Positions 1 through 34,387 of a DNA stretch of 34,387 nt are shown piece by piece. Under the pieces are notes generated by a model, which ran no database searches, was not told where the DNA came from, and worked only from the letters and a program-made list of their open reading frames with translations. This DNA comes from an uncultured Eubacteriales bacterium (lineage in GTDB: Bacteria > Bacillota > Clostridia > Christensenellales > Aristaeellaceae). The stretch spans positions 1-34,387 of the forward strand of contig CADBCX010000018.1 in NCBI GenBank assembly GCA_902793245.1, given 5' to 3'. The translations under genes and the position numbers were made by a program. Position 1 is the first letter of the stretch. Every line of letters begins with the position of its first letter.

Positions 1-282
1 ATTGTGGTGGTGCGCCGCGGGCGGGGTGTAGCAGTTGTGCTTGGACACGTGGATGCCCACCCGCCGGTCGGGGGAAAAGAACTGGCTTTCCAGGTATTCC
101 GCCTGGATGGTGTCCGGCCATTCGGGCACCAGCAGATTCAGCCGCCGCACCTGCTCCCGGTCAATCTGTTGGATGAACGCTTCAAACCCGCTGGGGGAAA
201 ACTTCGCCAGACGGTATGCACGGTAGAACAGCTCGCTTTCGTTGAGCGTGCGCAATTGATCCATGACGCGCGATTCGTCCAT
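1..282 (-). CDS. AraC-family transcriptional regulator, N-terminal part (cut by window edge)
   Basis: Ninety-four codons are visible before the gene runs off the left edge. The start is the ATG at 282, preceded by a GGGGGGAAG ribosome binding site. The visible part resembles the N-terminal arm and start of the cupin-like sensor domain of AraC/XylS regulators. The pattern HVSKHNCYTPPAAHHH near the cut corresponds to the His-rich stretch that usually precedes the first strands of the sugar-sensing fold. The DNA-binding domain would lie outside the window. The gene diverges from the glycosidase genes starting at 535, the usual position for a local activator of a glycan operon, so control of that operon is the likely role. 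Family assignment rests on this short stretch and on context. Confidence 0.6.
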   Translation of the reverse strand, partial: MDESRVMDQLRTLNESELFYRAYRLAKFSPSGFEAFIQQIDREQVRRLNLLVPEWPDTIQAEYLESQFFSPDRRVGIHVSKHNCYTPPAAHHHN

Positions 283-308
283 ATCTTCCCCCCTTTCGCT
301 GTATTCTC

Positions 309-337
309 AGTATACATGCCTTTCAATTCTTTGTCAA
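309..337 (-). promoter_or_regulatory. Sigma-A type promoter of the AraC-family gene
   Basis: Reading the minus strand, TTGACA (337-332) and TATACT (314-309) are separated by exactly 17 bases. This is close to consensus, about 25 bases upstream of the AraC start codon. Confidence 0.8.
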
Positions 338-410
338 TTCTTTTGCGCAAAACAAAATAAAAAAGTGATAATGGAGAAATGCAAACCAAAAACGACAATG
401 TCAAAAATGA

Positions 411-427
411 AATATCAAAAAATATCA
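411..427 (+). promoter_or_regulatory. Direct repeat, candidate AraC-family operator
   Basis: AATATCA occurs at 411-417 and again at 421-427, so the two copies are 10 bases, one helical turn, apart. They lie about 45-60 bases upstream of the plus-strand -10 box, where AraC-family activators often bind in direct repeats. The binding role is inferred. Confidence 0.4.
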
Positions 428-472
428 GTTAAATAGCACAAAAATGAACATGGCGCAGCGGCCGTTTTTCAG

Positions 473-478
473 TATAAT
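473..478 (+). promoter_or_regulatory. -10 element of the glycosidase operon promoter
   Basis: A perfect TATAAT lies about 57 bases before the GH78-like start. No good -35 box is found at 16-18 bases upstream (the sequence there is around ATGGCGC), which fits a promoter that depends on an activator. Confidence 0.55.
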
Positions 479-534
479 AAGAATTGAAAATGATCTGCCC
501 CGTTATCAACTCCTTTGAAGAAGGAGGCTTGCCC

Positions 535-2094
535 ATGGAACTGATCTCTATTATCCCGGATTTCCAGCCCCGCAATGACCCGCGATTGCTCGGGAAAGCA
601 GCCGCGCTGAAACCGGTTTTCCGCTATACGGCGTACCCCTTCCCTGCTTCCTGCCAGGTCAACGGGGAAACGGTTTCGCTGAAAACGCTGGCCGAACGCC
701 CGCTGCGCCGGGGAGACCGGGTGCTGCTGGATTACGGGCGGCATCTGGTGGGACGGCTGACACTGAACCTTTCCGCCGCCGGGTCCCACATGGACGCGCC
801 CGCGTTCATCCAGCTGGACTTCGCGGAGATGGCCGGAGAACTGACCGAGAATCCCGACGCCTACCATGGCTGGCTGTCCCGCAGCTGGATCCAGCAGGAA
901 CGGCTGCACCTGGACAGGCTGCCCGCGGAGATTGCGCTACCCCGGCGGTATGCCTTCCGCTATGTGCGGCTCACGGTGCTGGACACTTCGCCCAAGTATC
1001 AGCTGGTGCTCATGGGCGCGGAATGCCGGGCGGAGAGCGCCGCGGACTGGAACAAGGTACCGGAAAGGCGCTTCCCCGACGAGGAACTGAAACGCATCTA
1101 CGACGCCAGCCTGCGCACCCTTGCCGACTGCACCCAGGACGTGCTGGAGGACGGGCCCAAGCGGGACCGGCGGCTGTGGCTGGGCGACCTGCGGCTGGAA
1201 GCGCTGACCAGCTATGTTTCTTTCCGCAGCCTGGATGTCATCAAGCGCTGCCTGTACCTGTTCGCGGGCACCCGCTTTCCCGACGGCCGCATGAGCGCCA
1301 ACGTGTTCACCGAGCCGGAACCCGCGGCGGACGACACCTATTTGATGGACTACGCACTGCTCTATCCCGTGGCGCTGGATGAATACCTGGCCGAAACGGA
1401 CGACGCCGAAGCGCTGGCGGATTTGCTGGAGCCTGCCCTGGAGCAGGCGGACTGGGTGCTTGCCCACTGGCTGGACAGCAACGGCGCGGTGAAGCCGGAC
1501 GCGCGGAAAGCGGGCTTCATCGACTGGAGCGATTCGCTGAACCGCACCGCTGCTTTGCAGGCTGTGCTGATCCTGTCCCTGGACGCCTGCGCCGCCCTGT
1601 GCGGACGGGCACGGGACGGGGAACGGAAGGCACGTTATGCGGACAAAGCGCGGGCCCTGCGGGAAGCGGCGCTGCGGCATTTCTGGTCAGAGGAAGAACA
1701 GTGCTTCCTGTCCTGCGGGCAGATTTCCATCCATTCCCAGGTGTGGCTGACTTTAGCTGGCGTGATGCCGGAAGGCAAAGCCCGGGCGGCTTTTGAAAAA
1801 GCGCTGGGGCTGCCCGGCGCGCCCCGGATGGCGACGCCGTACATGCACCATTATTATGTATCGGCGCTGCTGAAAGCGGACATGAAGCAGGAAGCGGAAG
1901 CGCACCTGCGGGCCTATTGGGGCGGGATGCTGAACGCCGGGAGCGATACCTTCTGGGAATGCTACGATCCCAACGACCTGAGGGCCTCTCCCTACGGCGG
2001 CATGATCGTGAACAGCTATTGCCACGCCTGGAGCTGCACCCCGGCGTATCTCATTGACAGACACTTCATTCCCGCAAAGGAGGAAAACCCATGA
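535..2094 (+). CDS. GH78-like six-hairpin glycosidase (alpha-L-rhamnosidase related)
   Basis: The 519-residue protein starts at the ATG at 535, with AAGGAGG seven bases upstream; an in-frame ATG at 484-490 lacks such a site. Residues from about 190 onward match the (alpha/alpha)6 catalytic fold of bacterial alpha-L-rhamnosidases (Bac_rhamnosid6H), with the block DGPKRDRRLWLGD around residues 206-218 and DWSDSLNRTAALQA further on. The usual GH78 signature RDERxGWxGD is altered: the Glu of RDER is Arg here. Substrate is therefore uncertain; rhamnosides or another terminal sugar are possible. No signal peptide is seen, so it probably acts in the cytoplasm on imported oligosaccharides. It overlaps the next gene by four bases and is probably co-transcribed and translationally coupled with it. 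Confidence 0.75.
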   Translation: MELISIIPDFQPRNDPRLLGKAAALKPVFRYTAYPFPASCQVNGETVSLKTLAERPLRRGDRVLLDYGRHLVGRLTLNLSAAGSHMDAPAFIQLDFAEMAGELTENPDAYHGWLSRSWIQQERLHLDRLPAEIALPRRYAFRYVRLTVLDTSPKYQLVLMGAECRAESAADWNKVPERRFPDEELKRIYDASLRTLADCTQDVLEDGPKRDRRLWLGDLRLEALTSYVSFRSLDVIKRCLYLFAGTRFPDGRMSANVFTEPEPAADDTYLMDYALLYPVALDEYLAETDDAEALADLLEPALEQADWVLAHWLDSNGAVKPDARKAGFIDWSDSLNRTAALQAVLILSLDACAALCGRARDGERKARYADKARALREAALRHFWSEEEQCFLSCGQISIHSQVWLTLAGVMPEGKARAAFEKALGLPGAPRMATPYMHHYYVSALLKADMKQEAEAHLRAYWGGMLNAGSDTFWECYDPNDLRASPYGGMIVNSYCHAWSCTPAYLIDRHFIPAKEENP

Positions 2095-3557
2095 AGACCA
2101 GGCAAGCCTTCAACCCCTACCTGCCCAGCTGGGAATACGTGCCGGACGCCGAACCCCACGTGGTCAACGGGCGGGTGTACGTCTACGGCTCCCACGACCT
2201 GTTCAACGGCCTGAACTTCTGCTTGGGCGATTATGTTTGCTGGTCGGCCCCGGTGGACGATCTGGGCAATTGGACGTATCACGGCTGCATCTACAGGCGG
2301 GAGCAGGACCCCGCCGCGCCCAAGGTGCGCCTGACCAACGGCCTGGCCGCCCCGGACATGGTGGTGGGCCCCGACGGGCGGTATTACCTTTATTACTTCA
2401 TGGGCGGCACCAAGATGATCTCCGTGGCCGTGTGCGACGAACCTGCCGGGAAGTATACATTCTACGGCTATGTGAAGTATCAGGACGGCACCCCCATCGG
2501 CAAGCGAAACGAGCCCTTCCAGTTCGACCCCGGCTGCCTGATGGACGAGGACGGGCGGCTGTACCTGTACACCGGCTTCGCCTTCGGCGGCAATCCCATC
2601 CTGCTCGACGGCTCCGCGCCCACCAAGCACGGCCCCATGTTCTTTGAGCTGGACACAAAGGACATGCTCACCGTCGTTTCCGGGGATGAATTAAAGTATA
2701 TCGGCGTGCTCACCGGCGAAGAAGCGAAAGGCACCGCGTTCGAGGAGCAGCCCTTCGGGGAAGCCAGCTCCATGCGGAAGTTCAACGGCAAATACTACTT
2801 TATTTACAGTTCCCTCAACAGCCACAACCTGTGCTACGCGGTCAGCGACCGGCCCGACGGCGGCTTTGAATACGGCGGCGTTCTGGTGTCCTGCGGGGAC
2901 ATCGGATTGCCCGGCGTGCCGGACGTAAAGCACGCCCGGATGTGCACCGGCAACACCCACGGCAGCCTGATCGAAATCAACGGAAAGTACTACATCTTCT
3001 ATCATCGCCATTCCAACCGCAAGCAAAGCTCCCGCCAGGCCTGCGCCGAGGAGATCCGCTTTGAGGACGGGAAGTTCTTCCAGGCCGAAATGACCTCCTG
3101 CGGGCTGAACGGCGGGCCGCTGGCCGGGAAAGGCGCTTATCCCGCTTACATCGCCTGCAACGTGTACGGCAAAAGCGGCACCCGGTTCATGAGCATGATC
3201 AAGTATCCCAAGGCGGACAACCCCTTCCTGACCCAGAAGGGCAAGGATCGGGAGGAAGGCCCCGACCAGTATGTGTCCAACTTCTGCACCGGCTGCACCG
3301 TGGGCTTCAAATACTTTGACCTGCGGGACACGAAGGAAATCACCGTGCATTTGCAGGGCTACGGCAACGGCTGCGCCGTCACCGTCCGAACGGAGGAGCA
3401 GGGCGAACCCGTCTGCCGCATCCCGGTGGAAACCGCCTTGCAGGAAAAAGCCTTTACCGGAAAACTGCCTGCGGGCCTGTCTGAAAAAGAAGCGCTGTAT
3501 TTCAGCGTGGAAGGCAAAGGCGGCACATTCGATTTTGTTTCCTTTGACCTGGCGTAG
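2091..3557 (+). CDS. GH43 family glycosidase (xylosidase/arabinofuranosidase type) with C-terminal CBM-like domain
   Basis: The 488-residue protein begins with an ATGA overlap with the preceding gene and has an AAAGGAGG site just upstream. The five-bladed propeller of GH43 is recognisable: NPYLPSWEYVPDAEPHVV near the N-terminus followed by YGSHD, AAPDMVV (pKa-modulating Asp), and GEASSMRKFNGKYYFIYSS, whose Glu at about residue 224 is the expected general acid. In the first motif, Glu21 (AEP) stands where many GH43 enzymes have the general-base Asp. From about residue 385 a beta-rich tail (YFDLRDTKEITV and following) looks like a CBM6-type module. There is no signal peptide, so a cytoplasmic role on arabinoxylan-type oligomers is likely. 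The exact specificity cannot be read from sequence. Confidence 0.85.
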   Translation: MKTRQAFNPYLPSWEYVPDAEPHVVNGRVYVYGSHDLFNGLNFCLGDYVCWSAPVDDLGNWTYHGCIYRREQDPAAPKVRLTNGLAAPDMVVGPDGRYYLYYFMGGTKMISVAVCDEPAGKYTFYGYVKYQDGTPIGKRNEPFQFDPGCLMDEDGRLYLYTGFAFGGNPILLDGSAPTKHGPMFFELDTKDMLTVVSGDELKYIGVLTGEEAKGTAFEEQPFGEASSMRKFNGKYYFIYSSLNSHNLCYAVSDRPDGGFEYGGVLVSCGDIGLPGVPDVKHARMCTGNTHGSLIEINGKYYIFYHRHSNRKQSSRQACAEEIRFEDGKFFQAEMTSCGLNGGPLAGKGAYPAYIACNVYGKSGTRFMSMIKYPKADNPFLTQKGKDREEGPDQYVSNFCTGCTVGFKYFDLRDTKEITVHLQGYGNGCAVTVRTEEQGEPVCRIPVETALQEKAFTGKLPAGLSEKEALYFSVEGKGGTFDFVSFDLA

Positions 3558-3569
3558 GAACGGAAATTC

Positions 3570-3630
3570 CTGGTGGAAACCACTCTTTGGATGCCAAAGA
3601 GCGGTTTCCCCCAGCCCCCCTTCCGAGAAA
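3570..3630. repeat. Palindromic intergenic repeat, copy A
   Basis: Two 21-base arms (3570-3590 and 3594-3614) form an inverted repeat with two mismatches and a 3-base loop (ATG). The core CTCTTTGG/CCAAAGAG lies at the tip. It is followed by CCCCCCTTCCGAGAAAG, a tail shared with the copy at 20620. It starts 12 bases after the GH43 stop, so it may also act as a transcript-end or mRNA-stabilising hairpin between GH43 and GH3. Confidence 0.8.
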
Positions 3631-3764
3631 GCAGCATTGAAGGAAATACATGTGGTGGCACACTCCATCCACATTGTTTCATAAATAAAGGATGAGTGAA
3701 CGGCGAAGCCGCTGCGCGTTTCGGCAGGCCGCGCAGCGAACGCGCCGACCATCCAGAAGAAAGG

Positions 3765-6700
3765 ATGAAGCAAGGAATGAAAAACCAGAAAACCGCTTCC
3801 CTGTTCCGGGGCCTTGCCGCGCTGATGGCAGTGCTGTTCGTGCTGTCCAGCCTGGGCGCGGGCCTGACGGAAAACTACCGCAACCAGATCGACGGCATGC
3901 TGGGCACCAGCAGCTACGTCACCATCAGCGATGAAGACGCCGCCCGCTTCAAGAAGGACTACGCCACCATCGCGGACATGGCGGCTGCCGCCAAGGACAT
4001 CGCCATCCGCGAGGGCGAAGAAGGCACCGTGGTCATGAAGAATGACAACGGCGTGCTGCCTCTGTCCAAGGAGAACGAGGTTGTTCTCTTCGGCCTGGCC
4101 GCTTACGCCCCCTATCCCTACGCCAGCGGCGACCTGAAGGCGGGCAACGAGGACGCGGTGGATTTGGTGGCCGCCCTGGAAAACGCGGGCGTCACCGTCA
4201 ACGAGACCGTGAAAAACCTGTACCTGACCAACATCCTGAACATGCACACCGAAATGGTGCCCAACCGCTGGACGGGCGAATTGATGCCGTCCGTTGGCTT
4301 TGACAACATCTACGTCGCTTCCCCCGGCGATATGGCCCAGTACCAGATCGTGGAAGTGCCGCCGTCCCAGTTTGAGGAAAAGGGCGCGCCCGCTGACTGG
4401 AAAGAAAGCATCAAGGCCGGTTCCGTCGCCATCGTGGTCTTTGCCCGGGGCGCGGGCGAAGGCAACACCTACGCCCCCGGCTCCGCCCTGAACTACGCGG
4501 GCGAAGCCACCGGCAAGGATCCCCTGGCCCTGTCCGACGACGAGCTGGCTGTCATCGACGCGGCCAAGGAAACCTGTGCCAAGGTGCTGGTGCTCATCAA
4601 CTCCGGCAACACCATGGTGCTCAAGGACATCGCCCGGGGCGGCGACCACGAAGTGGACGGCATCGCCTACATCGGCGTCATCAACGACTATCAGCTCACC
4701 GGCGTGGCGAAGGTGCTGCTGGGCGAAGTGAACGCCACCGGCGCGCTGCCCGACACCTACGTGGCCGACAACGCCTCCATTCCCGCCGTGGTCAACTTCG
4801 GCGGCAGCTACTATGCCGACTATGAAATCGTGAACAGCAACGGCGAGGATCCCCGCTTCCCCGGCGAAACCATCGAAAACACGAAGGCCAGCTCCTTCGG
4901 CGGCGCCACCACCTACAACGGCGGCCACTACATCGTGGAAGCCGAAGGCATCTACGTGGGCTACAAGTACTTTGAAACCCGCTACTTCGACGCCATCATG
5001 AACCCCGATTACAAGGCCGCTTCCGCCGCGGGCGCGACCCAGAGCGACATCTGGAGCTACGGCGCGGAAGTGCTCTATCCCTTCGGCCATGGCCTGTCCT
5101 ACCTGGACTACACCCAGACCGTCAAGAGCGTGAACGTGGACCTGACCGAAAACGGCAACATCACCGCCGTGGTGGAGATCAAGAACAACAGCGACAAGGA
5201 CGGCTACTTCCTGGCCCAGCTGTACGTGCAGCAGCCCTACACCGATTATGACCGGGAAAACCTGGTGGAAAAATCCGCCGTCATGTTCCTGAACGCGGGC
5301 AAGGCCCAGGTCAAAGCGGGCGGCACCGCCGACGTGACCATCACCGTGCCCACCAAGTACCTGGCCAGCTACGACTATAAGCAGGCCAAGACCTACATCC
5401 TGGACGCGGGCGATTATCTGTTCACCGCCGCCGCGGGCGCTCATGAAGCCGCCAACAACTTCCTGGCCCACCTGGGCAAGACCGCGGCGGACGGCATGGA
5501 TGCCGAGGCCAAGGGAACCGTTACGGCCTGGAACCTGGCTTCGCTGGATAACAAGACCTTCGCCACCGCCAACGGCACCGCGATCACCAATATCGCCGAC
5601 GACGCCGACCTGAACTACTGGACGGGCGAAAACACCGTGACCTACCTGAGCCGCCAGGATTGGGAAGGCACTTATCCCATCAACTACAACGACGTGGAGA
5701 TCAAAATTGCCGACAGCCCCAGGAAGGACGAATGGATCAAGGAACTGCGCGGCCAGACCTACACCATCCAGACCGATTCCCCCGCCGCCGAGGCCGTGGA
5801 TAAGGGCCTGCGCTTCAACGCCGCCCAGATTCAGGACGAGCAGCGGGACGACATCAGCAACGAATACTGGGACGACCTGGTGCACGAAATCACTATCGAC
5901 GAGGCCGTGGGCGCGGTCATCCACGGCGGCAGCACCTCCGATACCCTGACCAACGTGGAAAACCCCATCGTGTACCAGAACGAGGGCGTCAGCGGCTTCA
6001 CCTCCGGCTATTCCGATGAAGCCACCGGCAAGACCTACAAGTTCAACATCCATTCCCAGACCCTGATGGGCTCCTCCTTCAACCCCGACCTGGCCTACGC
6101 CTGGGGCCTGGTGGAAGGCAACAGCGGCCTGTGGCTGAACCGCTTCGACCTGTGGGGCACCGGCCTGACCCAGCGCCGCACGCCTTACAACGGCCGCAAC
6201 TATGAGTACATCTCCGAAGACCCCATGCTCACCAACCGCATCGGCTACGAAATCCTCCGCGGCTGCGTGGAAAAGGGCATCATGAACGGCCCCAAGCACA
6301 TGGGCTTCAACGACCAGGAGCATAACCGCGGCGGCGTGAGCGCCTACATGACGGAGCAGAAGTTCCGCGAAACCGACCTGCGCGGCTTCCAGGGCGGCCT
6401 GAGCGACGCCAACGGCCTGGCGGTCATGATCGCCTTCAACCGCATCGGCGCCACCAACGCGGCCCATCACGCGGGCATGCTCACCACTATGCTGCGGGAT
6501 GAATGGGGCTACAAGGGCCTCATCTCCACCGACATGATGAACAACAAGTATTACTTCAACGCCGAATCCATGGTCATGTCCGGCATCACCCAGGTGGCCG
6601 ACTTCGCCCAGCAGGACAACCACATCAACCAGGGCGAAAACGGCGTGGACAAGACCTGGGCCTACATCTCCGTGGACAGCGTGAAGAACGACTCCGCCCT

Positions 6701-6902
6701 GGTGGAAAAGGCCCGCGAAAACCTGAAATACCAGCTGTACACCTTCGCCAACAGCGCCGTTCTGAACGTGCGCACCGAGCGGGTGAACACCTGGTGGGAC
6801 AACGCCATTTCCACCGTGAAAACCGTCAGCCTGGTGTGCTGCTGCCTCAGCTGCGCGGCCTGGCTGGCCCTGACCCTGGTTTCCAAGAAGAAGGAGGGCT
6901 GA
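3765..6902 (+). CDS. Membrane-anchored GH3 beta-glycosidase with reversed (permuted) domain order
   Basis: The protein has about 1045 residues. Starts at 3765 and 3777 are both plausible (AGAAG/AAAGGA sites); 3765 is used here. The order is opposite to most GH3 enzymes. Near the N-terminus comes the GH3 C-terminal alpha/beta sandwich (EGTVVMKNDNGVLPLS). An Fn3-like region follows (HGLSYLDYTQTV and after). The TIM-barrel domain is last, with GRNYEYISEDPMLTNRI, GPKHMGFNDQEHNR and the nucleophile motif LISTDMMNN, Asp at about residue 923. This arrangement is known for Butyrivibrio and Ruminococcus beta-glucosidases. A hydrophobic segment at residues 14-33 and a C-terminal transmembrane helix ending in SKKKEG suggest that both ends are anchored and the enzyme faces outside. 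It probably removes terminal glucose or xylose from oligosaccharides at the cell surface. Confidence 0.88.
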   Translation: MKQGMKNQKTASLFRGLAALMAVLFVLSSLGAGLTENYRNQIDGMLGTSSYVTISDEDAARFKKDYATIADMAAAAKDIAIREGEEGTVVMKNDNGVLPLSKENEVVLFGLAAYAPYPYASGDLKAGNEDAVDLVAALENAGVTVNETVKNLYLTNILNMHTEMVPNRWTGELMPSVGFDNIYVASPGDMAQYQIVEVPPSQFEEKGAPADWKESIKAGSVAIVVFARGAGEGNTYAPGSALNYAGEATGKDPLALSDDELAVIDAAKETCAKVLVLINSGNTMVLKDIARGGDHEVDGIAYIGVINDYQLTGVAKVLLGEVNATGALPDTYVADNASIPAVVNFGGSYYADYEIVNSNGEDPRFPGETIENTKASSFGGATTYNGGHYIVEAEGIYVGYKYFETRYFDAIMNPDYKAASAAGATQSDIWSYGAEVLYPFGHGLSYLDYTQTVKSVNVDLTENGNITAVVEIKNNSDKDGYFLAQLYVQQPYTDYDRENLVEKSAVMFLNAGKAQVKAGGTADVTITVPTKYLASYDYKQAKTYILDAGDYLFTAAAGAHEAANNFLAHLGKTAADGMDAEAKGTVTAWNLASLDNKTFATANGTAITNIADDADLNYWTGENTVTYLSRQDWEGTYPINYNDVEIKIADSPRKDEWIKELRGQTYTIQTDSPAAEAVDKGLRFNAAQIQDEQRDDISNEYWDDLVHEITIDEAVGAVIHGGSTSDTLTNVENPIVYQNEGVSGFTSGYSDEATGKTYKFNIHSQTLMGSSFNPDLAYAWGLVEGNSGLWLNRFDLWGTGLTQRRTPYNGRNYEYISEDPMLTNRIGYEILRGCVEKGIMNGPKHMGFNDQEHNRGGVSAYMTEQKFRETDLRGFQGGLSDANGLAVMIAFNRIGATNAAHHAGMLTTMLRDEWGYKGLISTDMMNNKYYFNAESMVMSGITQVADFAQQDNHINQGENGVDKTWAYISVDSVKNDSALVEKARENLKYQLYTFANSAVLNVRTERVNTWWDNAISTVKTVSLVCCCLSCAAWLALTLVSKKKEG

Positions 6903-6905
6903 TTG

Positions 6906-7364
6906 ATGAAAAAGCTTTCTGTTGGCGCGTGGATCACCTGTGTCGCCGTGGTGCTGGCAATCGTGGCATTCTTCGTATACAGCGGCAACATCGGCGGCGA
7001 AGGCTACTATAAGGACGCCGCCGTGAACAACCTGCCCCTGATGGTCTGGGGCGCTGCGGCCGCTTTGGCCGTGGCCGTCGCGCTTCGCGCTGCCAAGGGC
7101 GGCAAAGTGACCGAGCTCCTCTCCGGCGTGCTGCGCATTGGCGCGCCCTGCCTGCTGGCCTGGGCGCTCATGAACCTGATCGCGGGCCGCGTGGACGGCC
7201 TGGGCTACATTTACTTCTCCAACGCCGACGTGGCGAAGGAGGTGCAGACCGCCGCCAACATGGGTTCCGCTCAGAGCGCCATCTGGAGCATGGGATTGCT
7301 GGGCGCCGCGATGCTCGTCGCCGTGGCCGCCGCCTTCTTCTCCCTGCGGAAAAAGGACGCATAA
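6906..7364 (+). CDS. Small four-helix membrane protein paired with the GH3 enzyme
   Basis: The 152-residue protein starts three bases after the GH3 stop with a GGAGGG site seven bases before the ATG, so it is translated from the same mRNA. Four hydrophobic segments are visible at about residues 7-27, 45-62, 74-92 and 126-146, with a lysine-rich C-terminus. I do not recognise a family. The tight pairing with a membrane-anchored GH3 suggests that it helps fold, anchor or present that enzyme; this is inference from position. No catalytic motif or Cys pair is evident. Confidence 0.75.
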   Translation: MKKLSVGAWITCVAVVLAIVAFFVYSGNIGGEGYYKDAAVNNLPLMVWGAAAALAVAVALRAAKGGKVTELLSGVLRIGAPCLLAWALMNLIAGRVDGLGYIYFSNADVAKEVQTAANMGSAQSAIWSMGLLGAAMLVAVAAAFFSLRKKDA

Positions 7365-7380
7365 CCATTCACCCCGGTTC

Positions 7381-7420
7381 GGGCGGTCAGAGGGCCATGC
7401 TTCTGGCCGCCCCTTTCATC
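7381..7420 (+). terminator. Intrinsic terminator after the first glycosidase set
   Basis: GGGCGGTCAG (7381-7390) pairs with CTGGCCGCCC (7403-7412) with one G-T wobble, and is followed by a pyrimidine-rich tail CTTTCATCTTCTT. It lies 17 bases after the stop of the small membrane protein. Confidence 0.65.
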
Positions 7421-7439
7421 TTCTTGGAATTTGAATAGT

Positions 7440-7990
7440 ATGGACACTTTACATCACGCAAGGGAACGGCGGGGCTTCGCCCCGCACCCCACCAGGGCGG
7501 AGAGTATCCGCGACCTCAATCGGCGCAAGTCCGCTTCATGCGGACATTGCTTGTTTCGGTCGATCTCAGCCCGGACATGATAACCGCCACCGGCGGTTGT
7601 CCGGGCTTCGTCCCTGGACCCGCATAGCGGATGATGCTTGCATTGACGATCAAGCATGGTTCCCGCTGCTGCTTGAAGGAACGCGGATGTTTGGCTTGAC
7701 GCCGTAGTGCTTCTGGCCCGGCGGCGAAGCCGCCAACCCGGATGCTTCGCATCCGGGGAAAGCCTGGGAATAATCCTCAGGGGAAAGTGAACTTTCCCCC
7801 TGGGATTTTCCCGGCTTTCTTGGGCCAGAAGCCTCAAGCGAAAGCTGTCTGGTTTTCCCAACGGAGTAATCTCGCTTATTGGGATGCAAGGGATGAAATC
7901 CCTTGCCGCAGGTCTGGGGGCGCGCAGCCCCCAGCGTATCCCCTTGTTTCGCAATGCGATAGTGATTTAAAGTGTTCTTTTCGCATTTGA
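7440..7990. repeat. Non-coding block of clustered and nested hairpins
   Basis: This gene-free stretch carries at least nine inverted repeats: 7469-7485 (GCGGGGC, loop TTC), 7529-7545 (GTCCGC, loop TTCAT), 7569-7606 (nested 9-bp and 7-bp stems), 7720-7734 (GGCGGC, loop GAA), 7737-7757 (CCCGGATGC, loop TTC), 7780-7799 (GGGGAAAG core, extended outward by AATCCTCAGG/CCTGGGATT), a hairpin near 7888-7908 (GCAAGGGAT, loop GAA) and one near 7914-7935 (CTGGGGGC). The arms GCTTCTGGCCC (7709-7719) and GGGCCAGAAGC (about 7823-7833) enclose four of them. Open frames across it are short, overlap on both strands and have no ribosome binding sites, so it is called non-coding. It could be a decayed mobile element, a boundary element or a structured RNA. 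Confidence 0.6.
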
Positions 7991-8023
7991 GCCTTTACGA
8001 TGAAGGAAGGAGGCTGGCATATA

Positions 8024-10015
8024 GTGAAGCGCTTGCTGATGATCGCGCTGCCGCTGTGTCTTTTCATCCTGCTCCTTCCGTGCGCGGCTGCTTCCCGGAC
8101 GGATGACGGGGACGCGGACTGCTTTTCTTTCACGGCATGGAATGGCGGCTTTGCGGTGTCCAGGCTGACGGAAACGGGGAAAAGCCGGGAAACGCTCACC
8201 GTTCCAGCCGCCTATGAGGGCCTGCCCGTGCTGGCTTTGCAGGAAGGGGCCTTTGCCGGGAGCGAATGCCTGACGGAAGTACGCCTCCTGGAAAGCCTGC
8301 AATTTATTGCCGACGGCGCGTTCCGGGACTGCCCGGCGCTGCGCGGCATCCTGCTTTTCCAGGAGGACCCCAGCCGGTGCGCCGTGGGGCAGGGACTTTT
8401 GGAGGGCACCGACGCGGTGATTTCTGTGCCCGCCGACCGGTACGCCGCCTACTGCACCCACTATTTCTGGGCCATGTACGCGCCCTGGCTGCGCAGGATG
8501 GACGAAGCGCCATCGCTCTCCCCCACGCCATCCCCGACGCCGATGAAGTCCGTCACCCGCATCCGCTACGAAGGGAACGGCGGCACGGTGCGGGGGCAGG
8601 ACAAAATGAACCTGACCCGGGAAATCACCTATGTCCACCAACGGGAAAACACCTTGCAGGGGACGGTATGGTTCGAGCGGGAAGGATATGTGATGACCGG
8701 CTGGAACACGGAGCCGGACGGCAGCGGTCTTGCCGTCGGCCTGGGCAGCCGGATCGACCCGCAGACGGCGGGTACGCTTTACGCCCAATGGCTGCCCTGC
8801 TCCCCGGACGCGGATTTTGACTGGGAAACGGATGGAAAAAGCGCTTCAATTACCGGGTATCATGGACAGGGGGATATTTGCGTTCTACCCGAAAAGCATG
8901 AGGGGCTTTCCGTCAGAACCGTTCGCACAGGCGCGTTTCGGGGAACGGATTTTTCTTTGCTGGTGTTTTCCCCTTCCCTGCGGACGGTGGAGGAAGGCGC
9001 GTTTCAGGACTGCGGGATCAATACGCTGTTATTATTTGACAGCCTGAAAACTGTTTCCGACGCTTGCTTCTCCGCCTGCCGCGGGCCGGAAACGCTGCGA
9101 ATCAACGCCGCCACAAGCCCCGTATACAGCGGCAGTTATTTCGACACCTTCCAGGACAAATACGATTCCTTGTTATCGCTGCGGGGGAAGAAAAAGCTGG
9201 TGCTCTCCTCCGGCTCCTCCGGGCGGTACGGCTATGATTCCGCTTTGCTGAAACAGGCTTTCCCGGATCTTGAGCCTGTCAACATGGGCGTGTACGCTTT
9301 CACCAATGCCCTGCTCCAATTGCAGTTGATTTTGAAGCAGATGGAGGCGGGAGACATCCTGCTCTATGCCCCGGAGTTCGACGCCGTCCCCGAACAGTTC
9401 TGCGTTTCCAACCGGCTGGACACCGGCTTCTGGGCCATGATGGAGGGGAACTACGACTCCGCGGCGAAATTGGATATGGGTGCCTTTTCCGGGGTGTTCG
9501 ACAGCCTGGGCGACTATCTGTCCATCCGTTCCCGGATGCCTGGGAAGGATTACGGCGTCAGCCCCGCCCATTACGACGACGACGGAAATTTCTATGCCTT
9601 TTCCACTTACAATCAGTACGGCGATTTTATCCTGCCCCGGCCCAACGGCGAAACCGACGGGCGATTGCGGCACAACATCGCCGATTACACGGTGAACAGC
9701 TTTCCGCTTGAAACCCTCCAAAGCCTGAATACTGCGCTTTCTCCCTTTGCGGAAAAGGGCGTTTCCGTGTTCTTCACCTACACGCCCCGGAACGTCCATT
9801 CCCTGACGGAGGCAAGCGCCCCGGAAGCGCGCCAAGCCCTGCATCAATGGCTGAAAGAAAACCTGGCCGTTCCCGTGATTTCGGAGATCGAAGATTCCCT
9901 GCTCCCAGGCCGCTATTTCTGGCTCATCGACAGCCACACCGGCACCGAGGGAGCCAGCATCCACACCCAGCGGGTGATACGCGATTTGCAAAACGCGCTG
10001 ACCGACGCATCGTAA
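8024..10015 (+). CDS. Secreted LRR (BspA-like) / InlB B-repeat / SGNH-like protein
   Basis: The start chosen is GTG at 8024, ten bases after AAGGAGG; the in-frame ATG at 8000 has no such site. The 663-residue protein opens with a signal peptide (KRLLMIALPLCLFILLLPCAAAS). Next come BspA-type LRR_5 units (for example LTEVRLLESLQFIADGAF), a short PTPSPTP linker, a Listeria-Bacteroides B-repeat (YEGNGGTVRG ... GYVMTGWNTEPDGSG) and more LRR_5 units. The C-terminal 270 residues look like an SGNH/DltD-type hydrolase: VLSSGSSGRYGYDS (candidate Ser398/399), VNMGVYAF, DILLYAPEFD, and DSHTGTEGA with Asp636 and His638. It may be a surface-bound carbohydrate esterase or acyltransferase helping the downstream GH2 and GH78-like enzymes. 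The SGNH call is from motifs only. Confidence 0.65.
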   Translation: MKRLLMIALPLCLFILLLPCAAASRTDDGDADCFSFTAWNGGFAVSRLTETGKSRETLTVPAAYEGLPVLALQEGAFAGSECLTEVRLLESLQFIADGAFRDCPALRGILLFQEDPSRCAVGQGLLEGTDAVISVPADRYAAYCTHYFWAMYAPWLRRMDEAPSLSPTPSPTPMKSVTRIRYEGNGGTVRGQDKMNLTREITYVHQRENTLQGTVWFEREGYVMTGWNTEPDGSGLAVGLGSRIDPQTAGTLYAQWLPCSPDADFDWETDGKSASITGYHGQGDICVLPEKHEGLSVRTVRTGAFRGTDFSLLVFSPSLRTVEEGAFQDCGINTLLLFDSLKTVSDACFSACRGPETLRINAATSPVYSGSYFDTFQDKYDSLLSLRGKKKLVLSSGSSGRYGYDSALLKQAFPDLEPVNMGVYAFTNALLQLQLILKQMEAGDILLYAPEFDAVPEQFCVSNRLDTGFWAMMEGNYDSAAKLDMGAFSGVFDSLGDYLSIRSRMPGKDYGVSPAHYDDDGNFYAFSTYNQYGDFILPRPNGETDGRLRHNIADYTVNSFPLETLQSLNTALSPFAEKGVSVFFTYTPRNVHSLTEASAPEARQALHQWLKENLAVPVISEIEDSLLPGRYFWLIDSHTGTEGASIHTQRVIRDLQNALTDAS

Positions 10016-10029
10016 AGGAGCCCTGGACC

Positions 10030-12435
10030 ATGAAAAAGATCGATTTCAACAGCGGCTGGACCTGCAAGCCTCTCTCCCGGCCAGGGGACGCCGTGCCTGT
10101 TACGCTGCCCCATGACGCCATGCGCACGGAAAAGCGCGTGCCGGACAGCGTAGGCGAAGCGAACATCGGCTGGTTCGAGGGCGGGGATTACGAATACCGC
10201 AAGGCGTTCACCGTGCCGGAGGAAGCCAGGGGCAAACACCTGGAGTTGCAGTTCGAGGGCGTATACCATGACCCGGAAATCACGGTGAACGGCAAGAAAG
10301 TGGAAGCGCCGCCCTACGGCTACACGGATTTTTCCATCGACCTGGACGGGCTGGTGAAGCCGGACGGGGAAAACGAAATTGCCGTGATCGCCCGTAACGC
10401 CGACCAGCCCAATTCCCGCTGGTATTCCGGCACGGGCATTTATCGCCCCGTATGGCTGTGGACGGGCGGGGACAAGCGCATCCTGCGGGACGGCATCCGC
10501 GTCACCACATTATCCATCCAACCGAAACGGATTCGCGTGGAACTTCGGGTGAACGGCGACGGTATTGCGGATTTGGAAGTGTTGGACGGGACGCGCTGCC
10601 TGGCCCGCTGTTCCGCCGCCGCCGTCAACGGCAAAGCAACACAGGAGATAGAATTGAGGGACGCGGCGCTGTGGAGCCCGGAAAACCCCAGACTGTACAC
10701 CCTGCGGGCATCCTTTGGGGAAGACACGGCGGAAACGTCCTTCGGCATCCGCACACTGAGCTGGGACACGAAGCGCGGCCTGGCTATCAACGGCGAGCGC
10801 ACCGTGCTGCGCGGGGCCTGCATCCACCACGACAACGGCGTGTTGGGCGCCTGCACCTATCCCGAAGCGGAGGAGCGCCGGGTGCGCATCCTGAAAGAAG
10901 CGGGCTATAACGCCATTCGTTCCGCCCACAACCCCGCCTCCAGGGATCTCCTGGACGCCTGCGACCGGCAGGGCATGCTGATGATGGACGAATACGTGGA
11001 CTGCTGGTATATGCACAAAACGGAGCACGACTACGCTTCCCATGTGCTGGACTGGTGGAAGCGGGACTTGCGCAGCATGGTGGAAAAGGATTACAGCCAT
11101 CCCTGCATCATTCTGTATTCCACCGGCAACGAGGTGGCGGAGAGCGCCCAGGCAAAGGGCATTCAATTGCAGCGGGACTTTACCGCGTACCTGCACGAAA
11201 TCGACCCCACCCGGCCCGTGACCTGCGGCATCAACATTTTCTTTAACTTCCTGAGCAGCGTGGGCCTGGGCGTGTACAGCGACGAAAAAGCCCAGAAGCA
11301 GGCCGAGGCAGCCAAAGCCGGCGCTAAGAAACAGCAGGACGCGCCAAAGAAGAAAAAGAAGTCCGTGGGCTCGGAGTTTTTCAACAACATGGCGGCAAAA
11401 CTGGGCACGGACTTCATGAAGTTCGGCGCTTGGCTGCCGCCCTGCGACTGGAAAACCCGGGACGTGTTCGCCGCCATGGACGTGGCGGGCTACAACTACG
11501 GCAGCTGGCGCTACCGCAAGGACTGCCGCAAATACCCGAACCGCCTGATTTTAGGCTCCGAAACCCTCATCGGCGACGCGCGGCAATTCTGGCAGCTGGC
11601 GAAAAACCATCCCCAAATCATCGGCGATTTCGTGTGGGCGGGCTGGGACTACATCGGCGAATGCGGCGGCGACAGCCCGGAGTACGGCAGCTACCGCACG
11701 GAAAACCCCGAAGACCGCATTCGCGGCGGCACCTGCCGCATCGACGCGACGGGCAAACTGACCTCCGAAGCGGATTACACCCGGGTGTGCTTCGACCTGG
11801 AAGCAGGCCCCCGGCTGGCGGTGGTGCCGCCCAGCGAGACGGAGAAGCCTACCCTCACCGGCTGGCAGCTGACCCGCGCTATCCGCTCCTGGACGTATCC
11901 CGGCTGCGAAGGAAAGGAAACCACGGTGGAGGTTTATTCCACCGCGAAGCAGGTACGCCTGACCCTGAACGGCCGGGAAATCGGCGTGAAGCGGGTGCCG
12001 AAAAACTGCCGGGTCCTGTTCAGCGTTCCCTATGAGCCGGGAGAACTAACGGTCGTCGCGCTGGATGAAAACGGAAAGGAAACCGGCAGCGACGTCCTGA
12101 ACACGGCAGGAAATGAAACCATCCTGCGCCTGGAGGTGGAAACCGTGGTCTGCCGCCCCGGGGAAATGGTGTATCTGCGGATGCGCTATACCGACACAAA
12201 GGGCGAAATCAAGCCCCTGGAACGGCAGGAAATCACGGTATCAGCGGAGAATGGCATCATCATGGGCATGGCCAACGGCTGCACCTATTTCAGGGGCAAC
12301 TACGCGCAAAGCACCGTCCCGGCCTATTTCGGGGAAGCCCAGGCCGTGGTGCGGGCGGGCCGGCCCGGCATCGTCCGGGTGACGGTCACGGACGGCAAGC
12401 AAAAAGCGGAAGCGGAAATCACCTGCGAGGAGTGA
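10030..12435 (+). CDS. GH2 family beta-galactosidase/beta-glucuronidase-like enzyme with DUF4982-type tail
   Basis: The 801-residue protein starts at the ATG at 10030, after AAGGAG and 14 bases downstream of the preceding stop. Domain order is a GH2 sugar-binding jelly roll (residues about 20-145, including NSRWYSGTGIYRPVWLW), an Ig-like domain, and a TIM barrel with RSAHNPASRDLLDACD. The acid/base is Glu368 in STGNEVAE and the nucleophile is Glu511 in LGSETLIG. After the barrel comes a DUF4982-like module (GWQLTRAIRSWTYPGCEG) and a final Ig-like domain. A lysine/alanine-rich insertion at about residues 418-455 (AKKQQDAPKKKKKSVG) sits inside the barrel. No signal peptide is present, so it is probably cytoplasmic. 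Its substrate could be a beta-galactoside, beta-glucuronide or related terminal sugar. Confidence 0.88.
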   Translation: MKKIDFNSGWTCKPLSRPGDAVPVTLPHDAMRTEKRVPDSVGEANIGWFEGGDYEYRKAFTVPEEARGKHLELQFEGVYHDPEITVNGKKVEAPPYGYTDFSIDLDGLVKPDGENEIAVIARNADQPNSRWYSGTGIYRPVWLWTGGDKRILRDGIRVTTLSIQPKRIRVELRVNGDGIADLEVLDGTRCLARCSAAAVNGKATQEIELRDAALWSPENPRLYTLRASFGEDTAETSFGIRTLSWDTKRGLAINGERTVLRGACIHHDNGVLGACTYPEAEERRVRILKEAGYNAIRSAHNPASRDLLDACDRQGMLMMDEYVDCWYMHKTEHDYASHVLDWWKRDLRSMVEKDYSHPCIILYSTGNEVAESAQAKGIQLQRDFTAYLHEIDPTRPVTCGINIFFNFLSSVGLGVYSDEKAQKQAEAAKAGAKKQQDAPKKKKKSVGSEFFNNMAAKLGTDFMKFGAWLPPCDWKTRDVFAAMDVAGYNYGSWRYRKDCRKYPNRLILGSETLIGDARQFWQLAKNHPQIIGDFVWAGWDYIGECGGDSPEYGSYRTENPEDRIRGGTCRIDATGKLTSEADYTRVCFDLEAGPRLAVVPPSETEKPTLTGWQLTRAIRSWTYPGCEGKETTVEVYSTAKQVRLTLNGREIGVKRVPKNCRVLFSVPYEPGELTVVALDENGKETGSDVLNTAGNETILRLEVETVVCRPGEMVYLRMRYTDTKGEIKPLERQEITVSAENGIIMGMANGCTYFRGNYAQSTVPAYFGEAQAVVRAGRPGIVRVTVTDGKQKAEAEITCEE

Positions 12436-12441
12436 ACGAGG

Positions 12442-14370
12442 ATGGAGAAGCAACAGGCCCGATGGCTGTGGTATCCCGGCGACCTGGAAAAATACCACGC
12501 TTTAAAGCAGAATTTCTCCCGGGTGGAACGGGGCTGCCCCTGGCCCGCCTTCTGGAAAAGCGATGGGTTTCGCCAGCGGGTGGCCTTCCGCCGGACGTAT
12601 CAGCTGAATCGGGAAACGTCCTTTACCGTGTCCGGCACACCCGGCGCGGCGGGCTACGCCGACGTGAACGGGCGCAAATATCCCTTCGGGCAGCCTATTC
12701 CCTGCGAAGCCGGGGAAGTGAAAATCGCGCTGCATATCGGCTGCATCGGCTGTGTCCCGGCGGTTTACGTGCAGGGGGATGTGATCTGTTCTGACGAAGG
12801 CTGGACGGTGGAGGACTATTGCGTTCTCGCCGTGCCCGCCGCCTGCAACCGGTATTTCACCGCGCCGGAACAGAACGTGGCGGAATGGCCCCGGCTGGAA
12901 ACCGTGTATGCGCCTGTTTCGGCGGAAGCCGTCAACGGCGGCGCGCTGTTTGCCTTTGAAACGGAGCTGACCGCCGAACTGGAGGTCAAGGTTTCAGGGA
13001 AGGAAGCGCCGCTGGTTTACCTGGGCGAATCCCGGGCCGAAGCGCTGGACACCAAGAACTGCTACTTCTTCTGCCATCCTGACCCGGAAACCGGCCGCTG
13101 TCCCCGTCAGGCCGTACGGTATGCTTTTATTCCGGGGATTCAGCCGGAAGAAGCCGCTGTCCGCGCTTTCCATCAATACGTGGATATTCCCGTCCGGGCG
13201 TCCTTCCATTGCGACGATGAGGAACTGAACCGCATTTTCGCCGTGGCGGCCCACACCTTTTCCCTGTGCTGCGACGTGTTTTTCCTGGACGGCGTGAAGC
13301 GGGACAAGTGGATCTGGAGCGGCGACGCGTATCAATCCCTGTTCGTGAACCGTTACCTGACGGGCGACAAGGAGATCGAGCAGCGCACCCTCACCGCCCT
13401 GCGGGGCAACGACCCGGTGACCACCCACATCAACACCATCCTGGATTATTCTATCCTGTGGATTTTAGCCATGGGTGAGCATTACGAAACCTACCGGGAC
13501 GACGCCTATCTGCGCCGGATGCGGCCCCAGATGGCGAGCCTGATGGACTTGCTCATGAGCCAGCGGGACGAACACGGCTTCCTCCTCGGCAGGCCCCAGG
13601 ACTGGGTGTTCATCGACTGGGCGGATTTTGACCGGGACGGCCCCCTCTGCGCGGAACAAATGCTTTTCGCCGCGGCCTGCGGTGTGATGGCCAAGTACGG
13701 CGCGGCGGAGGAAAAAGCGTTCTATGAAAAAGAGCGGGCAGCGCTGCTGTCCGCTATCGACCAATATTTCTGGGATCGGGAAAAGGCCGCTTACGTGGAT
13801 TCCTTCACCTCCGGCAAGCGCCATGTGACCCGCCACGCCAACATCCTGGCCATCGTGTTTGATTTGATCAGCGAGGAACGCAAGCGGGAAATCGCCAGGA
13901 GCGTGCTGTTCAATCCCGCCGTGCCCGCCATCACCACGCCCTATTTCCGTTTTTTTGAGCTGGACGCCCTGTGCAGGCTGGGATACTTGAAGGAAGTGCT
14001 GGCGGAAATTAAAAGCTACTGGGGCGGTATGCTGAAGCTGGGCGCTGTCACCTTCTGGGAGGAATACGACCCCGCCCTGCCTCTGGAACAGCAGTACGCC
14101 ATGTACGGCGACCCCTTCGGCAAGAGCCTGTGCCATGCCTGGGCCGCCAGCCCCATATATCTGCTGGCTCGGTACTTCGTCGGCCTGAAAGCCGACGCCT
14201 CCGCGCCGGAGGGCTACGTTCTTGAGCCGGCAAAGGGATTCTTTCATCAGCTGGAATGCGTTTTGCCGCTGAAAGAGAAAACCGTGACGATTCATCAATC
14301 GTTCCAGGAAAACCAAAGCGGAGGGAACGCCGGAGGCGGTTTGACGGCCTCCATACCGGGAAAGCCATAA
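12442..14370 (+). CDS. GH78-like six-hairpin glycosidase, larger paralogue
   Basis: The 642-residue protein starts six bases after the GH2 stop; GAGGAG upstream serves as ribosome binding site. The N-terminal half is beta-rich, as in the accessory domains of alpha-L-rhamnosidases. The catalytic (alpha/alpha)6 domain starts near residue 255, with DGVKRDKWIWSGDAYQS (Lys286 to Asp295) and a later FIDWADFDRDG. It ends in the same SYWGGMLKLGAVTFWEEYD block found in the smaller paralogue at 535-2094. As there, the RDER general-acid Glu of classical GH78 is replaced, here by Lys. No signal peptide is visible. It is the last gene of its operon and is followed at once by a strong terminator. Confidence 0.8.
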   Translation: MEKQQARWLWYPGDLEKYHALKQNFSRVERGCPWPAFWKSDGFRQRVAFRRTYQLNRETSFTVSGTPGAAGYADVNGRKYPFGQPIPCEAGEVKIALHIGCIGCVPAVYVQGDVICSDEGWTVEDYCVLAVPAACNRYFTAPEQNVAEWPRLETVYAPVSAEAVNGGALFAFETELTAELEVKVSGKEAPLVYLGESRAEALDTKNCYFFCHPDPETGRCPRQAVRYAFIPGIQPEEAAVRAFHQYVDIPVRASFHCDDEELNRIFAVAAHTFSLCCDVFFLDGVKRDKWIWSGDAYQSLFVNRYLTGDKEIEQRTLTALRGNDPVTTHINTILDYSILWILAMGEHYETYRDDAYLRRMRPQMASLMDLLMSQRDEHGFLLGRPQDWVFIDWADFDRDGPLCAEQMLFAAACGVMAKYGAAEEKAFYEKERAALLSAIDQYFWDREKAAYVDSFTSGKRHVTRHANILAIVFDLISEERKREIARSVLFNPAVPAITTPYFRFFELDALCRLGYLKEVLAEIKSYWGGMLKLGAVTFWEEYDPALPLEQQYAMYGDPFGKSLCHAWAASPIYLLARYFVGLKADASAPEGYVLEPAKGFFHQLECVLPLKEKTVTIHQSFQENQSGGNAGGGLTASIPGKP

Positions 14371-14384
14371 AGGGCACCTGAAAA

Positions 14385-14422
14385 GCGTCCTCAGCGACGA
14401 ATCGCTGAGGACGCTCTTTTTT
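14385..14422 (+). terminator. Strong intrinsic terminator between convergent operons
   Basis: A perfect 13-bp stem GCGTCCTCAGCGA/TCGCTGAGGACGC (14385-14397 and 14402-14414) with a CGAA loop is followed by TCTTTTTT. It ends the GH2/GH78-like operon. On the other strand the tail is only CTTTT, so it may also stop the opp operon less efficiently. Confidence 0.92.
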
Positions 14423-14438
14423 GATAGACCGCGGAGTA

Positions 14439-16208
14439 TCAGTCGATATCCGCGTAGGTCCAGATGACGTCGCCGAGGGCCAGGCGGATCACGCCATGGA
14501 CGTTGGGCTTGAGCATCTGGGCGGTGGTGTAGTAGTACAGGGGGTTGACGCCGCCGGTGGCCATCAGAACCTTTTCAGCTTCGGCAGCCAGCTTGGCGCG
14601 CTCAACGGGATCGGTGGCGGCCTTCACTTCGTCCACCAGCTTGTCGTAGGCTTCGGCCCAGGTCTTGTCGCCTTCCAGGCCCCAGTAAGCGCCCATACCG
14701 GCGTCAGCGGTGACTTCGCTGTTGCGGGTGTAGTCGCCGATGGGACGGCCCAGGCGAGGATAGTTGTTGCCGGAAGCGGAGATGAAGATCTCCAGGAAGT
14801 TGACAACGTCGTTGAAGTCGGCGATCCAGCCCATACGAGCAGCTTCGGCGTCGCCGGCCTTCAGCTTGGTCTGCAGGGTGGCCCAGGCTTCCTGGTTCAC
14901 CACGCCCTGGATGCCGAACTGGTTCCAGGTCTCCTGCACGTACTGGATGATCAGGGCGTTGTTGCCGCTGTTGTTGAAGGCAAATTCAATGGGCGGGAAG
15001 TCGGTGAACTGGATGTCGCCGCCCTCGATGGTGCCGGTGTAGGGATAGCCCAGGTCGATCAGGGTCTGCAGGGCTTCCACCTGGTCCACGGTCAGGTCGG
15101 GGTTCACGTCGGAGAATTCGTTGGTGCCTTCATACCACTTGCCGTAGCCCTCGGCGATACGAACGTTGCTGTTCAGGCCGTCGGAAAGGCTGTCCGGGAA
15201 GAAGCCGGTGGCGGGCACTTCGCCGCCCTTGGTGATGTAGGTGACCACATCGTAGCGGTTGATCAGCTGGCCCAGGGCGAAGCGGGCTTTGCTCTGCTCC
15301 TGCACGGTGAGCTGCTTGGAGGCGGGGCTCAGATCCTTGTGCACGTTGAACAGGATGTAGTAGGTGCCCTGGGTAGGCCAGAAGACCAGTTCGCCGGGAT
15401 AGGTGGCGTTCAGGCGGTCATACTCGGTGGAGGAGATGGACTGGATGTACTGCACGGTGCCGTTTTCGTAAGCGGTCAGGATGGCGGTGTTATCTTCGGA
15501 CAGATAGAAGTTCAGGCCGTCCAGCTTCACGTTTTCGGCGTTCCAGAAGTAGGGGTTCTTCTCGAAGGAAATCACGTCGTCCACGGCGTACTTGGTCATT
15601 TTGAACGGGCCAAGGCCGACGTAGGTTTCAGGGTTGGTGGCCCAGATGCCTTCATTGTCGGCGATATCTACGCGGACGGGATAGAAGGGCACGAAGGCGC
15701 ACAGGTTCAGGAAGTAGGCGCAGGGCTGGGGCAGATGCACGACCAGGGTGCGAGCCGCGTCGTCCGCGTCGATGTCCAGGCCGCCGTCGGCGGTGCGGGC
15801 GATCACGTCATACAGGAAGCCGTAGTCGGCGCCCAGTTCGGGGGAAGCGGCGCGTTCCCAGGAAGCCTTGATCTGGGAAGCGGTGGCGTCGGTGCCGTCG
15901 GACCACTTGAGGCCCTCGCGCAGCACGAAGGTGTAGGTCAGGCCGTCCTCGGACATTTCGTAGGACTCGGCCAGGTCGGGCTTGAGCACTTCTTCGCCCT
16001 TGTCGTTGACCTCATAGGTGGTCAGGCCGGCAAACGCGGAGCGGATGATGTTGGAACCGGCGGATGCGCTGTTCAGCGCGGGGTCCATAGACAGGGGGGT
16101 GCCGCCGCCCAGGAACAGGCTGACGACCTTGCCGCCCTCCGCGGACGCGAAGGAAGCGACGCTCAGCACCATCACCAGTGCCAGCAGAAGAGCAACGATC
16201 TTCTTCAT
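14439..16208 (-). CDS. oppA: Oligopeptide/dipeptide-type ABC transporter substrate-binding protein (SBP_bac_5)
   Basis: The 589-residue protein starts at the ATG at 16208, with AGGAGG eight bases upstream. It has a signal peptide with an AxA cleavage site (KIVALLLALVMVLSVASFASA) followed by the mature cluster-C binding protein fold, opening LSMDPALNSASAG. No lipobox cysteine is present, which is unusual for a Gram-positive binding protein that must stay at the membrane. It is the last gene of an opp-type operon, 240 bases after the ATPase gene, with a tandem-repeat and stem-loop block in between. The ligand could be a peptide. Given the flanking glycosidases, an oligosaccharide is also possible, since this family includes sugar binders. 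Confidence 0.88.
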   Translation of the reverse strand: MKKIVALLLALVMVLSVASFASAEGGKVVSLFLGGGTPLSMDPALNSASAGSNIIRSAFAGLTTYEVNDKGEEVLKPDLAESYEMSEDGLTYTFVLREGLKWSDGTDATASQIKASWERAASPELGADYGFLYDVIARTADGGLDIDADDAARTLVVHLPQPCAYFLNLCAFVPFYPVRVDIADNEGIWATNPETYVGLGPFKMTKYAVDDVISFEKNPYFWNAENVKLDGLNFYLSEDNTAILTAYENGTVQYIQSISSTEYDRLNATYPGELVFWPTQGTYYILFNVHKDLSPASKQLTVQEQSKARFALGQLINRYDVVTYITKGGEVPATGFFPDSLSDGLNSNVRIAEGYGKWYEGTNEFSDVNPDLTVDQVEALQTLIDLGYPYTGTIEGGDIQFTDFPPIEFAFNNSGNNALIIQYVQETWNQFGIQGVVNQEAWATLQTKLKAGDAEAARMGWIADFNDVVNFLEIFISASGNNYPRLGRPIGDYTRNSEVTADAGMGAYWGLEGDKTWAEAYDKLVDEVKAATDPVERAKLAAEAEKVLMATGGVNPLYYYTTAQMLKPNVHGVIRLALGDVIWTYADID

Positions 16209-16279
16209 TAGGGGATCCTCCTTTTGGAAAAAATATATTTGTTCACGCCATGCGGCGGGAAACACGGGGGGAGGGAGGG

Positions 16280-16447
16280 AATAGGGATTAGGGATTAGGG
16301 ATTAGGGATTAGGCAATAGGCAATAGGCATTAGGGATTGGGCATTAGGGATTGGGCAGGCCGTTTTTTGTGACCATGGATCACAAACAAATGAATGCCGG
16401 ATATTTTGCCTATTGCCTAATGCCTATTGCCTGATTCCTCTTGCCTG
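16280..16447. repeat. GGGATTA heptad tandem repeat with long inverted repeat
   Basis: Between 16280 and 16357 the plus strand carries ATAGGG followed by several copies of ATTAGGG and then variants (AGGCAAT, GGCATTAGGGATTGG). At 16407-16445 comes the near-complement (TTGCCTATTGCCTAATGCC). The two can pair over about 25 bases with few mismatches, enclosing about 70 bases. That loop includes the imperfect palindrome TTTGTGACCATGGATCACAAA near 16376-16386. The block lies in the transcript between the oppF-like and oppA-like genes. Four GGG runs with 4-base spacers on the plus strand also fit a G-quadruplex pattern. Confidence 0.85.
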
Positions 16448-16448
16448 C

Positions 16449-17438
16449 TCAGACATGATGGCACGCCACGAAATGGTTCGGGGACACCTCGCGCATGGCG
16501 GGGCAGCTTTGGGCGCATTCCTTGGTGGCCCGGGAGCAGCGGGTGCGGAAGGGGCAGCCGGTAGGCATTTTCAGGGGGCTGGGTACGTCGCCCTCCAGCA
16601 CGATGCGTTTCTGCTTCCGGCTCTCCTGCGGGTCGGGGATGGGCACGGCGCTCATCAGGGAGATGGTGTAGGGATGCACGGGATGATGGGTCAGCTCGTT
16701 GGAAGAGGCCAGCTCCATCATGTGGCCCAGGTACATGACCGCGATGCGGTTGGAGATATGCTTGACCACGCTGATATCGTGGGCGATGAACAGATAGGTC
16801 AGGCCAAACTGGTTCTGCAGATCCTCCAGCATGTTGATGACCTGGGCCTGGATGCTCACGTCCAGGGCGGACACCGGCTCGTCGCACACGATAAACTCCG
16901 GCTTGGAGGCCAGAGCCCGGGCGATGCCGATGCGCTGCCGCTGGCCGCCGGAAAACTCGTGTGCGTAGCGGGTGGCGTGCTCGGTGTTCAGGCCCACCAG
17001 CCGCATCAGTTCATGCACCCGTTCTTCCCGGGCTTTCTTGTTTTCGCACAAGTGGTGCACGTCGATGGGCTCCGCCACAATGTCCGCCACCGTCATGCGG
17101 GGATTCAGGGAGGAATAGGGGTCCTGAAACACCATCTGCGCCCGGCGGCGGTACTCTTTCAGGGATTCCTTGCTGCCGATCTTCCTGCCGTCGAACCAGA
17201 TTTCCCCGCCCGTGGGCTGGTACAGGTAGAGCATGGTGCGGCCAACCGTTGTTTTGCCGCAGCCGCTCTCCCCCACCAGGCCGAGGGTTTCGCCTTTGCG
17301 GATATCAAAGGATATATCGTCCACGGCTTTGAGCATGGCGGTTTTCAGGAAGCCGGTGGAAATGGGGAAGTACTGTTTCAGATGGCTGATCTGCACCAGG
17401 TATTCCGGGCTGGGGGCAAAGGCTTTTTGTTCACTCAT
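16449..17438 (-). CDS. oppF: Opp-type ABC transporter ATP-binding protein (second ATPase)
   Basis: The 329-residue protein starts at ATG 17438 (MSEQKAF), preceded by GGAGG; it overlaps the end of the first ATPase by eight bases. It has Walker A GESGCGKTT, the ABC signature SGGQRQRIGIARAL, Walker B FIVCDEPVSALD, and the C-terminal oligopeptide-transporter domain GCPFRTRCSRATKEC. This is the OppF/DppF role, hydrolysing ATP with its partner OppD to drive import. A longer in-frame extension upstream lacks a start context and would overlap the OppD-like gene more deeply. Confidence 0.92.
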   Translation of the reverse strand: MSEQKAFAPSPEYLVQISHLKQYFPISTGFLKTAMLKAVDDISFDIRKGETLGLVGESGCGKTTVGRTMLYLYQPTGGEIWFDGRKIGSKESLKEYRRRAQMVFQDPYSSLNPRMTVADIVAEPIDVHHLCENKKAREERVHELMRLVGLNTEHATRYAHEFSGGQRQRIGIARALASKPEFIVCDEPVSALDVSIQAQVINMLEDLQNQFGLTYLFIAHDISVVKHISNRIAVMYLGHMMELASSNELTHHPVHPYTISLMSAVPIPDPQESRKQKRIVLEGDVPSPLKMPTGCPFRTRCSRATKECAQSCPAMREVSPNHFVACHHV

Positions 17439-18456
17439 GATCCTCCACCTCCACCGTGCCCTCCGCGGGGCGTTCTTCATAGCAGGCGCCGTTTTTGATA
17501 TTGATCCAGCAGGCGGACAGATGGTCGCGGCCCACCCAGTATTCCTTGGGCTTTTCCTTCAGGCAGATTTTCATGGCCCGGTCGCACCGGGGCGCGAAGG
17601 GGCATCCCGGCGGCATATGCAGCAGGTCGATGGGCGTGCCGGTGATGGGCACCAGCCGGGTCTTTTCATCGTCGCTCATATCGGGAATGGAGCGCATCAG
17701 GCCCCGGGTGTATTCGTGCATGGGGTGGTAGAAAATGGCGTCCGCCGTGCCGCGCTCGCACACGCCGCCGGCGTACATGACGATCACTTCGTCGCAGATT
17801 TGGGCGATGACGCCCATATCGTGGGTGATCATGATGATGGACATGCCCAGTTCCTTTTGCAGGGAAAGCATCAGCTCCAGAATCTGGGCCTGGATGGTCA
17901 CGTCCAGGGCGGTGGTGGGCTCGTCGGCAATCAGGATATCCGGTTCGCAGGCCAGGGCCATGGCGATCATCACCCGCTGGCGCATGCCGCCGGACAGCTC
18001 GTAGGCGTATTGGTTGATGCGCTTTTCCGGCTCGGAAATGCCCACCAGCTTGAGCATTTCGATAGCCCGTTCTTCCGCCTGCTTTTTGTTGCGGTCGGTG
18101 TGCAGGATGATGGCTTCCCGAAGCTGGTTGCCGATGGTAAAGGTGGGGTTCAGGGAAGTCATGGGGTCCTGGAAAATGATGCTGATTTTGTTGCCCCGGA
18201 TCTTGCGCATTTCCTCGTCGCTCTTGCCCACCAGCTCGTCGCCGTGGAGCTTGATGGAGCCGGACACGATGCGGCCGGGATTGGTGAGGATTTGCAGGAT
18301 GGAGTAGGCGGTGACGGACTTGCCGCTGCCGCTCTCCCCCACGATGCCCAGCACCTTGCCCTTGTCCAGCTGGAAGGACAGGCCGTTCACGGCCTTTACT
18401 TCGCCGGAGGGGGTGAAAAAGGAGGTATGCAGGTCTTTGACTTCGAGCATGCTCAT
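17431..18456 (-). CDS. oppD: Opp-type ABC transporter ATP-binding protein (first ATPase)
   Basis: The 341-residue protein starts at ATG 18456, ten bases after GGAGG. Walker A is [12 protein letters not shown], the signature is [15 protein letters not shown], and Walker B is [14 protein letters not shown]. The C-terminal oligo_HPY domain contains [15 protein letters not shown]. It lies 15 bases downstream of the OppC-like permease and is translationally coupled to the second ATPase. The role is one half of the heterodimeric ATPase of a peptide (or oligosaccharide) importer. Confidence 0.92.
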
Positions 18457-18471
18457 GGTTTGCTTCCCTCC

Positions 18472-19515
18472 TTATGAACGCAGTTTGGGGTCGAAAGCGT
18501 CCCGCAGGCCGTTGCCCAGCAGATTGAAGGACAGCACGATCAGGAAAATGGACAGGGCCGGGAAAATCAGCTGGTAGGGATAGGAGCGCAGGCCCGTCCG
18601 CGCGTCGGAGGCCAGGGAGCCCAGGGACGGCATGGGGATGGACACGCCCAGGCCCAGGAAGCTCAGGAAGCTTTCGGTGAAAATGGCGCTGGGAATCTGC
18701 ATGGCCGCCACGATGATGATGACGGACACGCAGTTGGGAATCATATGCTTGCGGATGATGCGGGCCGGGGACGCGCCGATGGCCTTGGAGGCCAGCACGT
18801 ATTCCTGCTCCTTGATGGACAGGATCTGGCCGCGCACCTGGCGGGCCATGGACACCCAGTACAGCAGGCCGAACACAATGAAGATGGACACCATGCCCGC
18901 GCCCAGCTTGGCGATCAATTCGCTCTTGGAGGTGGACACCCAGTCCTTGATGGCCACCGACAGCAGAATCACGATCAAAACATCCGGCAGGGAGTAGATG
19001 ATATCCACGATGCGCATCATGATCATGTCCACCTTTCCGCCGAAATAGCCGGAAATGGAGCCGTAAATGATGCCGATCACAATGACGATCAAAGCGGAGA
19101 AGATCCCCACCAGCAGGGAAATGCGGGTGCCGTAAATGACGCGGATGGCGTAGTCCCGGCCCAGGGCGTCGGTACCCATGATATGGGGAAATACGTCGAT
19201 GCCCTTCTTGATTTTCGCCTGCTCCTTGGCACTGTACTGGAAGGGCGCCAGGTTCTGGGCGGACACATCCTGCTTGGTGTAGGTGTAGGGATAGAAGTTG
19301 GGCACGATAAAGGCAATCAGCGCGATGAGGAGGATCACGCACAGGGAGATCATGGCGATGTGGTTTTTCCGCAGGCGGCGCATGGCGTCCCGCATGAAAG
19401 AGACGGACTCCCGCATGGTCACCTGCTGGGCTTTTTCTTCGTCGCTGGCCTTGTCAAACAGATTGGGATCAATCTGCAGGCTCAAAGGGTTTTTGAAATT
19501 CTTGTTTTCAGACAT
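18472..19515 (-). CDS. oppC: Opp-type ABC transporter permease, OppC/DppC-like
   Basis: The 347-residue permease has a hydrophilic N-terminal arm of about 50 residues typical of OppC N-domains, a first membrane helix (AMISLCVILLIALIAFIV), a periplasm-side loop containing MGTDALGRDYAIRVIYGTR, and then five helices. The EAA-type coupling motif reads EYVLASKAIGASPARIIRKH. It lies 42 bases after the OppB-like gene. Confidence 0.93.
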   Translation of the reverse strand: MSENKNFKNPLSLQIDPNLFDKASDEEKAQQVTMRESVSFMRDAMRRLRKNHIAMISLCVILLIALIAFIVPNFYPYTYTKQDVSAQNLAPFQYSAKEQAKIKKGIDVFPHIMGTDALGRDYAIRVIYGTRISLLVGIFSALIVIVIGIIYGSISGYFGGKVDMIMMRIVDIIYSLPDVLIVILLSVAIKDWVSTSKSELIAKLGAGMVSIFIVFGLLYWVSMARQVRGQILSIKEQEYVLASKAIGASPARIIRKHMIPNCVSVIIIVAAMQIPSAIFTESFLSFLGLGVSIPMPSLGSLASDARTGLRSYPYQLIFPALSIFLIVLSFNLLGNGLRDAFDPKLRS

Positions 19516-19557
19516 GTCGTTTCCCCTGCTTCGTTTAATATCTGCAATTCCTGTGCG

Positions 19558-20484
19558 TCAGGTCAGGTCGATGCGTGGATCGACCACCTTATAGAGAATA
19601 TCGCCGATGAAATTCATCAGGATGATCATGGTGGCCAGGAAAATGGTCACGCCCATGATCATCATATAGTCAGTGCGCAGCATGCTGTTGGTGAACAGCC
19701 GGCCCAGGCCGGGCACGGAGAAGATGTTTTCCACCACCATGGAGCCGGTGAGAATGTAGGCCATCATGGGGCCCGCGTAGGTGATAACGGGGGTCAGGGT
19801 ATTTTTCAGGGCGTGCTTGAAAATCACCTTGGTGTTGCTCACGCCTTTGGCCCGGGCGGTGCGGATATAGTCCTGGCCCAGCACGTCCAGCATGGAGGAG
19901 CGCTGCAGGCGGGTCACATAGGCCATGGGATACAGGCTCAGGGAGATGATGGGCAGCACCAGCCCGCCGGGCTGGTTTCCCATGGAGGGCAGCCAGCTCA
20001 ATTGCAGCGCGAAGACCAGCAGCAGGATTGTCGCCATCACGAAGGACGGCATGGAGACCAGCGCCGTCGTGAGCACCTGAATCAGCTTATCCAGCGCTTT
20101 GCCCCTTTGCAGCGCCGCAACGGAGCCGAAGATCACGCCCAGCACAATCGCCAGCAGGCCCGCCGTGAATCCGATGCGGGCGGAATAGGAGAAACCGCCG
20201 ATGATCAGGTCGATCACCGTGTTGCCCACCCAGCCGGTGGACAGGCCGAAATCCCCGTGGAGGATGCTCCACAGGTAATTGAAAAACTGCACCGTCACCG
20301 GCTTGTCAAAGCCGTATTTGGCTTCCAGCGCGGCGATGACCGCGTCGCTCTTGGCCTTTTCAGAACTGAAAGGGCTGGCCGGAATGGCGTGCATCACAAA
20401 AAAAGTGATGGCAATCACCAGAAAAATGGTCAGCAGCGCCATCAGCAGGCGTTTGAATAAATAAGAGAAAAACTTCGCGTTCAT
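19558..20484 (-). CDS. oppB: Opp-type ABC transporter permease, OppB/DppB-like
   Basis: The 308-residue protein starts at ATG 20484 with GGGGAGA upstream; the TTG codon just before is less likely. The N-terminal helix RLLMALLTIFLVIAITFFVMH is typical of OppB, and the coupling motif is DYIRTARAKGVSNTKVIFKHA, followed by GSMVVENIFSVPGLGRLF. Six membrane helices are expected. It is the first gene of the five-gene importer operon, downstream of a clear promoter at 20542-20570. Confidence 0.93.
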   Translation of the reverse strand: MNAKFFSYLFKRLLMALLTIFLVIAITFFVMHAIPASPFSSEKAKSDAVIAALEAKYGFDKPVTVQFFNYLWSILHGDFGLSTGWVGNTVIDLIIGGFSYSARIGFTAGLLAIVLGVIFGSVAALQRGKALDKLIQVLTTALVSMPSFVMATILLLVFALQLSWLPSMGNQPGGLVLPIISLSLYPMAYVTRLQRSSMLDVLGQDYIRTARAKGVSNTKVIFKHALKNTLTPVITYAGPMMAYILTGSMVVENIFSVPGLGRLFTNSMLRTDYMMIMGVTIFLATMIILMNFIGDILYKVVDPRIDLT

Positions 20485-20541
20485 CAACGTATCTCCCCAT
20501 CAGCGCTTGGTCGGCGTGAAAACCGTATGTTTTAGAAAACT

Positions 20542-20570
20542 ATATTAATTGTTTTTTTTCCGTTCGTCAA
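20542..20570 (-). promoter_or_regulatory. Promoter of the opp operon
   Basis: On the minus strand TTGACG (20570-20565) and TAATAT (20547-20542) are separated by 17 bases, with an A-rich spacer. It lies about 58 bases upstream of the OppB-like start codon. Confidence 0.72.
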
Positions 20571-20619
20571 GCGCAAAGCTGATTCTATACATAAAAAAGA
20601 CAACACGATTCAAGTATTT

Positions 20620-20679
20620 CTGGGGGAACCGCTCTTTGGCGTCCAAAGAGCGGTTCCCCCAGGCCCCTTCCGAGAAAGA
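20620..20679. repeat. Palindromic intergenic repeat, copy B
   Basis: The arms 20620-20639 and 20643-20662 form a perfect 20-bp inverted repeat around a 3-base loop (CGT), then comes CCCCTTCCGAGAAAG, the same tail as in the copy at 3570. The arms differ from copy A by a one-base deletion and two substitutions on one side. It sits between the divergent opp and nad promoters. Confidence 0.9.
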
Positions 20680-20734
20680 CGAAAAAATATTATCCGCAAG
20701 TATTCAGATGATGCAGAATGATAATCATTTTGCT

Positions 20735-20770
20735 TTTTGGAAGGGGGTCTGGGGGAAACTCTTCGTTGCC
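20735..20770 (-). repeat. Degenerate half copy of the palindromic repeat, opposite orientation
   Basis: The minus strand reads GAAGAG then TTTCCCCCAG, then ACCCCCTTCC. This matches the right arm and tail of copies A and B with a 3-base gap. With copy B it brackets about 70 bases of AT-rich sequence. Confidence 0.55.
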
Positions 20771-20811
20771 TGAATTGTAACCGCGATTCCTCCCGGCATC
20801 GCAAATTCCGC

Positions 20812-20840
20812 TTTTCATTTCTTCGGAGATGTACTATAAT
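20812..20840 (+). promoter_or_regulatory. Promoter of the nad/pnuC-MoxR operon
   Basis: TTTTCA (20812-20817) and a perfect TATAAT (20835-20840) are separated by 17 bases. Transcription would start near 20847, leaving a leader of about 130 bases before the first gene. Confidence 0.7.
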
Positions 20841-20846
20841 AAATAA

Positions 20847-20976
20847 ATCCTGCGATGAAAGGCTCCCGCGGATGCGGGAAAACGGCATGGAATGTTATCC
20901 TGTTCCGAAAACAAAGGAGCGATGGCGCCGAAGAACGGACAGCCTGCATGCGTCCGCGCGGAGGAGGGAAGGCCGG
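20847..20976 (+). promoter_or_regulatory. Structured 5' leader of the nad/pnuC operon
   Basis: The leader contains a TCCCGC/GCGGGA hairpin (20864-20869 with 20874-20879, loop GGAT), a GGAA/TTCC pair around 20889-20905, and CGGAC/GTCCG arms near 20935-20956 just ahead of the GGAGG site. Upstream of pnuC-type genes, NAD-related riboswitches or NiaR sites are known in Firmicutes. I cannot match this leader to a consensus, so a regulatory role is only suggested. Confidence 0.35.
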
Positions 20977-21474
20977 ATGGACAAACGCTATGCCGTCGGG
21001 ATGTACGGCGGGAAGTTTCTCCCCTATCACAAAGGGCACTTTTACTGTCTGGAAACTGCGTCGAACATGTGCGGAAAAGTGTGGCAGATCCTGACGGCGG
21101 GCGGCGTGGAGGAAGAAGCGTTTCTCCGGAACGCGTCCCCGGAGGACCGGGCGCTGCTCAGCCCGGAGGCGCGGTTCCGCCGCATGGAAGCGGCAGGGCA
21201 GCGCCTTGGCAACGTGGAAACCATCCTGCTGGACATTTCCCGCTGCCGCACACCCGACGGGCGGGAAGATTGGGACGCGGAAACGCCCCTGATCCTGGAA
21301 AGATGCGGGAAATTTGACGCGGTGTTCGGCAGCGAGCCTTCCTACGCCGCCTATTTTTCCCGGGCATATCCCTGGGCGGATTATATCCTGGTGGACCCGC
21401 TTCGGAAGCATTATCCCATCAGCGGAACGGCGATACGAAACGAAAAGGAAGCGGCGGACAGGTGGATCGTGTGA
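20977..21474 (+). CDS. NadR-like nicotinamide-nucleotide adenylyltransferase (single domain)
   Basis: The 165-residue protein starts at ATG 20977, with GGAGGG eight bases upstream; an in-frame upstream extension is Arg-rich and lies in the leader. It is a nucleotidyltransferase with the HxGH signature in GKFLPYHKGH, a SEPSYAAYF segment with LVDPLR, and the C-terminal ISGTAIR, the pattern of the NMN adenylyltransferase domain of NadR. It would make NAD from NMN and ATP. The ribosylnicotinamide kinase domain of full-length NadR (about 170 more residues) is absent, so NR imported by the neighbouring PnuC would need another kinase. It overlaps pnuC by 13 bases. Confidence 0.82.
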   Translation: MDKRYAVGMYGGKFLPYHKGHFYCLETASNMCGKVWQILTAGGVEEEAFLRNASPEDRALLSPEARFRRMEAAGQRLGNVETILLDISRCRTPDGREDWDAETPLILERCGKFDAVFGSEPSYAAYFSRAYPWADYILVDPLRKHYPISGTAIRNEKEAADRWIV

Positions 21475-22199
21475 CATCCGACGGCTGGCGCAACATGAAG
21501 AAGAGCTTCCGGGCGCTGAAATGGTATGAAGGGCTGATGGCCGCCGTCATGGCCCTGATCGCGGTCTGGGCCATGGTGCAGGCGTTTGCCGCGCCGTCCG
21601 AGGGGGGCAACCCGCCCTGGCTGACGGCGGTGAATTTTGTCAGCGCCATCGCGGGCATTTTCTGCGTGTTTTTCTGCGCCAAAGCGTCCGTCAGCAATTT
21701 CGCCTTCGGGCTGATCAATACCATTGCCTATATCGTCTATCTGTGGTATTGGCATATCTGGGGCACCATGTGCCTGGAGCTGTTCCTGTATCTCCCCATG
21801 GGGGTGATCGGGTGGATCAACTGGGCCCGGCACCGGGATGAAAAGCGGCGGGAACTGACGAAGGCGCGCCGGATGAACCTTTGGCAAAACGCGCTGACCG
21901 CTTTGGTGATTCTGGCCTCGACCCTGGTATATCATAAAATCCTGGTTTCCGCGGGCGGCGAAGTGGCCTGGCTGGACGCCGCCACCGTGGCCATCGGCAT
22001 CGTGGCGACGGCGCTGCAGACCTTCCGTTTCCGGGAGCAATACATATGGTGGCTGGTTACGGACGTGGTGGCCGTGGCCATGTACATCCAGCATTTTGAT
22101 CCGGTGTATCTGACCAAAAAGAGTATTTACCTGATCGTGGCGGTCCTGGGGCTGATCAACTGGGTGCGCCTGAGCAGGCAGAACGGGGAGAACAAGTGA
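21462..22199 (+). CDS. pnuC: PnuC-family nicotinamide riboside/mononucleotide transporter
   Basis: The protein has up to 245 residues from GTG 21462, which has AAGGAA eleven bases upstream; ATG 21495 (MKKSFRALKW) is an alternative without a clear binding site. Six to seven membrane helices and the PnuC pattern are clear: NFVSAIAGIFCVFFCAKASV, LINTIAYIVYLWYWHIWG, YLPMGVIGWINW, and RFREQYIWWLVTDVVAVAMY. PnuC proteins take up vitamin B3 ribosides by facilitated diffusion, trapped by phosphorylation inside. The overlap with the adenylyltransferase gene fits a salvage route to NAD. Confidence 0.9.
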   Translation: MDRVTSDGWRNMKKSFRALKWYEGLMAAVMALIAVWAMVQAFAAPSEGGNPPWLTAVNFVSAIAGIFCVFFCAKASVSNFAFGLINTIAYIVYLWYWHIWGTMCLELFLYLPMGVIGWINWARHRDEKRRELTKARRMNLWQNALTALVILASTLVYHKILVSAGGEVAWLDAATVAIGIVATALQTFRFREQYIWWLVTDVVAVAMYIQHFDPVYLTKKSIYLIVAVLGLINWVRLSRQNGENK

Positions 22200-23530
22200 T
22201 GAAGCAGGCGAAGAAAAGCCAAATGTCCTGGTGGCTGGCAGGCATCCTGGCGCTGCCCTTCCTGGATTACGCTTTGCTTCGGCTCATCGTGCTTTCCTTC
22301 CTGGAAAACAAACTGGAAACAGGGCTGTTTCTGATTTTTTACCTGCAGTTTGTTCCCCAGGAAATCGTCCTGCGCAGGATTTTGGGGAAAAAGAGAGACC
22401 GCCCGTGGTATTACTGGGCCGGCTGGATCTGCCGGTGGGCCTGGATCCTGATGATCGCGCTGTCCATCGTGCATCTGATGATGGGTTACGCATGGGAAGG
22501 GCTGCTGGCGCCCGATCTTTACCAAAGCGGCCTGTGGATGGATCAGGCGCTTCTTCCCCTCCGGTGGATCTTTTCCATCAGTGGAATCGCGGTGATGCTG
22601 ATACGGAAGGAAACGCGAAAGAAAGCCCTGATTCATTCGGCCATTGCGTTCTCGTCCATGTTCCTGGGCCTTGGGATCGCAAACCGGATTTATCCGCTGA
22701 AAAACAATCCTTCACTTTCCAACCTGCTGGCCAATTGTTTCCTTTTCCTGATCCCTCACCTGCACGGCCTGGGCGGCGCGCTGTTTTGGCCGCTGTTTGG
22801 GAAAAAGGCCCAGAAAGAAGACGCGGCGAGGAAAGCCGTCCCGGTGCAGGCTCTGCCGCGCAGGCCCGCGCCCGTTCGTGCGGCCGTTCCGCAGCCGAGC
22901 CCGCAGAAGGCAAATCCGCAGAAGGCGAGCCCGCAAATGCCGAAAACCGCGGCGGCGCAGACAGCCCCGCCGCGGGATGCCGAGCAGGAGCTGGCGGAAC
23001 GGAAAGCCGCTTATGAAGCGCGGATGCGCAGGATGGCGGCCGCGAGCAAAAAGGAGCTGGATCGGATATCCGTGGACGAGCTGCTGGAAAAAACGGCCGT
23101 CCGCCTGTTTTACGAAGGCCGGGCCGCCGCGGCGCTTGGCGGGCAAAGGCAGCTAATCTACTGGATGGCCCAGGCGGTGCCCCGGCTGAACGGCCTGATC
23201 CGCCAGCCGATGGGAAAACGGTTCTTTGCCCCGGCGCTTCCGGACGATCCCGACGCGTTCAAGCCCCTCCTGGATTCTCTGTTGACCGAAGCCGCCCGCC
23301 TGCTGGAAAGCAAGGACGCCTCCACGAATCAGGACGCGGGACGAAGCGCCGACCCGGAAGCCCTGTGCGCCGGCTGGTACGCCCTGACCCGCTTTGCCGC
23401 CGTCCGTCCAGACGGCAGCGTCTTTCTGCGGGAGGCGGAAGCACTGAAAGCCCGTTTCAAAAAGGAAAAGCCCCTCCACGCGTGGCTGAAAAGCGCGTAT
23501 GAATCCGCGGAAGAAAGGGATCCCAAATGA
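22199..23530 (+). CDS. Unrecognised membrane protein with Pro/Ala/Gln linker and soluble C-terminal domain
   Basis: The 443-residue protein begins at the ATG that shares one base with the pnuC stop (TGATG), with GGGGAG about nine bases upstream. Residues about 10-205 hold six likely membrane helices, including WYYWAGWICRWAWILMIAL and FLFLIPHLHGLGGALFWPLF. Then comes a disordered linker at about 215-262, rich in Pro, Ala, Gln and Lys, which carries a 15-base tandem repeat (PSPQKANPQKASPQ). A charged helical C-terminal domain follows, starting at about 265 (EQELAERKAAYEARMRRMAA). No family is recognised. Within the operon it would tether its C-terminal domain at the membrane for interaction with the downstream soluble proteins; that is inference. 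Confidence 0.75.
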   Translation: MKQAKKSQMSWWLAGILALPFLDYALLRLIVLSFLENKLETGLFLIFYLQFVPQEIVLRRILGKKRDRPWYYWAGWICRWAWILMIALSIVHLMMGYAWEGLLAPDLYQSGLWMDQALLPLRWIFSISGIAVMLIRKETRKKALIHSAIAFSSMFLGLGIANRIYPLKNNPSLSNLLANCFLFLIPHLHGLGGALFWPLFGKKAQKEDAARKAVPVQALPRRPAPVRAAVPQPSPQKANPQKASPQMPKTAAAQTAPPRDAEQELAERKAAYEARMRRMAAASKKELDRISVDELLEKTAVRLFYEGRAAAALGGQRQLIYWMAQAVPRLNGLIRQPMGKRFFAPALPDDPDAFKPLLDSLLTEAARLLESKDASTNQDAGRSADPEALCAGWYALTRFAAVRPDGSVFLREAEALKARFKKEKPLHAWLKSAYESAEERDPK

Positions 23531-23820
23531 ATCAGGAAACCCTGCTGAAATTTATCCATCGGATCATTACGGTCAATACGGACGCCCCGGCCCTGGCGCT
23601 GGACGAGCTGGAAGCCATCCTGAAAAAGCAGGGAGCATCCCAGGAGCTTCTGGCGCTGATCCGGTCCGCAAGGCAGGGCGCGGCGGAAAGCTCCGAGACC
23701 ATGAGAAAAACGGTGTCCGCTTCCCCCGCCCTATCTCCGCAAGACCTGCAAACCGCCGTCACCCGCGCCCATGAACAAAAGCTCCGGGATGAAGCGGCAA
23801 GCAGAAACGGCAGGTGCTGA
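23527..23820 (+). CDS. Small unrecognised protein (97 residues)
   Basis: It starts with an ATGA overlap with the preceding gene and ends three bases before the next, so it clearly belongs to the operon. The sequence is mostly helical and soluble: residues 1-50 (MNQETLLKFIHRIITVNTD and following) resemble a small helical bundle, and the rest is charged and Ala/Ser-rich. There is no signal peptide, Cys cluster or typical RiPP leader/core layout that would mark it as a substrate of the radical SAM enzyme two genes downstream. An adaptor or regulatory subunit is possible. Confidence 0.65.
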   Translation: MNQETLLKFIHRIITVNTDAPALALDELEAILKKQGASQELLALIRSARQGAAESSETMRKTVSASPALSPQDLQTAVTRAHEQKLRDEAASRNGRC

Positions 23821-23823
23821 CGG

Positions 23824-24837
23824 ATGGACGAGCAGTTTTTTATGGATGACCGGGCGCTGGTGCTGAATCACACGGTGCTGACCCTGCAGTGCGACGGCCC
23901 GGTTTTCACGCTCCCCGCTGAATTCGGCGGCTATGCGGCGACGGCGGTGGGCGGCGGCGCGCTGCAGATCAAGAATGTGCAGGAATTGTCCATTGCGCCG
24001 GGATATACGGAGCTCAAGGAAAACTGCCTGTGCTATACGGCGGCCCTGAAACGGATGAACGTGCCCGAAACGGTGCAGTCGATCTCGCCCATGCTGTTTG
24101 TCGCCAAGCACTATTCGGTCAATCCGGTATTTGCCATTGCCCGCGCCTTGCAGCCGGCTGTGTTTCTGGATATACGCCGGATGATGCTGCGGACGGAAGG
24201 AAAGAAGCGGCTGCTGCCGCCCGCGCTGCTGCAGCGGAACGAAATGGAGCCCGTCCGCTGCCTGATGCAGAATACCGCTCCGCCCGCCGCCGTCATCCGC
24301 AGGGAGATGCGCGTCCTGTTTTTCGGGCATCTGCCGGACGACATAAGCCGCGGGTTCTATTCCGGCACGGTTTTTGATCCCCGGCCCTGTTTTGATTTTG
24401 TTTCCGGCAGGAAAGAAACGGAAGAATACACCGCCGTCATGGAAATGATCGAGGCGGATGATCCCGGGTGGCACGATCCTGAAACGGAAAGAAAGAGCGA
24501 TTTGAACATCCGTTTCGGCAATTCTCCCTTCACGCTCGCCTCATGCCCCGAGGTGAGCGTCGCGGTGAGCGAAGCGCTCCCCGAAGCGCCCGGGCCGGAC
24601 GGGCAGTTCCACGCAGCGTTTCTTTTGTTCAGGAAGCATTTGTTTTTCCCCGCGCTGCGGCGCGTCCGGCATCGGGGCGCCGATTGGTGGATCTACAGCC
24701 GGAATTACCTGACCGGCAGCGCGGAATGCCCGTACCTGCGCGAGGACGTCGGCGTGTTCGGCCGGGACGGGCTGGTGACGGACCGGAAAACTTCGGAGGA
24801 CGTCTATGCAAAATACAGATTCCTTTCCCTGCTCTGA
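23824..24837 (+). CDS. Unrecognised protein with LRR_5-like N-terminal region
   Basis: The 337-residue protein has its start three bases after the preceding stop. Residues about 45-85 (VQELSIAPGYTELKENCLCY and the following ALKRMNVPETVQSIS) read like BspA-type LRR_5 units, which normally mediate protein contacts. The remainder has no motif that I recognise; a Trp/Tyr-rich patch (RGADWWIYSRNYLTG) and many acidic and basic residues are visible. No signal peptide is present, so the LRR-like part should be cytoplasmic, unlike most BspA proteins. It overlaps the radical SAM gene by 32 bases, implying coupled synthesis. Confidence 0.65.
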   Translation: MDEQFFMDDRALVLNHTVLTLQCDGPVFTLPAEFGGYAATAVGGGALQIKNVQELSIAPGYTELKENCLCYTAALKRMNVPETVQSISPMLFVAKHYSVNPVFAIARALQPAVFLDIRRMMLRTEGKKRLLPPALLQRNEMEPVRCLMQNTAPPAAVIRREMRVLFFGHLPDDISRGFYSGTVFDPRPCFDFVSGRKETEEYTAVMEMIEADDPGWHDPETERKSDLNIRFGNSPFTLASCPEVSVAVSEALPEAPGPDGQFHAAFLLFRKHLFFPALRRVRHRGADWWIYSRNYLTGSAECPYLREDVGVFGRDGLVTDRKTSEDVYAKYRFLSLL

Positions 24838-25762
24838 CGCGCCTCGGAGCAAGAGGGGGACGATCCTGGGGAAGGAAGTGGCGCTGAAAAGCTACGTCTG
24901 CTCCCCTGACGGCGTGCATTACCGGCCTAAGGAAGGCGGGATCCGGCTGCAATTGTCCATCCTCCTCACCCGGTATTGCGACGCCCATTGTCCTTTCTGC
25001 ATCGCCGCGCCCACGGACGATCCCCGGACGCTGTCGCTCTCCGCTCTGGAAAAGACGCTGCTGCTGCTAAAAAAAGAGGACTGTGTCCGCGGAATCTCCA
25101 TCACCGGGGGCGAGCCTTTCTCCCGCCCGGAATTGCTGAATGAAGCGGTGTCCATGATCTTCCGGATTTTTGGTTACGGCATGGAAATCACCATTGACAC
25201 CAACGGCACCGGCCTTCAGCATTTGAGGGATATCCGCGAGCTTGCGCATGTGGACACGGTGCATATCAGCCGCCACCATTGGCTGGACGAAAAAAACGAA
25301 GCGCTGTTCGGACGCCCGATGCCGTCCGCAGAGGAGCTGCGGGAAGCCATCCTGTCCGTCGGCATCCGGGATCTTTTCGTGCTCAACTGCATGCTGCTCA
25401 AGGGCTTTGTGGAAACGCCGGAGGACGCCCGCCGCTACCTGGATTTCGCCATCGGAACAGGCGCGCAGAAAGTGTCCTTCATCACCGGCACCCCGGTGAA
25501 CGATTTCGTCCGGCGGCGCCGGGTGGCTTACGAAGATGTGCTCCGGGCGGACGATCCGTCGCTCCTGTTCACCCGGGGCTTTCAGGATTACACTTTTTGC
25601 CGCTGCCAGGACGGAATTTATGTTTCGTCCCAGGGCCGGCTGATCGAATTCTACGGGCGGCATTCGGAGCCGGGCGGCTGCGAATACTGCCGGGGGCTGA
25701 CGCTGACGCCGGAAGGCACCCTGACGGCGGGCTTTGGCGGGCCCGTGCTGTATCAGGCGTGA
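24806..25762 (+). CDS. Radical SAM enzyme
   Basis: The 318-residue protein starts at ATG 24806, inside the previous gene, with GGAGG about six bases upstream. The Fe-S/SAM signature CX3CX2C is Cys58, Cys62, Cys65 (RYCDAHCPFC), followed by the SAM-binding GGEPFSRPE and a TIM-barrel pattern (ITIDTNGTG, VDTVHISRHHW). Near the C-terminus are four further cysteines, Cys265, Cys267, Cys292 and Cys295 (FCRC and CEYC), which could bind an auxiliary iron-sulfur cluster as in SPASM/twitch enzymes, although the spacing is not the classical one. The substrate is unknown; context suggests a modification of, or for, the neighbouring VWA/MoxR module. Confidence 0.85.
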   Translation: MQNTDSFPCSDAPRSKRGTILGKEVALKSYVCSPDGVHYRPKEGGIRLQLSILLTRYCDAHCPFCIAAPTDDPRTLSLSALEKTLLLLKKEDCVRGISITGGEPFSRPELLNEAVSMIFRIFGYGMEITIDTNGTGLQHLRDIRELAHVDTVHISRHHWLDEKNEALFGRPMPSAEELREAILSVGIRDLFVLNCMLLKGFVETPEDARRYLDFAIGTGAQKVSFITGTPVNDFVRRRRVAYEDVLRADDPSLLFTRGFQDYTFCRCQDGIYVSSQGRLIEFYGRHSEPGGCEYCRGLTLTPEGTLTAGFGGPVLYQA

Positions 25763-25778
25763 GAAGGAGGCGGGAAAC

Positions 25779-27023
25779 TTGAATCACCAGGCGATCCAGG
25801 AGGATCTGCAGCGGTTCAAAACCCAAATGCTGATGTACCGGCCTTTCTTTGGCGATATCCTTCTGCGGCTGCCCATCGTGCAGGACGACAGCATTCCCAC
25901 CGCCTGCACCGATGGCCGCACTATCCGTTGGAGCAGCCGTTTCTTCTCCTCCCTGACCAGCGCCCAGCGGCATTACGTGCTGATGCACGAGGTGCTCCAT
26001 ACCCTGCTGATGCATCCCACCCGCATGGAAGGCCACGACCCGGAAATATGGAACGTGGCGGCGGATATGGTGGTCAATTCCATGTGCGATAAAATATGCG
26101 CCGATGTCAACAAGCTCCAGCCCGAAAAGCTGATGGAGCGCCCGTCCGACGGGATTTTCGCGACGATCACCGCCGATTGCACCGTGGAATCCCTGTACGG
26201 CATGCTCAAGGCGGATTATGAGAAGCACGGGAACAAAGCGTCGATTAAGAAGGATTACAAGCCCGGCATGCATAGCCGCGCCATCACGGTGGAAATCACC
26301 CCGGATCGGGATCTGCTTCCCGGCGGATTGGGAGGCCGTCCCCTGACCGCCCGGGAAAAGCAGCTGCTGGAGCAGCAGATCTCTGCGCTGATCCGGAATG
26401 CGGCCGCCGGGGACCGAAGCGATTTCGGCAGCTATTTCATTCCCCGGGAACTGGTGAAGCTGACGCAGCCCAAGCCTGTCTCCTGGCGGCAAATGCTCAA
26501 AGAGCATCTGACGGAAGTCACCAGCGACGACGCCTCCTACGCCACCCCGGAACGAAAATACCTGCACATGGATCTGATCCTGCCCGGCTACTGCCTGACG
26601 GAGGATGGCGATCTTGAATCGCTGTGGGCCTTTGTGGACAGCTCCGGCTCCATCAGCGGCGATACGCTGAACCAGTTTTTGACGCAGCTGTACCGGATCG
26701 TGAAGGAATTTCACTGCGAGCTGAATATTTGCTACTGGGATACCCAGGTGACGGATATTTATAAAACAATTCGGAGCGAAAAGCAGGTGCTGACCTGCCA
26801 GCCCCATCACTCCGGCGGAACGGACATTAACTGCGTGTACCGGTGGATGGAGGAACACCGCGTCAGACCCGACGTGACGCTGATCCTGACCGACGGCTAT
26901 TTCGGTTCCGTATCGGCAGAAAACCGCAGGCTCCTGCGTCCGCGGGACACGGTGCTCTGCATTTCCAACGACAGCCAAAACCCCGAATACGGGAAGATTG
27001 GCAGGATTTGCCGCCTGATTTGA
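25779..27023 (+). CDS. Metallopeptidase-like / VWA domain protein (DUF2201 type)
   Basis: The 414-residue protein has TTG at 25779 as its likely start, eight bases after AAGGAGG; an in-frame ATG at 25734 would overlap the radical SAM gene and has no binding site. The N-terminal half carries HEVLH (70-74) within LMHEVLHTLLMH and an IWNVAADMVVN stretch, the pattern of the putative metallopeptidase domain of DUF2201 proteins. The C-terminal half is a VWA-like domain with the MIDAS motif DSSGS (287-291) and a later LILTDGYFG. Such proteins pair with MoxR-type AAA+ ATPases, here encoded 19 bases downstream. Together they would form an ATP-driven remodelling or metal-insertion machine. Whether the peptidase site is active is not known. 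Confidence 0.88.
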   Translation: MNHQAIQEDLQRFKTQMLMYRPFFGDILLRLPIVQDDSIPTACTDGRTIRWSSRFFSSLTSAQRHYVLMHEVLHTLLMHPTRMEGHDPEIWNVAADMVVNSMCDKICADVNKLQPEKLMERPSDGIFATITADCTVESLYGMLKADYEKHGNKASIKKDYKPGMHSRAITVEITPDRDLLPGGLGGRPLTAREKQLLEQQISALIRNAAAGDRSDFGSYFIPRELVKLTQPKPVSWRQMLKEHLTEVTSDDASYATPERKYLHMDLILPGYCLTEDGDLESLWAFVDSSGSISGDTLNQFLTQLYRIVKEFHCELNICYWDTQVTDIYKTIRSEKQVLTCQPHHSGGTDINCVYRWMEEHRVRPDVTLILTDGYFGSVSAENRRLLRPRDTVLCISNDSQNPEYGKIGRICRLI

Positions 27024-27042
27024 TGAAAGGGAGAGAAACGCC

Positions 27043-28173
27043 ATGACCATCCGTGAATTTCAGGAAACCATCGAATTCAATATCGAGCACAATCTGAAGC
27101 ACTCCATCCTAGGCCTGGGCGCGCCGGGCGTGGGCAAATCGCAGATCATCCGCCGGATCGGGAAAAAGTACGGGTTCAAGGTGATCGATATCCGCCTGGC
27201 CCAGATGAGCGAGGTGGAAATCGGCGGCCTGATTTATCCCAACGAAAGCCGCACGAAAACCGTATGGCTGGCGCCGGACATCCTGCCCAACGAGGAACGG
27301 GACGGCAAGAATACCATCCTGCTGCTGGACGAGATTACCTCCTGCACCAAGCGGGTGCAGGTGGCGGCGTATCAGCTGATCCTGGACCGGCGCATCGGCC
27401 AGTATACCCTGCCGGAAGGCACCTTCGTGGTAGCGCTGGGCAACCGGGAGGACGACGACGGCGTATACATCCATCTGGCCGGGCCCCTGGCGGACCGCTT
27501 TGAAATCCATTATATCGAATCGGATTTTGAAAGCTGGAAATATGACTTCGCGCTGAAAAACGGCATTCATCCGTTTGTGATCGATTTTCTCACCTTTAAG
27601 CCCGCCGCCCTGCATACCCAGGACCCCGACAGCGGGGAAATGGTGTTCGCCACGCCCCGTTCCTGGGAGCGGGTCAGCGATATCCTGAATATCGACGATG
27701 ATATTCACAAAGAAGTGATCAAAAACAAAATCATTGGCAACGTGGGCACGGTGGAAGGCACGCAGTTTGTGGAATACTGCAAGCAGCACCATCAGACCGT
27801 ACCCGTTCAGAAGCTGCTGGACGGCAGCGTGAAAATGCCCGACAGCCCGGAAGAGCTGGCCCTGCTGGCGGATAGGCTGACAAACCATGTGAGTTTCCTT
27901 GCCAAAAACGATACAACAAGCCTGCCGCAGGAACAGGAAAAGCAGGTGGAAGACGTTATCCTGGCGCTGATTCGGCTTCCCCAGGCGGAATATGCGCTGA
28001 TGGGGTTGAAAAAGCTGATGGAAATGAATCGGGAAGCTGTCAAGAAGGTGTTTTCCGGCATGGATCAGCCGGAGGTCATCCGTTTCGTGGAACGGCATAA
28101 ATTTGCCATGGGCCTGACCGCGGGCGGCCTGTCCGGGGATGCCAGGAAAAACTGGATGGCTTTGTGGAAATAG
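27043..28173 (+). CDS. MoxR-type AAA+ ATPase
   Basis: The 376-residue protein has Walker A GAPGVGKS at residues 26-33, a Walker B region ILLLDEIT with Asp96-Glu97, and a sensor-1-like VVALGNRED. The sequence DIRLAQMSEVEIGGLIYP between them is typical of MoxR proteins. The C-terminal 170 residues are helical. It ends the eight-gene operon and follows its VWA partner by 19 bases, with an AGGGAGAG site. Known MoxR/VWA pairs (RavA-ViaA, NorQ-NorD, CbbQ-CbbO) activate or assemble a client protein; the client here is likely within the operon. No terminator was found directly after it. Confidence 0.9.
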   Translation: MTIREFQETIEFNIEHNLKHSILGLGAPGVGKSQIIRRIGKKYGFKVIDIRLAQMSEVEIGGLIYPNESRTKTVWLAPDILPNEERDGKNTILLLDEITSCTKRVQVAAYQLILDRRIGQYTLPEGTFVVALGNREDDDGVYIHLAGPLADRFEIHYIESDFESWKYDFALKNGIHPFVIDFLTFKPAALHTQDPDSGEMVFATPRSWERVSDILNIDDDIHKEVIKNKIIGNVGTVEGTQFVEYCKQHHQTVPVQKLLDGSVKMPDSPEELALLADRLTNHVSFLAKNDTTSLPQEQEKQVEDVILALIRLPQAEYALMGLKKLMEMNREAVKKVFSGMDQPEVIRFVERHKFAMGLTAGGLSGDARKNWMALWK

Positions 28174-28194
28174 CCGTCTGATATTTTTTCCGGG

Positions 28195-28210
28195 AAAACA
28201 TGTCCATGTT
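28195..28210. promoter_or_regulatory. Short perfect-arm palindrome upstream of the GH39 promoter
   Basis: AAACATGTCCATGTTT has arms AAACAT/ATGTTT around GTCC. It lies about 27 bases upstream of the -35 box of the GH39 promoter, where an activator or repressor dimer could bind. Confidence 0.35.
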
Positions 28211-28236
28211 TCAGGCGTCAAATCCCACAATACCGA

Positions 28237-28266
28237 TTGTCAAACCTGTCTTCCAGGTTATATAAT
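28237..28266 (+). promoter_or_regulatory. Promoter of the GH39 gene
   Basis: TTGTCA (28237-28242) and TATAAT (28261-28266) are 18 bases apart, 30 bases before the start codon. This gives the GH39 gene its own transcription independent of the MoxR operon. Confidence 0.8.
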
Positions 28267-28296
28267 GGAAAAAACACAGGGAAAGGCGGAAAACCC

Positions 28297-29790
28297 ATGA
28301 AGAAAAGCATCAGCATTGACCGCGGGGACAAAGCGGCATTCAGAAACCTGACCAATTACTGCGTCGGCACCGGCCGGCTGGATCTGGCGCTGCATCGGGA
28401 ATACCAGGAGCAGCTGAAAGCGGTGCAGGAAAAATGCCATTTCCGCTACATCCGCGGCCATGGCCTGTTCAGCGACCAGATGGGCATTTACCAGGAATGG
28501 GGCCCGCCCTTCGCCGAAAAGCAGCAATGGTACTGCTTCACCTATCTGGACCGGGTGATGGACGCTTACCTGGAAAACGGGCTGGAACCCTTCCTGGAGC
28601 TGGGCTTCATGCCGGAAAAGCTGGCGTCCTCGGAGCAGACGCTCTTTTATTGGAAAGCCCACACCGTGCCGCCCAAGGACATGGCGGAGTGGCAGCGCTT
28701 AATAAAGGAAACCTTAAAGCATCTGGCCCGGCGCTACGGCAGGGAGCGTGTGGAAGCCTGGCCCTGCGAAATCTGGAATGAACCGAACCTGCCCGGCTTC
28801 TGGGAAAAGGCGGACAAGCCCAAGTATCTGGAACTGTACCGCGCCACGGTGCAGGCGGTGAAGGAAATTCTGCCCGGCATGCGCGTGGGCGGCCCCGCCA
28901 TCTGCGGCGGCGAAGGCAGCCAGCAGTGGATCGCCGATTTCCTGGCCTTCTGCCGGGATGAAAGGCTTCCCGTGGATTTCGTGACGCGCCACGCCTACAT
29001 GGGCCAGCAGCCGGAACACAAAGGCCGCTACCTGTACCACACCATGAGCGCCCCGGACGTGCTGATCAGCGAGATGCAAAAGAGCCGGGAAGTGATCGAC
29101 TCCTTCCCGGAATACAGGGGCATTCCCCTGTATATCACCGAATTCAACACCAGCTATAACCCCTTCTGCCCCATTCACGACACCAACCTGAACGCCGCCA
29201 CCTGCTGCGCGCTGCTGTCCCGCCTGGGCGACGTGGCGGACGGCTACAGCTATTGGACCTTCGGCGACGTGTTCGAGGAGCAGGGCATCCCCACCCGGCC
29301 CTTCCACGGCGGCTTCGGCATGATGGCCAACGGGCTGATTCCCAAGCCGACCCTGTGGGCCTTCTCCTTCTTCGCCGGGCTGGAGGGCGAATGCGTCCAC
29401 CGGGACGAGAACGCGGTGATCGTGAAGCGCCAGGACGGCGGGTACGAGGCCGTGCTGTGGAACCTGTGCCAGAACGAAAAAGAAGCTGTGGACTTGACGC
29501 TCTCCTTCCCCATCGCCGGGGACGCCGTGGCGCTGGTGGAGCGGGTGGACGAGCAGTGCTGCAACCCCCTGGCCTGCTGGCACCGCATGGGCGAACCCGC
29601 CGATCTGACGCAGGAGCAGCTTTCCTTCCTCCGCGCCGCCGGCCAGCCCGCCTGCGAAACGCGGACAGCGGAAAACGGCAAGGTTTCTCTGGCCCTCGCG
29701 CCGAACGCGGTGGTGCGCCTGCGCGTGCTGCCCCTCGAAAAAACAACAGACCCCGGGTATGATTATTCCTGGTACTGTAAAGAGTTTTAA
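28297..29790 (+). CDS. GH39 family glycosidase, probable beta-xylosidase
   Basis: The 497-residue protein starts at ATG 28297, with AAAGGCGGA upstream. It shows the GH39 fold: an N-terminal TIM barrel with acid/base Glu162 in EIWNEPN and nucleophile Glu282 in YITEFN, then a beta-sandwich tail. FRYIRGHGLFSD near residue 50 and GYSYWTFGDVFEEQG after the nucleophile are both typical of GH39 beta-xylosidases. No signal peptide is seen, so it would cleave imported xylo-oligosaccharides in the cytoplasm, complementing the GH43 and GH3 enzymes at the left of the window. It is monocistronic, with its own promoter and terminator. Confidence 0.9.
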   Translation: MKKSISIDRGDKAAFRNLTNYCVGTGRLDLALHREYQEQLKAVQEKCHFRYIRGHGLFSDQMGIYQEWGPPFAEKQQWYCFTYLDRVMDAYLENGLEPFLELGFMPEKLASSEQTLFYWKAHTVPPKDMAEWQRLIKETLKHLARRYGRERVEAWPCEIWNEPNLPGFWEKADKPKYLELYRATVQAVKEILPGMRVGGPAICGGEGSQQWIADFLAFCRDERLPVDFVTRHAYMGQQPEHKGRYLYHTMSAPDVLISEMQKSREVIDSFPEYRGIPLYITEFNTSYNPFCPIHDTNLNAATCCALLSRLGDVADGYSYWTFGDVFEEQGIPTRPFHGGFGMMANGLIPKPTLWAFSFFAGLEGECVHRDENAVIVKRQDGGYEAVLWNLCQNEKEAVDLTLSFPIAGDAVALVERVDEQCCNPLACWHRMGEPADLTQEQLSFLRAAGQPACETRTAENGKVSLALAPNAVVRLRVLPLEKTTDPGYDYSWYCKEF

Positions 29791-29827
29791 AAGCAAATGA
29801 TTTCAAAAGAAAAAAACTGCTTGAGCA

Positions 29828-29859
29828 CAAAAGGCCGCGCATTCACACGCGGCCTTTTG
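29828..29859. terminator. Bidirectional intrinsic terminator
   Basis: CAAAAGGCCGCG (29828-29839) pairs perfectly with CGCGGCCTTTTG (29848-29859) with an 8-base loop. A/T tracts at both stem ends allow it to end the GH39 gene on the plus strand and the U32-like gene on the minus strand, which converge here. Confidence 0.9.
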
Positions 29860-29891
29860 CGCTGTATTCATTTTCTGTCAGGGCAGCGGCA

Positions 29892-30785
29892 TTAAAACAA
29901 GTCCAGAGAACTGTCCAGATAGATTTCTTCCCGCACAGTGAGCTGATACTCCGGTTTCGTCATATAATACAGCAGAAATTCCAGAATCACGGCGCTGCCC
30001 AGGCTCCGCCCCTCAATTTTAAAATGGGAAAAGCCGTTTGGCAGATAGATTTGCTGAATTGCTTCAAGGCCGATGAACCCCGGGTTTTTCATGGCGCGGG
30101 AAAACCGATAGCCTTTTTCGGCGTCCGGCGACACGCAGATGTGATCCGCGCAGTTTTCTCCCAGGTTTTTCCGGCTGACATTTTCATAGCATTCCTTCCG
30201 GGCGGGGCAGGCAAACCAGCAGCATTCGTTGCACAGGAATTCCACCTTCCGCTTCTGGCTTTCGGACAGCGCGTTCAGCCGGTCATATGCTTTGTTCAGC
30301 CTGAAATCCGGCACCACATAGCGATACTCGGCGCGGTTTAATTCGTCTTCAAGCTGCCCAAATTCAGTCAGCACCTTTGTGGTGGACGAAACAAAATAAA
30401 ACCCGGGATAATGTTTTTGCAGGTAGCGCAGCAGCAAGTCCGAACAGATGATCACGCCGTTCGGGACATGTCCGTTCTTTTCAAACAAGGCGCACAGGGC
30501 ATTGCATTTCCTGTCGGAAAGATGCTCCTCCCTGAGCAGGGAATTGCTGAATGTAAGCCGTGCGGAAATGCCATATTCCCGCAGCAGCGCCGCCACGTTC
30601 TCCGGCCGTTCGTCGCCGAAACCGACGCGGCCGCCGCCCCAGAGGCAGTCCGCGGGCGCGCCGTAAACGGAGCCGATCTCGCACCATTCATAAAAGTATT
30701 CTCTGTGTTCGCGGAACAATGGCAGAAATACCTGATAGAGTCCGTAAAACTCAAACAATCCGGGAAGATGATAATATGCCTTCAT
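29892..30785 (-). CDS. U32 peptidase-like TIM-barrel protein with Cys cluster
   Basis: The 297-residue protein starts at ATG 30785 (MKAYYHLPG), with a weak GGCGAG upstream; ATG codons at 30809 and 30812 are alternatives. The sequence suggests an alpha/beta barrel with EIGSVYGAPADCLWGG, ISARLTFSNSLL and FYFVSSTTKVL. A cysteine cluster CNECCWFACPARKEC sits in the second half, and SHFKIEGR near the C-terminus matches the signature of U32 family proteins. U32 relatives such as RlhA, TrhP and UbiU/UbiV bind a 4Fe-4S cluster with four cysteines and take part in RNA or quinone hydroxylation rather than proteolysis. The family call is tentative. It lies 65 bases downstream of the EAL gene and is probably co-transcribed with it. 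Confidence 0.55.
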   Translation of the reverse strand: MKAYYHLPGLFEFYGLYQVFLPLFREHREYFYEWCEIGSVYGAPADCLWGGGRVGFGDERPENVAALLREYGISARLTFSNSLLREEHLSDRKCNALCALFEKNGHVPNGVIICSDLLLRYLQKHYPGFYFVSSTTKVLTEFGQLEDELNRAEYRYVVPDFRLNKAYDRLNALSESQKRKVEFLCNECCWFACPARKECYENVSRKNLGENCADHICVSPDAEKGYRFSRAMKNPGFIGLEAIQQIYLPNGFSHFKIEGRSLGSAVILEFLLYYMTKPEYQLTVREEIYLDSSLDLF

Positions 30786-30850
30786 GTCTCGCCGTCCCGA
30801 TTCAAGCATCAATGAATTCGCCGGCCTGTCGGCGGCCCGCGGCGCCGGGG

Positions 30851-32749
30851 CTATCCTGCCTGCGCGAAAAACTGGGACAGGTTTTCAATCGGTATGGGCT
30901 GGGAGTATTTGAAGCCCTGCAGGTAGGAAGCGGACATCTCCCGGCAGCGTTGTTCGTCGTCCTTGTTTTCCACGCCTTCGTACAAAACGGAAAAATGCAG
31001 TTTATTGAACAGGCTGGCCAGGTTTTCCACCAGCTGTTCAGACCGTTCGTCGTTGGCGCTGGCGATGACCAGCGACCTGTCAAACTTGATGATGTCAAAG
31101 GGCAGCGACATAATCCTTTCTATGCTGGAATAGCCGGTGCCGAAATCGTCCAGGTAGAATTTGATTCCCTTCGCCTTCAGCTCGCCGATTTTTTGTTTCA
31201 TCAGCGTGAAGTCGGCTTCGTTCTGAGATTCGGTCAGCTCGATGGCGATCTTGTTGCCCACGACGCCGCTTTCCCGGATGATGCTGATAATATCGCCGCA
31301 GAAATGCTCATCCTTCAGCTCAAGCATGGAGACGTTCACGGAAATGCGCTTGATATCGTACCCCTCGCCGCTGAAATGGCAGATAGCGTTGCAGGTTTTA
31401 TGAAGAATGATCTCCGTCAGCATATGGATATAGCCCTGTTCTTCCGCCAGATGGATGAAGTGGTCGGGCATAACGATCCCCAGCCCGTCCAGATTCAGCC
31501 GCATCAGGGCTTCCGCCGTGTCGTACTTCCCAGTCTTGACGTTCAGGACAGGCTGGCAGTAGACAAGCACGCGCGGATCCTCAAGATTGCCCTGGCGATG
31601 GATATCCGCCAATTCCTTCAAAATATACTCGTCGCGCTTAAACTCGGCTATGTCGTCCTTGTCTACCCGGTGGACGGAGCATTCCGGCATACTTCTGTGG
31701 ATGCTCCGTATGTAGCTGACATACTCGTTCTTCCTGCTGATTTCTTCTGTAGAACTGCCGATCACGATTTTATAATCATAGCGGAATTGTTCGTAGAGCG
31801 GGCGAAAAGCCGTCAGGATCTCGGTGATCTTCCGTTCATAGTTCGGATTGCGTTTTTTCAGCAATATCAGAATCATATGGCCTTTGCCGACCTTGAACAG
31901 TCTGGCGTTTTTGGCGGACTGATAGGTGAACTGCCTGATTTTTGCCTGCAGATCCCGGGGAAATTCCTTGCTTTCCTCATCAAAGTCCCGCATATACAGG
32001 CTCATCAGAATGAAATCCTTTTTCTTTTCATAGCAATAATGCACATAATCCTGCATGGCGCCCATATCGTTTGCGCCCAGCAGAGCGTCGTAGGGGTTGG
32101 AATGCAGGACGTACATCATGGCAATCGCAGGAAACAGCTGAGTGGAAACTGTAAAGGAGGTCTGGTTGAAGATGCCCTGGATCACCAGCACGGCGAACGA
32201 GATAGCAACTGTGCCATAGAAGCCCAGCATCACGCGGTGGAAAAGGAGCTTCCGCACCTTCGTCAGGAGGATGACGCAGAGCGTCACGTAGCCCAGATAA
32301 GCGTAAATAAATATGCCGCGCCTGTCAAAGCTGATTCCTGTTTCATCAACGGTAAACGTGAGTCCCTGTGCCGTCACGATGATATCCGCCAGTATGGAGC
32401 CAAGAAAAATGATGTTGGCGATCAGGCAAAACAAACGAGTCTTTTCGTAATGCGTCACTTCGCAGATATACGCGACATAATAGACGAAAACCAACATCAG
32501 CGCGGCATGATGGACGCATCGCACCCAGTTTGCCAGGATACCGAGCTCCGGAATAGCGGCGAGAAAATTAAAAATCATATCGGTCAACGCGGCTGCCAGC
32601 ACCAGTCCGACAATGGCCAGGAACAGATGAAAGCCCTTCGTCCGGTTGATATGCGAAAAGACGACAAGAACCATCATGACCATGCAGATAGCTGCGACGA
32701 CAATATCAGCCGCCGGGGAATAGTTTGAGAAACGAATGAACTGATTCAT
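30851..32749 (-). CDS. Membrane-bound EAL-domain cyclic-di-GMP phosphodiesterase
   Basis: The 632-residue protein begins at ATG 32749 with a weak GGGTGG site. Seven membrane helices fill the first 225 residues (for example IVVAAICMVMMVLVVFSHI and YLGYVTLCVILLTKV), forming a sensor module. A degenerate GGDEF-like region without the GGDEF motif follows at about 235-370. The C-terminal EAL domain keeps the key residues: EAL at Glu413, ISVNVS, IELTES, LDDFGTGYSS, IKFDRSLV, EGVEN and QGFKYSQP. It should therefore hydrolyse cyclic di-GMP in response to a membrane signal, affecting motility or attachment. No cognate cyclase is in the window. Confidence 0.9.
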   Translation of the reverse strand: MNQFIRFSNYSPAADIVVAAICMVMMVLVVFSHINRTKGFHLFLAIVGLVLAAALTDMIFNFLAAIPELGILANWVRCVHHAALMLVFVYYVAYICEVTHYEKTRLFCLIANIIFLGSILADIIVTAQGLTFTVDETGISFDRRGIFIYAYLGYVTLCVILLTKVRKLLFHRVMLGFYGTVAISFAVLVIQGIFNQTSFTVSTQLFPAIAMMYVLHSNPYDALLGANDMGAMQDYVHYCYEKKKDFILMSLYMRDFDEESKEFPRDLQAKIRQFTYQSAKNARLFKVGKGHMILILLKKRNPNYERKITEILTAFRPLYEQFRYDYKIVIGSSTEEISRKNEYVSYIRSIHRSMPECSVHRVDKDDIAEFKRDEYILKELADIHRQGNLEDPRVLVYCQPVLNVKTGKYDTAEALMRLNLDGLGIVMPDHFIHLAEEQGYIHMLTEIILHKTCNAICHFSGEGYDIKRISVNVSMLELKDEHFCGDIISIIRESGVVGNKIAIELTESQNEADFTLMKQKIGELKAKGIKFYLDDFGTGYSSIERIMSLPFDIIKFDRSLVIASANDERSEQLVENLASLFNKLHFSVLYEGVENKDDEQRCREMSASYLQGFKYSQPIPIENLSQFFAQAG

Positions 32750-33186
32750 TTTACCACCCTATTCGTATCGCAGGAAAGCGTACATATTCACCGTTCATGA
32801 TTGATTATCGCAAATAAAGCTGTGATTTGATCTGCTCGCCGGTTCGTTCCGGACGGAAGCCGCTTTCGTATCTCCCGCGGAAGCACCCTGCCGGGTATGG
32901 GAACCCGGGACATTTTGCGCCGCACATACCCAAAAAGCGCCCCGACGCATCCGGAACGAAATAACGGCTTTTTGTTTTGTCAATATGATCCTTCCCAAGG
33001 CTGGTATCATACTTCCCGCGCCATAGTATACCATTTCCCCATGCCGTTTGTAAAGGGAATTTCCTGCTGGTATTTCATAAAAAACAAAAAACACTTCCCC
33101 TGCGGGCAATGACATGAAATCGATTGCAGATCTTTGTCCAAAATAAACAGATAATGTGCTTCTATGGAAAATGTTTTCCCTGAAAT
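32750..33186. other. Intergenic stretch without a recognised gene
   Basis: About 440 bases separate the EAL gene start from the terminator at 33187. Frames here are short and lack ribosome binding sites. A CCGGGT/ACCCGG hairpin lies near 32891-32908. A weak candidate -35/-10 pair (TTGCGA and a TGAATA-like box) for the EAL gene is present on the minus strand near 32785-32815, but it is not convincing. Confidence 0.5.
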
Positions 33187-33215
33187 AACAAACCGCGGAC
33201 GAGCCGCGGTTTGTT
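33187..33215. terminator. Intrinsic terminator after the sugar permease remnant
   Basis: AACAAACCGCGG (33187-33198) pairs perfectly with CCGCGGTTTGTT (33204-33215), loop ACGAG. It lies 18 bases past the permease stop on the minus strand; T-rich sequence on both sides suggests that it could work in either direction. Confidence 0.85.
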
Positions 33216-33233
33216 GGTTTTTATGGAAAGGGT

Positions 33234-33942
33234 TTATTTGATGACCTTCAACGCTTTCCGGTCGATGGTCAGGGCCACGAAAAGCAGGAAGATGATGCCC
33301 TTGATGAGCTGCTGGGTGGCGGAGTCGAAGCCCATCATGACCAGGCCGTTGTTCAGCACGGTATACATCAGCGCGCCCACGATGATGTTGGAGAAGCGCA
33401 CCTTCGCGCCGCCGGTGATGGGCAGGCCCCCCAGCACCAGGGAAATCAGAATCTGGGTCTCCAGCTGGTTCCCCGCGGTGGAGGTGATGGAGCCGACTTT
33501 GATGACGTTCACGAAGGCGGCCAGGCCGGTCAGGGCCCCCGCGGCCACGAAGGTGAGGAACTTCACCTGGTCGGTCTTGACGCCGGAGAACCGGGCGGCG
33601 GTTTCGCCGGAGCCCACGGCCTTCACGTCGTTGCCGATGCGGGTGAACTGGAACAGGAAGAAGGCCACGGCCAGCACGACCAGGGTGATGGTGATCTTGA
33701 TCCAGTCCTGATCCAGCGCTTTGATGGCGGCGCTGGCGGGCACGGCGGTCTCCGTGGTCAGATAGGCGCACACGCCCCGGAACAGGTACATGGTGCAGAT
33801 GGTCACGATGAAGCTGGGCAGCTTGAACTTCACATGGAAGAAGCCGTTGAAGGCGCCGATGGCCGCGCCGGTCAGGATGCCGCCCACGATGGCAAGCGGG
33901 ATATTGTAGAAGGACAGCATGCTGATGACGATGGACGGACAG
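33234..33942 (-). pseudogene. RbsC/MglC-type sugar ABC permease, N-terminally truncated
   Basis: The frame from about 33942 down to the stop at 33234 encodes the C-terminal two thirds of a BPD_transp_2 permease: LPSFIVTICTMYLFRGV, a hydrophobic helix series, GNDVKAVGSGETAARFSGV (the coupling loop) and LVLGGLPITGG. Full-length relatives have about 320-350 residues, so roughly the first 90-100 residues with the first membrane helices are missing. The first ATG in frame (33920) has no ribosome binding site. Immediately upstream the sequence switches to a sugar-binding-protein fragment in another frame, and the ATPase gene normally found between these two genes is absent. Confidence 0.8.
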
Positions 33943-34365
33943 GGCGGCGCAGGCGGCGGCCAGGTCGTCGTAGCTCAGGCCGGCCAGGTTGGCGATTTCG
34001 TCCTCATAGTAGGGCAGTTCAGCGCCGGTGAAGTATTCAGCGTAGTTGGCATAATCTTCGGGAGAAGCAACGAACATGTAGGGGAACACCATGTCATAGA
34101 AGCCTTCGGTGGAGGTGGCATAGTTACCCTTGATGGCGTTGTAGACCATCAGGAAGGCGAAGAAGGGGTCAGCGTAGTGTCCGCCGGATTCAGCGGCCAT
34201 GGCGCCGGTCTGCAGCTTCACGTCCAGGTCGGGCAGGAAGTCGGTGGACACAACGGCGATCTTGCCGGTGAGGCCGCGGGCTTCGATACCGGCGATAGCG
34301 CCCAGCAGGGTGTCGCCGCCGTCGCCGGGTTCCCAGCCTTCCAGGCCGATCTTTCCGTCAATATA
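33943..34365 (-). pseudogene. Fragment of a periplasmic sugar-binding protein (RbsB/MglB type)
   Basis: About 140 codons encode the C-terminal part of a Peripla_BP_4-like protein: KIGLEGWEPGDGGDTLLGAI, KIAVVSTDF, LQTGAMAAESGGHYADPFF and a following helical stretch ending near LSYDDLAAACAA. Upstream an in-frame TGA (34368-34366) interrupts it; downstream the frame runs into the permease sequence out of register. It is therefore broken on both sides. The strongly biased codon use (GGC, GCC, AAG) matches a normally highly expressed binding protein. Confidence 0.7.
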
Positions 34366-34387
34366 TCAGGAATGCTGAATCAGGGCA

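Follow-up and report, generated by a model that had tools for sequence, protein, structure and literature searches.

In mycofactocin and PQQ biosynthesis, the C-terminal part of a small protein is the site of change, with Tyr as the terminal residue, and some known RiPP maturases have no PqqD/RRE domain. Among radical SAM enzymes that act on nucleotides, MoaA (GTP 3',8-cyclase) acts on GTP and carries extra cysteines in its C-terminal half, and viperin acts on CTP. Mycofactocin has been tied to nicotinoproteins (PMC3023750). In the FtsH ternary systems described by Kaur et al. 2020 (PMC7159879), MoxR-vWA occurs with a radical SAM enzyme that likely modifies a peptide effector. Here we analyze a window (the whole stretch of DNA studied, 34,387 nucleotides from an uncultured Eubacteriales bacterium) in which genes of nicotinamide nucleotide metabolism, a radical SAM enzyme and a MoxR-VWA pair share one operon. 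We put at about one half the probability that the radical SAM enzyme modifies the C-terminal Cys of a small protein as part of a pathway using or controlling nicotinamide nucleotides, and that in one clade of the family (clade A) the MoxR-VWA pair matures, releases or inserts the product.

A conserved eight-gene operon

The eight ORFs at 20977 to 28173 all lie on the forward strand (Table 1), and two other genera of the host's family show the same complete order (NMNAT-PnuC-membrane protein-97-residue protein-LRR-radical SAM-VWA-MoxR). Since the arrangement is conserved in other genera, it is not due to chance, and the eight-gene unit of the original prediction is confirmed as real and conserved. 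With PnuC read from the ATG at 21495, intergenic distances are 20, -4, -4, 3, -32, 16 and 19 bases; the genes are near-contiguous, as had been claimed, but the NMNAT/PnuC gap is 20 bases rather than 19 or fewer, and this junction becomes an overlap if PnuC begins at the upstream GTG at 21462. A GH39 gene follows 63 bases downstream. The single promoter that had been proposed corresponds to a promoter-like site, but six such sites occur on the two strands of 20400 to 28400 against 2.9 expected from shuffles, so that this site alone is weak evidence. Riboswitch control was rejected, as no relevant Rfam family was found among nine sources searched.

Table 1. Features of the operon and its upstream region
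Feature	Coordinates	Strand	Evidence
Promoter-like site	20812..20840	+	TTTTCA-17-TATAAT, 10/12, 5' of operon
Short NMN adenylyltransferase, 165 aa, NadR-type without ribosylnicotinamide kinase domain	20977..21474	+	HKGH, ISGTAIR retained
PnuC nicotinamide riboside transporter	21495..22199 (alternative GTG start 21462)	+	TIGR01528 113.8 bits vs cut-off 42.45; PF04973 E 4e-36
Membrane protein, 444 aa, Pro/Ala linker, soluble C-terminal part	22196..23530	+	Hydropathy
Small protein, 97 aa, ending ...NGRC; proposed substrate/carrier of radical SAM enzyme	23527..23820	+	C-terminal Cys in 23/23 found
LRR protein with C-terminal domain lacking assigned fold, 337 aa	23824..24837	+	Family profile A4; AF2 pLDDT 79.5
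Radical SAM enzyme, 318 aa, CX3CX2C + invariant C32, C265, C267; MoaA-like overall fold	24806..25762	+	PF04055 E 1.5e-17; AF2 pLDDT 91.8
DUF2201 protein: metallopeptidase-like domain (HEVLH) + VWA domain (DxSxS), TTG start	25779..27023	+	PF13203 E 5e-32; PF09967 E 7e-14
MoxR-type AAA+ ATPase	27043..28173	+	PF07728 27.6 bits vs cut-off 22

The identities predicted for the first two genes hold. PnuC exceeds the TIGR01528 cut-off, and the adenylyltransferase is a weak, sub-cut-off match to the NMNAT part of NadR (53 of the 341 bits needed for TIGR01526, over residues 7-156) that also matches PDB NadR entries and keeps its catalytic motifs, HxGH and (I/V)S..R being present in 12/12 aligned NMNAT rows (nine short and three full, the window among them). 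NadR proper combines NMNAT with ribosylnicotinamide kinase, and the window protein has no kinase part. The two genes thus resemble NadR/PnuC nicotinamide riboside salvage in an above-cut-off PnuC and intact NMNAT motifs, but differ in this short, kinase-less NMNAT, whose close copies occur only beside the radical SAM locus among 150 genomes of the host's family. A candidate second NadR in the host's own genome was rejected: its AAA_28 match, on stretch C64, belongs to a frame of 387 aa, and none of the ORFs there matches NadR or PnuC (E 1e-3). NadA was not found in the genome, whose assembly is 83.75% complete.

The membrane protein carries a Pro/Ala linker, as predicted, but shows four strong hydrophobic peaks rather than six helices; five relatives show three to eight. 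The LRR-like label, weak for the single window protein (LRR_5, E 0.02), is firm as a family profile, which matches solved LRR proteins with E down to 1e-14 at positions 51-105, in the N-terminal third; Foldseek returned no match at E <= 0.001 for this protein, C-terminal domain included. The last two genes form a MoxR-VWA pair, a MoxR AAA+ ATPase adjoining a VWA protein with a MIDAS motif. Their predicted identities are upheld by DUF2201_N, DUF2201 and AAA_5 models above cut-off and by intact motifs: HExxH and D.SGS in 10/10 VWA copies, GGTD in 7/10 and LTDG in 9/10 (one copy is cut), and GAPGVGKS and LLLDE across nine aligned MoxR copies. Neither protein has a PDB sequence match. RavA-ViaA, NorQ-NorD and other MoxR/VWA pairs share the adjacency and the D.SGS motif, whereas the window's VWA protein is of the DUF2201 type with HExxH and is accessory to the radical SAM/small-protein pair in one clade.

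The radical SAM family and its small C-terminal-Cys proteins

The radical SAM enzyme belongs to a rare and sporadically distributed family of at least 24 loci, mostly in three clades of gut and rumen bacteria. Family loci were those above a gap between E 9e-27 and 6e-10 in a scan of genome contigs, with loci from the window, G521, G463, G350, G1012 and G1011 added. G350 counts as one locus with its radical SAM gene split over two contig ends, and a supposed second Butyrivibrio copy, in all likelihood a single locus seen twice where contig ends overlap, was set aside. L161 is missing part of the enzyme's C terminus. Two scans of viral contigs recovered no family member, and a viral origin was rejected; the second returned two remote radical SAM loci (E 2e-9 and 5e-4). 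A weaker match in G463 (E 8e-20), excluded from every count, adjoins a nicotinate phosphoribosyltransferase (NAPRTase) gene, with no small C-terminal-Cys ORF seen alongside.

The radical SAM identity, as predicted, is secured by PF04055 (64.7 bits against a cut-off of 29.5). C58, C62 and C65 are invariant in 20/20 alignment rows, and C32, C265 and C267 are invariant in family alignments (A2/A3). The best TM score of the predicted fold among 50 matches listed was to MoaA (1tv7; 0.64/0.63), and the closest solved relatives, among the matches listed, include the peptide maturases SuiB, YydG/EpeE and SkfB as well as the nucleotide enzymes MoaA and viperin. Extra cysteines in the C-terminal half add to the likeness to MoaA, but one of the three extra invariant cysteines is N-terminal, the neighbors are NAD genes, and the enzyme scores 43.7 of the 284.05 bits required by TIGR02666 (71.8 for the L067 member); for viperin, it reaches 27.2 of 180 (NF038283). 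As for the peptide-modifying enzymes, neither a SPASM domain, the C-terminal mark of sactipeptide and ranthipeptide maturases, nor a PqqD/RRE leader-binding domain was matched in the eight proteins in Pfam (E 0.1), SPASM maturase models in NCBIfam stayed far below cut-off, and the PqqE and mycofactocin cut-offs were not reached.

The 97-residue protein, left unrecognized in the original prediction, falls into a set of small proteins that pair with the radical SAM enzyme. We found 23 in 22 of the 24 loci, adjoining the enzyme's gene or one gene off, the exceptions being L054, which is cut, and L161, where no small protein was recognizable; in the window, the two are separated by the LRR gene. 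All 23 carry a terminal Cys, as the last residue in 21 and the next-to-last in 2, although the L160 gene (one gene away) was picked by eye, so that this choice was not blind to its Cys. Among control ORFs from 70 of 71 non-family loci (one was omitted for N), C-terminal Cys occurs in 17/710, and in 6/134 of those of 80-160 aa; this control supersedes one that included family loci (30/897 ORFs, 19/173 small ones). The small proteins form three groups with weak or undetectable mutual similarity. Those of L049, L047 and L065 were located by their place beside the radical SAM gene, not by homology, and those of L061, L067 and L071 are the ORF directly upstream of it.

A conserved small gene next to a radical SAM maturase is the arrangement of a precursor gene, and it is found here. 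Membership in a set with Cys at or next to the C terminus points to the 97-residue protein as a candidate substrate or carrier of the enzyme. No RiPP precursor model matched it (Pfam, NCBIfam), nor six others (NCBIfam) or five others (Pfam). The tails of clade C are Ser/Gly/Cys rich (SSSCGG...RSC) and by analogy may be compared to radical SAM-modified cores. If the small protein is the substrate, the pair would resemble MftA/MftC and PqqA/PqqE in joining a radical SAM enzyme to a small ribosomal protein changed in its C-terminal part, but it differs in a terminal Cys instead of Tyr, in having no PqqD-type binder or SPASM match, and in its NAD salvage neighbors.

Alternatively, the enzyme might act directly on a nicotinamide nucleotide, making or repairing an NAD analogue, with the Cys of the small protein completing a second cluster or feeding electrons rather than serving as substrate. 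The presence of MoaA and viperin besides peptide maturases among the nearest folds and profiles listed is consistent with this reading, as are the large bodies of the small proteins (92-150 aa), the NAD genes in 16/24 loci and the remote G463 enzyme beside its NAPRTase gene. However, the SSSCGG motifs of clade C fit a modified peptide better than a ligand, the enzyme falls far short of the curated MoaA and viperin cut-offs, and L057, L059, L060, L069, L160 and L161 have no NAD genes in the stretch examined. On balance, we regard direct action on the nucleotide as possible, if rather unlikely.

Recurrent linkage to NAD genes

PnuC with NMNAT or NadR lies in 16 of the 24 loci, against 0 of 62 other radical SAM loci (Fisher p 8e-12, with L054 and L058, cut on the NAD side, scored as lacking NAD genes), although family members are related, so that locus counts are not independent. 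The link appears in all three clades, with two NMNAT types and differing gene orders: NadR-length relatives (336-351 aa) replace the short NMNAT in L068, L053, L061 and L070, and in Bacilli (L065, L067) the radical SAM/small-protein pair is embedded among NAD genes, in a block that also holds an NrtR-type regulator. Close copies of the short NMNAT occur in 3/150 genomes of the host's family, the window included, and all three accompany the radical SAM locus. Across genomes, homologues are not scattered and their adjacency is kept, in line with the predicted coupling.

That prediction had also entertained two functions under one promoter, which here would be ordinary salvage of nicotinamide riboside and a radical SAM/MoxR-VWA module unrelated to it. 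The Lachnospiraceae-type loci L057, L059 and L060, which carry the radical SAM, small-protein, LRR and VWA genes without NAD genes, would fit, as would the tree, on which the NAD label changes five times (shuffled mean 6.1; as low in 121/500 shuffles). Clustering of this label does not exceed that in shuffles, and the link was therefore gained or lost repeatedly; the tree omits L051/L052, L071, L161 and G350, and one outgroup row, L094, whose branch is very long, is placed inside the family, at an open fork (85/85). Nevertheless, recurrence in three clades, despite exchanged NMNAT types and altered gene order, indicates more than a shared promoter, and together with the Fisher result and the 3/3 short-NMNAT copies it makes two unrelated functions quite improbable.

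Proposed pathway and its variants

Could the small protein instead sense or control NAD status, switched by the radical SAM enzyme (plus MoxR-VWA in clade A)? The NrtR-type regulator in the Bacilli blocks would suit such a device, as would the locus of G521 (L046 10942-12192), where a relative of the membrane protein is fused to a C-terminal-Cys domain and would tether it to the membrane. Yet the small proteins searched gave no above-cut-off match to a DNA-binding or known sensor domain, and radical chemistry would be expensive for a switch; we find regulation very improbable.

VWA and LRR genes occur in 11/24 loci, 10 of them in one tree clade and the eleventh in G350, outside the tree, and MoxR-VWA was not seen in clades B and C within the stretches examined. 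LRR, VWA and MoxR mark clade A, that of the window, only, whereas the radical SAM enzyme and small protein are common to three clades. The supposition that the MoxR-VWA pair is the heart of the system is not supported, though an ATP-driven machine with an NAD-dependent client may come into play later in the clade A pathway. FtsH ternary systems likewise have a MoxR, a VWA protein, a radical SAM enzyme likely modifying a peptide effector and a separate small protein (PMC7159879). By the definition given there, a protein with two FtsH-type ATPase domains is expected, and none of the eight proteins is one; the operon has no tandem FtsH, its VWA protein carries a DUF2201_N metallopeptidase domain, and NAD genes are present. 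A conflict or anti-phage system built like these ternary MoxR-vWA systems, radical SAM enzyme and peptide effector included, which weak, sub-cut-off bpX6 and bpMoxR matches and the sporadic distribution might recall, is hardly credible: FtsH, VMAP, iSTAND and beta-propeller models were unmatched above cut-off in the operon, the radical SAM/small-protein pair does without MoxR-VWA in the examined stretches of two of three clades, the NAD-gene placement seems unlike a defense island, and PADLOC gave only weak viperin-like and AAA-type matches, on which the defense reading was rejected.

Under the preferred reading, modification of a C-terminal Cys in a nicotinamide nucleotide pathway, the core would consist of the radical SAM enzyme plus its dedicated substrate, a small protein with a leader-like body and a tail ending in cysteine. 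The enzyme carries the [4Fe-4S] motif for SAM cleavage, and its invariant C32, C265 and C267 may hold a second cluster that leaves one site open, at which the substrate's terminal Cys would dock before the C terminus is modified. The product would act in, or be built from, nicotinamide nucleotides, to whose pool PnuC and NMNAT/NadR would contribute. In clade A, the membrane protein may tether the small protein, as the natural fusion in G521 suggests, and release of the product, or its insertion into a client, could then fall to the LRR protein together with MoxR and its metallopeptidase-VWA partner. A more specific version, which we consider distinctly unlikely, is a ribosomally templated NAD-derived cofactor: the enzyme would join the terminal Cys to a nicotinamide nucleotide, yielding a cofactor that is a peptide-borne nicotinamide or pincer like, PnuC and the dedicated NMNAT would supply and cap the nucleotide, and in the window's clade the DUF2201 peptidase-VWA protein and MoxR would cleave off the product and install it in a client enzyme.

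NAD metabolism is considered well mapped. In the literature searched, we found no description of a gene set combining this radical SAM enzyme, a C-terminal-Cys protein and NAD genes, and our results suggest a peptide-based pathway tied to NAD that is apparently undescribed. The finding gives the DUF2201-type MoxR-VWA machine a clear genomic context, and the recurrence of a radical SAM enzyme and a C-terminal-Cys protein among NAD genes points to a reaction that is still missing, which may be a new cofactor, a salvage or repair step, or a form of control.

Operon layout and gene identities

The eight open reading frames of the original prediction, running from an NMN adenylyltransferase (NMNAT) and PnuC to a MoxR ATPase, were borne out at their predicted places, all in the same orientation and separated by -32 to 20 bases. 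Pfam and NCBIfam searches confirmed PnuC, the radical SAM (rSAM) enzyme, DUF2201_N plus DUF2201, and AAA_5 in this operon and, together with PDB matches, identified the NMNAT as a short, NadR-type enzyme without the kinase domain. It retains HKGH and ISGTAIR; the motifs HxGH and (I/V)S..R, which we take to be functional motifs of NMNAT, were found in 12 of 12 aligned rows (window counted), with variants such as ISGR in locus L048. The predicted LRR label held for the N-terminal third of its protein, where a family profile matched; the C-terminal domain returned no fold match at an E value of ≤0.001.

The next gene, 63 bases beyond the operon, encodes a GH39 glycosidase. Since a strong promoter-like site (11/12) overlaps its listed TTG start, the real start probably lies downstream, and the gene is likely transcribed apart from the operon. 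Two oligopeptide-type ABC permeases (BPD_transp_1 and OppC_N) lie upstream of the operon in divergent orientation.

Coordinates of features in the window and in loci fetched from relatives (L-numbers)
Feature	Sequence	Positions	Strand
Eight-gene operon	Window	20977-28173	+
97-residue small protein	Window	23527-23820	+
rSAM enzyme	Window	24806-25762	+
Promoter-like site at GH39 gene	Window	28237-28266	
Two ABC permeases	Window	18472-20487	-
Butyrivibrio contig-end overlap	L155	6964-8417	
Butyrivibrio contig-end overlap	L057	1-1450	
Remote rSAM relative at nicotinate phosphoribosyltransferase gene	L157 (genome G463)	8076-10219	-
HemN-like radical SAM protein	L069	2941-4263	
HemN-like radical SAM protein	L160	10128-11426	
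66-aa ORF	L053	10481-10681	
DUF2201-VWA/MoxR pair with preceding 1,140- to 1,235-aa protein	L027	2778-8600	
DUF2201-VWA/MoxR pair with preceding 1,140- to 1,235-aa protein	L028	2613-8440	

Distribution of the rSAM family and its link to NAD genes

Counting the window's own genome, we detected the rSAM protein in 10 of 300 genomes from the same taxonomic family (E ≤ 1e-12), in 2 of 297 genomes of the order (E of 1e-15), and in 1 of 398 genomes of a phylum sample, namely, the window's own (E of 1e-25). A second order yielded 3 of 193 genomes, centre genome counted, and none of the 20 other same-genus genomes among those listed had it. We then defined an rSAM family from a scan of genome contigs with the rSAM alignment (best 80 of 105 relatives), placing the cut at a gap between E values of 9e-27 and 6e-10. 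At least 18 loci lay above this gap (L054 to L071); with the window and genomes G521, G463, G350, G1012, and G1011, the set comprises at least 24 loci. Named hosts of the scan loci include gut and rumen Clostridiales, Lachnospiraceae, Butyrivibrio, Erysipelotrichaceae, Solobacterium, Bacilli, Bacillales, and a Tenericutes bin. In Butyrivibrio, what looks like a second rSAM copy is most likely an assembly or strain variant, because two contig ends overlap there, with some differences, across ~1.45 kb at purF (assigned by eye) and the rSAM gene.

Three clades emerged from a maximum-likelihood tree built on 21 family and 4 outgroup rows (G350 and L071 outside it). Clade A (10 rows; support, 96/99) contains the window and has the LRR and VWA genes at every locus; with G350, it accounts for all 11 of the 24 family loci that carry them, the LRR match in L057 being weak (E of 9.5e-5). 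MoxR is present in 9 of these 11 loci, and the remaining two (L055 and L060) stop at a contig edge. The complete eight-gene order is retained in genomes G360 and G393, the C terminus of the membrane protein is fused to the small protein in G521, and in G350, where two contigs were treated as one locus, MoxR is followed by a NadR-length gene and PnuC. In clade B (7 rows; support, 98/98), all seven loci have the small protein and rSAM, and six have PnuC with NMNAT or NadR. Clade C (4 rows; support, 90/95) carries the rSAM/small-protein pair within an NAD gene block in three of four loci. Jointly, L067, L061, and L065 gave Pfam matches to Isochorismatase (nicotinamidase-like), nicotinate phosphoribosyltransferase (NAPRTase), NUDIX, NAD synthase, nucleotidyltransferase, a small kinase-like protein, CinA (PncC-like), NAD kinase, and an NrtR-type regulator, and L071 has an NAD block resembling that of clade C loci.

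Overall, PnuC together with NMNAT or NadR lay within the fetched stretch at 16 of 24 family loci. They were absent from the stretches of six (L057, L059, L060, L069, L160, and L161), and two more outside the 16 (L054 and L058) are cut by contig ends. Among 62 nonfamily rSAM loci from the same scan, none had relatives of PnuC, NadR, NMNAT, VWA, MoxR, or LRR at an E value of 1e-5. A Fisher test of NAD adjacency in family versus other rSAM loci gave P = 8e-12; the family loci are related, and 16 of 24 is therefore not a count of independent events. The NAD label requires five changes on the rSAM tree, with equally few or fewer in 121 of 500 shuffles, indicating that the link was repeatedly gained or lost within the family. 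Both types of NMNAT, short and NadR length, occur within clade B, and gene order varies too. Close copies of the short type were found in 3 of 150 genomes of the taxonomic family (window's counted), all three with an rSAM locus; three further matches in these 150 genomes (31 to 34% identity) belong to frames of 365, 482, and 366 aa, which leave room for a full NadR. Genome G463, which has a family locus, also encodes a remote rSAM relative (E of 8e-20 to the family profile; outside our counts) that overlaps the end of an NAPRTase gene; no adjacent small ORF with a terminal Cys was apparent.

The small protein and the rSAM enzyme

The small protein adjoins the rSAM gene or, as in the window, lies one gene away, and is 92 to 150 aa long or a domain of a longer protein. 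All 23 small proteins found, from 22 loci, have a Cys at or next to the C terminus: 21 at the final position and 2 at the penultimate one. Cys fell within the final two positions in 17 of 710 control ORFs from nonfamily loci and in 6 of 134 size-matched ones (80 to 160 aa). The proteins form three groups distant in sequence; hhalign found groups 1 and 3 similar across the leader (probability, 64%; E of 7e-5) and no likeness of group 2 to either. Tails in clade C resemble peptide cores (SSSCGG, CGG, and RSC, with additional Cys). No library model reached its cutoff for the small proteins searched, and that of L061 had no PDB match. At L069 and L160, both without NAD genes, the C-terminal-Cys protein lies next to a further radical SAM protein that is HemN-like (best match, the STM4012 family model, below cutoff). 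Separately, a 66-aa ORF 3′ of the rSAM gene in L053 has a leader-like stretch, LGKLEKISGGYTG, the look of a bacteriocin precursor by eye, and no Pfam match.

Twenty aligned rSAM members share CX3CX2C and invariant C32, C265, C267, H153, SRH 155-157, Y272, and Y283; C32, C265, and C267 may hold a putative second cluster with an open site. The AlphaFold2 model of the window enzyme (pLDDT, 91.8) had its highest whole-length TM score among the 50 Foldseek matches listed with MoaA (0.64/0.63), while tetraether synthase, viperins, and SuiB had lower E values than MoaA among the matches listed. Profile matches in the PDB included viperins, SuiB, MoaA, YydG/EpeE, and PqqE. In NCBIfam, none of the matches listed reached a curated rSAM family cutoff.

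The MoxR-VWA pair and a proposed mechanism

Of 10 DUF2201 proteins read, one of them cut, all have HExxH and D.SGS, 7 match GGTD, and 9 match LTDG. No NAD or rSAM relatives were seen at nine other DUF2201 loci from the order, which suggests that this DUF2201-VWA/MoxR type of pair was more likely added to the rSAM module than ancestral to it. At eight of these nine (including L027, L028, and the similar L030 to L035), the pair is preceded by a protein of 1,140 to 1,235 aa; the two scanned have SNF2-type helicase domains (SNF2/ResIII and Helicase_C), and this three-gene set is possibly a nucleic-acid-acting system.

A radical SAM enzyme and a peptide effector accompany MoxR-vWA in one system already published (PMC7159879); it differs from the window operon in having tandem FtsH and, in the section that describes it, no NAD genes. 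The titles and abstract openings listed, from largely nonsubscription literature, gave no description of an rSAM enzyme paired with a small Cys protein and NAD genes, and nothing on radical SAM with NrtR was found in largely nonsubscription journals. From the observed gene linkage and sequence features, we infer a reaction in which the rSAM enzyme would modify the C-terminal Cys end of the small protein. The product may act with, or derive from, nicotinamide nucleotides. The membrane protein would tether the small protein in clade A, where the MoxR-VWA-peptidase may process or insert the product.
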